A stretch of DNA of 64,000 nucleotides from Effrenium voratum (taxonomy: Eukaryota; Sar; Dinophyceae; Suessiales; Symbiodiniaceae): assembly GCA_963377175.1 (NCBI GenBank), contig CAUJNA010000447.1, positions 1,271,056-1,335,055 on the forward strand, written 5' to 3'. The number at the start of each line of letters is the position of its first letter. Positions within the stretch are counted from its first letter, which is position 1. The position numbers and the translations under genes were made by a program. The notes below the pieces were generated by a model, which saw only the letters and a list, made by a program, of their open reading frames with translations, searched no databases and was not told the DNA's origin. Below are positions 1-64,000 of the stretch, one piece after another.

Positions 1-262
1 TTCCGATCCTGCAGCTCTCGATCCACCTGCTCGTTCACATCAGCCACAGAGCTGGGCGACCTCGGACACACAGCGGCAGCCCCGCGCAGATGAATGCGGA
101 AGGATATCTGACAGGCCATGGCTTGCTCAAGCGAGACCACATCTGTTCATATGCAGGACTAGGGCCATGTGCTTGTGCACAAAGAGGCCTCAGGTCAATT
201 GAGATCATAGAACCACTCCTTTTACCTTTGACCGCGTTCCCAACAAAAATGAACTGAAACAT

Positions 263-372
263 GTGGCCATGGGTCAAAAGCCCGTACCCCCAGTGAACAT
301 CCCAATCCCCACTAAAATAAACTAAAATGGGTGGTGCACCTACCCCAAAATGGGATCCCAAAACGGTTTTGA
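263..372 (+). repeat. Dispersed repeat family 1, copy A
   Basis: This segment shares the block TGGCCATGGGTC, then GTGAACATCC, then CACCTACCCCAAAATGG, and ends in GGTTTTGAC. The same blocks occur in the same order at 6,240-6,357, and partly at 9,335-9,399, all in the same orientation. It is an uncharacterised short interspersed repeat; no coding potential or Pol III boxes were seen. Confidence 0.7.
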
Positions 373-1579
373 CAACCACAGCCACGTAGCTTGCCGCAAC
401 TTGGGCAGGCGCTCGACGGCCTTCGAGGACTTGAACTGCAGAGCCGGTGACCCGGGCCTCCTGAGACGGACGAGTCCATTACCGGAGGCTTGGGTTCCTC
501 ACCAAAAGAAGCGATCCACCGAAACTGACCTTCCGAATAGGGATGGCTATATGAGTCATATGAGGTTATGTGTAGTCAGTGGGACCCAAAGGCGGACATC
601 CTTAGGCTTCCGGTTCAGGACGACTAAGCCTTAGCGCAAGGATGTAAACCTCACCCATCTCTACTTTCCATCCATATCCGCTTTACGCCATGCTCGAGGG
701 AACCACCAAGCGTGACATAGTCTTGGTGTCTGCGCTTTGCCGGACTTGAACAGCTCTCATTGACATGCAAGAAAGAAGCTGAACACATGCCAGCAAAAAT
801 AGAAAAACTGCAAAAACTCGCCGCTGGCGCACCCAACAGCCGGCCCCTCTTTGCCAAGGGAAAACAACAACAACTTGTGTCTTGCGTGCCACAGGTGTCA
901 AACAATTCCGATTGCCCAATAAAGCAAGCTTAACTAACCAGCGCCAGCAACACAAGTGTGCAATGAATCCAATACAACAAGGCAACTGCACCCTCACCCA
1001 CTAGGGAACCGCACACGAAGCCCAGGCGGAGCGGGCGCACAGCTCGCCTCTTCTGGGAAAACCAAGGAACTTGAAAGCAAGAATTATTGTTAGGTCTTAT
1101 AGATTACAAAGAACCAGCAAGCAAATCTTGGCCAACTGAAGTAGGACGTCAAAGGTCATGGCCCGTGCTTGGGTTCCCCTGGTGGTTTGCCGTCAGTGGA
1201 GCTTCATTGCAGAAGTCGCCCTTCATGATGGTCGTAGTCCTCTTGCTTGCTTGATTGCATGCGTTCGTTTGCATGCTTGCCTGTTTGCTTGCTTGCTGAT
1301 CCTAGACAACAAACAAAACGTGAGAAAGACGACTGGAAGCCATTCCATTTGCCCATATGCTGGCTGGCTTTGTTTGTTGTGGCACATATCCTAAAGATGG
1401 AGCAAAAAAGACGTCAATCTGATCCTGACGAAGTGAGGGGCACCGAGGGAGCACCAAGAACGCAGTCTGCTCAGTCTGCTCCCGTGAGACTCGGGCAACT
1501 CCGCCGCCACCTCCTCCGGCGACATCTCTGCTGAGGGCCGGCCGTCAATCCACACCAGGCGGTCGCCTCAAAACTCGGC

Positions 1580-1599
1580 CCATGTATATACATATATAC

Positions 1600-1634
<35 letters not shown>

Positions 1635-1645
1635 CATATGTATGC
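1580..1645. repeat. TA/CATA microsatellite
   Basis: A run of alternating T and A with periodic CATA interruptions. It gives meaningless tyrosine-isoleucine frames on the minus strand. Confidence 0.95.
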
Positions 1646-3754
1646 ATACCTGTTATATAGGCGCATCGAGAGTTTGCCAACGCTTAGGTCAATCTTGGAA
1701 AAGAGGTGCGGCCTCCGATCCGGCCGCACAGTTCACGAAGACCAAATGAATGTGAATCTTGGTGCTGCGCCACACACAAGACCCTGTCCTGGCGGGCAAA
1801 CTGCGAGGCATCAATGCTCGGCACAACTCCTTACTCTTCCAAGTAACATCATCATTGGACTTGTTAAAACTGCTACTGCTGCAGAAATCCCTCTATTTTG
1901 ACCTTATTTGACAGGCTGAACTACAACATCCCAATACATGTCCCATCTCAGCTCTTGCACTTGAACATTTGAAAACTTGCCTCTACGCAAGCCACCCCGG
2001 GCGTCCGGGCGCTCTTGCAGCCCGCGGCTCCAAACGAAGCCCTCCACAACGGCGCGTGCCACGGTGGCCTTTCACAGTGAGGCGAAGCACGCGACGAACG
2101 TCTCAAAGGGACGACGCTGGGATCCCTTTCCTTTCGGCCCAGTGAGACCCGAGGGCCTCTTGCAGCGGCGCGCCGCTTAGCTCCATCCCAAGGTCGCAGT
2201 GCTCCTTCGTGTGCGTGAGCCTTTCTTGTGCCGCCAGGCATTGCACGTTTCGCCAGATAGAGCCGGTCGAACACTCAACCACTACAAAATTGAGAATGCA
2301 GAGGGGTGAAGACCTGGCAACTTCACTGGCTCACTCAAGTCTCCGCCATTGTTGTTCTCCCACTTTATCCAAGAGAAACAGGGCAGCGCATGTGAATCAG
2401 CCAGAGAATCAAACAGGAGCTGGGCAGTGCTGTGTTGCAGACGTTCATCTTATCATCGCAGTACGCATTATGTACACTTGCAACACGAGTCATTGTGCAA
2501 CTAGCCCCTCTCCGCTCCTCCGCTGCTTCCAGCCAGACATCCTGAAGAAGCCACAGGGCTCAAGGCCGGCAGGTGAACCATGGTGACATGCGGCAGTTGC
2601 ACCTCACTAACCGGGGTCAGTGTGACACATCCTCGTTTTTGTTTGGAGAGAACCCTGGCCAGCATACAATGCTTGTTGCCTGATGCCCACCCCAAGAAAT
2701 GTTGATTGTGGATCAACTCCGGTAAGAATCAAGCTTTCTTGCCAGTTCGAATGTGGATTTGACCAAGAAGTGTTGATGAAAAAAACCACACACTTAACAA
2801 GGCTGTACCGGATACATACACCTAATGGTACGCTCATGCTTCTTCAAGGCCTAGCAAAAGAGAGATGATTGAACCCTTTCAATTATTCCAAAAGAGTCAG
2901 CCGCTTGGCTGCCCTCTTCTCCGGCTAGTTTTCACTCCCACCTGAAGGAGTGTTGGCTGAAAGCGACGCTGACAAAACCACATGAAAGCTACAAGGAAAT
3001 GTGTGCCAAGGAACCTCCCAATTGCAGATGCTTTTCCTTGCAAGGCCAGCCAAGGGAGTCCCGGTACCAAATTGCAGAACAACCCAAGACGCCCTCCGGT
3101 GCATAAAACGAGGAAAACGAGGCAAAGCGAAGGCACAGCCAGACGAGGCCGTGTTGCCAAGCAGCGACCGCACCCACAAAATGTCTGGAGTTTGGGGTCA
3201 AGATCCTTGCGAAAAAATTGTGGGATTCCACCAGAAAGGGGGGCAGCCCCATTCACCCACCTGAAAATCCGTTGACCCTGCTCAAACCCATGGGGTTTAA
3301 GGCAAGTCGTCCAAATGAGACAGGTTGATTAAGATGTTTCATTGCCTTTCAAACCCTCCCCAACATCAACTCCCCTTCCAGCCCCACTCCACTCCCACCC
3401 TCCCCAAAACCAAGCAGATCGATGGGAGAGCCGGTTGTCACCCCAGCTCTCCTCCAAAGGCAGCGGGGTGCTCACGTGCTCCACGTCCAAGGCATCGTAG
3501 CCCCTGGGCGCCGACCGCTGCACCGCGCTCTTCACCTGGGAAGTGACGTCCAGATGGAAATTCCACCGTGTCACAAGAACCAACATGAACCAACAAGGTG
3601 GAAATGAACCGAAAAGGTGGACAACCAAGATGAACCAAGAGTGAGAAGGATGGATATTCTCCCTGCCCAAAATAAAGCGAGGTGCCATCAGGACCCTTAG
3701 CTCTTGGGATTCAACTTGCTATCCTTGGCGAGGCGCGGGTACCTTCTGGATCCA

Positions 3755-3820
3755 ACACTTCAGCTTCCCTCCAATTGGGTGTTTTGGTGCTTAAGCAAGG
3801 GAACCCGCTATTTGACCCTC
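3755..3820 (+). repeat. Dispersed repeat family 2, copy A
   Basis: The sequence TTCAGCTTCCCTCC, then a GTGCT-AAG-AAGGG stretch, then TTGACCCTC is shared with 7,229-7,291 at roughly three quarters identity by eye. The family is unnamed and its function is unknown. Confidence 0.55.
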
Positions 3821-6239
3821 TACAAAAGCCAAGGGCTCAAGCCCAAATCCAAACTTCCAATCCAGACCACCAACTAAGAGATACCTGAGAACTGTTATGC
3901 CTGACTTTCGACCAAAATCGGAACCAAATGAGGCTTGCATGTGCCCGCAGGTCGCTGAGGCCTGCGACCAAAGGATCCATTTCTATCCCCTCGCATGCTG
4001 CTCGACTGGCAGAGGACTAGCTTACCCAAGCCCAGCACCGTACTTTTGCCAAGCGAACAGGCTTGCAACAAAGATGCTACCAGCCTGACATGCTGCGACC
4101 ACATGCTCTGCTAAAGCAAAATGCTGTGATCCCCCGGAATGTCCTAAAAACGATATCCGCTAATCTTTCTCGAGCTTGCACACAGTACAAGATCACACAT
4201 GAACTGGCCAAACGTCAGCTGGCCAGTTGCATCAATGGCAGGCTGTGCCCTTGGCTCCCATCCTCTCCCTTGGCCCGCGGCTGCATCTGCTAGGTCTCCC
4301 TGGAGGTGGGAGCGCACCAGCCTCGATGCCAGAGGCTCAAAACCAACATGGCGGTGATCTGCACCCCCAAAACTGGATCAACTTCTCTGGGAACTTGATG
4401 CAATGTGGAGGGCATAAATGATGCGGCAACGGTATAAGCGAAAAGGACCGGAATGAGCAAGGCTTGTTAAAGGGGTTCGCAAAATAATGGGACCAGGAGG
4501 GAGGGAAGCGGGGTAGTGATTCTTGCATCAGGACATCCATCAGCTTGCACAGGCGAAACAAAGCGCCTCTGGATGTGCCTTCAGGTGGGCTGGAACCCCT
4601 TGTAAAACGCTGGAGCGCCTGATGAGGGTGCTGTACATATTGCAAGGGTTCCATGGTCTCTGCTAAATCCCAAGAGCCCGGCCAGTGTGACCACGCTGAG
4701 CCTGACCATGCAATCATTCCACTGATCTGTGGGCTCGGATTGCCGTTGCGCTGGCCATCTTGCAGGAAGCCAATCAAAATCACCAGTTGAGGGCTTGTTG
4801 AGAAAGATTGGTAGCAAATTGCAGCCACTGCCAGGACCTGAGTGCAGCCGTATGTCTTGTATGGATCGCCATCACCCCGGAAACGGGCGCCCCTGTTCAT
4901 GGACACACTGGTAATATGTGCAACTGATACAAGAAATGCAGCACTAGACATATCTGTCCAAAAGGAAATCTGACCTTTTCCCGCCTGAGGAGACCTGCTG
5001 AGATACCACCAGGTGGACCTCAAACGTTTAGTTTGCGCTTCGATGGGTATGCTGACCCATGGACTGCTGCCCCGGATCTATGTGAAGGCCATCGGTGAGG
5101 ACATGGTTTGTTACATGAGAAGCTTTGTGTGAGAAGAGCGTCTCACTGCCCAGTCAGTTCCGCATTCAAGCGGAATCGCTTGAGCAAATGTCGGCATGGG
5201 TTATGGCCAGCAGATGTCGGCATCGGTTAAAACAGTAGACCAGCGTTGCCCAAAATGCAGTCTGGCTTCAACAATCCTACACACAACCAAGCAATAACTC
5301 GACAAGCTGATCAATTGCTACGCTAAACTGTTTGCAAGTTCTTACCACCGAGCTCACCGGTCTTGAGTTGTTCCGCAAAAGTTGCCTGCTGCCGAACGCC
5401 TGCAGCCGCCTCCGCCTCTCTTCTCTGCCTCTGTCTCAGTCGTCTGGCTTGCTGGGCGAAGCCCTTGAATTGTGCCTGACATGATACAGTAGTCATCCTT
5501 GTTGAAAATAGCAAGCAGTGTGAGCCATCCTGTCATGGGAATACATTGAAGATCTGTCAGCATAGCTTCAAGGCCCTTCAAGGCTGGTTGTGTCGGAGGT
5601 CAGGGACATGACAAAGCAATGACTGGGCATTGTGTACATTTGTCTCAAAAACATTGGGCTCTACATGCGCAAACGCGCCAAAACGTGTCTAAGGGTGCCA
5701 CGCATAGCAAACCCGGCCTGCAGATTCCAGGGGATGTCCAAGACATTTCACCCTTTGATGGGAAACCTCTAAACATGGTACAATCGTGCCGTACTCTTGG
5801 CATTGCCGTGCATAGAGCTACATGAGAGCTACATGACTCTAACCCTTGCTGCGGTTCTTGGCAAAAGGACTTGAATCAGGCCAGGGTAGCTTCAGGAAAA
5901 CGTTTGGCAAGCTGCAACTGCCCAAGAATCACCATCTATTTGTTTATGAAAACAGCCAAACATGGACACCCTATTTGTTTCTTTTTTTTTGTTTTTTTGT
6001 TTTTTTTTCCTGGTGTTTTCTTTTGCCCAAAACTGCAAACCTGTGAGCATGCCGCACAAGAATGCCTGCCGACATGCATGCCACCCGCATCCGATGCATG
6101 CCCAGGCACCGGGGCCAGGCCACAGAAGCGCCGGGCACCTGGAGCAGCTCACACAGAGAGATCCGGGCCTCGAGCGGCGGCGAGCGGCGCGCGGCGCTGA
6201 GTTCGCTTGAGGCCATGGAGCTACTCTCCACGAACTCAG

Positions 6240-6357
6240 TGGCCATGGGTCCAAATCCAAACAATGTGAACATCCGAATCCCAATCCAACCACGAAAATG
6301 GGTTCAATGAGTGGTGAATTCACCTACCCCAAAATGGTAGCGTTGGTTTTGACCCAC
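6240..6357 (+). repeat. Dispersed repeat family 1, copy B
   Basis: Second copy of the block seen at 263-372, including an exact CACCTACCCCAAAATGG at 6,321-6,337 and the GGTTTTGACCCA end. Short insertions relative to copy A show that the copies are old. Confidence 0.7.
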
Positions 6358-6887
6358 ATGGAAACCACAAAGGGATCTTTGGTCAACCAGGACCCCTGGG
6401 TTCCATGTCTTGGGCAATATCTTAGATGGTACTGCAATGCAATGACTGGACAATCAGGAGGGCTCGCTGTCTGGCCATGCTTGGCATGTGGGTTCCCGAT
6501 TGTTGGCACGGCTGTGTCAGTTCCGCACGAAACCTTGTGGTTCTTGGTTCAACAAGGAAAACACAAGGAAACCACAATTTTGTGGAATCTCCTCGAGAAA
6601 AAACATGTGGTAATTTATGCAATATTTGCCTGGTAGTGGACATCATCTGAAACAACAGTGGCGCTCTCAAAAAATCAATGAGGTTTCAGCACACCAACTC
6701 GCTCGCAACATGAACAGAGACCAAATCCAAAGGAGCAACCAGGTCCGTATCGCGGAGCTGATGCAAATTGCTACTGTACCCTTTGAGTTCATATCTCAAG
6801 CGTCAACTCCGCAAGGACGCAAGACACGCAACTCTTCCACTATGATGGCTGAGCGAGATCACACTGTATTGCTGAAAAAAGTTCTAT

Positions 6888-7112
6888 ACTCTTTCTCTCC
6901 TTCTTGCTCCCCTTCCTTCTTATTTTCCTTCTGTCTTTCTTTCTTTCCTGTGTTCTTTCTTGCTTTCTTCCCTTCCTTTCTTTCTTGCTTGCTTGTTTGC
7001 TCTCTTGCTTTCTTTCTTTCCTGCCCTCCCCTGTCCTTTCCTTTCCTTTCCCTTCTTCCTTCATTTAACTGCACTATTCCCCTCTATCATTATTTTTCTC
7101 TCTCTCTCTCTC
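6888..7112. repeat. Polypyrimidine tract
   Basis: About 220 bases are almost purely C and T on the plus strand, ending in a CT dinucleotide run near 7,099. The frames across it (phenylalanine, serine, leucine, or lysine, glutamate, arginine on the other strand) are composition artefacts. Confidence 0.9.
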
Positions 7113-7228
7113 TCTGTCTCGCCCACCTCGTCTTTACCCTCTGCGCATGCTGCCAAGGTGCAGCCCGCAGGTGTGGCCTCCAGTTTGCTGAAAGCTCGGC
7201 GTTGGACATAAGAGGGGGAGAGATGTAG

Positions 7229-7291
7229 AACTTTCAGCTGCCCTCCGATCGGCGGTTTAGTGCTCAAGGAAGGGTTTCCCATTGACCCTCG
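7229..7291 (+). repeat. Dispersed repeat family 2, copy B
   Basis: Diverged copy of the block at 3,755-3,820, in the same orientation. Confidence 0.55.
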
Positions 7292-8009
7292 AACTTTGCT
7301 TTTCATCCTCTCACGATTGCTTCGGCCACTTGCCCACAAACAACTCCAAATTGGCACGGCAATGCCATGATTGCCGATCAATCGAAGAAACACGTCGTGC
7401 GAGGCTTTCCTTGTTTTGTTTCCGATATGCTGGTCTCTGGCCCTCTCTACCTCCGTGCAAGCATCCCCCCTTGTACTTCCATCAGGGATGTGCAGGCCCC
7501 CTCAACTAGTTCTGCGTTTGCTTGATGCTACCCATCTAATGATAAAATGAGACACTCCTCTGATAGCTAGACTCTCGGAAACTGAATTCCCCTTGGCAAA
7601 AAAGGGGATTGTGTTACAAAGGTTTGTACTTAAAGCGCGACCCTTTGAGGTCTGCTATGGTAGGCCTGAGTAACCCTGCGCTGGGCAACTATCAATATCA
7701 GAACAAAGCAGTACATTAGGCAACCTGCCCGTCTGTGTGTGTGTGTGAAATATGGCTTGGAATGGTCACAGTTCAAATACCACCATCTCAGGCGGACAAC
7801 TGCATGTCACAGCATTCTTGAACACTTAGCGCCTCAACAATACGCAGAATACTTCTTTGTTGAGATTCACACGCAAGTCAAATCAATTTAAAACAGAGCA
7901 AATCAAAGCAAATCCAATCCAACACAATCCAGTACGACCAACAAAACACACAACTGAAACGCGGCCAATGCGACGAACACAAGGTGTACACTACCAACAT
8001 GCATACATA

Positions 8010-8078
8010 TGAAGCAAAAAAACGAAAAGAAAAGAAAAGAAAAGAAAATAAAAGAAAAGAAAAGAAAAGAGACAATGG
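8010..8078 (+). repeat. AAAAG pentamer microsatellite
   Basis: Imperfect repeats of AAAAG on the plus strand. No gene is associated with it. Confidence 0.9.
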
Positions 8079-8716
8079 AGAAGGAACAAAAAAAACAAGA
8101 AACCCACGCCAACCCCAGCTCACCTGCCAGGAGGGAGCTGCTGCGCCACCTTCTCTGCGCCGAGGTGGGCCTCGAAGTACCACACCTAAAGTCGCGGGGT
8201 GCGACTCCGAAAGGGCGCGAGTGAATTTTAGGTGGATCTGGGTGTGTGTGTGTGTGTTCTTTAAAGGGACCACAGACCCTCTCAAACAAAAAGAAAGGCG
8301 TGCTCTCTCTTTTTAGGGGGACCAATGGCTTCGAATGTCTGTTGGTTTCACATTCAAAACCGCGAAAAACAAAATAGTATCCTGAAAAAAATAAGCACGC
8401 CCAAGTTTTGGTTGTGTGTGTGTGTGAATCCACTGTGAATACATGTATCGAATGTACGGACTCTTCTTGTATGCATATATGCGATAATGTGCAAAGATAT
8501 TGCTTTTCGAGTAAGTAGTGCACATGCACGAATGCAAGCTCCAGACTGTGGGTGTATTGTGCAGCTTCCAGTTTCGAACACACCTCCTGCAAACAAATGC
8601 AAAAAGGAAAAAGGCACCTCTCGCATCTGCGCGAAAGACCCCGTGGAAGCAAAACAATGCTTTCCTGTTGCTTCCTGTTGCTTCCCCTTGGGCCCAACTT
8701 CGTGTATCTCCAAACT

Positions 8717-8770
8717 CCCCCGCCCCACCCCCCCCCCAACACCCCCCCGAACGCCCCCCCCCCCCAGCCC
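8717..8770 (+). repeat. Poly-C tract
   Basis: A nearly pure cytosine tract broken by single A or G bases. Such G-runs on the minus strand could form quadruplexes; that is inference only. Confidence 0.85.
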
Positions 8771-9334
8771 AAAACTGCTGGGACGCCGCGCGGCGCAGGC
8801 CTCGGAGGCGTCCAGCAACTTCTGGCGCCAGGCAGCCTCGATGGATCCGAGCGCTGGGAAGCTCGCCGAAGACTTTTTGGCCATTCACAGCAAGTCACGC
8901 CAGGATGTGGCTTTTGTTCCCAAACAAAGGCTATGTGAGGGCTCCTAGGTGTTTCTGAGAGGGGTTGGACCAGATGGGCTCTCTGGCATGTTTCCCATAG
9001 CCCACAAACATTTGCAAGACAAGGTGTTTGATCTAACAACAAAGGGTAATCTGAACTGTCAAAATTCCAGACAAGCATGGTCCTGGACCTGCGCTAACAG
9101 TCTGACAATCAGACTCTCCTGACAAGTCCGCCTGCGTCAACAAAAAGGGACCAGGGCCAGCCGCTAAATTTCCGAAAGGATTCTGATGGCCCCCAGCTGT
9201 TTGAAAGAAACATCAAAGTCATTAAGGGACCGGCAGGAGACAACCTCGACGCTGAGGGCCTGCTGCAAAAGCACTGAGGTGCGTGGGGCGATGCTTCACT
9301 GCAACGAAACCGAATAAGTGCTTCTCCTTGAGAT

Positions 9335-9399
9335 GTGGCCATGCACAAAAATAGACTAAGATGAGTGCTGCACCTACCCCAAAATTGGTTTTGACCCAG
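9335..9399 (+). repeat. Dispersed repeat family 1, copy C (partial)
   Basis: Contains TGGCCATG, then CACCTACCCCAAAAT at 9,371-9,385, then GGTTTTGACCCA, as in copies A and B, with the middle part missing. Confidence 0.6.
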
Positions 9400-11628
9400 G
9401 GCCATGTACACAATTGTAGTGTAATTCCGCTAGCCCTCGTCACAGTGGCAATTCGTGAAGGGAGACAGCAAGACAAACTCATTGGAACACAATCAAGCAA
9501 AACTAAGCAAGGATTTGCAGTTGAAGGGCTCGGGTACCAATCAACAAGCATCATGATGCTTGCAAATCACTTTCCCAGGTGCCAACGATAAAAAGCTAGC
9601 ACTATGCGACCTTAGAGTGAACTTGAGTCTCAATAAATGGGCATCCACATGGGCAAAGCACTACAACCGAGCGGCGCAGAGAGAACGAAGCAGCCTAGGG
9701 CTCACAGACCCGCAAAGCCTGTGAAAACCTTCTGAGGACCCTGCCCTGTGTCATCTGACATAGCCGGGCCACCTCGGGGGCTATAAGCTTCCATTCCCTT
9801 GCTAGGCCTGTGTGAAAAAGTGAATGACTGTAAAGACATTCACGCAATCAATGATCATCTTCCATATGCAATCGTGTCCTCATTTTGCCTCGACCCTAGC
9901 CTCGACCTTCCAACACCACCGCCTCTCAAATGTTAGGCCCCTGCAAGGTATCCAGGACCATGGTTGCAACGTGCAGCTACGCGCCACAAGAAATGACCAG
10001 GTCCAATGTCGATGTCTGGATTGAAAGGTTGTTTTGCTAAAAGGGAAAAAGGAGATGAGTAGAAATTCTTCAAGAACAAAACATGGATTACGAAGGGATG
10101 ATGAGATCTCAGACAAGCCACCCATGTTTGTTAAAAGGGACAACTGTCAATGGTAAACAGGAACCTCTTGATGTATTCTGATTTACTGCAGTTAGTTTGG
10201 GGAATAAAGTGCTGACTCGGACGAAAATGATTATCGACAAAAAGTAGCTAGAGCGACGCAAAAGCAGCGTGGACAAGCAAGTGCAAGATTCAGATCCAAC
10301 TCCTTCACATTTTCCAAGAAGAACAACCCTTTTGAATTGCGGGTGTTGAACCGACTTAGAATGAAGGACCGCACAACAGAACCAAGGAACAAAAAGACCG
10401 AACGTGGTTGAACTTGACATACACACAAACTCGCATGGTTCAGAGGATGCAGGAGAAAAAACGTGACCATGCTGGCAGTTTGCCATGGCTGTGTTTGACA
10501 CGAATCTAGCAACTTGTTCTGCAAAAAACACATTTGAAATGAAAGCAAAGTTGTTTCCCAAAACCAGTCAAACAAGTCATCCACATTCATGATTTTTGTT
10601 CATTCCACCCGAATCCGACCGCAAGCCAACTAAGAGCATGCAATGAGTGCCACCAATCCGGCCTTGCCAATCCTACATGGTTCTGAACAAACCATGGCTT
10701 TCCAAGTGCAACCCACTGTGACCCACTTTAGTAAAGCCAACCTGACTCAAAAGTTGGTTTTGGTTTAACCAGCTTAAACAAACACCAAACCTGAAGCAAC
10801 ACTAAACTTACATGAACACTCAATTCGAGTCACGGAAACCAAATCTAAGCCAAGAGCTACAGCGACTGTTAAACAAAAACACGTTTGGACAGACCAAGAA
10901 TGTGCTCCAAAAGGTCCAAAAAGACTTTCCTATTACAATATGTTGCTGTGATCTTTACTGGCATGCCGTGTACCGGCGTGGCCGATTTGCCTGTAGCGTT
11001 GCTTTGGTTGGTCGTCGCAAAAGACGTGTGTCACCTGTGCTACAAGTCAACTTTGTCATTGAGACATGGACCGATTGACGCAAGGATAGACGGAAAAGTA
11101 TGTGCGTGTCACAAACAGAATATGGACAGATTGATAGATTGATAGATCGCTAGATCGATAAACAAAACAATGATGGAAACATAGGGTGTGCAAAGATGAT
11201 CAAGCGAGCGCGAATGTAGTTTGCGCAGCTCAGTACAAACGCAGCAAATATGCAAGCACGCGCAAGAGCTTGTAACACGATTTTCTTCATCTATGGTAAA
11301 TCATCTATTTTGCTGATGTGGTCCTAACGGCGGACACGCATTTCAATGTGGACGCACGATTCATACCAAGATAAATTGGAACCTCAAGAGCGATACAAAT
11401 CAGAAGCACAACCCAACAAGGGAGAAACACTACACCGACATGCAGACACAAACCCCACTCTGTTTTCAGTCGTTGGTATGAATAAACCAAAACCAAATGC
11501 CGCCGCCTCCCTTTCTGGAGGGAAAGCTAAAGCCAAATGCCCATGCCCTTTCCTAGTTTCTCTTCTTACCCTCTCTCACTTTATCACTCTCTCACTCGCT
11601 CACTCTTTCACTCTCTTACCCTCAACCT

Positions 11629-11755
11629 TTCTTACTCTCTTACTCTCTTACTCTCTTACTCTCTTACTCTCTTACTCTCTTACTCTCTTGCTCTCTTACT
11701 CTCTTACTCTCTTACTCTCTTACTCTCTTACTCTCTTACTCTCTTACTCTCTTGC
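11629..11755 (+). repeat. Octanucleotide satellite, unit CTCTTACT
   Basis: About 15 tandem copies of an eight-base unit, nearly perfect, preceded by a less ordered CT-rich lead-in from about 11,555. Because the unit is eight bases and has no stop codon, all three plus-strand frames stay open (repeats of SYSLTLL type). These frames are not genes. Confidence 0.95.
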
Positions 11756-11808
11756 TTGCTCCTTCACTACTGACTGATTGACTGCCTGAAAAATTGACTG
11801 ACTGACTC

Positions 11809-12268
11809 AATCACTTGCTCACTTGCTCACTTGCTCACTTGCTCACTTGCTCACTTGCTCACTTGCTCACTTGCTCACTTACTCACGTACTCCTCACTCA
11901 CATACTCACTTGCTCACTTGCTCCCTTGCTCAGTTGCTCACTTACTCACTTGCTCACTTGCTCACTTGCTCACTTACTCACTTACTCACTCACTCACATA
12001 CTCACTTGCTCACTTGCTCACTCACCACTTACTCACAAACTCACTTGCTCACTTCTCACTTGCTCACTTGCTCACTTGCTCACTTGCTCAAAATTACTCA
12101 CAAACTCACTTGCTCCTGTCTCACTTACTCACTTACTCACTTACTCACTACTTACTCACTTACTCACTTACTCACTCACTTACTTACTCACTTACTCATT
12201 CCTCACTTGCTCATTTACTCACTTACTCACACTTACTCACTTACTCATTTCTCACTTGCTCACTGGCT
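11809..12268 (+). repeat. Octanucleotide satellite, unit CTCACTTG/CTCACTTA
   Basis: About 55 copies of an eight-base unit that alternates between CTCACTTG and CTCACTTA, with occasional shorter units that shift phase. It begins about 55 bases after the CTCTTACT array ends. Long open frames in three phases (repeats of LTCSLAHL type) are artefacts of the period. Confidence 0.95.
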
Positions 12269-12445
12269 CAGTGGCCACTGCTTCATTGCGACACAAGGTC
12301 TTGCGCTGCCCCTGAAGCTCAGCAGTATCCATGTCTCAAAGCTCGGACCTGCAACCACACGAGCGCGGCATGCACTACAGTGGCAAGGAAGCAGTATAGT
12401 ATCATGTTTAAATGCGTTTTTGCTGGCTGAGAAAAAGCACAACAC

Positions 12446-12518
12446 GTTAAGGCTTGTTGCACTGCTCCTATCTTGAACCCAAACCAGACCACCCAAAAGC
12501 GCAGTTCTTTTAAAACTT
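12446..12518 (+). repeat. Direct repeat R1, left copy
   Basis: About 54 bases from GTTAAGGCTTGTTGCACTGC to CACCCAAAAG are identical to 12,827-12,880. Both are followed by GCAGTTCTTTTAA, at once here and after about 22 extra bases in the right copy. The pair lies just left of the DIRS-like coding pieces and is probably part of that element's terminal repeat structure. Confidence 0.8.
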
Positions 12519-12740
12519 AAAAGGCAAGACAACGCGTGTCCTTGCAAGTGCGTGCAGTGCGCGCAAGGCGTGGCAGGCGTGCCCACGCCGGTCCGGAGAC
12601 CTAATGGTCCTGAGACCGTGGGCGGTCCGGAGACCGGGAGACCATGAACGGAAGTGCAGAGCGTCTGCAACTTCCCTTTGCAAAGCCTTGTACAAGGCAG
12701 TGCAGGGTGGGTGGGAGGGTTTCAAAAGAAACAAATCAAG

Positions 12741-12826
12741 TTTGGGTCAAGGCTAGGAGCAAAACGGCCACCACGGAAGTAGATTCACAACATGCCCTAA
12801 ACACAAGGGAAAAGAAAACCCTAAGC
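12741..12826 (+). repeat. Repeat R2, left copy
   Basis: The 86 bases from TTTGGGTCAAGGCTAGGAGC to CCCTAAGCG recur at 48,661-48,746 in the same orientation with few changes. The left copy runs directly into R1. In the right copy the match stops at the same point. Together they look like terminal or split repeats of the DIRS-like family. Confidence 0.8.
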
Positions 12827-12916
12827 GTTAAGGCTTGTTGCACTGCTCCTATCTTGAACCCAAACCAGACCACCCAAAAGAACAAAGCAAGTCCGAAGCG
12901 GCCGCAGTTCTTTTAA
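12827..12916 (+). repeat. Direct repeat R1, right copy
   Basis: Copy of 12,446-12,518 with about 22 additional bases before GCAGTTCTTTTAA. It abuts repeat R2 with no gap. Confidence 0.8.
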
Positions 12917-13248
12917 CCGGGATTGCTGAAAGTAGCACTGCTTCCAGGGCACGGATGCGCCTGGAGCAGGAGGTGTGTTGACCCCCCCTTCAGTGTTTCA
13001 GGCAACCCCGGTATAAGCGAGCCAGCTGGGCCGTCGGCCTCATCACCCCCCCTTCAGAGTGGGGTTGTACCTGGCAGGGCAAGCGTCGCATGACATTGCA
13101 CTCTCTTGGTCGTGAGCATCCTGTTGCTCAGGGACCGCTCTTTTTGGTCAAAGCGGCTTGCTGTCAAGCTGCTGACTGATGCAGCCAGATATTCTGGTTG
13201 CCAGGGCGATGTCGGGTCGCAATGCTGTTGGGATGCATTAAGGCTCGG

Positions 13249-13990
13249 CTACACGCTGCTGGCGGCAGCTGCCAGATGTTCCGGGCGCCAGGGCGCATCA
13301 ATCGGAAACAGCTGGATGCCTCTGCCTGATAGCGCAAGGCCTGCAGGGCTGAAGCGTACGCGACTCTCAGGGCGATGGCTGAATCGGGCCAACCGACCTC
13401 TGCTTAGGTCGTCTGCCCAATCCTTGTTCCTTCCCGGAACATGTGTTGGCTGCAGCAACACGTTGTGCGCATGAGCCCAGAAGGCTGTTAGCTGCACGAA
13501 GAGTTGCAACGGCCAGGAAGTCGTGAACAACTTGTTAAGGCTTGCTTCCGTTGCCGAATTATCAGTGCCTGAAGGCATGCTGAACAAGTAGCGCCCACCA
13601 CCAATATGGCTATGGGTGGCTTGCAACAGTGCCAACTGCGCCAGCGTTTCGAAACATGCGATGTACCGCTGTCCAGGCTTGACAAGGCAAGGCCATACTG
13701 CCCGTATGTCCTGCATGTTCCAGGTTTCGGCAAAACAAACCACTTGTGATGAAGTGATTGCCCAGCCCCAGTTATCCGTGGGGCGATGTCATGTTTAGCA
13801 CGCTGCATGTCACCGAAGCCGGCCTGCACACTGTTAGGAATACCCTGGCCCTTCGGCGCATGATATCGGATACTCAGTGCGGACGAGAAACTCCGGTTCC
13901 TCCGCTCCTGGCTCACGTGTCTGGCAACTTCCCTGGCCAAGGTCTTTGCACCCCTGGCCGGCGGTGATGCCCCGCTCAGACTGCAGCAGT
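13249..13990 (-). pseudogene. DIRS-type RNase H remnant, inverted
   Basis: The minus-strand frame carries motifs of the RNase H-like domain that ends DIRS-family Pol proteins. These are an AETWNMQDIR segment, then FETLAQLALL, then TDNSATEASLNKLF with its acidic residue, and finally PTHVPGRNKDWADDLSRG, the usual ADxLSR end of the domain. A plus-strand copy of the same protein lies at 19,190-19,900, so this is a second, inverted copy. Upstream (13,745-13,990) the reading frame changes, and 'WGWAITS' remains readable. The piece is cut off by the plus-strand tyrosine recombinase near 14,000. It is a pseudogene fragment. Confidence 0.7.
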
Positions 13991-15722
13991 TGATGCTTGA
14001 TCGGTTAGCGCAACCGCAATTCTGGGTGGCAGCCCTCACCATTGCCACCCGCCAGCATGCCCAATTGTTGCTCGCCGGTGATGCACTTGAGGAGCTTGAG
14101 GCGGGCGATGACTCCCTCGCTACTGGTGAGCAAGTCGTCCAATGGTATGGCCGTGCTGGCCCGGGTGATTGGCCTCTCCATCGCATGAAGGCGCATATCC
14201 CTACCGCAGCCATGGCCCACCTTTGCGCACATTCCCCCCAGCCTGAGGAAGGTGGGGGAGAAGTCTCGCTCAAAAATCCTGCAGACATGCCTCGTTTTTT
14301 GGCAATCCATGCTGCGGAGCCCGACCGCCTTGTCACTGCCACAACTTGCTGATTTTTTGCAAGTGTGCCAATTTTCGCAGGAAGAAGACCGCCCAGCCTT
14401 GAAACGCAGTCCAAAGCAAGCAGTCAAAGCTTTGTTGTGGCTGGCACGCACCGCGCAGATCGCAGACTTGGCAAACTTGTTGAGTAACACTCTTATTCGC
14501 TCCTTTTCTTTGCCGTGCGCTCCCAAGGAGCGCAAGGAAGCCTTGCCTTTGCCCTTGGCTACCTTGGTCGCTTGGGGGCAAAAACTACTCCAGCCAGACT
14601 GCCCCGCAACGCTCGGCATACTGCTCGGCGGCATCTTGCTTGCAGCCCATTGCAGTTTAAGATTCAAAGATTTGCAACGCATATCGTTTCACTCATTGCC
14701 CTTGTCCGCCCACGCACTGCGCGGCACGTGCTGGGCCACAAAGACAACAAGCCAAGGTCAGCCCTTCGCCTGCCAGCCTTTCGGCTTCGCAGGGACCAGC
14801 ACGTCCACATCCTGGGTAGTGGCCTGGCTTCGCCTTCTCGAGCAGGCGTGGCAAGCCACGAAACCCGCTTCACGCAGGACACCACACCACACTTCTTGCT
14901 ACCATGCCTTTCGCCACTCGATAAAGACCCAGGCCCAGCCTTCACCGCGCCGATGTCGTATTTTCAGGCCCTATCTTTCGTGAGATGGGCGCTGCAAACG
15001 CCCTGGTTGCCAACCGGCTCCGCCCAAGTTACACAGACAGAGGCATTGGCCTTCACGCTGCACAGCTTGAAAACATGCCGCTCGGGCTGCCTGAGGACAG
15101 CCGCCGCTTGCAAGGCCACCACAAGCTATCCTCCGCTCAGCTGTACTCAAGAGACGACACAATTCAAGCACTGTGGCTTCAGAGACAGCTCTCGACAGCT
15201 GCACGCGGAGGCTGGAGGCCCCCAAGACCACAGGCACGAGGGGGACAGCACCCCACCATCGAACCCCCGTTCGTCTTGCCTGGCCATGCCATGCCAGAAG
15301 CACTGCGCCTCGCCGAACTCGAGAAGGCAACACCGTCTTTTCTTTACAGCAGAGAGATCGCTGCACTGTCCCAGCCCGGCACAACCAGTGTGCTCGATTC
15401 TGACGAAGAGGCGACCGCAGTGTTGGCGTTTGCCCTTGACCAGTCCAACTCTGAATCGGAAAGCTCGTCGGGGGCCGAACTTGACACAGGGGACTTACCC
15501 TCTCTTTGCATCCCATGCAAAGCGGCCTTGGGAGCTCGCCTTACGCCTTGGCGCGTGACGCACGCCACACATCACACAGATGAGGCAGACGCATCCTGCA
15601 ACGCCACAGCATGCGGTCTAGCGCTGCGCCCAGGCGCATGTTTGGTATACAAACTCTCCGGTCTCACATTTTGCCAGCGCAAAGCATGCAAAGCCTTTTT
15701 CGCCCAAGCCACGCAGGAGTGA
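13990..15722 (+). pseudogene. DIRS-like tyrosine recombinase, copy 1
   Basis: This is the tyrosine recombinase (YR) thought to insert circular cDNA of DIRS-type retroelements. The N-terminal SAM-like region reads 'LADFLQVCQFSQEEDRPALK' and the catalytic part includes 'AHCSLRFKDLQRI' (arginine box) and 'LRGTCWATKTTSQGQPFAC'. After a frame change come 'FTLHSLKT' (histidine box), 'SAQLYSRDDTIQAL' and 'GWRPPRPQARGGQ', then a cysteine-rich tail with 'FCQRKACKAFF'. The same order of motifs is seen in copy 2 at 42,990-44,784. At least one frameshift near 14,980 and a broken N-terminus make this a pseudogene. The gag ORF follows at once, so YR comes before Gag in this family. Confidence 0.7.
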
Positions 15723-15909
15723 AATGCACCTCGCCCACATGCGGTGCACATGGGTTTTGCTTTTTCACGGCCCAGGTGTAGCACCTCACCCAGGCGGGCT
15801 AGAGCAGGGTCTCGTACTTCAGCATGTGCCGCTGCACCATGTACCTGCATTGCCCATGATGTGTCCCGCAGCCATTTCCTATTCAGTTCGGAAGTGGTTT
15901 CCCTCCATT

Positions 15910-17157
15910 ATGGCAAACGACGAAGTCGACACTCACAAAGAAGAGTTCGTGCAACTACTGAAGTCCTTCCGCGTACCTGAGGTGCTCCAAGAGCACATAT
16001 TCTCAAAGGGTTTCGACTGCACTGCGGACTTTGCCTTTGCTTTTCCGTCAGTGGAGAACTTGAACCCCTTCCTGCTGGCATTGCCCGAAACAGATTGGCA
16101 CACCCTGGACACCGACGCCCCACTATCGTCCGCACATGCGTCCAGGGTTCGCCAAGCCTGTAACGCGTGCCGTCAGAACGTGCCCAAAAGCACAACGTTG
16201 CCAGCCCCGCCAACTGTGGATGCTACGCCCAGCCCAGCCACTTGGACCGAGATGCTCCCGTCCAAGCTTAGCGAAGAAGCCGTGCGAAAACTGGAAGAGG
16301 CATTCCGGGCCAACTATCCCGGAGAGTTGCTGGATAGCGACACGTCGCCCAGCATACGCCTCTTGAGCCTGGTGCACCATGGACTCAAGCCCGGCCAAGC
16401 CATGCGCTGGGTTCCATGGCAACTCCGCCTGTCGGCTCGGCAATACCAAGAGATTATGGTAGCCAAATCGAGCAAAGCCGTGCGCTCAGAGATGCAACTG
16501 CTAAGCCACGCCTTTTTCGACGATACTCCAGAAGTGTCGGTTGACTCCCGCGCACTCTCCGCAGGTTGGCTCGTAAAGGTACAAACCATATTTCGCAACG
16601 CCATCGCCCTGTGCCAAGCCGCACACCTGTCGAACCTGAAAGCCTTCGACAAGAAAGTGGCCGAACTGTGCCTGGCCGCGCCCGACCCAGCCCTGGGTCT
16701 GCGGACAGTAAACACCCAGGAATTGCTGGCCGCTGACCGCAAAATCTGGGGCGTCATATCCGAGCTACTGGCTCAGAGCTGGAGCCTAGATGACGCACTG
16801 CACAAGGTCACGGCCACGCGAAACGATTTGCCTAGCCTACTGCAACTCCGCCCCAAAGTGCCACGTCAGCCTCCACCGCCACCAGCCCCGCCTCGCACTC
16901 CCCGAGCACGTGACAAACGCCCTGCGCCGCCCGCGCAGACGCAGCCCAAAAAGGCAGCACGAAAAGGCAAAGGGAAAGGCACCGCCAAGGAACTCACACT
17001 GAGCAGCGACTGGATACAATCGTACCAGGGCAAGGAGGTGTGCAAACGATATCAAGTGGGAAAATGCCACGCAGAAAACTGCAAGTTCGCCCACGTATGC
17101 GCCGTGCCAGGATGTCAGAAGCCCCACCCTGCCAAGGACCATCCAAATCACACCTGA
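15910..17157 (+). CDS. DIRS-like Gag with CCCH zinc finger
   Basis: A nucleocapsid-like protein of about 415 residues. The frame is open from 15,724, but I prefer the ATG at 15,910, because the homologous Gag of copy 2 starts at the equivalent place. The conserved core contains 'GFDCTADFAFAFPSVENL', 'PSIRLLSLVHHGLKPGQ', 'FFDDTPEVSVDSRALSAGW' and 'ALCQAAHLSNLKAFDKK'. A proline- and lysine-rich linker follows, then a C-terminal finger, C-X7-C-X4-C-X3-H ('CKRYQVGKCHAENCKFAH'), and a second Cys/His cluster. These suggest RNA binding. The ORF is intact, unlike its neighbours. Copy 2 at 41,809-42,968 is similar over most of its length. Family assignment is from motif pattern and context. Confidence 0.75.
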   Translation: MANDEVDTHKEEFVQLLKSFRVPEVLQEHIFSKGFDCTADFAFAFPSVENLNPFLLALPETDWHTLDTDAPLSSAHASRVRQACNACRQNVPKSTTLPAPPTVDATPSPATWTEMLPSKLSEEAVRKLEEAFRANYPGELLDSDTSPSIRLLSLVHHGLKPGQAMRWVPWQLRLSARQYQEIMVAKSSKAVRSEMQLLSHAFFDDTPEVSVDSRALSAGWLVKVQTIFRNAIALCQAAHLSNLKAFDKKVAELCLAAPDPALGLRTVNTQELLAADRKIWGVISELLAQSWSLDDALHKVTATRNDLPSLLQLRPKVPRQPPPPPAPPRTPRARDKRPAPPAQTQPKKAARKGKGKGTAKELTLSSDWIQSYQGKEVCKRYQVGKCHAENCKFAHVCAVPGCQKPHPAKDHPNHT

Positions 17158-17289
17158 CAAGGTCCGAGCCAGTCAGCGGCCGCTGACCCGGACTGGCATC
17201 GTGCAGCCGCACCCAAGCAAACCCCCAATTCAGGTCAAGAACAGAAGGGCCCGCGCACTGCCCAGCCATGTAGCTCAGCCCCGCAGGGT

Positions 17290-18050
17290 TTTTTCCTGGA
17301 TGTCTTTGCAGGCCGACGCCACCCCGTGACAGCCGCCGTGCAAAAGCTCAGCAAGGCGTGCTTTGAGCCTTTCGACCTAGACGGCAATGCCCAACACGTA
17401 TCTTGCACGACCCCACTTTCGAAGTCCTCCTCAAACTTGCTTGGTCCGGCCTGGTTAAGTTCGTCATGATTGCACCGCCGTGCAAAGAATATAGCAGACT
17501 GAAACTGAAGCCAGGGGGACCTCGACCCCTACGCACGCCAAAATTTATGCAAGGCGTGCCCAACCTGCCGCCGCACCTGCAACAACGGGTCAAAGACAGC
17601 AGGGAGATCCACGCCCGTGGACGTGCTATCTTCGAAGCAGTCGTAGCTAAAGGAGGCATTGCCATACTGGAACAGCCCCCTTCGTCAATGGCCTGGCTGG
17701 AACCCGAAAACTTCGCTATGTTGCAGCAATGCCATGCACATATGGCCTGGGTGGCCGCCTGCCGCCACCATCTAGACATAGCCAAGTCCTGGTCTTTTGC
17801 CAGCAACTGTCCAAAAATCCAGCAGCGGGCGGCCCAATGCAGCCATACGAATCCACACCCCAGCTTCGCAGGGGTTAAGGTGGACGGCGTCTGGGCCAGC
17901 ACACTCACAGCAGAGTACCCCCCGTCCTTGGCCATAGCCATAGCCCAAGTCGGGGAACACAAAGTCTCGCCATCAGACCTCGAGCCCACTCACCTGCCGC
18001 TGCCAGGGGACTATGCCCCGCAGGGCTCTTTGACGCCTACGCGTGTGTGA
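17290..18050 (+). pseudogene. Methyltransferase-fold domain of DIRS-like Pol
   Basis: A domain between Gag and RT resembles a C5-cytosine methyltransferase. 'FLDVFAGRRHPVTAA' at about 17,293 looks like motif I, the SAM-binding loop, followed by the acidic 'FDLDG'. After a frame change near 17,400 comes 'IAPPCKEYSRLKLKPGG', the PPC nucleophile loop of motif IV. Then 'AILEQPPSSMAWLEP' stands where the ENV-type motif VI would be, and 'WSFASNCPKI' follows. The frame ends at 18,050, overlapping the next ORF by four bases. Whether the domain is active is unknown; target-recognition motifs were not identified. DIRS elements elsewhere carry a Dam-like (N6A) domain, so this is a different type. Confidence 0.6.
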
Positions 18051-18483
18051 CGGAGCAAGAAGCACTCCACCACCGCATACCACAGCCGGGCCACCCTCTA
18101 CAGCCGGTCGCACAGGCCTGGCTGCAGTGGGCAAAGAACCAAGACGTGGTGCCACGAATCGTGGCCCACATCGTTCAGGCACGCCCAGAACCCCCTCTCT
18201 CGCAAGAAGAGGGGATCGAGTGCGCCATGCTCGCTTTTCAGGCATTGAACTCAGCACCGCCCAAATGCTGGGAACCCAACCCAGGCCAGCCATGGCCATG
18301 GGACTCGCTTCCAACGACCCAGATATGGCGTTGCTGCCGTTGCTGGAAACAGGTGTACCGACAGGGGCCATCTCACCGTTGCCACGCAGCTTTCAGTGGC
18401 CCTCAAGGCAAACTCAGAAAGCACAGCACCGCCCTTTAAAACCAAAATTGGAAAAACGCCGAAGCCGAACCAGAGGTAGTTAA
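18047..18483 (+). pseudogene. Pol linker with cysteine-rich motif
   Basis: This frame overlaps the methyltransferase-like ORF by four bases (GTGA) and leads toward the reverse transcriptase. It includes 'WRCCRCWKQVYRQGPSHRC', a possible Zn-binding knuckle. No known domain is recognised. It is probably a segment of one original Pol protein that has been frameshifted. Confidence 0.5.
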
Positions 18484-19110
18484 AGCTCTCTTGGAAAAGA
18501 GATCGCTAGCGGATGGATAGTCCGCGCATACTGCACCGAAACCGAAGCTCATGCACGCTGGCCAAAGGGAGTGGCCGTGGGAAAGCTTAACGTAGTCTTT
18601 GCGGACAATAAAGAGCCACGCCTTGTCTTGGATAGCACTGTGTGCAACGTGAACCCACGGCTTCATCGGCGCCAGTTTCGATTTCAAAGCCGCGCGCAAA
18701 CAAATTTAAGTTCGCCCAGACGAGCGTGGCCTTTTGCTTTTCAAATTTCGGGCGAACTTTACCATTACCGCGTATGCCATTTTGGCGGCCGCTTCTCCGC
18801 TTTCTGGCGGCAACGGACAGGTGCCTTTATGTTGCGCCTAATGCACGGCCTGCTGCCATGCTACCACACAAATCCTGGCTCTTCGTGGAAGACTTGCTGG
18901 AGCATTGTGTAGGTCAGAGGGGGCGAACAATTGGCCATCATGGCCATCTTTTTCTGCGCCATCTCCGCCCCCATTTCTTGGAAAAAAGCCCAATTTCAGG
19001 ATCAGATCAACTGGTGCGGGTGGTCGGTGCATTTTGGCCACGACCCATACATTTGATGGAAGCCAAGTACAAGCTGCGTCAGCAGCTGGAAAATTTGAGC
19101 CAAGCATAAA
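18484..19110 (+). pseudogene. DIRS-like reverse transcriptase, copy 1
   Basis: Reverse transcriptase pieces are readable across several frames. 'HARWPKGVAVGKLNVVF' and 'EPRLVLDS' come first, then 'LYHYRVCHFGGRFSA', 'LMHGLLPCY', and 'SWLFVEDLLE', which sits where the FxDD catalytic site is expected. The thumb region 'SWKKAQFQDQINWCGW' follows. Frames change near 18,660, 18,850 and 18,960, so the gene is dead. The order methyltransferase-like, RT, RNase H matches the next feature. Confidence 0.65.
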
Positions 19111-19189
19111 GTGCCACGCAAGGCCCTGGAACAATGCCTAGGCCTGCTTATCTGGGCAACTGGCATTTCCAAGCATTTACGGCCTTGGC

Positions 19190-19905
19190 TTGTCCCGCTG
19201 TACTCTGACTTGCATAGCCCTCCAGGGAGCATGTACTCCGTTTCGGCTTCCACATGGCAGTCCTTTCCAGCTTGACTCTGCAAGTCGCACAACACGCACG
19301 ACTGTGGCCCCGACACTAGCTAAAGTTATTGAGTGCTCAGGCAAGCCGGTGCGCTGCAAAGCCGACCTGCCCGCCGTGCCAGCATCGCATAAGCCAACAT
19401 GGGTTAGAATCTCAGCCCTACGCAAGGACAGTAAGTCTTGTCTCAATTGCTGTCGCGGTGCTTTGCTAGTACCCCAACTGTTCCTCTGGCATTGCTGCCC
19501 TGCCTAGCAGCCCTGACACCGTAGGAATAGGCGGATGGTTCCTCACCAGCAACGCATTTGCATGTTGGGGAAACATGGTCCATGTCGACATTCGGCAAAC
19601 TTGGCCTTTTCTGACCACAGCGCTATATAGCATGCTTTGAGACCATTGCCCAATTCGCATTGCTGCAAATAGCCCACGCAACTTCAGGCCAGGGACACTA
19701 TCATTTTACGTTCGATGGCACCGAGAATTCGGCAACAGAAGCCGACATTAACAAAATGTTCACTACGCTCGCACAATGTGGTGTTGCAGCCAACACACAT
19801 TGCCGGCTCCGCCAATGAGTGGGCCGATGACCTCAGCCGAAACAGGCTGACACGCTTTGCAAACCAGTCTCAGCACCGGCATTACCCCTGAAAATATTAA
19901 TGGCT
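19190..19905 (+). pseudogene. DIRS-like RNase H, copy 1
   Basis: Pieces of the RNase H region are readable. They include 'GKPVRCKADLPAVPASHK', 'IGGWFLTSNAFACWGN', 'HVDIRQTWPF', a 'NSATEADINKMF' segment and 'NEWADDLSRNRLTRFAN'. They match the inverted copy at 13,249-13,990 motif for motif. Several stops and frame changes show decay. With the preceding RT this completes a YR-Gag-MT-RT-RH order on the plus strand. Confidence 0.6.
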
Positions 19906-20539
19906 CGAGCGATTGACACTGCATGCAATCCGCTCTGAAGTGCGGGTTGCGCTGGACACTGAAGGGGTTAATAGAGCCTTCCCTACCTGAAGCCGTGCCA
20001 GCAGTGCACCGCTCTGCGTCAGCTAGAGACTCCAGCGCAACCCGGTTACAAAAGAAGAGCGCGTCTCGTTCGTATCAAGGGTTGGGTTGTTTTAGGTTGG
20101 AGCAGTGCATGTTTCCTATAACACCACATTCATATGCTGAGGCGTACGCAAGGCTTTTGGTATCGCTGCCACGGTCACTGGTGAGACCTGCCTGCAAACG
20201 CATAGGAGTCCCTGAAGTTGACCGACAGCTGGCGAACGCAGGTTCAGGCTGGCGCACACATGGGCAAATCTGCTCCTTTTTCCCGTCGATTTTGCCTCCA
20301 TTCGCTCCTTACTGGTGGGCTGAAACACGGAACCTGCTTGACCCCAAGCTTTGTTCTGGGGCAGGGCCACGTTGAGGGCATCGCTCCGGCGCAATTTCCT
20401 TGCTGGGGGCCGTAGCGCAGGCCCGGCTTCAACGAAAGCCTCTATGGCCGTTTTGTCATCAAGGCCAATTGCAATTTTGTTCGCGTTTTATAAGGCAAAT
20501 TGCAATTTGTCAGCCAAATCGCCAGATCTACACCGCGCC

Positions 20540-20860
20540 TCAGCCTTCCCATGGCATCACACCTAGCCCTGGCTACTCAGCCAGACGACACACCCGGTGC
20601 TTTCATAGGCGCCAGCCTAGATTTCAAAGCCGCCCATAAACAAGCCCAAGTGCGCCATGAAGAGCATGGCCTCCTGCTTTTCGCCTTTCAGAAGAGACTC
20701 TATCATTATAGAGTATGCCACATTGGTGACCGCTTCTGCTGCGGCAGACACATGGCTCTTGGCTTGGAAACCACAAAGCCTTCCTTTTTGTGGACATGGC
20801 TCATTTCTGGTTGGCTGTGTTTTTGACGCTGAAACTGCGGACCTGCGTGATCGCGAATGG
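20540..20860 (+). pseudogene. Second DIRS-like RT fragment
   Basis: The frame 'GAFIGASLDFKAAHKQAQVR' followed by 'EHGLLLFAF' and 'LYHYRVCHIGDRF' repeats the RT finger and palm region already seen at 18,650-18,800. It is a separate, truncated copy with its own changes. Its downstream neighbour (20,857-21,198, plus strand, about 113 residues) is open and mildly basic, but I cannot assign it. Confidence 0.6.
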
Positions 20861-21236
20861 CCGCGTGGAGCAAAAACAACATTCTGGTTGTCCAAAAGAA
20901 GGTTGCTATGCGGGCCATCGCCATCTTCCTCAAAGAAGTGCAATCGGAAAATCCACGCTCTTCCGTCTCTGCGGTGCAGGCGTTCAAGCGTACGGACCAG
21001 GTCCTGACTCCGCTTGATCTTGCGGCAATTGTCCAACGATGGACGCAGGTTGTGCTCGAGAACCGCGATCATTGTCGGTGGCTGCAAGAAGTGATGCGGT
21101 CCAAGTGGAGGAAGGGCAGCAATTTGGTGGCTTTTGTGGTTACCCGTTGCTGCTTCGTCGGCACCATGATTTGGCGCACGCCGGCTTACCCTGGTTAGCG
21201 GCTTTCGAACTTGCCAACCCAAGACATTTCGTGCGG

Positions 21237-21760
21237 CTAGTAGTAAGGAAAGACTGCCTATACCAACCTAATTATTTGGGATTGTTGGGTCAAAAACGCT
21301 CCAAAACAGCCAAATTTCGCCCAAAAAACGCTTGTCACCAGCGATGTCACCGCTTCGTCACCGCTCCGTTTTTGGAGCAAAAAGCGCTGAAAACGGCGAA
21401 CTCCGAAAAGTGCGTTTTTCGTGTCCGGCGTCAAATGTGCTGCCTGGGCCTCCAAATTCGCTCGTTTTCCGCCGAAAACCGGCTCCAGGTGTTCGCCGTG
21501 CTCCGAAATCCGTTTTCTACCCCGAAAAGCCTGCGAATTCCAGCTTGTCACCGCCGATGTGACCGGTCTCTAACACGTCAGCCTGCCGAGGCACACCACC
21601 TCTGTCGCCGGTGTCTAACACGACAGCCCGCCGAGGTGCTCCCACATAACACGTCAGCCTGCCGAGGTTCTCCCACATAACACGGCAGCCCGCTGAACTT
21701 GTCACCGCGGTCTCTAACACGTCAGCCCGCCGAGGTACCGGGGAGGAATCGAACCTCCGA
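21237..21760 (-). mobile_element. tRNA-derived SINE-like repeat, copy 1
   Basis: A perfect Pol III B box (GGTTCGATTCC on the minus strand, 21,745-21,755) sits inside a T-arm-like hairpin, GGAGG...CCTCC. About 500 bases downstream the repeat ends in TTCCTTACTACTAG. A second copy at 49,908-50,456 has the same B-box-to-end distance and shares the ends CTAGTAGTAAGGAA and CCTAATTATTTG. The A box here is weak (TGGCTTTGGCG). It is non-coding. Confidence 0.65.
21566..21737 (+). repeat. Five imperfect tandem units with AACACGTCAGCCYGCCGAGG
   Basis: Five units spaced about 32-45 bases apart share the core AACACGTCAGCCTGCCGAGG or close variants. They lie just inside the tRNA-like head of SINE copy 1 and were not seen in copy 2, so they probably expanded after insertion. 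Confidence 0.8.
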
Positions 21761-22192
21761 AACGTCGCTCCGGAGACCAACGCCAAAGCCATCTCCCAAA
21801 ACGGCGCTTTTTGGGCCAAAAACACTCTCACCGCGATGTCACCGCTTCGTCACCGCTCTCTTTGGGGCCGAAAAGTGCGCAAAAGGCTTGGAAAAGCGAA
21901 ACCAGCTCCGCGGCTTCGGTCTGAGAGCTCCACCGAAGTCGGAAATCCGACCTTGCTCCATACCAAAGTCGGATTGCCTGGCGCGGGCCTGGTGCGGGCC
22001 TGGCGCGGGCCTGGCAATCCTGGGTTGGGCACAGGATTGCAGCCTGGCAACAGGATTGCTCCAGCCATTCCTGCGCCACACACAGGATTGCCCCGGTGCA
22101 CTACCAGCAGCTCTGGCTTGGAGCCGTTCTTGCCAGAGCACAGCCTTGTGATGGTGCTGGCCCTGCTGTAGAGCTCCCAGGCCTCAGGCACG

Positions 22193-22812
22193 TCATTGAT
22201 GCTCGCTTGCGAAGAGCGCGTCTCGGAGCTCCGAGTGGAAGGCCAGGTCATGCCCCCGCCTCCTCGTGCCATAGTAGTTCATACTGCGGCCTGGGAAGAT
22301 GTAGGGAGGATCGGCATATATGGCCTGTCGGGCTGCCTGCGCGTAGATAGGCCAGCGCGTCCTGCCATCGCACGGTCACGTTGCGCGGAGGGCGCTGCAT
22401 ACGCCGCACGCTGCTCAGCCCCAGCGGGCGCTGCTGTATGAAGGAGCCCCACTTTCCCGAGAAGCTGTTGCGCAGCAGGACGTACGAGCAGGCAGCCCGG
22501 CGCCCGGCGCGGCCTCTCTGAGTGCCCGGCAGGAGGTGACTGAAGTAGAAGCGCCTGTCTATCTTGCGCCCCGCCAGGCGCAGCAAGGAGCGCAGGAAGA
22601 CCGGGTCTTGCCTCAAGTAGCAGCGGTGCAGGTTTGCGACGGGCTCGAAGGCGTCGACGCCGCGCACCTTCAGGGCCGGACGCCGGGCTGCGAGGTAGTA
22701 CTCCAGCTTTCCAGAGCCGAAGAAGGGAGAGTGAAGCACAGCGACGTCCCCCAGCAGCCGGTCCACGTGTGGAGCCAACCACGATTTGCTTCCCATGTAC
22801 TTCAGCTGCATG
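22193..22812 (-). pseudogene. D12-class N6-adenine DNA methyltransferase (Dam-like)
   Basis: Starting at the ATG at 22,812, the protein opens with 'KYMGSKSWLAPHVDRLL', where Dam enzymes have their N-terminal SAM-binding YxGGK motif. It continues with 'HSPFFGSGKLEYYLA', the FxGxG loop, and 'YVLLRNSFSGKWG'. After a one-base frame change near 22,320 the catalytic motif IV 'YADPPY' is readable, followed by 'YYGTRRRGHDLAFHSELRD'. It ends at 22,193, short for the usual 260-280 residues, and is frameshifted, so it is a pseudogene. It lies head to head with the ATPase at 22,955, about 140 bases away. This type is common in large DNA viruses, phages and some transposons; a viral origin is inferred from the neighbour. 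Confidence 0.75.
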
Positions 22813-22954
22813 CCAGCCTTTAGATTTATCCCGGTCTCACTGCCCGGCTTCCCTGCGTCGAATTTGGGAAGTAAGGCAAAGGAGATGGGGAAGATCAAGC
22901 TGTTTCCTACGGCTGAGCATAGCAGCAAACAGCCCTCGGACCCCGTGATGCCCC

Positions 22955-23768
22955 TGGTACCATGCACAGGTATCTTCCTCGGCCCAGCAAGTCCGGCAAA
23001 ACCGTGGCGCTGATCAGCATGATTCTGGAGCAATACCGCGGAGTCCTATATCCATCAATATCGACGACAGCTGGGTCCCTGTCAAGAAGTACATCGAGGA
23101 GGACCTGGGGGTTAATACCGAGCGGGAACAGGCCTACTACGACGAGTGGGACGAGGCAGCGCTGCGGGGGATCATCCAGAGGCAGCGCAAGATCACCGAG
23201 ACATCCAAGAAGTTGGAGATGAAGAAACTCTACCAGGTGCTGATCATCCTGGACGACTACGCAGATAGCCCGCAGCTGCACAAGGCCCACGGTGCCCTGG
23301 ATACACTCTTCATCAGGGGCCGCCATACGCAGATCAGCACTTGGGTCAGCTCCCAGAAGCTGAGGCTCATCAGTGCGGCAGTGCAGCAGCAGGGCGCCGC
23401 GCATGGAGGCGGAGCGGCCCAAACACGGAGGTGGAACGCCCTATAAGCCACTGCCTGGCGGACAACTCCCTGCTGCGGGTGAACATGCAATTTCTCTGCT
23501 GCTGGAGGCTGCGCAACCAGCACGAGCTGGAGGCCGTCATCGAAGAGCTCAGCGCCCTGCTGCCGAAGGACAAGCTGCACAGGATCTACGAGCAGGCGAC
23601 CCGAGAGCCCTACAGCTTCCTCTTCGTCTACTACCTCAAGCCAAAGAATGAGATGTTCTACTTGCGCTTCGAAGAGCGTTTCGCTCTGGAGAAAGAAGCC
23701 GATGGGAGCGGCGCTCAGCTTCCTGGGCCAGAAGCTGTTCGCGCTATGCACCGAACCCTCAAGCTGTA
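22955..23768 (+). pseudogene. A32-like (FtsK/HerA) packaging ATPase of viral type
   Basis: Three consecutive frames together read as a DNA-packaging ATPase. The Walker A region is 'RPSKSGKTVALISM', with Arg in place of the first Gly. Then come 'SINIDDSWVPVKKYIEEDLG', 'YYDEWDEAALRGIIQRQRK', the Walker B 'YQVLIILDDYAD', the 'RGRHTQISTWVSSQKLR' segment with a sensor-like polar position, and 'YSFLFVYYL'. Frameshifts near 23,046 and 23,400 break it. Such ATPases belong to nucleocytoplasmic large DNA viruses, virophages and Polinton-like viruses. The last codons run into the terminal repeat of the giant LTR element at 23,742. I read it as an endogenous viral relic. Confidence 0.75.
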
Positions 23769-24056
23769 ATACCAACCACGTAGAAAGGTGTATACGGACG
23801 ATGCCGTTATAGCCGAACCCGTGTAAACGTTGTAAGGGAGAAGGAATGATAGTTACGACAGTGGTCCTGACAAATGCAGCGTAGGCGAAGTGTTTTCCGC
23901 TCTCAATGCCGATCACGTATGTATGCAGTCACACATCAGATCTTGAACGTCAATTGTGTCTTGAGCCAAATTGCGATCAATGGAACTTGGGAAGCAATCA
24001 ATAAGGACCTCAGAATAGCTACCCAATTTCGGCACGGGGCCTAGAGGGTTTTAACA
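23742..24056 (-). repeat. 3' LTR of the giant element
   Basis: Aligned by eye with 41,467-41,808 it is the same sequence, but shorter by about 27 bases through many one- to three-base gaps plus substitutions. The element-sense strand starts TGTTAAAACCC. The match ends in ...GGTGCATAGCG inside the end of the ATPase frame. The many gaps suggest age or error-prone copying. Confidence 0.85.
23960..23974 (-). promoter_or_regulatory. Spliced-leader-like sequence in 3' LTR
   Basis: On the element-sense strand this reads CGCAATTTGGCTCAAG, a more diverged form of the site at 41,709-41,725. The dinoflagellate spliced leader ends in CCATTTTGGCTCAAG. Confidence 0.45.
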
Positions 24057-24075
24057 TCCCCCATTTTGGGGTCGC
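24057..24075 (-). promoter_or_regulatory. Polypurine tract before 3' LTR
   Basis: The sense strand reads GACCCCAAAATGGGGGA directly before the TGTTAAAACC start of the 3' LTR. Plus-strand DNA priming in LTR elements uses such purine-rich runs, and its position supports both the strand and the LTR boundary. Confidence 0.65.
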
Positions 24076-24685
24076 ATTGTTCATCATGCGGTCCAAACAC
24101 CACAAAACGTTCCACTGGCCACGGCTTCAACTACGAAATCGTGTCGTGCATTCCTTTTACTTGCTATCACTACACCGTTCATTCGCTGTGAAACATGCCG
24201 GGTTCGATTGTACGAAAAGTGAAACATTCATCCATCAATCGAAGCACACTTCCATATGCAGGTGTATACAATACACAATCGTCACGTCATTTGACCACCA
24301 ACGAACAATCCAGCTGCCGCACTTGCGCATCGCGCAGCTGTCATCCATAAATGGGTTGGCCACAAAAGTCCATCAGAGGGGCCTGCTCGTGATCAATCTG
24401 CATATTTCCGGCAAAGAAACATCGGTGAGTAATCAATGCAAATCATAGCCATTCCAGATACCATGGACCATGCATAAATAATGAAAAGATATCATCTATA
24501 AGGTAATAGTTTCATCCATGAATATTCAGAGTGTCGTAGTCATCGGAATATGTAACCATGTACACATCCAGTCATCTTGGACACATGAATATAAATCATG
24601 ACATAAAGTCGTTCCGCCGCAATAGTGTCGATGTGACGCAAGTAACAGATGGGGACTGACCCACATCGTACCGCAATCATCATCT

Positions 24686-26600
24686 TCACGAAGCATACCT
24701 GTCCCCAATGGACAGCCTATGGGTACGTCGGCGGAACTCCTCGTCCAAGTTCTTCTGGGTTTCTCGTGCCCGGACACACTTCTTGTTGTAGTCCTCTGGC
24801 AACCAGTGCCCTTTCCGAAGGCACCAATCCAGCAGGGGTGTGTCGCATTTGTTCGGGTCGATGGCCGAGATGATGGCGCTCACGTTGACCGTGTAACCAT
24901 TCTTGCCAAGGGTTAGGCCATCCCTCACGAATGATATATACTTACAGTTGAAAGCTAGTGCAAAACATCTGAAAATAATATCACCCACCGGGTGCACTCG
25001 GTCCTTGACCAGGAGCTTCATTTCTTCCTTGGTGACATCGAGGATTCTCGCTGCAATCCACAGCTTGTAGATTGTGTAAAGTCCCTCGCATTTGCACACC
25101 ATCATACGAATATATTCGTCACGCTCCTCAACCGATCGGAAGGCTCTTGTCCGAACATTCTCCGATTGAGAAAGCTTCGTTATTGTTGATGGCAAAAGTA
25201 TACCTTCCTGATCATGCTCGGTGATGTTGGGGTACCTCTTGAAGTCATTGTGATAAGGGCAGCCCGGCCTCCCTTCGAGTCCGGCATTCATCGTTCTCTC
25301 CTCACCACCTTCAAACATCCCCCGCATCTTGGACAGCTGGAGTGCGATAAATCCTGCCATGTACTGAGCCTCACGCGGCTCGTCAAGGCAGATCGCCATC
25401 CGTTGGGAACTTATAATGTCCCGTGACGCCAGATCGGTGTCGCGGTAATGCCAACCGCTGTCTTCTTCTTCTGACGCGTAGCCGGATGTATATCCTTGCG
25501 TGTCCATGTCGTCATCATCTCCCGGAACTTCCTCCGCTTCGTCTTCATCCTCCTGTGCTGCCGCATCGTGGTTAGCTTCTTCCTGTGCACGCCTGGCATC
25601 TCCAGAGACGTTGGGGTTTTGGTTGTCCTCCTCGTCATCGGATTTGATGTGAATGTAGTATCTTCCGATGGAGATCAGTTGTGCCTCGCACTCCAGGCAT
25701 AAGCAGACGCAGGTGGGGATCGCGGTCGCACATGATGGACATATCCGGCACCTCAGTCCTTCCCATGTCTCATCATTCAGGATGACGACTTTGCTGACTT
25801 CGTCCCGGACCTCGTTGACCTGTGCGTTGAACTCTTCCATCTTGTTGTTTCGATAGAGTTCGCAAGCACGATTAACCATGTCAACGATGTAGTGCAGATT
25901 ATCGGCACCTGTCTCAGTCTCCGGCATCCTCTCGCTGATCTTTGCGACGTTCTGGAGGAACATCGCAGCCGACTCTTGGGAAGAGTTGACAAAGCCAGGG
26001 CAGATCTCGTTCTCCACACACTTCGAGTACGCCCTCTTGATGTCAGCGTACTCCAGGCGCTTCCCTCCGTTGCTTTTGCCAATCCAAATGGACTTGACCT
26101 CATAGAACGGGATCACGTCAAAGACCATGAAAGTCCCATTAGCCGCGACTCCAGCCCCATACCGCGCGAGGGTTGCACTGGGAATATAGATGATCGCAAT
26201 CGGATCCCCTCTCCTCACGTTCCGTAGCGTCGTCTTCGTCGCCACGTTCATCTCATCCCATGGAGCAAACGCCCCGAAGTGCAGTGCTAGCCTGTTGCCG
26301 CCATCGATTCCGCCGGGGACTAACCCACAGCGTACGATGCTTGGAAGGTTTTCCACATACGTCACATGGAATGCTCCTCCGAGAGAATCACCCATTCTTG
26401 CGGAATACCTATTCGCCAGTGCGGATGAGCTCATGAATCCAAAATCACTGTGACCGGTTGTGACTCGGATGCACCAAGGTCTGTACCATCCATCGCATCT
26501 GTTGAACACCTGTCGATGTCGTCCCGATCCACGCCAGCTTCGGTCATTTCCTCCCTGGCTGCCCTCGTGTCGTTCGGGTTCATGATGCTCGGAAACCTTG
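24686..26600 (-). CDS. Accessory protein, C-terminal part with Tpt1/KptA-like catalytic lobe
   Basis: This frame continues the ORF at 30,198-26,431 after a -1 shift between about 26,600 and 26,480. It contains 'IRVTTGHSDFGF' (compare the IRAxQGHS signature of Tpt1/KptA), 'FHVTYVENLPSIVRCGLVPGG' split as 'HVTYVENLPSI' and 'CGLVPGG', then 'RLALHFGAFAPWD', 'DPIAIIYIPSATL' and 'FMVFDVIPFYEVKSIW'. These follow the order of the NAD-binding lobe of RNA 2'-phosphotransferase, which moves the splice-junction 2'-phosphate of tRNA to NAD+. After it come a Cys-rich ribbon ('CRICPSCATAIPTCVC'), an acidic stretch near 25,450-25,650, and about 250 unassigned residues. The frame is open for 653 codons. Activity is unproven. 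Confidence 0.7.
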
Positions 26601-29600
26601 CTGCCAAAACCTGGAATCTCGATTTTCTGCTTCCGGATTCCTGCCACTTGATCACCTCCATGATGCCCATGTATCGTTTCGCTCTCGTGGTGTATGGTGG
26701 GATTATGTCGTTGTTCCGGTCGTCAATGACAGCATCAATGTCGACCCATCCACCCTCGTCGCACCTGAAAGCACTTCCTCGGCAATTGCCGATCTTGTGT
26801 CGAAGGACTCTGCATAGGTCGTGAGATAGCTGTTTTGCTTGGTCCCTTGTAGTAAATACCGAGCGATCATCACCAATCCTGCATAGTGGAGCACCGTCGA
26901 AAGGAGCAATGCAGAAGTTGACACTCTTGCCAAGTTGCATCACGTCCTCTTGCTCAAGGATTGCACCTTTGGGAAAGTATTTGGGGTCAACGATGGACGC
27001 ATACGCCCATGGCAAGTGCACATCACTCACATCGCCATACTTCGGGATGTAGCACGGGATGGTGTCGCATCCCATCTCAAGCGTCTTTTTGAATGTCCTG
27101 CTGTCCCCGCACGGGTTGTAGGTGAGGTCGACGCCACCACATTGTAGCTCTCCTCCCTCAGCCGTGTCAGCCATCTCCACCAAATTAATAGAGTAGCTGT
27201 ACATCTCAATTGTTTCTTTCCCTGCTTGTCCCCCTTTCTTTCTTTCCTTGGACGTTGATGAGGACGGTTCCTCCGTATCCCCCATGTCTTCATCAGATGA
27301 AACAGGGTCACTGCTGAGTAGCTCACGGAGCACCTTCATCGCCTTCTCATTTCCAGCAGCCTCCTCAATGTCCTTGCAGTCGCCGTGGGCCAGGTTCGCG
27401 CACTTCTTACAGATCCCCATATCTCCCATGCACTTCTCCATTGACTCCAGGAATCCTAGTGCCGCTCTCCGCCCGTCGATCACTCGCTGCTTCTTGTCTT
27501 CCTTCTCAGTATTGGTTTGAGAACTTCGACTCGGGTCTGGTGCTTGACCACGACCCTCATCTTCGCCCTCCGTGGCCTTTCTCTTGGAACCTTGTGCAGA
27601 GGGCTCGGTGATCAGGGATCGTGGATGTCTGGGCTTGACCTTGTTCATGATGTCAAGCACCTCCTTCGTGGGCACGCCGAGCTGTGCGGACGGTTTGTTC
27701 CGCTTTCTGTTCTGGCCCGTCGTGTGGGTCACGTTCCCAGCGAGGTGTCGCACTATTGACTGCTCGAACTCCCTCTTGATCTTCCATGCATCCTTCCACA
27801 GTGGCAGTTCGTGCTGGAAGTACGACATCACCTCAAAGAATCCCAACACCATCTCGACGACGTCTCCCAAGGATTCCTCGTTCGTGGTTTGTCCCAGGAG
27901 TTCATACATCGTTCCTTGGACACTCTTGATCCATGACGAATATGCCACATTGCCAAGATCCTTGCCTATCAAGAAGATGGACATCCTCTCCTCGACTCCC
28001 TCGGAGTTCTTGCACACGATCACATCCCGGGATGCGCACAATTGCTTCCCGTGACCGTTGTTGTAGAACTGCGCTGCTTGATCCACAGTCATGCTCACGA
28101 ATCCCACGTGAGAAAGCTCCTTCTTCAGCCTTGAATACGCGAGCTCCCGTATGATCGTGATCATGGCCTGGATATTGTTGACGTCCACCATGAGGTTTTG
28201 AAGGTCGGGGATTGCCACCACGCATTCCGCGAAGAGGCGCGGGTACATTTTCTTCCCCTCGATAGACATTGCAATACCGTTCGTGTCCGCGTTCCAGTTC
28301 GCGCAACAGTTCACGCAAGAAGAGGGATTGTACTTCGAATTCGGTCCGAGCACCTTCGACTTGCTCATCTGCATCTCTTTATCGCAAAGTTCGCAGATAA
28401 ACTTGCTGAGCTCCGTGACCGTATACCATCGAAGACGTTGATCACCGACATCGGCTTTCCCAAAAGCATCCTGCTCGCCGTGTCCTTCATCTTGCTGCTC
28501 TTGTTTCCTCTTCGACTGTGCAGTGAAGGTCGGCTTGTACTCGAATTTCACCTTCGATTCCTCCATGTTCTTCGGGATGTTGAATCGAAGGTCGGGCTCG
28601 TTTATGCACGTCCCCTCCAGCTCACACACAAACGCGTTGCTTGGTGCGACCGCATCGATGGATTTCTCAATCAGCAGTCGCTTCAGGAGGAAGTGTTGCA
28701 AGTTCGAGCTCCCAGGGATCTTGTAGTTCTTTCCTGTGAGCGCATGGACCACGCGCCACAGGCGATCGTTCTCGGTCACCAGCGCGCCTGCCGCCTTGCA
28801 GATCTCGCTAACCTTGTTGGCGATCGTCCCCAAGTCCCCTCTTCCACCATGGAAAGCAACATCGCGATTCACGCACACCACGACCAGGCCCTTGCATGTG
28901 TTGACGAGGTCAGATATCGCCTTCTGCAGGTAGTCGATGATGGGGTTGGCGGTCACCTGCCATCCGCATCCTCTCATGCACACCCAATCATATAGCGACA
29001 TCCAGATGTGCACCGACATTGGTGAGTCATCCATGTCTCGCCTCCGCCGTTCAGCGATGAGCTTATCCAGCTTCTGCAATCGGGAGATGATATTCAACGT
29101 GTCGTTGGGTGAGGAGACTTGCTCACTCGACCCATAGTATGATCTCTCCTCGATGTTTGTCCATCCCTGTTCGTTGACCATCATCTGGAAGGTCTTCGTG
29201 CTCCCTTTCGAGTTGACGGCCCTCAGGGGCCAATCCAGGACCAAGAAGCTCTTCTTGTGGATCATCATGTCGCGAATCGTCGCCTCGCCAATGGGGCTCC
29301 TCTTCTGCCTATTGATAATCCGGTTCAACTGTCCAGGTGCGTTGTCCGGGTTCTTCTCCGCCTGAATCAACGCGTTGATGGCTTTGGCGCCCGGAAGGCG
29401 TCCAGTAATTAAGCATCCTGTTTGGGCACACAAGAAGGCATACAGCTGTAGCCATGCCGCGTTCCCTTTCCCAACATAGGAAAGAATGATCTTCTCCGCG
29501 CTGGTCTTCTCCTCGAAGTGCAATAGCGAAGAGGTCAGGCATCTCAGCATACACTCCCAATATGTTGCGTTCTTGCCTTCTGCAAGACACGGCCCAAATA

Positions 29601-30198
29601 CAGTTTGTATGATTGGGTACCCCGTATTGTTGTCTATGTTGAATTTCACATTGACAGTCGCTCCGCCCAAAGTGGTACCCCCTTCGAATGAAGTGTAGGT
29701 ATCATGTCCAGCAGTTGGGTTGATAATTACCCATCTGTCGTCGTCACCGCCAGAGTTCATTCGGAAAATGGAGTCGATGATCTCGTTGTCGATCTTGACA
29801 GCATCGCTGGCTTGCGACCCCCCACTTGGAGCTCCCGGCTGGGGGACTGACCCACCAGCGGTTTGACTCCTTTGCCCGGAGCTTGATGCCGACTTCTGCT
29901 GTCGCTCCGTCTTCCGTGGCGGCTCCGTCTTCGATGAGCCCATCACCCACCATGTCGGCTCTTCCCCAACCACGAAATCCTCGGGGTACTTCTCCAGTTC
30001 CCTCTCGATTTCATGAATCGTGCAGTATTTGTTCTGGAAGAATTCGATCATGACGTCCTTCTCGGCCTTCTTCTCGATCTCCTTCATCCAGCTTACCCAC
30101 TTGCGCCGATCTTGGTTCTCAGCGGCCCTGTCAGCCGCATGCGGTGCCAAACTGATGGAGTTGATGTTCATCGCGGGCAGCCTCGACTGATAGATCAT
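26431..30198 (-). CDS. Large accessory ORF ending in Tpt1/KptA N-lobe
   Basis: An intact 1,255-codon frame downstream of Pol. The first 1,100 residues or so match nothing I recognise. They include a Ser/Gln/Pro-rich linker (near 29,830-29,950), a block around 'WQVTANPIIDYLQKAI' and 'VVVCVNRDVAFHGGRGD', a possible Zn site ('CELCDKE' with 'SSCVNCCANW'), and 'CKKCANLAHGDC'. The last part, near 26,850-26,600, has 'LSHDLCRVLRHK' and 'DEGGWVDIDAVIDD', then 'SRFQVLAARF'. This is the LxxxLRH and GWVxVDxLL pattern of the Tpt1/KptA winged-helix N-lobe, whose Arg is catalytic in the family. The catalytic lobe continues in the next frame. It probably starts at the ATG at 30,198. No role is known for such a protein in a retrotransposon. 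Confidence 0.7.
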   Translation of the reverse strand: MIYQSRLPAMNINSISLAPHAADRAAENQDRRKWVSWMKEIEKKAEKDVMIEFFQNKYCTIHEIERELEKYPEDFVVGEEPTWWVMGSSKTEPPRKTERQQKSASSSGQRSQTAGGSVPQPGAPSGGSQASDAVKIDNEIIDSIFRMNSGGDDDRWVIINPTAGHDTYTSFEGGTTLGGATVNVKFNIDNNTGYPIIQTVFGPCLAEGKNATYWECMLRCLTSSLLHFEEKTSAEKIILSYVGKGNAAWLQLYAFLCAQTGCLITGRLPGAKAINALIQAEKNPDNAPGQLNRIINRQKRSPIGEATIRDMMIHKKSFLVLDWPLRAVNSKGSTKTFQMMVNEQGWTNIEERSYYGSSEQVSSPNDTLNIISRLQKLDKLIAERRRRDMDDSPMSVHIWMSLYDWVCMRGCGWQVTANPIIDYLQKAISDLVNTCKGLVVVCVNRDVAFHGGRGDLGTIANKVSEICKAAGALVTENDRLWRVVHALTGKNYKIPGSSNLQHFLLKRLLIEKSIDAVAPSNAFVCELEGTCINEPDLRFNIPKNMEESKVKFEYKPTFTAQSKRKQEQQDEGHGEQDAFGKADVGDQRLRWYTVTELSKFICELCDKEMQMSKSKVLGPNSKYNPSSCVNCCANWNADTNGIAMSIEGKKMYPRLFAECVVAIPDLQNLMVDVNNIQAMITIIRELAYSRLKKELSHVGFVSMTVDQAAQFYNNGHGKQLCASRDVIVCKNSEGVEERMSIFLIGKDLGNVAYSSWIKSVQGTMYELLGQTTNEESLGDVVEMVLGFFEVMSYFQHELPLWKDAWKIKREFEQSIVRHLAGNVTHTTGQNRKRNKPSAQLGVPTKEVLDIMNKVKPRHPRSLITEPSAQGSKRKATEGEDEGRGQAPDPSRSSQTNTEKEDKKQRVIDGRRAALGFLESMEKCMGDMGICKKCANLAHGDCKDIEEAAGNEKAMKVLRELLSSDPVSSDEDMGDTEEPSSSTSKERKKGGQAGKETIEMYSYSINLVEMADTAEGGELQCGGVDLTYNPCGDSRTFKKTLEMGCDTIPCYIPKYGDVSDVHLPWAYASIVDPKYFPKGAILEQEDVMQLGKSVNFCIAPFDGAPLCRIGDDRSVFTTRDQAKQLSHDLCRVLRHKIGNCRGSAFRCDEGGWVDIDAVIDDRNNDIIPPYTTRAKRYMGIMEVIKWQESGSRKSRFQVLAARFPSIMNPNDTRAAREEMTEAGVDRDDIDRCSTDAMDGTDLGASESQPVTVILDS

Positions 30199-30449
30199 AT
30201 CGATGCACCATAGGAAATCCCTGGAGTACTCGATCTCCCGGTAGAGATCGTTCAGCTCCCTTTTGTCTGGACGGAAATAAGCTGTATACGACTGATCTTT
30301 GGAGTCCTTCTCACCGAGTAATGTGCAATCTCCTCATGATGAACGAGACGCACATGAGCGAATTGACCGCCCCGATGCACGCGTCAGAGATGTCACTGGG
30401 GGTTGACCCACAGATCATCCAGCGCAATAGGTTGTTCTGGCTGGCATTC
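30199..30449. other. Spacer between accessory ORFs
   Basis: About 250 bases between the stop at 30,450 and the next ATG at 30,198. All minus-strand frames contain stops and no motif was seen. It includes GGGGTTGACCCA, a near match to the 12-base motif described elsewhere. Confidence 0.5.
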
Positions 30450-31304
30450 TCATCCCTCCTCAGTGTTCATTGACGCATGCAGCTCATTCTGGTAGACCAA
30501 CCCAAGGTCCCAATTCTTCTGGTAGTCGTCCTTGGAACCACGACCGTAGAAGTCGATCTTGGGAGCCTTTATCACGCTCAACGTGAACACTTTCCCCCAG
30601 TTTCGATCTCTGTACTTTGCAATTCTCCGATCGTGCCTCTCAAACTCTGCAGTCGTCTGGAACTCCTCGGAGCTCCTCCACCTTCTCGATGACGATGCCC
30701 TAGATGACTCGTCGCTGATGAATTCTTTGTACACCTCCCCAACCGGGGTGTTCTGGTGGAATGCAGCTTTGAACGACCGTTCATCGTTGTCCTCGGCCAC
30801 GCCTAGTGCGAGATCCCAGATGTTCGCGATTGATCTCAACATATCCGCCCCTTCCATGCAGTACTTGGTTACGTTGAGCAACTCGGGGTTCTTCGCCAGC
30901 ATCGTTGCCTCACCGCAAAGTTGGTTCAGCGCCGACACGATCTTCTTTCCCTTGCTGCAGAATTCCCTCCATCCAAGCATACATTCGTCGGCAGAAAGCT
31001 GTCCGAAAACTTTGCTGATGAACTCTAAGGCAACCCTCATAGACTGCCCTTCACCTTTCATCATCCCGCGGCCCTTGGCAGAGTAGTACGCAGAGTATGC
31101 ATAAATAGCGGGGACGCCTATGTCCTCGATCCACTTCACGCACATACCCAGGTCGCTGCTCATCTCCATCCTCTTGGGTATCCTCTTGCCTTCCTCGATG
31201 GCGTTTTTCACCAAATTTCCCAAGAAGATTGCTGCTTGCCTAGATTTCCCAACAGGCACGCAGAAGAACTCATTTGCATTGACGACATTCGGATTGGCAG
31301 TCAT
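30450..31304 (-). CDS. Unassigned accessory protein (about 284 residues)
   Basis: An ORF that I start at the ATG at 31,304 ('MTANPNVVNANEFFCVPVG'). It is in frame with the preceding Pol ORF only because no stop separates them; about 105 low-complexity residues lie between. The protein looks mostly helical, with hydrophobic stretches ('AIYAYSAYYSAKG', 'ANIWDLALGVAED'), and ends in a basic region. Just upstream a hydrophobic run, 'ICSCLFWIFLGLENII', could be a membrane segment if translation is continuous. It has no recognised family. Its position after Pol is where some copia elements carry extra genes, but I see no envelope signature. Confidence 0.55.
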   Translation of the reverse strand: MTANPNVVNANEFFCVPVGKSRQAAIFLGNLVKNAIEEGKRIPKRMEMSSDLGMCVKWIEDIGVPAIYAYSAYYSAKGRGMMKGEGQSMRVALEFISKVFGQLSADECMLGWREFCSKGKKIVSALNQLCGEATMLAKNPELLNVTKYCMEGADMLRSIANIWDLALGVAEDNDERSFKAAFHQNTPVGEVYKEFISDESSRASSSRRWRSSEEFQTTAEFERHDRRIAKYRDRNWGKVFTLSVIKAPKIDFYGRGSKDDYQKNWDLGLVYQNELHASMNTEEG

Positions 31305-34300
31305 CTTGATGATATTCTCCAGACCCAGAAAAATCCAAAATAAGCAGCTGCAAATGAAGCCACGGAATTGTCCCAATGCGATCCCAGCTTCAGATTGAGG
31401 TGACGAACTCGTCCAGCTCCTTCTTGAAGCTTGGGGTTCGGGACTGACCCAGCTCCCCGTATGCACCAGAGGTTCGGGACTGGCCCAGCACCTCGGTTGT
31501 GCAGTTGGGGTGGTGCAGATTTCGCTCGCAGTAGCTTGGTGCTTCCGCGATCTCCTTCGCGTAATGCAAGCAAGAGCGAGTTTCAACGGTGCCGGTTTGA
31601 GGCACCTTGCTCGAGCACGAAAACGGCGAAGGATCACACCCACAATTATAGACGTGTACAACTGGGTTTCTTTGGTTTCACGACCAGCACAAGGTCCATG
31701 CTCATGGTTTCCATTGCATTTCTTAGACAACGAGCCACCAAGTTCAAAGTTCCATGATACAACTCTCCATGGTTTCTTGATTGGCATGGGTTTCTTTGCA
31801 TATCTTTGTTTCAAGCCATAGCGACACCCATCAAACTCGTGACTAGTCCCATCATGCACGACCTCATGCAGTCTCTCATCTTTCCAATAATCACAACTTC
31901 CAGGCAACTCAAACAAAATCGCAGCTCGTTTTGTCATGGCATGCCGTTTAATTTCAACGAACCGTTCAAATAATCTCCAAAATTCTCTTTGTTTGGCCTC
32001 GATTTTCTCTGCGGTGTCAATGCCGCGAGTCTTGTTGAGGCGTGCCCATGATGATCCCCCCGTGCAAGGCCCGGCGAAGAACAACAAATCGGAAGGTTTG
32101 GTAAGCACATGTCTGGCGATTCTCCCCCCGTACTCGCTCAGTAAGTCATCAACCAGAGTTATGGTGACAACCTGCGGCCCGTCATGGCGGGCAAGAGCAG
32201 TGAACCAGTTACGTGGTTCGGAACATGCCATCAGCACGATGGGCCGAGCCAAGTCAACACTGTAAAGAGTGACGACTGTGCGAGTTCTCATACCAGGAAG
32301 CGAGACATGAACAGGAGCGCGAAGCACACCACCGTCATGTTTGACCATCGCGAGTTCAATACCCGGCGCTAACTGTGGCTTGTGCTTCACCGCAATGCGA
32401 TACGGAACAAAACAACGACCAGGGACAAGCTGCTCGTGATTGATATGCAGACAACGCATGAGCAATTTCAATCGGAGCAACGTTTCCAAAGCAAGGTCGT
32501 TAACGCACTTCAACTCTATGCGCTCGTTCGACAGTTCTTCAACAAATGCGGCCAGCACGGACTGCATGTCAACATCCCCGGACCCGACGTGAATTGGTCG
32601 TGGTCGTGGAGACCGTTCCCGCGCCGGTGCAGCGACCGGTACGGGATGAAACTGCCAAACTGCGCGTTCAACCCAACCATCAATTCGCACACATTGTAGC
32701 CCCGGGTCAACTCTATCCTCAACTTTGAGCCATGACCCATTCTTCAGAAACCAAGTGGAACGAAGCCACTTGCTCCCAAACGGTGTCATAACCGCGAGTG
32801 GAGGTTTCACACGCATCAATCTGGGTCCCTTGGCAACAACAACCGGATCATGTCCTTCATGCTCATGCAATCCCTCTTTAGATGTTAATCCAGACCACCA
32901 TAGGTCCGGGGGCATGATCGGTATGTGTGTGTACGGAAATGTTGGAACTCCGTCAACTGTCCCCGAAGCGGTCTGCATGGTCCCCTTTATGGGATCACAC
33001 GTGGGTGTGAGCGCCTTGAGGGTATCCGGGTCAGACAGCAAGCTCGGGTCAAGTAGACCAATCTGCAAACATGCATGTTTCCATTTGCGCCCATCATTGA
33101 ACGCCTTGGTGTAAATATCGGCCGCCATCCTGTCGGTGACCTCATACGCCAAGTACATGTAATCACGTGTGAACATCTCATGCATCCACGAAATGCTAAC
33201 ACCATGGCTTCTCTCAAGGTGGCGCATCGTGGGGTTCCTCCCCGATCGCACGACACCGATCATAGCCTTATTATCGTCATAGAACACAAAGTTCGGTGAC
33301 TTCTTGAGAATCCGCTCTACCAGCTTGAGAGCGGGCATACCCATCGATCTCATGGCAACGTCGGCCGCAACAATCTCGGCCTCGGGAGTGGAGTGACTCA
33401 CACAACCGGTGGAACGCAGCGAGTCAATGCATCCCGCAAAGTCAGCGTCCGCATACAAGGCCAAGTGCACATCGTCCATAGGGTCTCCAACCCAACCGAC
33501 CATGCGCCAATGTTTGGTATGATGCACATAGCACATCAAGTGATGCAAACCCCGATCATCGGAGTCAGTCCACCTATGCACGTTCCGTGCTAGGCGATTC
33601 ACTTGCCGCAACAAATCGAAGCGAGCAATCCGCGCACCGTACAGCAACTTCATCAGTACGCTAGCGGCATGCGGAGCAAGGTGTCCACGCACGGGCTCCT
33701 TCATGGCCAACTCAGGAGTCCCTCCCCGTTGGTCCGGCACTGTGGCAGAACCGTCGGTGGGCACAAGATTGTTACACCAATTGCACACGACTGACGGCCC
33801 CTCTCTGGCAGGCTTCCGTGAGACGTGATTCCTTGTTTCTTCATGCAACTCAGGGGTGACAACCTTATTCAACTTCACGTCGCCCGCCACTTCAAGATAG
33901 CGGTCGACACAGGAACGTAGGAACTGTTCCATGTCATAGGTCACCGTTGTTACTCGGTGTCCGTTCCCGAGAGTGACGTTTCCCTTGCTTTGATTGCAAC
34001 CAAGGTACATGTCAAGTCCAGTCTCGGGCTCAATCTTCAAACGTGTACGCAACATGCTCCACCCTTGGGCAAGGTTCTTCTGCGGCCCTGCCATTTTGAA
34101 GTCGTCGACATACACAACCAGAACAAGCTGGAGCTTTTCGTGAATGTACACTGAAGGCCATTCTTCGCCGATGGGCTCAAAACCAACGGCACGCACCGAC
34201 TCATCGCAGTGCTGCTCCCAAAATGTTCCCGCATCTGGGTGTCCGTACAGCGCCTTCCTCAACGGGACGACTGGTCTTCTGTACTTATCCCATTTGCATT

Positions 34301-34805
34301 CACTTGGCACGGCCTCCGGTGGCAATTCAATCCAACACGGCGTGCCTCTCAAGGTGGCCTGTATATACGCCTGAACAGCGTCGGCCATCTGCACATCCCA
34401 GCCATCATGACAACCCAGAAAATCCGCCCAACGCGAGGCTTCAAATGAAGCAGGGGAGTTCCCCAAATCTTGAAACATCGCAGCCTCAAAGCTTTGGTTC
34501 TTCACTTGGTTCCCCAGCAACACGCCTCTACCCTTGAACTTCCTCTTAGGATCACCAACAGGCAACTGTGAGTGCTTTTCAACGCAAATGCCATGTGCGC
34601 GAGCCATGTGTATTTCCTCCCCCTTCGCTTTTGCTTCTCTGGCTACAGCGTCATATTCACGCACCGCGCCAAGATCGAAGACCCCCTGGTCGATTAATCC
34701 CGACCACTCTTTCTTCATTGATGCCAATGCATCAGGGTTGGTCAACATCTCTTTCCGGCCTACCGGCCTGGATACTAAAGCGTCGAAGAATCGTACAACT
34801 TTCAC
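31305..34805 (-). CDS. Copia-type RT, RNase H and methyltransferase-like domain
   Basis: This is the C-terminal part of Pol, and its frame is intact. RT covers residues about 20-290: 'KFKGRGVLLGNQVKNQ', the first catalytic Asp in 'QMADAVQAYIQATL', 'PLRKALYGHPDAGTFWEQHC' and the active site 'LVVYVDDFKMAG' near residue 232. RNase H covers about 445-570: 'ALYADADFAGC', 'STPEAEIVAADVAM', 'FYDDNKAMIG' and 'AADIYTKAF'. At about 855-1,063 is an added domain: 'FFAGPCTGGSSWARLN', 'ILFELPGSCDYWK', 'KPWRVVSWN' and a Cys/His cluster 'CNGNHEHGPC'. Its PC and ELP motifs fall in the order of C5-methyltransferase motifs IV and VI. RT and RNase H are secure. The methyltransferase reading is tentative. Confidence 0.85.
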
Positions 34806-35657
34806 AGCTTTCTCTCTGTGCTGTATTCGCAGAAGTCACGGCAAGCTCAGAAGTCCCGCACGGCATCGATGGGTACTTCTTGGCTTCACCGTCTTCGCCT
34901 ATCGCAGGCATTGCGAGTGGCACTTTTCCAGAAACTATCTCAGCAGACTCCTCCCATTCATACCAGGTGAGGTCCGTCGATTCGTCGACCGATGGATCCG
35001 TCCCGATGCTGTCTCAGCTTCGTCTTTATGACTCTCCATGACTGATGCAACCGCCTTCGTCCAGTTTGGAGTCGACTTTGATCGCTCCTCAGACTTGAAC
35101 TTCCAGGCATAAATTACCACCAGACACTCAAATTCTTTCTCAAGCTGAACGTTTCGTCTCATGACGTCTTGGGACTGTTTGGAATCCATGAGTACAACCA
35201 CCCCGTCGACAGGATTAACAACAATCCTGACCCATTCAAGCTCAGCCAAGTGCTTCCCATCCATTGGGTTCTTGATCTTTGATATGTTCTTCCGCAATCC
35301 CCAATTGTACTGCCATTCTAATCCACCCCAGCGGTTCCGAAGCATCGCTCGAATTCTCTTACCACCGGGCATCTGTAATGTCCGTGCCTCTGCCGGCGCG
35401 GAAATATCAGACTCTTTACTCTTGGGATCTTCCTCTTTCCTATTGCCACCGCCCTTCACTTCGGCCTTCTCTTCCTTGGTGTAATATTTACTCATCATCT
35501 TCCATTCTTCAGGAGTGAACTCTGGAGGTCTCGATGTCTTCATTAGCCTGAATCCATCCTTCCCGACAGGATACGGTCTTCCGGCCTTGTCGATCTTAAC
35601 CTCCTTGCCATCGTCGTTGACGTACGTGATACCATCCCCGGGTAGCCCAACTGTCAC
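34806..35657 (-). pseudogene. Copia Pol connector between integrase and RT
   Basis: This links the integrase to the RT in the same reading frame (down to 34,935). It is charged, with 'GITYVNDDGKEVKID' and 'FTPEEWKMMSKYYTKEEK', and no known domain. Around 34,990 the sense moves to another frame ('TDLTWYEWEESAEIVSGK', then 'AIGEDGEAKKYPSMPCGT'), and it returns to the Pol frame by 34,805. Two compensating frameshifts and a TAG at 34,935 therefore interrupt it. Confidence 0.6.
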
Positions 35658-35858
35658 GTGTGGAAGGTCGGACTTCGCAACCTTTTCATCGCCCTTAGGG
35701 TGTCCATCTCCTTTCCCTTTTGAGGAGCTCGGTCTAGCATCTTCTTCTCCTGCATGATCCCCCCGATCTCCGGCGATTACTTCCGGGCCATCGTCGAGCA
35801 GTAGACCAGCGATCTGATCGACTTCATCGTCAAGCAGTCGCTTCTCGTCACTCTGCTA

Positions 35859-36995
35859 CAATTCAGGCTCGTAGTCCTCATCCTCGATCAGGCGGTCACG
35901 TGCATCCAGACCGATTGCATCGATAGACATCTCTATTCCTTCCAAAGTCTCGTTGGCAACCTTGTACTTCTGTTGTATTGGGAATGTCAGAGGAGATCTC
36001 AGGATCATCCTCTCCGTCTGATGTGGCATTCTCAACCGAGGCGGAACCTTTGCCTTCTTGATGTTCAGCTCTGCACCCGCAAATGCAGTAAGTGCCCAAG
36101 CACGTTACTTGTTTGCCCAATGCATACCGGTGCTCAACACATATCCAGCAAATATACCAGTTTCCCCTCTCGGCTCGAACTTCTCCCTCTTTCCCCCTCG
36201 TGCTTCGCTCGGCTTGAAGTCCACTAGCGCACCAAAAGGTATCTTCTCGCCCTTGAACTCCTCGCCATGCAGCCTCATCCATGCACTCGATCCGTTCAAC
36301 TCTTCGATGTTCATGAGATGGCACAGAGTGGTGATGGCCTGCACCCAATAACACGTGGGTAGACCGGCATGTACTAGACAAGCCGAAGTCTGGTCAATGA
36401 TGAATTGATTTGTCCTTTCAGCAAGGGAATTGTTCTGCGGCCGTCCAGGCAGCGATAGGTCGTGGTTCAGCTTCAACTCCACGCACGCATTGATCAGTTC
36501 CGGGCCGTCATCTGAATATACCTGCTTGATTTTCCTCCTCCCGCAGAAGTGCTTGATAGCCCTGACGACTGAGTCAGTGTCTCTTCTCGCGGGGGGATAA
36601 GCCATGATAATTCCGGTATATATGTCCCGGATGATGAGCGCATACCTGCCTTCCACTTCATGATCTCCTGATGCCGTCACAAAGTCGAACGTCACCAGGT
36701 CACCGAACGTCTTCACTTCTCATTTGAATGCTCCCGTTCGTGATCTGAAGTGTCTCATCTTTGCCTTGACGCATGATTCGCAGAAGGGATTTCGGTATCT
36801 GTGTGTAAGCAAATGAGCTATGGAGTTGGCGTCCTTCTTGAGGACTCCCCCTTTCCTCTTTATTGATGATCCTTCGTACACGTCTACTTCGATTCCGGCA
36901 TCTGGATCATCTTCGTCAGCCTCTTCCTCGTGAGCTTCGGCATCACCATGTCGATGCGGGACTGACCCAACATCTACAGGTATTTCCTCAGCCAC
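35859..36995 (-). pseudogene. Copia integrase
   Basis: The N-terminal HHCC zinc finger is seen as 'HLLTHRYRNPFCESCVKAKM' near 36,800. The DDE core follows: 'FGDLVTFDFVTASGDHEVEG' with the first Asp, 'VYSDDGPELINA' with the second, and 'GRPQNNSLAERTNQF' with the Glu. The spacing fits DD35E. The frame carries in-frame stops TGA at 36,720-36,722 between finger and core, and TAA at 36,105-36,107 after the core. A further TAG at 35,856-35,858 ends a readable tail ('KKAKVPPRLRMPHQTERMIL'). All stop types occur, so codon reassignment does not explain them. The enzyme is dead as written. Confidence 0.8.
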
Positions 36996-37109
36996 GGGAG
37001 GCGGATGTACCGGACCGGCTCCTCCGGGTGGCCCGAAGTCGAATGCCCCGTCGTGGTGTTCGCCCTCGGCCTCTGCGGACTCACCGACAGCGGCGGGTGT
37101 GACGTCGTT

Positions 37110-37340
37110 CTAATCGTCACCTCCCTGATCTGCCTCGTCGTTCGTTACCATCGCCAATACTTCCGAAAAGTGCTCCTTGAGGTCGTCTATCGTAGGGCGA
37201 TGCCTGTTACTCCGAAGTTTACCATCACTCACTAGGTACGGGATGTCGTCCTTTACCTGCAAGTGCACGAATCCCTGCTTTGGCGTAACCATGAAAGGTA
37301 GTTTACCAGGCATCCAGTGAAATGCATAACCCATCTTCAT
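37110..37340 (-). pseudogene. End of copia protease region / start of integrase segment
   Basis: The frame 'MKMGYAFHWMPGKLPFMVT' directly continues the Gag-protease ORF, which ends '...TPTVLSVGGDA'. A one-base deletion at about 37,340 separates them: with one more base the text would read on without a stop. The segment ends with an in-frame TAG at 37,110-37,112, after which the same frame runs on to the integrase finger. Confidence 0.65.
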
Positions 37341-40300
37341 GCATCTCCTCCCACTGACAATACCGTGGGTGTCTCATCCAATACATGCGGCTCGACAGTC
37401 TCGTCCAACTCGTCCACGACTATCTTGGCAACATCAGATGTGGAAGTGGAACCATTCGCGGTCTGGAACACGATCTCGTCGTCATCTTTCACGATGTCGA
37501 CACCCAGGCTCTTCGCCTTGGCTCTTCCAATGAGATCATGACCACATCCGGGGTCCATCAACCATTTCACCCGTTTGCTGATGCACGTTGACATGGCGAA
37601 AACGTTCTTCGGCATACCATGCTGCTTCTTCCAGTCGACAGCCGATTCCTTGATCTCGTCCTTGTTCCGATCATACTCGAACATTATGCTGCTCTCCTTG
37701 GTCACCGGGAAGTAGTGCTTCTTATTTACATCATCCACTACTTCTCTCAGTATCTTCGCACGTATCAATGATCGTTGGACTTGATAGGCTGACAATTCAC
37801 GATGATCACTGCTTTTGAACTTCTTCTCGTCGACGTACACGTACTGATAAGGCTCATTCTCATTGTCCTCATAACCGTACCATTCCCCTTTTTGTTCCCA
37901 TTGCCTTCTCTCGTCTTCGAGGTAGGTGATCTCCCCATTCTCGTCGACGTCGAGCACTTCCTTGAACCACACCATTTTCTCGGGGATCTCGGACTCGCCA
38001 GACCATCTCGATGATTCGCTCATTGCGTCGTCATCGTGCTCGTGGTAGACAGTCTCGGCTTCGTCCGGTTCGACATGATCAACGTCCTTCTTGAAGCTTA
38101 CCTTCCCCGCAGGAGCCGATTGCTTCAGGACTATCGCGGGCATTGCGATGGCCCTCCTCGCAATGGCAGGCGCTGCGGCTTTGGCGGCAGCCTTCGACTT
38201 GGCTTGCGCCTTGTCATTTGACGTTGCTGGAGCTGAATTGTTCTTGATGAGCTCATGCCTGTACTTACAAGCGCTTCCCCTATCGCACTTCCCCTTCTGA
38301 AACGCGACGCATGCTCCATCATCCCTCTTTGGTGACGATGATCTGGACTTGGATTTGCCCTTTCCTTTCCCCTTGGACATGCTCTCCAACTTATGCTCCG
38401 TCTTCTTGCTGTGGGAAAAAGTGCATTCATTCCCTTTCACGCACCCCTTCGCCGATTTGAAGTGGTACCAGCAGGGGTTATTCTTGCTTCCGCCCGGACT
38501 CTTGCCTCTGTCGCTGGCACCGTCGGACTTGCCGTTCTTGCCAGCGTGGCCCTTTGCCTTGGCTTTTGGGAGAACAGGAGCGGCATCAGGTCCACCGGGT
38601 TTCCCCTTTCTGCCCTTGCCACCCTGGTTCTCCTGTTTGCCAGTTGCTGGAGCCGCATCCTTCCCGCCTGACTTCATCATCGACTTGACCGATTTCTCCT
38701 TCATGTCGAGCATCAGGTCTTCCCGATCTGCCTTGGTCTGATAGTCGATCAACGCCAATAAGAATTCATACGTCTTCTGAGGATGCTTGTCCGGTAGTCT
38801 ATGGTAGGCATTGAGGCCGAACTCCATCTTCTTGCTCCCTTTGATCTTCCTGTAAAGGATGTATCTGAGAGCCAGCTTACTGGGTCTGTCCTCGCTCCTC
38901 ATCTTCAGCAGCAAATCATACCATTTGTTCCTGAACATGACCAAGTTCTTGTCGCCAGGAAAGTCAAGGTTGAATAGAGGCTCGATGTGGTAGACAAGAT
39001 CCGTTCTATCGGAAGTTCTGAATGATTGCATAACTAATGCCACCAACTCTCGTCCCTTCACGATCACCCCTTGTTGATGACGTAGTTCAGAGTGTCGTGT
39101 AGCATCGAGGTATACGTCCTTGGCTTCGTCAGGTGCTTGATGTCGTAGTTCAGAGTGTCGTGTAGCATCGAGGTATACGTCCTTGGCTTCGTCAGGGGCT
39201 TGTTTCAGCATGTTCTGCATGCCCATGGCCATCTTAATATCTATCGTAGCAAATCTGTCGCCACCTGAATCGCTAAGCAAATCCAGGTCTGGGTTCAACC
39301 CAAGAGCCTGCCCCAGCCATTTCGTCCATGCGTCGGTATCTGGATCTGCACATGCGCTCAGAACATTCATCAGCAGTTGCATCTTCCAGGTGTCAAGTTG
39401 ATGGATCTTTGGCCAGGCCGGAATAGATACTCTCTCGGCCTCTTTCCCCGAGATTCTCGGTCGATCATTCTTGATCTCTCGGTTATCTCTCGATCTCCTT
39501 CGTCTCCTCCGTGTCCGATCGTCTTCTTCCTCTTCTTCTTCCTCGTCGTCCTCATCTCCTTCGTCGTCGTCATCCTCATCCTCATCATCGGGTGGATCAT
39601 CCGGAGGTCCTCCTCCGCCACCAGCGAGGCTCAACTGACGTCGACCCGCTCCCTGCCCATTTCCATTGGGCGGGAATCCACCGTAATCCAATGGGGGCGT
39701 AGTACCGTTGTTTCCCCCCCCATCACCACCACCAGTCGTAGTAGTGGATTGTGGGACATGCCCAACAACCCCTTGCATCTGGGATAGGTGTACATCGATC
39801 ATTGGATCACCGAAAGACGGAAAGAGGATCGAACCTGGCATCAGCGACGAAATAGGGATTTGATTTGAAGACGATGACGGGACTGACCCAGCCACCTTCT
39901 TGTCTATCCTATTTGAATTAGCCTGGGTTCCTCCCTCAGCGCGTTTCACTACTGCTCGTTCACGATGTCCATCTTTGCTGCTGGAGGCTTCCTGTGTCTC
40001 CAGCTTCTGGTGTGCACGTAGTTCCTCGTTGTCAGCATCGAGTTGGCGTACAAAACTCTCTTCTTGCTTGAGCGTCGCCTCTCTTTCCTTCAGTTGTCTC
40101 TGAAGCTCATGCATCTCCTCGAGGTACTCATCGTACATTCCCTTAGCTGTCAATCTCCAGTAATCAGCCTCCTTCGACTTCTCGTCCATCGTGCACCGTT
40201 CCTCTTGTTTCTCTTCTTTGACCTGGGCTAACTCCAAGATCGCATCCTGACGATGACCACCTTCGACAGCAATCATCTGGTCCTTCAACGACACGTCGGA

Positions 40301-41335
40301 CTCATACTGTTTGACGATCTCTTCTTTTTCGCGAAGCAAGCAATCTGCTCTCTTCGATTCCTGTTCCGCAAATACTGTAACGTCATTCAGCCTCGCCATC
40401 AGCTGTTCCCTGGAGTCCTCCAAAGTGTACGTCTCGGGGCGCTTGACGAGTGCATGCTCCAACTGTGATTTCAGACTTTGGACCATCTCCTCCTCGTTGA
40501 ACTTCTCGATAGATGTAGAAGATTCTATGCCTCTGATCTGTTGCTGATAAACTGATATCTGTTGTGAAGCCTCACGGTGTATCTGATTTGCACGTATAGC
40601 TGATTCCTGCGCGGCCGACTTCTCGCTTGCCATGTAGGATTTCATCAATGCAATCTCCCGCTTCTGCTCCATGATAGTTCCTTCAGCTTGTCTCATCTGT
40701 TGCATTATAATATTCGACTCCATGTCTTTCTTCTCCCCGTACTGAAATGCGTTCATTTCCACCTTACGCATCTGTTGGGCTTCTTCCTCAAACTTGCGCC
40801 ATGCCTCAGCCATGTGGTGTTGGTGGTGACTCACTAGATGTCCCGACTGCTTGCTGGCAATCTCGCATCGTCTTTCCAGCTCCTGGATCCGGATGGTGCT
40901 TCCATAGTCTTCTTGGTTAAGATTCGCCATTGCTGCCGACATTTCATCAAGTGTCTTCTGATATTCCCCGATCTCCACCTCCATCTTATTCTTCTCTTTG
41001 ATCACGGCGCGAAAAACTGCACTGGTGGGTGATTTTGACCTCCCACCCTTCGATGTCGATCTCACGCCCTTCTGCGACGTCCGTGGTGTCGCAGGCGAAG
41101 ATGATGATCTTCTCGGGGGGGATTCTCTTTTCTTCGACTCCTGATGAACATCGATCTGCTTCCATGATCTTGTGGGAGTAGATATGTCGCTGAATAGCGC
41201 GGAACCTCCGCTCCCAGGTTCATCCTGTGAATCTGAAACCATATCCATCACCGCAGGAAGAGCCATCAATCCATTGGATCCCTCTGAGCTGCTGTTCCCA
41301 AAAGTTGCAGTACTTGGGCTCGCCGAAGACGCCAT
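37337..41335 (-). CDS. Copia Gag with coiled coil, CCCH fingers and protease
   Basis: An intact 1,332-codon frame from the ATG at 41,335. A Ser-rich N-terminus leads to a long coiled-coil-like region (about residues 110-440, rich in Glu, Gln and Lys heptads), unusual for a copia Gag. A Gly/Pro and acidic linker follows (near 39,500-39,720). The Gag core has 'VSIPAWPKIHQLDTWKMQ' and 'GDRFATIDIKMAMGMQNM'. Two CCCH fingers follow, C-X9-C-X5-C-X3-H ('CWYHFKSAKGCVKGNECTFS' then His) and C-X7-C-X5-C-X3-H. Near the C-terminus the protease reads 'VKWLMDPGCGHDLIG', where DPG replaces the usual D[ST]G. A 63-base in-frame duplication lies at 39,081-39,206. The unit probably encodes capsid, nucleocapsid and a questionable protease. 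Confidence 0.85.
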   Translation of the reverse strand: MASSASPSTATFGNSSSEGSNGLMALPAVMDMVSDSQDEPGSGGSALFSDISTPTRSWKQIDVHQESKKRESPPRRSSSSPATPRTSQKGVRSTSKGGRSKSPTSAVFRAVIKEKNKMEVEIGEYQKTLDEMSAAMANLNQEDYGSTIRIQELERRCEIASKQSGHLVSHHQHHMAEAWRKFEEEAQQMRKVEMNAFQYGEKKDMESNIIMQQMRQAEGTIMEQKREIALMKSYMASEKSAAQESAIRANQIHREASQQISVYQQQIRGIESSTSIEKFNEEEMVQSLKSQLEHALVKRPETYTLEDSREQLMARLNDVTVFAEQESKRADCLLREKEEIVKQYESDVSLKDQMIAVEGGHRQDAILELAQVKEEKQEERCTMDEKSKEADYWRLTAKGMYDEYLEEMHELQRQLKEREATLKQEESFVRQLDADNEELRAHQKLETQEASSSKDGHRERAVVKRAEGGTQANSNRIDKKVAGSVPSSSSNQIPISSLMPGSILFPSFGDPMIDVHLSQMQGVVGHVPQSTTTTGGGDGGGNNGTTPPLDYGGFPPNGNGQGAGRRQLSLAGGGGGPPDDPPDDEDEDDDDEGDEDDEEEEEEEDDRTRRRRRRSRDNREIKNDRPRISGKEAERVSIPAWPKIHQLDTWKMQLLMNVLSACADPDTDAWTKWLGQALGLNPDLDLLSDSGGDRFATIDIKMAMGMQNMLKQAPDEAKDVYLDATRHSELRHQAPDEAKDVYLDATRHSELRHQQGVIVKGRELVALVMQSFRTSDRTDLVYHIEPLFNLDFPGDKNLVMFRNKWYDLLLKMRSEDRPSKLALRYILYRKIKGSKKMEFGLNAYHRLPDKHPQKTYEFLLALIDYQTKADREDLMLDMKEKSVKSMMKSGGKDAAPATGKQENQGGKGRKGKPGGPDAAPVLPKAKAKGHAGKNGKSDGASDRGKSPGGSKNNPCWYHFKSAKGCVKGNECTFSHSKKTEHKLESMSKGKGKGKSKSRSSSPKRDDGACVAFQKGKCDRGSACKYRHELIKNNSAPATSNDKAQAKSKAAAKAAAPAIARRAIAMPAIVLKQSAPAGKVSFKKDVDHVEPDEAETVYHEHDDDAMSESSRWSGESEIPEKMVWFKEVLDVDENGEITYLEDERRQWEQKGEWYGYEDNENEPYQYVYVDEKKFKSSDHRELSAYQVQRSLIRAKILREVVDDVNKKHYFPVTKESSIMFEYDRNKDEIKESAVDWKKQHGMPKNVFAMSTCISKRVKWLMDPGCGHDLIGRAKAKSLGVDIVKDDDEIVFQTANGSTSTSDVAKIVVDELDETVEPHVLDETPTVLSVGGDA
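39081..39206 (-). repeat. 63-base in-frame tandem duplication inside gag
   Basis: Two consecutive 63-base copies (39,081-39,143 and 39,144-39,206) are almost identical and duplicate 21 residues of Gag ('QAPDEAKDVYLDATRHSEL' plus two). Near-identity shows that it is recent relative to the LTR divergence. Confidence 0.95.
39879..39890 (-). repeat. Recurrent 12-base motif TGGGTCAGTCCC (one of five)
   Basis: On the element-sense strand TGGGTCAGTCCC occurs exactly at 39,879-39,890, 36,958-36,969, 31,440-31,451, 29,843-29,854 and 24,652-24,663. A one-mismatch copy lies at 31,476-31,487. In three places it encodes Gly-Ser-Val-Pro, in one it is read in another frame (Trp-Val-Ser-Pro), and in one it lies beyond the last stop codon. 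The shared reading is therefore at the DNA or RNA level. Function is unknown. Confidence 0.9.
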
Positions 41336-41466
41336 TGTACTGTGTGTGTTATCGTTCCTTTATTGTCCCTGTACCCGCAATAAACCAGCTGTCTCCCAGT
41401 CCAGTGTAGAGCTTGTAGTTACGGCTGATAACCTGTCAAGAGACGGCAAGGTGACGTCCCGTGGGT

Positions 41467-41808
41467 CGCTATGCACCGAACCCTCAAGCTGTAATACCAA
41501 CCACGTAGAAAGGTGGTAAATACGGACGAATGCCGTTTATTAAAGCAGATACCCGTGTAAAACGTTTTTTAAGGGAGAAGGAATGATAGTTTACAACAGT
41601 ACTCCTGACAAATGCAGCCTCAAAGCGAAGTGTTTTCCCCCGCTCTCAATAATGCCGGCAATCACGTAAGTATTGCAGTCACACATCAGATCTTGAACCT
41701 CAATTGTGTCTTGAGCCAAATGGCGATCAATGGAACTTGGGAAGCAACACCAACAAGGACCTCAGAACAGCTACCCAATTTCGGCACGGGGCCTAGAGGG
41801 TTTTAACA
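41467..41808 (-). repeat. 5' LTR of the giant element
   Basis: The sense strand begins TGTTAAAACCC at 41,808 and matches the 3' LTR to ...GGTGCATAGCG at 41,467. The gag ATG is about 130 bases further on. I did not recognise a primer-binding site directly after it; a GTTATCAGC stretch about 40 bases on only loosely resembles the initiator-tRNA site used by many copia elements. The outer end cuts into the gag of DIRS-like copy 2. Confidence 0.85.
41709..41725 (-). promoter_or_regulatory. Spliced-leader-like sequence in 5' LTR
   Basis: The element-sense strand reads GATCGCCATTTGGCTCAAG. The dinoflagellate spliced leader ends in CCATTTTGGCTCAAG; this copy lacks one T and matches the rest. It lies in the sense direction, upstream of gag. 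It may be a relic of a trans-spliced transcript that was reverse transcribed, or a chance match. Confidence 0.5.
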
Positions 41809-42968
41809 CCTCTCTACCTTTATATGTAGTGCACCAATCTGCCTTGGGCTTTGGCGATATTTTGGGGCGCAATTGTAGAAGGCTGTGCACATCATTTCTC
41901 ATGTGCGTCAGTTCGTACAAGGCATCATCCAGGGACCATTGCTGCCCCAGAAGGTCGGATATGGCTGCCCAGAGCTTGCGATCGGCCGACACAACCTCTT
42001 GGGTATTCACCGTGCGGGTTCGGATCTGGCTGTGTGAGACACAAATCGGCTATCTTCTTGTCGAAGGCCTTGAGGTTGGACAGGTGCGCTGCTTGGCACA
42101 GGGCTAGGGCATTGCGAAACACTGTCTGGATACGGGTGAGCCACCCCGCTGCCAGCGAGTGGTGCTCCACAGAAACCTCTGGCGTGTCGTCGAAAAAGGC
42201 CTGGCTCAGGAGCTGCAACTCCGAGCGGACCGCTCGGGCTGACTTTGCTTCCATGCGCTCCTGGTATTGCCGTGATGAAAGGCGATATTGCCAGGGCACC
42301 CACTTCAGGGATTGTCCAGGCTTCAGGCCCTCGTGCACGAGGCTCAGAAGGCGGATGGACGGCGTGGTGTCCGCGTCCAGCAGCTCGCCTGGGTAGTTGG
42401 ATTTGAAGGCTTCTATCAGGCTGGACGCGCGTTCGGATGTGAGCTTGGGTGGCAAATGCTCTGCCCAAGATGCGAGTTGATTGGGCTGCACGCATGGCGA
42501 TCCGGAACTGGCGGCTGGTTCGGGAGGCTCTGAGCGCAGGCTGAGCCGATGGCATTCGGCTAGGGCTTTCCTAAGGCGCGCGGCTGCCACACTAGATTCT
42601 GGATCTTCTATGTTGTTGGCTGTCCAGAAGTCCCTGGCAGACAGTATGAAAGGCTGCAGGTCCGCAATGTTGGGGAAGGCAAAGGCGAAGTCCGACGGGC
42701 AGTCGAAACCTCTGGCCAAAACGAGGTCCCGCAGGCCTTCAGGGACCCTGGCTTCTGTCAGGACGTCCTGTAGCCGATCACGATCCATGTGCATCAGTAA
42801 CGAATGCTTGAGGGCGGTTTGAGCGGTGAAAAAAGGAAAGCTGCGAATGTGTACAGTCAGTGCAGATGGCAACACAAGTCTGGCACCTGAGCACTGCTGA
42901 GTTGCCGACCTCGAAAAAGGCGTACCTAAGTGATCGACCCGTGTGCAGTCGGTGGTGCTGTGAGTCAA
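41809..42968 (-). pseudogene. DIRS-like Gag, copy 2, truncated
   Basis: Homologous to the Gag at 15,910-17,157. Shared blocks include 'GFDCPSDFAFAFPNIADL', 'PSIRLLSLVHEGLKPGQS', 'FFDDTPEVSVEHHSLAAGW' and 'ALCQAAHLSNLKAFDKK'. A frame change near 42,020 is followed by 'LLGQQWSLDDALYEL' and 'LLQLRPKIS'. The C-terminal zinc finger is missing because the LTR of the giant element begins at 41,808. The likely start is the ATG near 42,790. Confidence 0.75.
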
Positions 42969-42989
42969 GGCGGCGCATGAGCGTTGATT

Positions 42990-44784
42990 TTAGCACAGCA
43001 CGGCCATACACGCCTTGCGTTTGCAGAGCTGCATGTCAGGGTGAATCTGATGCACCGGGTACGAGCAGTGCTTGAGGTGCAAGCCACAGGATGTCTGTGC
43101 TGAATTGTTGTGAGTGCACCCCCGGGGCACCAGGCGGACGCCAATGGAGTCGACGGCAAGGGTTGGCTCTTGTGTGCAAGGCGAGAGAGTTGGCGAGCCC
43201 ACCGGCTCCTCTGGTGGCTCTTCGTCGGACTCGGCCTCTGAGGATTCCAAGGCGGCTCTTGCCACACCAAGAGCTTCCTCATCTGCATCCAGGGCTGTAG
43301 ACCTTTCGTCCGCACTGCTATACAGCAGGGATGACACCATAGAAGCCTTGTGGGTGCAGTCAGAGCTCAGCTCCGCCATACGCAGGGGCTGGAGACCACC
43401 TCGACCGATGGCTCGGGGGGGTCAGCACCCAACCGTGGAACCGGCCTTTCAGGTTTCACAGGGCAGCCCTCCTAGCCACCTACCGCTTCAGAGCCTCCCG
43501 CCCAGCCTGACCAGATTCCTGTGTCACAGGAAAGTGGACAATTTGCTCTGTCTTCTGGCAAGCTGCGCAGCTGCACTGAGTAAGGCGCATTTAAGGCTGT
43601 GAAGGGTGAACGAAGATGCCTCATGCTGGGTAACCAGCTGACCTCCTTCCGATTTCCACGGCAACTGTATGGCCCAACGAAGGCAAACCAGTGCTTGCAA
43701 ATAGGACATCGGGCGTGAAAGGCTGGGGCATGTGTGAGATTCCAGGTTTGGAACGCAGGGCAAAATGAAATCTGGCACAAATGAGTCTCCCCATTCGGAG
43801 TGGGTGGCGTCAAGGGCTTGACTCAGCAGGGCCAGCCACTTCACTAGCCAGGATGCGCTGATATCCTCACCCCGGAAACCGAAAGGCAAGCAGGCAAAGG
43901 GCTGTCCCTGGCAGGTTGTTTTGGTGGCCCAACATAGGCCCCTGAGTGCCTGTGCAGACAGTGAAAGAGCGGAGGCTGCAATGGGCGCACAAAAGCAGGG
44001 CACCTAGTAGCAGGCCCACAGCGGGCGTGCAAGTGGGGGACACTATGTGTTCCTCCCAGGCTGCAAGAACGGCCAGTGGCAAGGGCAAGGCCTCCCGTCG
44101 ATCGTGTGGTTTGGGGTTGTAGGCGAAAGACTTGATTAAGGGGCTGCTCATCAAGGCTAACAGGCTGGATATTTGCCCAATGCGTGCAAACCAAGACAGT
44201 GCCTTGCTCATCATGACGGCACTGCATTTAAGTGCTGTGCGGTCCTCTGCCTGGGACACATGGCAGCCTGCGATGAAGTCTGACAGGTGGGCCAGGGTAA
44301 GGCTCAGCAAATCACCCACACACTGCTGTACAAAGGCGAGAAAAAGGCGGATGGCACGGAGGTACTGCGACAATGCGCCCCCCGAAAATTTTCGCAGTGA
44401 CGCTTCAATGAGAATCTGAGGGTGCTGCGAGGCTTCCAGGGCTTGCGCTAGCTTGCTGCTAGCGATGCAAGATTTGAGTATCAAAACCCATTCGGCCGCA
44501 CACTTGTCTTTCAGTGGCCTGCAGCTGGGCAGTGGAGGAGGGCTCAGCTGGACGGGTTGGGCCATACGGCCTGGGCATTGTAGGCCTGGTGCCGAACACG
44601 CGGCGTGAGGGCAACACTGTGGGGTGGTGGGCTGAGCAGGGATCGGATCTGATCTGTGCGTTCCTGGCTGAAGTGAGACTGCAAGGCTAGACTGCGTGGC
44701 CAAGGGTTGCAGGGCGGCTTGGGCAGGGGGCAGGAAACAGGGTCTACCCAGGACCTCAGTGGGATGCACTCTGGCACAGGGCAC
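42990..44784 (-). pseudogene. DIRS-like tyrosine recombinase, copy 2
   Basis: The N-terminal part (44,784-43,867) has 'QYLRAIRLFLAFVQQC', 'LSDFIAGCHVSQAEDRTALK' and 'EALPLPLAVLAAWEEHI'. The catalytic part (44,003-43,524) has 'LRGLCWATKTTCQGQPFAC', 'PMSYLQALVCLRWAIQLPW' and the histidine-box region 'SSFTLHSLKCALLSAAAQL'. A last part (43,379-42,990) covers the acidic 'SSEAESDEEPPEEP' and the tail 'CKRKACMAVL', which matches 'CQRKACKAFF' of copy 1. Frameshifts separate the parts. As in copy 1, Gag follows directly. Confidence 0.7.
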
Positions 44785-45409
44785 CCTGGTCTTAGATTAG
44801 CTATTGAAAGCCTAGGGCAAGGAGGAAGTGTTGCGTGGCTCCGCAGTTGAAAGCGGAGATCGCTCACAGAGGCGCGCAAGGGGCAAGGCCTGGACCGATT
44901 GCCGTGATCCTTGCCTGAGGGCCAGCTAAGCTCTGGGTGGGCCTTGGCAGTCGTTCCTGGCGATATGAAGTCAGAGGCAGTAGCCGGGCGTACGTCTGGA
45001 GGGCCTGACCACTGGTTTGGGCATAGGGCAGGGCAGTTTGCATCCATCTCGTCGGAAAGGCCATCGGGGGAGAATGAAAACGCTCGCCCCCAAAACTGTT
45101 TGTTGCGATAAGGCATCGAGCCTGACTGCAGTGCTGGTCAAGGTCGAGGCAAATGCACTAGCGATGCATCTGAGGTGTTGACTCGAAAGCTGGCAGTGTA
45201 CCTGCGCTTGTTGTGGCGGAGCACCACAAGGCCAGGCCGTTTTCTTGCATTTGCTGCATGCGGAGCGGGTTGCAAGGAGGGCCAACGCACTGCGCAGGTG
45301 GCTTGGGTAAGGCGATGGGTAGCAAACAAGGCTAATGCGTAAACAGGCACAGAGCGCACTGCGCAGCCCTCCTAAAGCTGAGTTGCGCGTGCATGCACAG
45401 GGCAAGGCA
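44785..45409 (-). other. Unassigned stretch before recombinase, copy 2
   Basis: Open frames exist on the minus strand (for example 45,549-44,971), but none has a recognisable domain. The text is rich in Pro, Cys and Arg. It may be a decayed N-terminal part of the recombinase ORF. Confidence 0.35.
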
Positions 45410-46555
45410 TCAATACATGGCCACGTTGGGCTGCATGGACTCATAGCACCGGCTGCAATAGTGCGAAGTGTGCGTGTCCTCAACCAAAGGCATCCGGTCA
45501 TTGATGATGCGGCCGCAGGCGGAGTGGAAGGGATAGGGCGATGATGCACAAGGCAATGCGCAGCACACGCGGGACTGGTCGTCCAGGTACCAGGCTTTGG
45601 CGACCCCCCCCACTCGCGCTGCCTTCATAGTGCAGGGCAGTCGCATGGCCGGAATTTGCGCACACTGCTCCAGTTGGGCTATGGCGCGTGTGTTCTCCTG
45701 CGGCTGGGAGGGCTTTGGCCAGGGCTGCGCGGGCTTACGATAAAACTGCCGCTCATTGCGTTTCCAGCAGGAGTCAATGCTGAAGGCGTGATGGTCTTCG
45801 TCAATGCGCGTAGCGCACGTGGGAGGGCAACCGAAAGGCAAGTCATAGAAGTTCATCCACCAGCTGCCGTCCCACGCGTACAAAGGCGTGTCCGGCGCAA
45901 GGCCCAAGCGCTGCAGGTCAGGCTTGGGTTCGTGGAACCCGGAGGAAGGCTGAGGAGGCCAGGCGCAAGGCGGGTTCAAGGCTGCTCTGGGTGGGGGCCC
46001 GGGCGGAGGCCTCTGCGGCTCCGAAGGCAAAGGCCTTGGCTTGGGAGCCGCCTTGAGGATCACCTCAGGCTTAGCCGGCAAGGCATCGTCCGGCAAACCT
46101 GGAGCGTCCGGCCATTGCGTACTGGGCGGCGAAGGGCGAGGCTTTGGAGCCTCAGTTGAGGCAGCCTCGGGCTTGGCCGGCAATGCGTCCTGGGAAGGCA
46201 CTGGTGCAGGCGTAGAGTCTGCCGGCGGCAGCTCTGGTGCGAGCTGGTCGGCCCAAGGCTTTTCGTCTTTATCGCAGGGCTGATACAAGAAGTTCTCTGC
46301 CCTGGCAGGGTCGAGGAGCGGCACCAAGGGCGGCTCTTCAGTGCAAGGCTCAGGTAGGTCTTGAGTAGACGCCCCTTCGGGCGGCAGTGTTGAGGATTCA
46401 TCCGTGGGAAGGGCGGCCTCTGGCAAAGGCGACGAGGATCGCGAGGCCGTGCGTTCCCGCAAGGCTGCAAGCATGGCGGTCAGGGCTGCCTGGTTCTCTT
46501 CCGTCATGCTGGAGACAATGCCCATCAGGTCCGAGGAAGGCACTTGGTCCGACAT
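45410..46555 (-). CDS. Proline-rich unassigned ORF of DIRS-like copy 2
   Basis: The frame is open from 46,990, but the ATG at 46,555 ('MSDQVPSSDLMGIVSSMTEE') gives a cleaner start and about 381 residues. The middle is rich in Pro, Ala, Glu and Lys with an imperfect internal repeat ('DALPAKPE' twice, each followed by 'APKPRP'). The C-terminal third is more ordered and Cys/Trp-rich ('WDGSWWMNFYDLPFGCPP', 'YLDDQSRVCCALPC', 'HYCSRCYESMQPN'), suggesting a small metal-binding domain. If the upstream frame were used, it would add a hydrophobic, signal-like segment ('SVWLALGLTLALISPVAQ'). No family is recognised. Confidence 0.5.
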   Translation of the reverse strand: MSDQVPSSDLMGIVSSMTEENQAALTAMLAALRERTASRSSSPLPEAALPTDESSTLPPEGASTQDLPEPCTEEPPLVPLLDPARAENFLYQPCDKDEKPWADQLAPELPPADSTPAPVPSQDALPAKPEAASTEAPKPRPSPPSTQWPDAPGLPDDALPAKPEVILKAAPKPRPLPSEPQRPPPGPPPRAALNPPCAWPPQPSSGFHEPKPDLQRLGLAPDTPLYAWDGSWWMNFYDLPFGCPPTCATRIDEDHHAFSIDSCWKRNERQFYRKPAQPWPKPSQPQENTRAIAQLEQCAQIPAMRLPCTMKAARVGGVAKAWYLDDQSRVCCALPCASSPYPFHSACGRIINDRMPLVEDTHTSHYCSRCYESMQPNVAMY

Positions 46556-46859
46556 GCTCAAGGCGAGTGAATGGGGCCGAGCAGGAGTGGGCGCGTTGCA
46601 CACTGCTGAAATGGCTGCAAAGCACAAGTCTGATGTTGCAAAACGGATGCGCACACGGCAAAAATGCTTGGGGCACGTGATGACAAGGCTGCTGGAGAGC
46701 CGGCGCGGGCCTGTCATCCGCCGAATGCACAAAGGTACTAAGATGAAGGCATGGTTGTAGCACGGCTGTGAAGATGAGGCCACGGCAGTGAATGCCTGAG
46801 TCCGCTGAGCGACAGGGCTTATTAGAGCGAGTGTCAAGCCGAGCGCGAGCCACACACTT

Positions 46860-47501
46860 TTAAAACTGTGAGCATGACGTGAGGTCCACAGGTTCGTGAG
46901 AGTGCGTCTCCCTAGCTGGCAGTGCGGGTATCGCGGGCTGCATACGCACGAGGATGAGTTCAAGGTCTTCAAGGCAAGACAAAACCGCATTCAGAAGGCG
47001 GGTTGTCTTAGGGCCAACACGTGCGTGCAAGAGTGAAACTAAGGCTGACTCGGAGTGCTCGTGCCAGCGATGCTGAATTGCAAAGCGCCTGAAATTAGGG
47101 TCGCAGGCGGCCGTCAGGAGGCCCCTGGCTGAAAGGCTTGTTGTTTGAGTCAAGAAACATGATGTAGGCTTGTGCCAGTCAAAGGCGGAGGCAAACGAAG
47201 CCAGGCTGTCCACGGTGAAAGTCTGGCCCTGATTGGCATATGCAATGGCAAAGGTACACAGTGTCAAAAGGCGGGCGATATGCAAAGAGCCCTCGTGAAG
47301 GCCAATGCGCAAAATGATGAATTCCAGGTAACGACGAAGGTGACTCAGCAGGGCCAGTTTGCTTTGCCTGGCAAAGAACGAGTCTGTCCAGCAGGCAAGC
47401 AGGCTAATCCATTGCTCCACCAATTCATTGCACGGCTGAATCTCGTGGGGTGAAAGCGCCATTACGGCGTACTGGGCGAAATGGCTATGGTGTACAGGCA
47501 C
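46860..47501 (-). CDS. Unassigned 213-residue ORF of DIRS-like copy 2
   Basis: An open frame with a balanced, helical-looking composition ('LVEQWISLLACWTDSFFA', 'LLSHLRRYLEFIILRIGLHE', 'LLNAVLSCLEDLELILVRM'). No domain is recognised. It lies between the repeat-rich head and the proline-rich ORF, and is read in the same direction as the recombinase. It may be an early gene of this element or a decayed segment. Confidence 0.45.
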   Translation of the reverse strand: MPVHHSHFAQYAVMALSPHEIQPCNELVEQWISLLACWTDSFFARQSKLALLSHLRRYLEFIILRIGLHEGSLHIARLLTLCTFAIAYANQGQTFTVDSLASFASAFDWHKPTSCFLTQTTSLSARGLLTAACDPNFRRFAIQHRWHEHSESALVSLLHARVGPKTTRLLNAVLSCLEDLELILVRMQPAIPALPARETHSHEPVDLTSCSQF

Positions 47502-47654
47502 ATTGAAGTGAGCGCTGAGGGCAGGGAAATGCTAGGTTCCTGGCTGGTTGCATTGACCTGGCGGCAAAGAGCCGGTGTGTTGACCCTAATGCGAGTCCAA
47601 TGTGCAAGTGTGTAGCAGGCACACTGTGGTACTTTTAGCAAGAGTAGTGCCCCA

Positions 47655-48005
47655 TCATGCGAGGGCGTGGTACGCAAAGGCCGCCCAGTGCTGTACAGAG
47701 TCCAAAATGCATGACAATGCACGAGTGCCCTCGATCAGGGTGAGGGCCACAAGGCAAACGGCAATGATGTGGCAGAAGAGCTTAATGCGCAAAAGGACTG
47801 TGTAGAACTCGTCGAGCATGACTTCAAGGTCTAAGTAGCTTCTGGCTAATGTGGTGTGGATGGCGTCTAAAGTGTCGCCGTCACACTCCATGGCACAAAG
47901 GGCAAGGCGTTGGAATGGAGGGTGAAAGAATGCTTGCAACCGACGTAAATTAACATTTAGCGGAAATGCAAGTGCGCATGCAAACACCATGCATGGTGTA
48001 CACAA
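47655..48005 (-). CDS. Small ORF with one hydrophobic segment
   Basis: A 116-codon frame with a Cys-containing hydrophobic N-terminus and a second hydrophobic stretch ('LFCHIIAVCLVALTLIEG'), so possibly a membrane protein. No family is recognised. It might be an extension or fragment of the neighbouring small ORFs. Confidence 0.35.
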   Translation of the reverse strand: MCTPCMVFACALAFPLNVNLRRLQAFFHPPFQRLALCAMECDGDTLDAIHTTLARSYLDLEVMLDEFYTVLLRIKLFCHIIAVCLVALTLIEGTRALSCILDSVQHWAAFAYHALA

Positions 48006-48030
48006 ATTTCTAGGCCTGGAGAGCAGGGCT

Positions 48031-48410
48031 TTTGTGGAGGTCCTGGAGGAACCTCAGTTGCCAAGGGCTTGCGGCGCAGGGCAACGGCCCCGAAGAAAGC
48101 AAAACCAGAGCGAACTCATGCTTGCATGGTCTGTTGCATAACCGGGGTCATGAATGATTAACCTGATCGCAGGACTTGGAGAGGTCCTTTGGGGGCCTCA
48201 ATTGCCAAGGGCTCGCGGCGCAAGGCAACAACCCCGGAGGGATGCAATTTAAGAACGGACTCAAGAATGCATGACTGCGGTCATGAATGAAGGCACTGCG
48301 CCTTGTGGAGGTCCCGGAGGAGCCTCAATTGCCAAGGGCTCGCGGCGCAAGGCAGCAACCCCGGAGGGTCGAGATTCAAGAGCGGACTCAAGAATGCATG
48401 ACTGTAAGAC
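48031..48410 (+). repeat. Three tandem copies of a 127-144 base unit
   Basis: The core CCAAGGGCTCGCGGCGCAAG followed by CAACCCCGGAGG occurs three times (starting near 48,031, 48,175 and 48,302), each followed by GGACTCAAGAATGCATGACT or a variant. The last two copies are closest to each other. They lie near the R2 repeat at the head of DIRS-like copy 2 and overlap a small minus-strand ORF. Confidence 0.85.
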
Positions 48411-48629
48411 ATCGCGCCGTGCCAAGTGGTGGCACTGCCGATGGTGAAACACCTTGCGTTTTGGCAGGATGTACACAGTATCGGGGCGGCACGAAGGCTG
48501 GGAGTCAAAGGACCCAAAGAGGGCCTTGCTGCACTGGCGTAGCAGCCACCAGATGGCAAGGCAGGGGAAGCCGGACACAAGGGCTGTGTAAACGGCGAGG
48601 CACATTCCGAAACACAGCAAGGCGTCCAT
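48261..48629 (-). CDS. Small ORF with membrane segment and His/Cys motif
   Basis: A 122-codon frame. It starts with a hydrophobic segment ('MCLAVYTALVSGFPCLAIWW') and then has 'YILPKRKVFHHRQCHHLAR', which recalls the short Cys/His motif of Ada-type metal-binding domains. The C-terminal part is simply the tandem repeat read as protein. Real coding status is uncertain. Confidence 0.35.
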   Translation of the reverse strand: MDALLCFGMCLAVYTALVSGFPCLAIWWLLRQCSKALFGSFDSQPSCRPDTVYILPKRKVFHHRQCHHLARRDVLQSCILESALESRPSGVAALRREPLAIEAPPGPPQGAVPSFMTAVMHS

Positions 48630-48660
48630 GGCGGCGTTTGTTTCGAAATGAAACCGCAGG

Positions 48661-48746
48661 TTTGGGTCAAGGCTAGGAGCAAAACGGCCAACGCATAGTT
48701 CGATTCACCACATGCCCTAAACACAAGGGAAAAGAAACCCTAAGCG
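48661..48746 (+). repeat. Repeat R2, right copy
   Basis: Copy of 12,741-12,826. It lies at the head of DIRS-like copy 2 (read on the minus strand), while the left copy lies next to the inverted RNase H remnant, which is also read on the minus strand. Confidence 0.8.
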
Positions 48747-48885
48747 CTCCTCATCCTTACCAACCGTGGGGACATCAGTTCGTGCTTGCAGCGCCAATTT
48801 CGGGCTGCGACGGCCCCAAGCTGGGTCTTGCGGACGTCCTTTCCGCCACGGGTAGCCCTCTGCGCTCCCCTGAGGTTGGCAGGCG

Positions 48886-49910
48886 TTGCGCGCACATGAT
48901 CTAGGTCAAGACGGGTGTGAGGCTCGGGGGCAACTGCCCATGCCTGTGTCTGGCAGCAGTCGGCTGTGGGCTTCATGTCCAATGGTGAGGAGGCTGATGC
49001 CCGTGATACCACATTTGCTTGGTTTGCTTCGAAGCATTGCAAATTCCCTCGCCTCAATTTGTGGTGAAGCTTTTCGGGTTAGCCACACCCTGCAATGGCC
49101 GGACGTGGCCAAGCCTGAGGTTTGGCTGCGGCAGATCTATCACGCGGTCGTCTCGGATTGGGATGAGGCCTGGAAGAGTACGGACTTCCGGCGTGCCTAG
49201 GACAGTACCCATAAGTTTAAGCTCGGCATCACCACCACCCGTGGGCTTGTAAGGGCTGTGCTACATGCACGCAAGGGGGTGTCACGCCAGAAGTGTTATC
49301 TGCATAAACTTTGTACTTGCCTGTCCCTCTGTTATTGTTGGGCCTCCCGCAAGATCATCTCTTGCACGGCTTGCAGTCTTTCAGCGCGGAGTTGCACATG
49401 CTGGCTCGCCCGGGCGGGGTCCCGCTGCAGGGACCTCGTACCCATTTCAGCCGCACCACTGATTTCGCTAACCAGCAGTTGATTTTCCTGCGACTTAAGC
49501 TAAAACTGCCCCTCACCGCATCGGCGGTGGCGCCAAGTACCACGGCCATTGCTTAGCCAACTCTGGACGCCTTACGTGCTTACGTTGCCCCCCCGGCACG
49601 CCACGCCTGGGTTGGTTGTAGTGATGTCACTGGGGCGGCTGCGAATTATGTCGAGCAAATGGGAGAGGCCCTCGCGGCAGCCAGAGCTGATTGGCCAGCT
49701 AAGCTTGACATCTTGTCCCTGGGGCTCCAGATAGGAGTCGCTCAGCCGAGTTGGGAAGTCGCAAGCAAACTGCAGCACATTGCCCACGCGACACCTCCCA
49801 CCCACTTGCCGGTTGAGCTCGGTGAGTCCTTTTCCGGGGATGGACGAAGCCAGTGGCACAGCATGTCTGCCTTGTTTGGCATTATGAGCTACCCTTCTCT
49901 GCGCCACTAG
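48886..49910 (+). other. Unassigned plus-strand coding-like remnants
   Basis: Several consecutive frames look like decayed protein. One is 'LQWPDVAKPEVWLRQIYHAV' up to a stop at 49,200. Another, from about 49,560, reads 'YVEQMGEALAAARADWPAKL' and 'GVAQPSWEVASKLQHIAHAT' and stops where the SINE begins. I do not recognise the family. It could be an ORF1-like or gag-like piece. Confidence 0.35.
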
Positions 49911-50456
49911 TAGTAAGGAACATAGGCTTATTGCACCCTAATTATTTGCGTTTTTTTGCCGAAAACCCCGCCAAAACAGCTAAATTTTGAACCGGCTGAA
50001 CTCGTCACCACTGATGTCACCACTATGTCGCCGCTCCCTTTTGGGCCGAAAAAGTGCTCAAAACGGCAAACTTCCCGAATTCCCGAAAAGCTCGTTTTTC
50101 CTGTCAGACGGCAAGTGAGGTGCCGATTTGCTTGTTTTCGGCCGAAAACAGAAAACAGGCTCCAGACGCGTACGCTGCTCTCGATTTCCGTTTGCGGCCC
50201 GAAAAAGCTGCCAAGATCATCCCGCTGAGCTTGTCACCGTTTGTCACCGCTACGTCACTGCTCTCTTTTGGCCTGCCGAACGTCCTGAGAGACTTCCAAG
50301 GCTCAAAATCTTGGCAATATTGTGTCAATATTGAATCGGCTTGAAACAATTTTGGTTCATTAATGGGCAAAGGTTGCCCGGTCGTTGGGTTTCGCGCCGG
50401 GATTCGAGCCCCAGACCAGGGTGGTGCAGAGATTGCGCTTAACCACTGAGCCAAGG
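49908..50456 (-). mobile_element. tRNA-derived SINE-like repeat, copy 2
   Basis: On the minus strand an A box TGGCTCAGTGG (50,443-50,453) and a near-consensus B box GGCTCGAATCC (50,400-50,410) lie 32 bases apart, as in a tRNA gene. The body then runs about 490 bases to TTCCTTACTACTAG. It shares its end and internal blocks with 21,237-21,760. The head is a tRNA pseudogene rather than a functional tRNA. Confidence 0.7.
50388..50456 (-). ncRNA. tRNA-like Pol III head of SINE copy 2
   Basis: The sequence starts CCTTGGCTCAGTGGTTAAGC and ends with a T-arm-like CTGGGGCTCGAATCCCGG. The acceptor stem does not pair convincingly, and I could not assign an anticodon, so I do not call a working tRNA. Confidence 0.55.
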
Positions 50457-50661
50457 GTGTTTTTTTCTCAGAGCATTTAGACGCCTGCAATTCAAGTGTC
50501 CTTGCACTCGCAACCGAATAAGTGTTTCATGCTTTGTTCACATGACACTCAACTCAGCTTCATGCAAAGGTCTGTACTCAACTCCATGCAACTCAGCGTT
50601 CGCTATCCGAGAAAGCGTTTCAAACACATGAGTGGTTCATCATTATGATTAGCACCCCGCC

Positions 50662-51834
50662 TCAGACAACGGTCACATTATGTGAGCGCTTGCCTGCACT
50701 CTCTGTGAAACTAGCTCCTATTGCAGCCTGGCAATGTACCACAAAAGGGTACGCCGTACACCTGCCACGCATTTCTCTCATGCTTTCATTCTGAAAGTCT
50801 CCTTGCTGTTCCAGCAAATTGCTCTTCAGCGTCGGCTCTTTCAATGTTCGTCTGCTCCTCGAAATCCAAGATGATGTACCTCTCCAGTCTATCGATGTGT
50901 TCATCAATCGCGTCCAGTCTGCTGTCAGCTGTGAGCCAATTCTGGTCATTGGCCATAAGCTTCACCATTCTCATCTGAAAGATGCGTTGTTCTCACGCAT
51001 GTCTGCTGTCACCGAACACATGTCTTCGCGCAATTGCCATATGCGCCTTCTCAAATACACGAAAACTGAAATCTGCACGGAAATCATGAAAACGAATACG
51101 CACACAATCATCCTAACATGAAAATTCCACTTCTCCTCAATCTGCACAATTGGCTGTTCATCCAGCCTGCACACATCCGTGTCACCACAGCTCAAGGCGT
51201 CTCCAAGAGTCTTTGTGACTAAACTCTGCAAAACTGCCATCTGCAAAAACTGCTTCGCAACTCCACTTGATGTTCCACTCATCACCCTGCTCATCTCAAT
51301 CCGCAATTGTCGGATTGCTCCTCTGGCATGAATCCGACCGAGCTCCTCTTCAAGGTCCTCTGCTCCGATCGGCTCGTTTTCCTCATTTCTGTACCCGAGC
51401 AAACCTTTCAGCATCTTGACGCGACCTGCGCTCAACGCCTTTGTCGCCATGTCTGAAAGATTCCATCTTGTCTGCACGACGTTGAGCACAACTATCTCTT
51501 CCTGAATCTTCTGCTGACTCCATAGAAGTCTACCTTCTATGTGCTTAACTCTTCCGCCAGTTCCTTGTCTTTGCAAGATGCCTCTTGCCGCTGAGCTGTC
51601 GCCAAGGTGATGTATCGTCAACTTGCCCGACCCAAGACAGAACATGATAACATGCTTCAATTGCATAGCATCACAAAGTCCACTCACCATTGCGTACAAC
51701 TCAGACTCTGCTGACGACAAACTTACCACTCTCGGAGTTCGTGACCCAGAAAATAAGAAATGGCCGTCCAGGAGCGCCACGACACCGCTCACTGACTTTC
51801 TGGTGATCGAGTCTCCCGACCAATCTGCATCTGT
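50662..51834 (-). pseudogene. Second copia element: RNase H fragment with membrane tail
   Basis: The frame begins right at the TTC array with 'TDADWSGDSITRKSVSGVV' and continues with 'SLSSAESELYAMVSGLCDAM', 'IHHLGDSSAARGILQRQ', 'VKHIEGRLLWSQQKIQ' and 'WNLSDMATKAL'. These are copia RNase H motifs, but of a different lineage from the giant element. Downstream the protein has a strong hydrophobic segment ('VRMIVCVFVFMISVQISVFV') and basic residues, then coiled-coil-like text in another frame ('DEHIDRLERYIILDFEEQTN'). Everything before RNase H is missing. Confidence 0.8.
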
Positions 51835-51887
51835 CTTCTTCTTCTTCTTCTTCTTCTTCTTCTTCTTCTTCTTCTTCTTCTTCTTCT
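51835..51887 (+). repeat. TTC trinucleotide array (GAA on minus strand)
   Basis: About 17-18 perfect units. It lies exactly between the 3' end of the LINE (minus strand) and the broken copia RNase H, and may be the microsatellite tail of the LINE. Confidence 0.95.
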
Positions 51888-51939
51888 CCCTTGATGACGC
51901 GCGCCCTCTATCCGTGACACACGCCGACTAACGACCCAG

Positions 51940-52619
51940 TCAAGTGATCCAAGACCGGAAAACGAAATCTAGCCGATGCAAGAAAACCAGGAAGCAGGGG
52001 AATCTACTGCACGCGGGCAAGTGGCGCAAGCCCGTCTTGTGTCTTCTTCCAAGCTCTGAGTCTATGTGCTGCAAGGACATCAGGCTTTTCGTCCGCTGGC
52101 ATTTTGAGATTGACGACAGGCACCAGTGTCGGGATTTCAGGCCTACCCGCACCACCGAAGCGACCAGGCTTACAAGTAGACAAGACAGCCTGCTGAACAA
52201 CAGCAGCTGACCAGTTCGGGTCGTTGGACCAGGCCAGAGCCGTAGTCAGTCGGTAGAATTTTCTGGAGTGATCTTACGCAAGTAGCCTCTGGGTAGGGGA
52301 AGAGAGGCTGGTGCAAGAGCATCGCCACAGTGCGCATGGAGTCTACCCAAAGTCTACGAATGGCTTTTTCACTTAGCTTCAAGAGAAGCACATCTGGATT
52401 TTGCTCAGGTGTGCAATATTTTGGTTTCTTCGAATCTTTGGAGATGTTAGTAGGCACTTCTGATTGAGTCACAAGGCGAAAATTAACATAGAGTTCAAAC
52501 CAAGTGATCCCAATACATTGGGGTTCAGGCTGACCCCATTTGAGCGTACGCGCCCAAGCAATAAGACGGCGCATATAAGTGTGGCCAAAAAGGCAAAGTT
52601 CGTAATGCTTAACCTGCAA
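51940..52619 (-). pseudogene. LINE C-terminal region
   Basis: This follows RNase H. The frame reads 'ITWFELYVNFRLVTQSEV', 'KDSKKPKYCTPEQNPDVL', 'FPYPEATCVRSLQKI' and then, in another frame, 'GRFGGAGRPEIPTLVPVVN'. It is a coherent protein text without a known domain and ends shortly before the GAA tail. Confidence 0.55.
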
Positions 52620-53110
52620 GTCTTATGCGCCACTCGATGGGACTCTCTACTCGGATGGTGAGGACGTCCAATTGCCTCTCTCTGCGGGTCGGATTTTGAT
52701 GGGATTTGATCTTCTGGATGCTGATTGCAAAGTCACTCCCCTGTGTGGCCTCACAGAGGAGGAGGATTAGATCAAAATTATCACGGTGCCAATGCTCAAG
52801 AGGTTCTGGCTTATGCGTAACAGCAGGGAGTAGTTCCACAACATACTGACTGTCACAATATATGTGAAGGCTTTGCACCTGACGGAAGCAAAGAATGGCG
52901 TAGACACAGCCAAGAGTCACAGTCTGACGCCCAGGCACGAAACCTACTTGCGCCACTTTAAAAGTATCAGTATTCCAATGCCTCATGCTCTGGCTTCTCT
53001 CGCACGTGTCCATCACGATGGCCCAGGTAGCCTCTCGGAGGACGTGATCCATCAGTCCAAACGGTGACTGCGTCTCTGTTGGTCTGATGCTCAGGCAGTG
53101 CAAGGGAGGT
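52609..53110 (-). pseudogene. LINE RNase H domain
   Basis: The domain starts in the preceding frame with 'AVTVWTDGSRPP' (first Asp) and continues here with 'LHIYCDSQYVVELL' (the DSQ motif) and 'IQKIKSHQNP' (the KSHQ segment). The order and spacing fit a ribonuclease H fold. One frameshift lies near 53,060. Confidence 0.7.
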
Positions 53111-55312
53111 GTTCTGCCTTATAAGCCTGAGTTCTTGCTGTTGAGAGTTGGGGCGCAATCGGAAATGCCAAGTATGCAATGACAGTTGCGCCAACCATTC
53201 TTGCCAGGCATCACGAACTTGTTCTAGCTTTGAGCAGTCAAGCTGATCGTGTAAGAGGCTTGGTTGTTCTTCCCCGCATAGTATGCATGTAACCTCTGCT
53301 TTGGGCTTCCAGTGTATTTGCATAACAAGGTTCGGAAATGCTCCAGTCAAATGCCGTTTAACCAAAGCTCTTTGTTTGTCACTGAGTGCTTGTGTCTGTA
53401 ATGCTGTGTGAGTGACATCAACAGTGTCAACGCCTTGCCAAGTTTTTCTTTTGAGCGCTTCTGTAGCGATCACATGACTCCAAGTGGTCAGTAGAAAATC
53501 AGTAATATCTGGTCTGCTCATTTGTGCTAGATCCAAGGTCAGACCATCTGGATTAACTAGTACATAGTTAGGTTTTAGCTTACAGTACAAGAGCTCAGAC
53601 AACCTAGCAAGTGCAGCGGCAGGCCCAGGCCTATGCACTCTGGAGTTGTAAGAATGATTTTCAAGCAAATGTTGGGCATTTGCCCAGACTAATGCTAGTG
53701 CGTCGGCATTAGTCCCCAACATTTTCCGACATAATCTTAGTATGCGCGTGGCCACGTAGTAGAGCGGATCACATATGCGGGATGCCATGCAAGTGCAGGA
53801 CATCCATGGATTAGCACAGGATTTATTATCTATCAAGCAAGCTGTAAAGGCAGACCTAAGATGCGAAAGCTTCTTCAGGGAAGGCAAGAGGCCTTCACAC
53901 CCATGCAAAGCCTGCGGCAAAATGGAGGCATGTGTTGCCTTTACAGTATTCTTGGTAGACAGCGGGAATCTCGACAGGGTATAGGCTCTCCTGATGTTTT
54001 CATTGATCCTCACTTCCTGATTTTCAGTGTGTCTGAAACCAGTATAGTTCGCCACAGTGCCCAGGTCGATGCTACTGGTCTTGAAAGGTAATTTTTTGGT
54101 ATCAGGCTGACCTATGTTATATCTCTCCCAGGCAGTTCTACCTGCTTTGGAGGTGGCCCAGGACCAACTCTTAGCGTAGGAGATGAGCTGCCTCCAGGAA
54201 CAATCAAATGCCTGCTTAGTGCGGGCTGCGGGTGCGATGAACCGGGGTTCACAATGGTACTCAAGGTTATCTGCGTAGGCGTATGGTGCGGTGTTAAGGC
54301 TGAGCATTTGCCACGACCACAGGGCTCCGTACGCTGCGATTGATGCAATTCCAAGCGGATCACCTTCGAGAATGCCAGTTGTGGAAGTTTTTCAAATCCG
54401 TGACTAGACCAGCCATGTCCTGCTTGTGCAGAATGGCATTTTCTATGCGGGCTTGTGACTTGTGACAGCCACCAACTGTTTCTGAGGTTCGGCCCGGAAT
54501 CCCTGCAGAAACCGCTGATGGGAGGTGACAAGCCCATTGACTTATCAAGTATTTATTCACTATTTTGGACCACAGTCGGAAAAGAAGTGAAAACACTGTG
54601 ATAGGGCGACGACCTTCTGGCGAGAAGTCATCTGGGTTTTTTTGGAGAAATATGGTGCGTGCTGCGACGAGAATCTCTGGCCAGTGCGCACCCTGCTGCA
54701 GTCGCTCAAAGACCTGCAAGAGATCTTCAAGTGCAACATCCGGCAAAGACAACAACTCAGGACAACTAAAGCCACAACACCCTTTGGAAGTCTTCCTTTT
54801 GGTACCAGGGCCTCTTTCCATGCTTGCACAGTAAGTGTCGGGATCTTGATTTCAGCGAGCTGCGGAGCGTATTTGTCAATGAGCTGGAATGCATCAGGCC
54901 ACTGTTCGTCTTGGTCTCTTTCCTCCGGAGAATCACGTTGCCAGACGGGCTGCCACACATCGAGCAGATTATTAAAAGCAATATCGGCGGACGCCGACCA
55001 TTTTTCGTGCTGAGCTTCAAACGTAGCGCCCGTGTGTGGGAGCGAGTCCAACACACACACATCGTTTGAAGGTCTCTGCATGATACGGCAGCGTTTTTCA
55101 TGGGTGATGAGGATTTCTCCAACGGCAAGCTTACACTCGGCAACACGTATACGAGGTTCCTTTTTTGCAGTGGCTCTCAAACGTGTACACATATAGCTAA
55201 CTGTAGCGGTCATGTGATTAGCTGCCGCAAAGGCTGGCTTACGGAGGAGCAAGGCTGTAAATCTGCCTCCATGCTGGCCCCAGTCCACCTCGAGCTTGGT
55301 CCTCTCTGGCAA
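53060..55312 (-). pseudogene. LINE reverse transcriptase
   Basis: The frames read 'GRRPITVFSLLFRLWSKIV' (finger motif), 'GIPGRTSETVGG' and 'AGLVTDLKNFHNW' with the first catalytic Asp. After a frame change, 'YAYADNLEYH' stands at the YADD site with Asn in the second Asp position. 'LHGCEGLLPSLKKLSHLRSA' and the knuckle 'CILCGEEQPSLLHDQLDC' follow. The upstream part from 55,312 ('RIRVAECKLAVGEILITHEK') belongs to the N-terminal extension. The YADN change and frameshifts make it inactive. Confidence 0.7.
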
Positions 55313-56423
55313 GCAAATTGATCACAATCAGTTCGGCAGTGCAAGATGACCTGATCAACCCATGAGAGCTTCCAAGTTGATGCAACCCAAGTACCACACG
55401 CCTGTACACTGTTGGATCCAGGCTGGAAAGTCGGGCGTGTACCCTCTAGCGGTCCTCCACTGCATTTCAAGGCATTGTCCACCGCGGCCTCAACTGCACC
55501 GCCCCATTGCGAGAATCTACCATCTGGTGAGCTGATATTCGGTTTCAATGATACATGGATCGGGCTTGAGATTTGTCCAATCTTTAGGCAGCTTCCATGC
55601 CATGACTGCTTCAGTGTCTGTGGAAACCAGGAAATGCACGGTAAAGGGCTAGTGGGCGCCAAGTCCTTTTTCCCTATGAACCCGAGCCCCTATGATTTTA
55701 GAGCACAAGGGGCCCTTCACGAGAAGATTATCTGGATATGTGACATCCATACATGTCGGTGAATCTGATCCGGCCACTTTGCGAGGTGCATGACATCTTG
55801 GAAACCCTGCTGCTCGAGCATCGGCACTACGCGGTCATCTAGTAATGCAGCGCTGAAGTCTCCACCCAACATCACGTTTCCCCTGACGGAAGCGGCCCGT
55901 TTTGCAGTGTGGGAAAGCAAAACAAGATTTTTGTCCCTGTGCTCTCTATGCGTGGTGGTAAAACAGTAAACAGCGATAACCAAGACAGGAGTTTTGCCGA
56001 AGGTAACCCAGGCTTCGTGGTACCTACACGAGAGGGCCAGGGCATCGGGCGGTGGTTCCCTGCGGCGGATTTGGTATCCCGAAACTGCGGAACGTGATGC
56101 CCCCACTGTGTACTTATCTGATTCTGTGCTAAAACGTGTGTGAGATCCTTCTGATGCACATCCATGGCCCCTGTTTCGGAGAGGACATAAAGATCGGCTG
56201 GTATCTTACAAATGTCACTCACATGGTTATATACCGTGGTGGGATTAAAAACACAAACAGTGAGCACTTGATAAGGTCCTGCGTTCTGAGCTTCACCAAA
56301 ACTGATGGCGGACCCTAATGCAACCTGAAATTGCCAGGGGTTCCTGCCAATCATGTCTGAATGACCTCTGGGTTGAGTCTGCTGATGGTGCGAATCCTTT
56401 TTCTCCAGGCGCGGACTCTGCAA
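55313..56423 (-). pseudogene. LINE AP-type endonuclease
   Basis: The segment 'NPTTVYNHVSDICKIPADLY' followed by 'VLSETGAMD' resembles the start of exonuclease/endonuclease/phosphatase domains, with the Asn and Glu that bind metal. 'HRPMPWPSRVG' and 'LLSWLSLFTVLPP' follow. A later frame near 55,830 has 'RGNVMLGGDFSAALLDDR', where GDF is a typical catalytic loop. Several frame changes are present. Confidence 0.65.
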
Positions 56424-56501
56424 TACTCAAAAGTGGGGTGTGTGTCAACCCACACACCTCTACCAAGAGAGTATCCCATGGTCACTGTGCAATGAGGCTG
56501 G

Positions 56502-57014
56502 TCACTTAGATTTACCCTTGCTTTTGCCCTTAGCCTCACCATAGAGATCAATTTTGTGCTTGGCTGCTAAATCAACCAGAGCCGATTTCTGTTTACCAAG
56601 AGAAGCTTCATTTTCAATGGTCACAATTTCGGCTTCTTCACATCTGGAGAGCAGCTCGTCGACCTTCTGTGCAATTCTATGCACTGGCACGCTTTGTTGC
56701 AAAAGGATGGTTGCACAACGATTCGGAAGGTTCTTCGTCTTCACGCCTCCCCGAATTCCTTGCGTTCTCAGAGAGACAACTAGTGCGGCAAGGTGATAGG
56801 CTTTGGTGTCGCGCCCATTGACCCAGGGTTCCAAGGCATCGAAATCACCCTGGTCTTGGCGGCGCACTGCACGGCATGCAGTTTGCAGGTCACAACGCAT
56901 CTGTACATGAAGCACGCATGCCTTGCTAACCCCGGGCCATTTGACCCAGAGTTCAACTGAGCGTGGATCTGCGGCAACCGATGCGTGAATGGGGTTGAGG
57001 CAAATGCCAATCAC
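56502..57014 (-). CDS. LINE ORF1-like protein
   Basis: A 170-codon frame upstream of the endonuclease. It has 'VELWVKWPGVSKACVLHVQM', a helical C-terminal part ('IAQKVDELLSRCEEAEIV') and a basic end rich in Lys-Gly-Lys-Ser. Position and basic tail suggest an RNA-binding ORF1 product; no known domain was recognised. Confidence 0.45.
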   Translation of the reverse strand: MIGICLNPIHASVAADPRSVELWVKWPGVSKACVLHVQMRCDLQTACRAVRRQDQGDFDALEPWVNGRDTKAYHLAALVVSLRTQGIRGGVKTKNLPNRCATILLQQSVPVHRIAQKVDELLSRCEEAEIVTIENEASLGKQKSALVDLAAKHKIDLYGEAKGKSKGKSK

Positions 57015-57196
57015 TGCGTCTCACCAATCGAGTTGTTAGGTATCCAACCATCTGGACCTAAGGAACGAATGCTGGCTTCACAGTAGAGGCACACGCTGGA
57101 TGCAAAAAATTAGACCATTCCACATCCACACGACGAAGCGGGACGCTTCTCCCTGGATTGGTTTCCCGAGGACCCCAAACCCTAACCCAAAAAGGG

Positions 57197-57355
57197 CTTG
57201 AGCAGGCTCCGGGAGTTCCCCCAGCCTGCGCAATGCTTCAAAACCAGTTTTTTCCCGAAAAGAAGCTGAGCAGGATCAGTCAATTCCGACGGAGCCTGAG
57301 CAATGCCTAAAAGCCAGTTTTTTCGCTCGACCAGGATCAGGCAGTTCCGCCAGTC
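57197..57355 (+). repeat. Tandem units of about 68 bases
   Basis: Two full and one partial unit share GAGCAGG, TTCCGNCRG, GCAATGC and AAAACCAGTTTTTTC blocks. No coding function was seen. Confidence 0.65.
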
Positions 57356-57399
57356 GAGGGTCCTGGGCCTTGGAGGCGCCAGGAAGTCGTCCAGCTGCC

Positions 57400-58112
57400 T
57401 CACAGCTGCCGGCCTGCGCCGTCTTGTCAGCCGGCCCGCCGCGTTGCCGCTGCCCTGCGGCGCCGGCAGCGCCAGCTGCAGCCGCGAGGGCCGCGTCCGC
57501 CGCCGCGATGGAGTAGCAAGTCGTGAAGCCCGCCCAGGCCGGCGCGTTAACAACTCCGCCGGAAAGCTGCAGGGCGGCGAGCTCCGCGAGGATTGCGTCG
57601 AGGGCGCTCTGGAGCATAGTCTCGCTGGCTGAGAGCGCGCCGTTCGTGGCGTACGAGGCCAGCAGCGACGTGTCGGCCTTGGCCCCTGGAGCGCCGAGAC
57701 GCTGGCGTCCCGGCTAGCAAGCTGCGCTGCGACGAAGGCTCGGTGGCGAGACCCAGCAGGGCATTTGCTATCTTGGTGTCTACCTCCAGTGTCTACCTCC
57801 AGCGGCGTTCCAACCCGTCCACCGTGGAGAGCAGGGCGGCCAGCGCGCTTGCGTCCGAAGCCGGCATCGAGAACTGCCTGCGTCCAGGAGGGCGGCTGCT
57901 ATCTTAGAGCGGAGGCCTGCAGCCGCGAGGCAAGCTTGGAGGCCGACACGATGCCCAGGAGAGCGTTGGCCACCTTGGTGTCGACCTCCAGCGGCGTGAT
58001 CCTTGCTGCCATGTCGAGGGAGCGCTGGTCCACCAGCGTCTTGAGGCCGTAGTTGGCTGCCACCGTGGCCAGCATGGCCGCCGTGGTGCTGTAGTTCGAC
58101 AGCTTCAGGTGC
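57400..58112 (-). pseudogene. Fibre-like repetitive protein, segment 1
   Basis: The minus strand reads as repeats of Ala/Leu/Thr-rich text. 'TPLEVDTKVANALLGIVSAS' appears, then a second 'TPLEVDT' block in a shifted frame. 'LASRDASVSALQG' and 'ASETMLQSALDAILAELAAL' follow. The style (short repeats, high Ala, small polar residues) is that of trimeric shaft regions in viral and phage fibres. GC content is high. Frames change several times. Assignment is by style only. Confidence 0.45.
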
Positions 58113-58330
58113 GCTGCTGGCTACCACACCTTGGCGCAAGTGGACGCGCTGTTGGTCGACTACCGAACCGGGGCGGCGCAGGACGCCGAGACGACCAGCG
58201 CCATTTCGGCTGCGCTGCTGGCCTACTACACCTCGGCGCAGGCGGGGCCCAGGATCTGCTCGCCGATGGCGGCCACCACCTTGTCGGCCCCTCCGTCGTC
58301 CGGAAAGCGCACGGCTATTTGTAGGGCCAA
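58080..58330 (+). pseudogene. Fibre-like repetitive protein, inverted segment
   Basis: Here the sense text is on the plus strand: 'TLAQVDALLVDYRTGAAQD' and 'TSAISAALLAYYTSAQ'. The minus strand at 58,382-58,624 has 'PDALLADYRMASAQDTQ', so the same repeat type occurs in opposite orientation within 400 bases. This points to local rearrangement. Confidence 0.45.
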
Positions 58331-58381
58331 GGCTGCCTCCGCGACTCCGAGCTTGCCGGCCACCTGCGCGACGGTGACTCA

Positions 58382-58624
58382 TCAAGCAATCAAACACTTG
58401 CAGCATACGAGCATCTGTAGAAGCTGAGCAGGGCGGCCCTGCGATGCTCGAGGCCGTCGCCGTGCCCTGGTCGGCGGCTGAGCGGTACGCCGCCAGCGCC
58501 AAGGTGATCTGGCCCGGGCCCCGTCCGGTAGGCCAGCAGCGCGCCCGCCGGCAGCCATCTGCGTGTCCTGCGCGCTTGCCATCCGGTAGTCGGCCAACAG
58601 CGCGTCCGGACGTCTCCCTGTCAA
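58382..58624 (-). pseudogene. Fibre-like repetitive protein, segment 2
   Basis: 'PDALLADYRMASAQDTQ' and 'QITLALAAYRSAADQG' are fibre-like repeat units on the minus strand. They lie back to back with the plus-strand segment that follows. Confidence 0.4.
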
Positions 58625-58638
58625 ACTGGTGGGTGTAC

Positions 58639-59075
58639 ATGTCCGAGGCCGACATCAACGACCCCCTGTACGGCAGCTTCGTGGGGGACCAGGGCGCCTG
58701 GAGCACCGCGAAGCTGCGCTTCGAAGCGCGCTGGGCAATTTTTTGGCGCGCTTCAACAGCCAGAGCTCCACAGTGGGAGGCTTCGAGCTGGAGGGCTACG
58801 CCATGACCCTGAGCGCCTTCGCCTGGAACATCGTGCGCACCTACCCTGACGCCGGGGAGACGCTACTCCTTCGGCTGCCGGTACCGGCTGGGCACGGGTG
58901 ATGTACGTCAGCGCGGCCGACAACGACTACGTGGGCATCACCGGCACCTTCCTCGGCACGGCCGCGCAGCACGCCGGGCGGAGTTGCGAAGCTGCACTTC
59001 GGCGCCTTCGGCGGGTCGATCCCCGGGCTGGTGCAAAGTTGAAGCTGGCCCAGGCGGCCAGCCGGGCAGCAGCCT
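58639..59075 (+). pseudogene. Possible fibre head or structural protein remnant
   Basis: Consecutive frames read 'WWVYMSEADINDPLYGSFVG', 'SSTVGGFELEGYAMTLSAFA', and 'VMYVSAADNDYVGITGTFLG'. The first and third are two versions of one motif, suggesting an internally repeated beta-rich domain. A terminal 'AKLHFGAFGGSIPG' precedes a stop. Frameshifts occur near 58,735 and 58,870. I cannot name the family. Confidence 0.4.
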
Positions 59076-59182
59076 GAACATAGAAGACACTCATTCAATC
59101 AGGGTGTAGGCCAAGTGCTCGCCATGGCAGGGTCACCTCCGCTCACGCTTGCAGAGTATGCCGCTCTCACCATTAGTGCTGC

Positions 59183-59599
59183 TTGACGAAGGGATACTAT
59201 GCAGTGGCCAATGCATATGATTTGCCTAAGCTCCTTTGGTATAATCCTACTGACTGCTACATAAATGCGTTGCGCCAGTGGAACCTTCCGTTTGGTGGGT
59301 GGACCGTCTTCCTGGCTCCCTACATCAAGTTTTACTCTGGGAGAACACTCCGGCTTGATCAGCATCCGGGCTGGCTGCTTGGCTCCCCTAGGCCAAACCA
59401 AACGGGCTTCCAAGAGCTTGACACTCAGCAGTCCAATATGGTCTATTACGAGCCTGAGCGGGTCATTTGCCAAGCGTCCTTAGCTGCTAATTTTATGGAA
59501 GCCTACATGCAAGCCACTGCACTTCGGCAGGTTCGTCAGGACGTGCGGCTGCCAGCACGCTTGAGGCCCCAGGGTCGGACGCTGCATGGGCTCAGGTAG
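59183..59599 (+). CDS. Unassigned ORF, 138 codons
   Basis: An open frame with no ATG at its start, so it is probably a fragment or exon. Its text is well ordered and rich in aromatic residues ('LLWYNPTDCYINALRQW', 'GGWTVFLAPYIKFYSG'). No family is recognised. It lies between the fibre-like region and the next ORF, all on the plus strand. Confidence 0.4.
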   Translation: MTKGYYAVANAYDLPKLLWYNPTDCYINALRQWNLPFGGWTVFLAPYIKFYSGRTLRLDQHPGWLLGSPRPNQTGFQELDTQQSNMVYYEPERVICQASLAANFMEAYMQATALRQVRQDVRLPARLRPQGRTLHGLR

Positions 59600-59745
59600 T
59601 GCTAATTCACAAAGTGTGTCAAGTGATACTGCCACTGGATGCACGGTACGGGCCCGCCCAGTCCAAGTGATCCACAGCACCTCACTGTGCAAGCCGGTAG
59701 CGTGAAGTTGACATCTGCAGCTCAGTTACAGCAGCTTGGCCACGT

Positions 59746-60396
59746 GTGTACAGTGACAACTCCACTTGGAAGGTTGCGGATGCCATTGCTTCTCACCGCG
59801 CTAGCGTGACCGATGTGCAGTATTTTGCGTGCAGCATGCACCAGCCTGCAAGCGCGTTTCTGGTAGGCAGCACCATGATCGCCAGCTTGCTCTCCGGGAG
59901 GGGGGCTTTGCTCAGGGGCTTGTCGGCTGGCTCCTACTCATGCACAGCGGCGGCCATTGTGTGGAAACACGTCCTTGAGGCCGAGGCCAGACTCCACGTG
60001 CGCATTGGGGGTGTGTCCGTGCCCCCGCCTGCCCTTCTTGGGCTCACCAGTGAAGGAGGCCAGTTCCCGCTGGGCAGTGTTCGTGTTGCGCAGGTGGTCT
60101 CTGACTCCGCCTGCCCTTGGCGCCATGTTGCTCAGTCGGGCGTTCGCACTGCCTTGCTCTTGGCGGGCATCGGCCTGATCGCCATCATTGATGACGCGCA
60201 GGCCTTTGGGTCTAGCGGGCACAACTATAGCCACCTTGTGCGCATTCTGGGTGCGGCCCCGCTTGGGCTCCTCTCTACCTGCACTAAGTGTGACGAGCTC
60301 TATGTGCAGTGGCCCGGCTTCGATGTGCGCTCTGCTGATTACCTTCAGCACATCGCCTTAACGCTTGGCGCTGGCTTGTCAGGATCCCTGAAATGA
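59746..60396 (+). CDS. Unassigned ORF, 216 codons, partly hydrophobic
   Basis: An open frame with two hydrophobic stretches ('AFLVGSTMIASLLSGRG' and 'ALLLAGIGLIAIIDD') and a possible metal pair 'CTKCDELYVQW'. It has a GTG but no ATG at the open end, so the true start is unknown. No family is recognised. A short frame follows directly ('MKADPNDSADAFVHRSLQGL'). Confidence 0.4.
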   Translation: MYSDNSTWKVADAIASHRASVTDVQYFACSMHQPASAFLVGSTMIASLLSGRGALLRGLSAGSYSCTAAAIVWKHVLEAEARLHVRIGGVSVPPPALLGLTSEGGQFPLGSVRVAQVVSDSACPWRHVAQSGVRTALLLAGIGLIAIIDDAQAFGSSGHNYSHLVRILGAAPLGLLSTCTKCDELYVQWPGFDVRSADYLQHIALTLGAGLSGSLK

Positions 60397-61063
60397 AGGC
60401 CGACCCAAATGACTCGGCTGACGCCTTTGTCCACCGCTCCTTGCAAGGTCTCATGGACCTCAGGGCATACAAGGCTACGGCCATCGGGCGTGCCGCATCA
60501 AGGTACGTTCAAGACCGTTTGGCGCAACTCCCAGTTGCCCCAGACCCTTGATTTCCTTTGGTTTCAGGCACACGTGTCTGCGCTTCGTGACCCACCCGCT
60601 GCCTGGTGCGCCTTGTCATGCCCAGATGAAGTTAAGGCGTGGGCACAGCTCTACAACTGCATTCACCCAGCCTCATCCATTTCTACAATCGGGCGCCTTG
60701 CAGGCGCGCTATGTCAAGGGTTTCGCCTTTGAGTTCAGGGCCAGTGCTCCTGCGGCGCCTCCTGTGCCCAAAAATGCCTATGTCCGGCGGACGCGGCTGC
60801 CAGCTGCTCGATCGGTCTCGGCCCGCTCCCAGAGGAAAAAGCCCTGGGCTCCCAGCAAAGCTTCGCTCTGCCAAAACAGCGGCTCCAGGCTCAAGAACTT
60901 GCCACCCTTAGCATTGGAGCGCACCGCGCCCAAGTTCCACATGCTTGTCTGGCTCGTCATCCTTTTCTGTCTCCGATTAAAACAAGGTTGGTCCGAGCAT
61001 GCGAAACTGCTTGAGCCGCGCCGTCGCCTGTGCGTGCTTAGTCGCGCTGGTGGTGATTATTAA
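60397..61063 (+). other. Unassigned plus-strand frames
   Basis: Frames overlap and change. One is basic, 'RYVKGFAFEFRASAPAAPPV' then 'PKNAYVRRTRLPAARSVSAR', and may be the tail of a nucleic-acid-binding protein. Nothing can be named. Confidence 0.3.
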
Positions 61064-61065
61064 AC

Positions 61066-61530
61066 ACGCCGAGACTTCTGGAGCTGTTTTGCGGCACAAA
61101 GTCGATTGGCCGAGCCTTCGAGGCGGCGGGCTGGGAAGTCGTCTCTCTGGACATCGTGTCCCAGCCTGGTCTGCACGGAGTACAGCCGAGCTCTGACGAT
61201 GCGCCCTCGACAACTTGAGGAGGGCGACGCGCTGGTGCTCAGAGCCCTTGAGATCATGGCGCACTTCGACCCGCTGATGCGGGTCATCGAGAATCCGGCC
61301 ACCGGGCTGCTGAAGACCCGACCGTTCATGGAGCGCCTGCGGGTGGACGTTACCTACTCCAAGTACGGGACTCCGTACAGGAAGCAGACCAGGCTGTGGA
61401 CCAACATGCGCTGGAGGCCGAGCCAAGGGCTGCGCAGGAGCGGCTGCCGGTGCGAGGCGTGGGAAGATGGGACCCCCCAGAGGCCAGAGCTGGGGACAAA
61501 CACATTTCACTCTCATCACTCAAAAAGCTG
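61066..61530 (+). pseudogene. C5-methyltransferase-like protein, internally deleted
   Basis: The first frame has '[20 protein letters not shown]' and 'VVSLDIV', a clear motif I SAM-binding loop. At about 61,155 the text jumps to another frame, '[20 protein letters not shown]', which corresponds to motif IV (PxC). 'VIENPATGLLKTRPFM' (the ENP of motif VI) and 'DVTYSKYGTPYRKQTRLWTN' (motif VIII region) follow. The segment expected between motifs I and IV is mostly absent, so a deletion with a frame change is likely. Such proteins occur in algal viruses and protists. It is not functional as written. Confidence 0.65.
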
Positions 61531-61549
61531 AGATAGCCACTACACTGCC

Positions 61550-62411
61550 GCAGCTTTAACACGGCAGACGCGGTTGTGCTTGCTCTTTGGTGATGAAAGC
61601 CATCCCTCTTCATTGCTTGCAGAAGCGGCTCCATGGCTGGGGACTTGCCTTGCCCAATGTTGGCCGTTCCTGCAGCCCAGCACCGGTTCTTTGTCTTCCA
61701 CCGGCCGTTCTGCACAAACAGTTCCTTGTGCAAGATGCTTCCAACGAGGGCGTGAAAAATGCCGTGTGGAACACCAGCGGCATGTCCGTGGCCCACGAAC
61801 AAGCCTGTAGAAGAACGAGCAAAGGGTACAAGGCTGTGTCTCCCACAAAAGGCTGCACTTGCATCGCTGTCATTCCGTTGACGCAGTCCTCGCTCAGGTC
61901 TGACAGCTCCGCATGCCACGCGTTTGCCGCTGCGTGCACGGTCTGCGCGCCATCTTGCGAGAGGAAAGCAGGCAGCTCTTGTAGCAGAGCGTGGCAGGCT
62001 GATGGGTCCCCTGTGCGTTCAAAGACACGCAGCAAGCGCTCTGCATCATGCTCCAACGCATCTTGCCCACGCCCAACGTGCATATGCTCCAAACACTGTA
62101 GCTCCTCGTCGCAAAACACTGTAGGTTCTTGTCGCAAAGGCCGCAAGTCGTCTCCAACCCTTCCGCGACTTCCTCGAGCGCACCACGCTCTCGTCCGCAA
62201 CAGCTCTCTTCCAGTTTGCAGGATCACCCTCTCCGTCTGCAACCAACGCGCCAGGCAGCTCTTCTACGCGCACATTTTGCTCGCCACTGGCACGCATGGC
62301 TGGCGCGGCATCTTCTGGCAAAAGCGGGGGCAACCAGCTCTTCTTCCGTCTTGGCCACCTCAAGTCTTGACGCTTCCATTTGCCCCGTGGGCTCTGTTGC
62401 AAGCTCTGCAA
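61550..62411 (-). other. Frames downstream of the USP domain
   Basis: The longest frame (62,242-61,610) reads 'AERLLRVFERTGDPSACHAL' and 'HALLQELPAFLSQ', with a mix of helical and Cys-rich text. Another frame near 62,400-62,160 continues from the protease ('WPRRKKSWLPPLLPEDAAPA'). A small local duplication near 62,085-62,145 repeats CTCGTCGCAAAACACTGTAG. No domain is recognised; this is probably a decayed C-terminal region. Confidence 0.35.
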
Positions 62412-62435
62412 GTTCGTAGAACAGCACTCGGCTCG

Positions 62436-63509
62436 CTAAGCAAAATTCTTTTGGCACGCTTGAACGGCGCCATCATCGTACAGCACCCACTGCTTGCCAT
62501 CACTCAATGGCGCAAAGCACGTGTAATGCCCGCACTGATAACTGTTGCCACTGTGGCACACACCTGCTCTCAGACGGAACTCCCGCGCCTCCAACCGCAG
62601 AGTTAAAGGCACACGCAGCACTTCTCGTCTGTCTTTGTTCCGCATGATTCGCAGCGCAAGAACGCGCCCGGGCCCAGAAGCACAAAGCGTCGCACGCTCT
62701 GCGCGGTAAACTTCACCACAACTGCAAGTATGCTGTGTCTCAAACTCAGCCACACTTCGGTTTGGGCTCAAGCACGCAGACAAATCTGTCTTTCTCGGCT
62801 TTTCTTCTGGGAAAAAAATATCCAACAAAACCTCGTGCTCGGCGGTGGGCACAACTCTCCCCTCGCACGTGCTGCGCTGTGGCACGTGCGTGTCCTCGTG
62901 AAAAGTTTCCTGGGCAAACATCTCCTGCAACTCAGCACTGCTTGCAAGAAGCAACTGCAAAAACTCTCCGGCATCATCTTGGCGCATAATGTCTCGCCCT
63001 GCCGCTGCCAGCCAACTTCCCCACAACTGCGCCAGATCCGGCTTTCGCTCTCTGGTCTCGCTAGCCAGCTGCGTCGCGTTCAAAAGACAAAGCGCGCAGC
63101 GTTGTCCACACATTTCACTGGATGCGTGCTGTCGGATTACACTGGACGTCGACTGCAAAGCGAAAAGGCTTTGCAAAACGACAGCCACCCAGCACGTAGC
63201 GCCTGCCGCCAGAAGCTGCGCCCTCTCACACGAAACTAACAAGGCGCCTTGAAGCTCCGGTGTGTTCCCGTTCATCGCGTGGGCCTGAGACGCAGCCAGT
63301 CTGCAGCCGCGCGGGCACAAAACTGCTGCCCGTCGCCTCTTGGTTTCGAGCTCGGCGGGTCTTGTGCCACGGTACGCCAAGCTCTCTTGCATATCCTCAG
63401 CCTCGGCGTCCTCCGTGGCACAAAAACCCGACAAGGACATGCGCCTCAGCAGCGCCCTCGACTCACGGCTACCTGCGAGCTGATAGGGCCCGAAAAACCT
63501 CTGCTCCAA
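62436..63509 (-). CDS. Ubiquitin-specific protease (USP/C19) domain protein
   Basis: USP enzymes cleave ubiquitin from proteins. The Cys box is 'AGATCWVAVVLQSLFALQ', with the catalytic Cys after a Thr as in the family. The next conserved segment is 'RQDDAGEFLQLLLAS' (the QDxxEFL box). A zinc-ribbon half 'QHTCSCGEVYRAE' follows. The His box is 'YQCGHYTCFAPLSDGKQWVL', then 'YDDGAV'. All three catalytic regions are present in 357 codons, a compact core domain. The frame has no ATG at its left end, so the protein probably extends upstream. It could be a host gene or a gene carried by an element. The stop is at 62,436. Confidence 0.75.
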   Translation of the reverse strand: MEQRFFGPYQLAGSRESRALLRRMSLSGFCATEDAEAEDMQESLAYRGTRPAELETKRRRAAVLCPRGCRLAASQAHAMNGNTPELQGALLVSCERAQLLAAGATCWVAVVLQSLFALQSTSSVIRQHASSEMCGQRCALCLLNATQLASETRERKPDLAQLWGSWLAAAGRDIMRQDDAGEFLQLLLASSAELQEMFAQETFHEDTHVPQRSTCEGRVVPTAEHEVLLDIFFPEEKPRKTDLSACLSPNRSVAEFETQHTCSCGEVYRAERATLCASGPGRVLALRIMRNKDRREVLRVPLTLRLEAREFRLRAGVCHSGNSYQCGHYTCFAPLSDGKQWVLYDDGAVQACQKNFA

Positions 63510-63777
63510 CAGAGCGTTTTGCCTCCGGTAAGACCCGTTGCTCTCGCAAACCCGCCGCTGCAGCCACTGCCTTCAAGATCCGAAGTAACAGCTCACATGC
63601 GCGCACGCACCCCGGCCTTCCGCCGCTCCCGCCGCACTCGCCGTTCCAAACAACGCGCCAACTCGTCGCCTCTGCGCCCGCTTGTCAAACACTTCCAAAC
63701 TGAACATTATCCTGAGCTCTCAGCCAACCAACACCCTGCCTGCGCAAGATTGCGCTGGCAACAAACGCACGCGCGCT

Positions 63778-63778
<1 letters not shown>
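63510..63778. other. Spacer between USP frame and microsatellites
   Basis: No supported gene. The minus-strand frame of the USP domain stays readable for a few codons upstream and then breaks. Confidence 0.4.
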
Positions 63779-63850
<72 letters not shown>

Positions 63851-63904
63851 ACCCACCCACCCACCCACCCACCCACCCCACCCACCCACCCACCCACCCA
63901 CCCA

Positions 63905-63968
<64 letters not shown>

Positions 63969-63988
63969 CCCACACACACACACACACA
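63779..63988 (+). repeat. Compound microsatellite: CA, CCCA, CACG, CA
   Basis: CA repeats (63,779-63,848) pass into CCCA (63,847-63,904), then CACG (63,905-63,969), and a short CA run. Minus-strand frames of Cys-Val repeats are artefacts. Confidence 0.97.
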
Positions 63989-64000
63989 AAAGCACACACA

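What the first reader, a model, noticed from the sequence alone, without database searches (positions are those of the whole stretch)
24686..30198. Giant copia-type element carries a Tpt1/KptA-like RNA 2'-phosphotransferase
Seen: LxxxLRH and GWVDIDAVID at about 26,850-26,700, then in the next frame GHS, HVTYVENLPSI, CGLVPGG and LALHFG at 26,480-26,250, in the order of the two lobes of Tpt1/KptA. Known: Tpt1/KptA removes 2'-phosphate from RNA using NAD+, and it is a host tRNA-splicing enzyme. Inference: a retrotransposon that brings its own RNA-repair-type enzyme may process its RNA, its primer tRNA or a host defence mark. I know of no established LTR element function of this kind. The two lobes are separated by a -1 shift and about 45 extra residues.
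Basis: partly seen in the sequence, partly recalled or inferred. Interest (0 to 1): 0.88.

Follow-up and report, generated by a model that had tools for sequence, protein, structure and literature searches.

The report
Retrotransposon carrying an RNA-repair enzyme domain
A large jumping gene that copies itself through RNA in a dinoflagellate alga carries, fused to its copying machinery, a well-preserved relative of an enzyme that cells use to clean phosphate marks off RNA, which suggests that the element does its own RNA repair.

Summary
Both lobes of a Tpt1/KptA (RNA 2'-phosphotransferase) domain lie where stated; the frame break between them is private to this copy (mutation or assembly error). 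The domain sits near the 3' end of a Ty1/copia-type LTR element (about 23.7-41.8 kb, minus strand). Eight of nine relatives scanned pass Pfam's PF01885 cut-off. A predicted structure matches Tpt1/KptA in all 19 PDB hits at E<=0.001 (its alignment held four bacterial KptAs). [quoted passage not shown] Variants shared between copies show purifying selection (dN/dS about 0.09). In 17 of 20 fetched copies reverse transcriptase and the domain are colinear, in 3 in one open frame. Two further domain families (31-47% identical) exist, one in the same genome. The enzyme's role is inferred: RNA-end healing during reverse transcription is my best guess, about 40%. A half-tRNA primer stays unproven; no matching tRNA gene was found. 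Our paper searches found no retrotransposon with Tpt1; viral polyproteins with KptA and dinoflagellate retrotransposons with DNA methyltransferases are known.

The parts
41434..41808 (-). 5' LTR (TGTTAAAACC...TTGACA; a copy with many one-base length differences)
   Evidence: Repeat with 23742-24056, 302 of 342 columns identical; end set by four other copies whose LTRs end in TTGACA
41418..41433 (-). putative primer-binding site GGTTATCAGCCGTAAC, directly after the 5' LTR
   Evidence: The 45 letters after the LTR are the same in the window and four other copies but for one difference in one copy. No tRNA gene with the exact complement was found
37337..41359 (-). gag-like ORF with CCCH zinc fingers and a protease-like end
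   Evidence: Weak Pfam hits, all below cut-off: zf_CCCH_4 1.6e-5, Asp_protease_2 0.0021
36108..36719 (-). integrase core piece
   Evidence: rve E 3.6e-4, 21.2 bits, below cut-off 32.6
30450..34835 (-). ORF with reverse transcriptase, RNase H region (by eye), a conserved GPCTGGS domain (31656-32255) and the head of the 3' extension
   Evidence: RVT_2 36.5 bits, cut-off 31.6; colinear in other copies
26431..30333 (-). long 3' extension of unknown fold, ending in KptA lobe 1
   Evidence: ORF; no Pfam hit at E<=1 apart from the KptA lobe, no PDB-sequence hit
26500..26870 (-). Tpt1/KptA lobe 1 (RNA lobe) with catalytic Arg and His; ends approximate
   Evidence: PF01885 19.6 bits for the piece alone; relatives aligned with bacterial KptA
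26070..26500 (-). Tpt1/KptA lobe 2 (NAD+ lobe) with two catalytic Arg and an HVT motif in place of HGT; in another frame than lobe 1 in this copy; ends approximate
   Evidence: private frame break
24686..26722 (-). ORF holding lobe 2, a Cys-rich ribbon (from 25750) and an acidic C-terminal region
   Evidence: a like ribbon is seen in sequences of the two other families
23742..24056 (-). 3' LTR, lacking its last 33 bases
   Evidence: preceded by a purine tract (AATGGGGGA)

Best explanation
SHOWN BY SEQUENCE: a Ty1/copia-type LTR retrotransposon of about 18 kb, present in many near-identical copies in a dinoflagellate genome, encodes at the far end of its pol polyprotein a two-lobed Tpt1/KptA domain that selection has maintained. 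LIKELY: the domain is an active NAD+-dependent enzyme that acts on RNA phosphates: the 2'-phosphate attacks NAD+, then leaves as ADP-ribose cyclic phosphate. INFERRED: it is made with the reverse transcriptase, travels in the same particle, and heals phosphate-blocked RNA ends or junctions (primer RNA or nicked genomic RNA) so that reverse transcription can start or continue. My estimates: Tpt1-fold domain belonging to the element 0.95; catalytically competent 0.75; RNA-end healing 0.4; specifically a tRNA-half primer 0.2. The confidence below is for the first two steps together.
Against: No activity was measured. The glycine of HGT is Val in every element row that covers it. In family 3 the last histidine of the RxxxH stretch is Phe, Tyr or Leu at 19 of 19 covered sites. 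PDB sequence-profile searches found no Tpt1, and NCBIfam's Tpt1 models score 12.6-15.4 bits against cut-offs of 231-239. The structure alignment included four bacterial KptA sequences, which may pull the model to that fold; an earlier model from 24 family-1 sequences without them failed (pLDDT 29). No partner of the known RNA-repair route (2H esterase, ligase, macro domain) was recognised in the ORFs scanned. No tRNA gene matching the primer-site complement was found. Two of the three copies with one frame (L011, L014) have the same 3' flank, so they may be one insertion held twice in the assembly.
Confidence: 0.72

Rival explanations
1. The domain ADP-ribosylates 5'- or other terminal phosphates of the element's RNA or cDNA as a protective cap, or as a counter to a host defence, rather than removing 2'-phosphates.
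For: Human TRPT1 and a Streptomyces KptA ADP-ribosylate 5'-phosphate RNA, and TRPT1 needs the same tetrad for it (PMC6582358, passages). The tetrad is intact here.
Against: No associated hydrolase or defence domain was recognised in the ORFs scanned. Nothing in the sequence separates this from 2'-phosphate removal.
Confidence: 0.25
2. The domain has lost catalysis and serves as an RNA-binding module in the particle.
For: HGT is changed to HVT in the three families; NCBIfam scores are very low; lobe 1 is a winged-helix RNA lobe in Tpt1 (PMC6333775, passages).
Against: All four catalytic residues and the NAD+-contacting His and Thr are unchanged in 45 of 45 copies and conserved across families 31-47% identical.
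Confidence: 0.15
3. The domain is a passenger: a host gene or nested element that landed between the LTRs of this one copy, or a chance match.
For: The window copy is broken between the lobes and its reverse transcriptase is in another frame.
Against: Same layout in 20 of 20 fetched copies and one frame with reverse transcriptase in 3; dN/dS 0.09 on shared variants.
Confidence: 0.03

Closest known systems
Tpt1/KptA/TRPT1 family (PF01885)
   Same: Two-lobe order, Arg-His-Arg-Arg tetrad, GHS motif, His and Thr of the NAD+ motif, predicted fold
   Different: About 53 extra residues before the second Arg, HVT in place of HGT, fused to a retrotransposon polyprotein and followed by a Cys-rich ribbon; the solved Tpt1/KptA chains matched are 176-206 residues long
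Ty1/copia LTR retrotransposons (Pseudoviridae)
   Same: RVT_2 reverse transcriptase, integrase-like piece upstream of it, TG...CA LTRs, purine tract
   Different: About 18 kb, with a 3' extension of some 2,200 residues holding the Tpt1 domain; primer site that does not begin with the TGG complementary to a tRNA CCA end
Dinoflagellate retrotransposons with DNA methyltransferases (SymbioLINE-Dnmt, SymbioDIRS-Dnmt3; PMC5890265)
   Same: Symbiodinium retrotransposons that took up an enzyme domain and keep its key residues (one results section read)
   Different: LINE and DIRS elements with a DNA methyltransferase; here a copia element with an RNA-phosphate enzyme
KptA domains in viral polyproteins and DNA viruses (PMC9503650: Beihai picorna-like virus, Botrylloides leachii nidovirus, Bodo saltans virus, sawfly baculoviruses)
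   Same: KptA embedded in a polyprotein; a role in RNA processing proposed (passages). The only viral structure match at E<=0.001 is a sawfly baculovirus RNA 2'-phosphotransferase
   Different: Those are RNA or DNA viruses; the word retrotransposon has 0 occurrences in that paper's main text

Membership tests
Tpt1/KptA (PF01885) | Profile score above the curated cut-off | tested here: met
   8 of 9 family-1 relatives at 29-34 bits, cut-off 26; of 9 sequences of families 2 and 3, 2 above, 6 below, 1 without a hit. The window's own pieces are below
Tpt1/KptA (PF01885) | Catalytic Arg-His-Arg-Arg tetrad | tested here: met
   45 of 45 DNA copies; aligned with four bacterial KptA
Tpt1/KptA (PF01885) | HGT motif for NAD+ | tested here: inconclusive
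   His and Thr kept, Gly is Val
Tpt1/KptA (PF01885) | Tpt1 fold | tested here: met
Tpt1/KptA (PF01885) | NCBIfam equivalog score | tested here: not met
   12.6-15.4 bits against 231-239 for 3 proteins: not an equivalog of bacterial KptA, a divergent relative
Tpt1/KptA (PF01885) | NAD+-dependent 2'-phosphotransferase activity | not testable with these tools
   Needs an assay
Ty1/copia LTR retrotransposon | RVT_2 reverse transcriptase | tested here: met
   36.5 bits, cut-off 31.6
Ty1/copia LTR retrotransposon | Integrase encoded before reverse transcriptase | tested here: met
   rve-like piece at 36.1-36.7 kb upstream of RT on the minus strand; its rve score is below the cut-off
Ty1/copia LTR retrotransposon | LTRs with TG...CA ends and target-site duplication | tested here: inconclusive
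   LTRs met; a 5-bp duplication (GTTTA) in 1 of 4 other copies, none in the window
Half-tRNA-primed copia elements (Drosophila copia, recalled) | Primer site complementary to the anticodon side of a host tRNA | tested here: inconclusive
   The complement folds like an anticodon arm once I complete its stem, but no tRNA with it was found: 73 places against 2 control for the 13-mer, 9 of them read in 8 stretches, none a tRNA by ARAGORN; 60 gapped places against 38 control, none tRNA-like by eye among those whose letters were printed

The most novel reading that the evidence does not exclude
LTR retrotransposons of dinoflagellates carry their own NAD+-dependent RNA 2'-phosphotransferase as part of pol, and use it to heal a cleaved, phosphate-ended primer (possibly a tRNA half) or nicked genomic RNA before reverse transcription: an RNA-repair step built into retrotransposition.
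Probability: 0.35. Interest if true: 0.92.

Novelty: new variant of a known kind. Interest (0 to 1): 0.8.

Why it matters
In organisms without the fungal type of tRNA ligase the purpose of Tpt1 is largely open: it is not essential in E. coli or mouse (PMC6333775, passages), though archaeal KptA has been tied to a tRNA 2'-phosphate mark (PMC9095486, abstract start in a listing). A retrotransposon that has kept the domain under strong selection gives a setting where its substrate can be found by experiment. It also adds an RNA-phosphate enzyme to the catalytic domains known to have been taken up by retrotransposons, and it may point to a primer or a host defence in dinoflagellates that leaves phosphate-blocked RNA.

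Tried and rejected
Rejected: programmed frameshift between the lobes. The breaks differ between copies and 15 of 45 copies have none in this stretch; the list of copies was drawn with the window's broken frame as query and so over-represents broken ones. All 34 events there are deletions and none an insertion, so assembly error is possible.

Rejected: passenger or chance. Not settled: primer identity. I tested whether the complement of the primer site is a tRNA anticodon arm. Of nine exact 13-mer places read, seven share one other repeat, and ARAGORN found no tRNA in the 8 stretches; the gapped pattern gave no clear tRNA class. A pattern for an initiator-methionine tRNA gave one place against none for its control, whose letters I could not read.

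No result: viral contigs, 3 scans, no relative. First structure job, pLDDT 29. PDB sequence searches with profiles, no Tpt1. Paper searches for KptA or Tpt1 with retrotransposon: 0 papers, 3 that look unrelated from titles and abstract starts, 0 papers; none is a full literature search, as most subscription papers are not held. Papers on half-tRNA priming of copia: 0; listings gave reviews, of which I saw passages of two. A host Tpt1 gene, the PF01885 family and family 3 in the same genome: searches did not complete.

Full report
What is there. The window lies in a 1.156-Gb assembly (G000, contig C447). Two direct repeats at 23742-24056 and 41467-41808 (302 of 342 columns) bracket minus-strand ORFs in Ty1/copia order: gag-like with CCCH fingers and a protease-like end, integrase-like piece, RVT_2 reverse transcriptase, a long 3' extension and the KptA lobes. 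Four other copies show that the true LTR starts TGTTAAAACC and ends TTGACA, 349 bp in 6 of 8 LTRs (the others 356 and 389), and that the window's 3' LTR lacks its last 33 bases. In the two copies whose LTR pairs could be compared at equal length, they differ at 1 and 3 of 316 positions, so these insertions are young.

The Tpt1/KptA domain. The window's lobes alone score below Pfam's cut-off. A protein search returned 56 relatives. Eight of nine that I scanned pass the PF01885 cut-off; the ninth (P0022) has no hit. A wider search gave 122 proteins, 120 listed, and a search with a divergent member gave 32. The 184 distinct proteins fall by best alignment into family 1 (141, the window's), family 2 (11) and family 3 (32); many are fragments. 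In family 1 the tetrad residues are kept at 64 of 65, 62 of 66, 57 of 61 and 63 of 65 covered sites; in families 2 and 3 at every covered site. In family 3 the histidine after the last Arg is Phe, Tyr or Leu at 19 of 19 sites. The glycine of the NAD+ motif HGT is Val in the element rows that cover it. Of nine scanned members of families 2 and 3, two pass the Pfam cut-off, six score 14.6-25.4 bits and one has no hit.

It belongs to the element. I fetched up to 10 kb around the domain for 20 other copies. All 20 hold the ORF2 head, ORF2 middle, both KptA lobes and the C-terminus in order; 18 hold the GPCTGGS domain and 17 reverse transcriptase; one of the three without it had a shorter stretch (L025), and in the other two (L009, L010) the match ends before it. 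In 3 of the 17 (L011, L012, L014) all parts lie in one open frame. L011 and L014 have the same 20 bases after the 3' LTR, so they may be one insertion held twice in the assembly. Tool tables list open frames around the domain of 4312 aa and 5169 aa. The copies are 96-100% identical in DNA to one of them, apart from L059 at about 95%.

The frame break. Over the lobes, 15 of 45 copies have no indel relative to a copy in one frame, and 30 have deletions at various places; the window's is not shared by any other. L059 aligned in two overlapping pieces and is counted among the 15. Three of 45 copies (L037, L042, L059) carry a stop in the reference frame in the part covered. The list was drawn with the window's broken frame and favours broken copies, so these numbers are not a population estimate; 20 further listed copies could not be fetched.

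Selection. Among 45 copies (fewer where stretches are short), variants found in two or more copies are 33 synonymous and 8 nonsynonymous in KptA, dN/dS 0.09; for reverse transcriptase 11 and 1 (0.03), GPCTGGS domain 7 and 1 (0.05), ORF2 head 16 and 9 (0.20), middle 26 and 11 (0.15), C-terminus 30 and 16 (0.19). Binomial p for KptA is 1.6e-12, which treats variants as independent. Variants found in one copy give 0.33 in KptA (39 synonymous, 35 nonsynonymous, one of them a stop). The tetrad, GHS and HxT codons do not vary in 45 of 45.

Spread. The window query found 66 matches at 65 scored of 3387 first-look candidates; some places may be assembly duplicates. Family 2 occurs in the same genome: 148 matches from 135 scored of 1757 candidates, with P0110 at 98% identity in one place; the rows at about 42-44% identity, many in long open frames, look like family 1. 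Whether family 2 or 3 lies in copia elements was not tested. A Cys-rich ribbon follows the domain in sequences of all three families.

How it may work. Tpt1 removes an RNA 2'-phosphate with NAD+ and needs the tetrad (PMC6333775, passages). Human TRPT1 also ADP-ribosylates 5'-phosphates with the same tetrad (PMC6582358, passages). [quoted passage not shown] I saw only the title of that paper in a reference list (Munir 2019; the paper itself is not held). Such an activity would turn a cleaved RNA into a 3'-OH primer. The element's primer site, GGTTATCAGCCGTAAC, does not begin like the complement of a tRNA CCA end. Its complement could be the 5' side and loop of an anticodon arm, as in Drosophila copia, whose unusual priming is in print (Kikuchi 1986, title in a reference list; details recalled). 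The test did not find such a tRNA gene, so this stays a guess.

Known or new. KptA domains in polyproteins of a picorna-like virus and a nidovirus are described, with a role in RNA processing raised (PMC9503650, passages). Symbiodinium LINE and DIRS retrotransposons with DNA methyltransferases are described (PMC5890265, abstract and one section). Searches for KptA or Tpt1 with retrotransposon found nothing on this, within an open-licence library only. I therefore rate it a new variant of a known kind: a retrotransposon with an acquired enzyme, but with an enzyme that I did not find described there before.

Noticed in passing
window 31656-32255, minus strand: A domain with GPCTGGS between the RNase H region and the 3' extension is 97-100% identical to the window in 18 of 20 fetched copies and under strong selection (dN/dS 0.05) but has no Pfam hit; it faintly recalls a methyltransferase motif (recalled).
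   Followed up: partly
window 41467-41808: The window's 5' LTR is 27 bases longer than its 3' partner over the shared stretch, with many one-base length differences in short runs, while 6 of 8 LTRs of four other copies have 316 bases there: local assembly errors are likely.
   Followed up: partly
window 26431-30333, minus strand: Most of the 3' extension has no recognised fold by sequence and was not folded.
   Followed up: no
window 25680-25750, minus strand: Cys-rich ribbon (CRICPSC...CLEC) after the Tpt1 domain, with like stretches in sequences of all three families.
   Followed up: partly
window 15622-17157 (+) and 41925-42989 (-): Two ORFs share a segment with FDC..DFAFAFP, a different repeated protein family on both sides of this element.
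   Followed up: no
G000 copies, lobe region: 34 deletion events and no insertion among 45 copies relative to one copy; deletion bias of the genome, of the query choice or of sequencing.
   Followed up: no
L069, L070, L072-L075: The 13-mer CGGCTGATAACCG occurs 73 times in the genome against 2 for the reversed control; 7 of the 9 places read share one unrelated repeat.
   Followed up: partly
L060 and L062 (3' LTR flanks of contigs C3217 and C1393): Identical flanking bases but different 5' flanks: duplicated or misjoined copies in the assembly.
   Followed up: no
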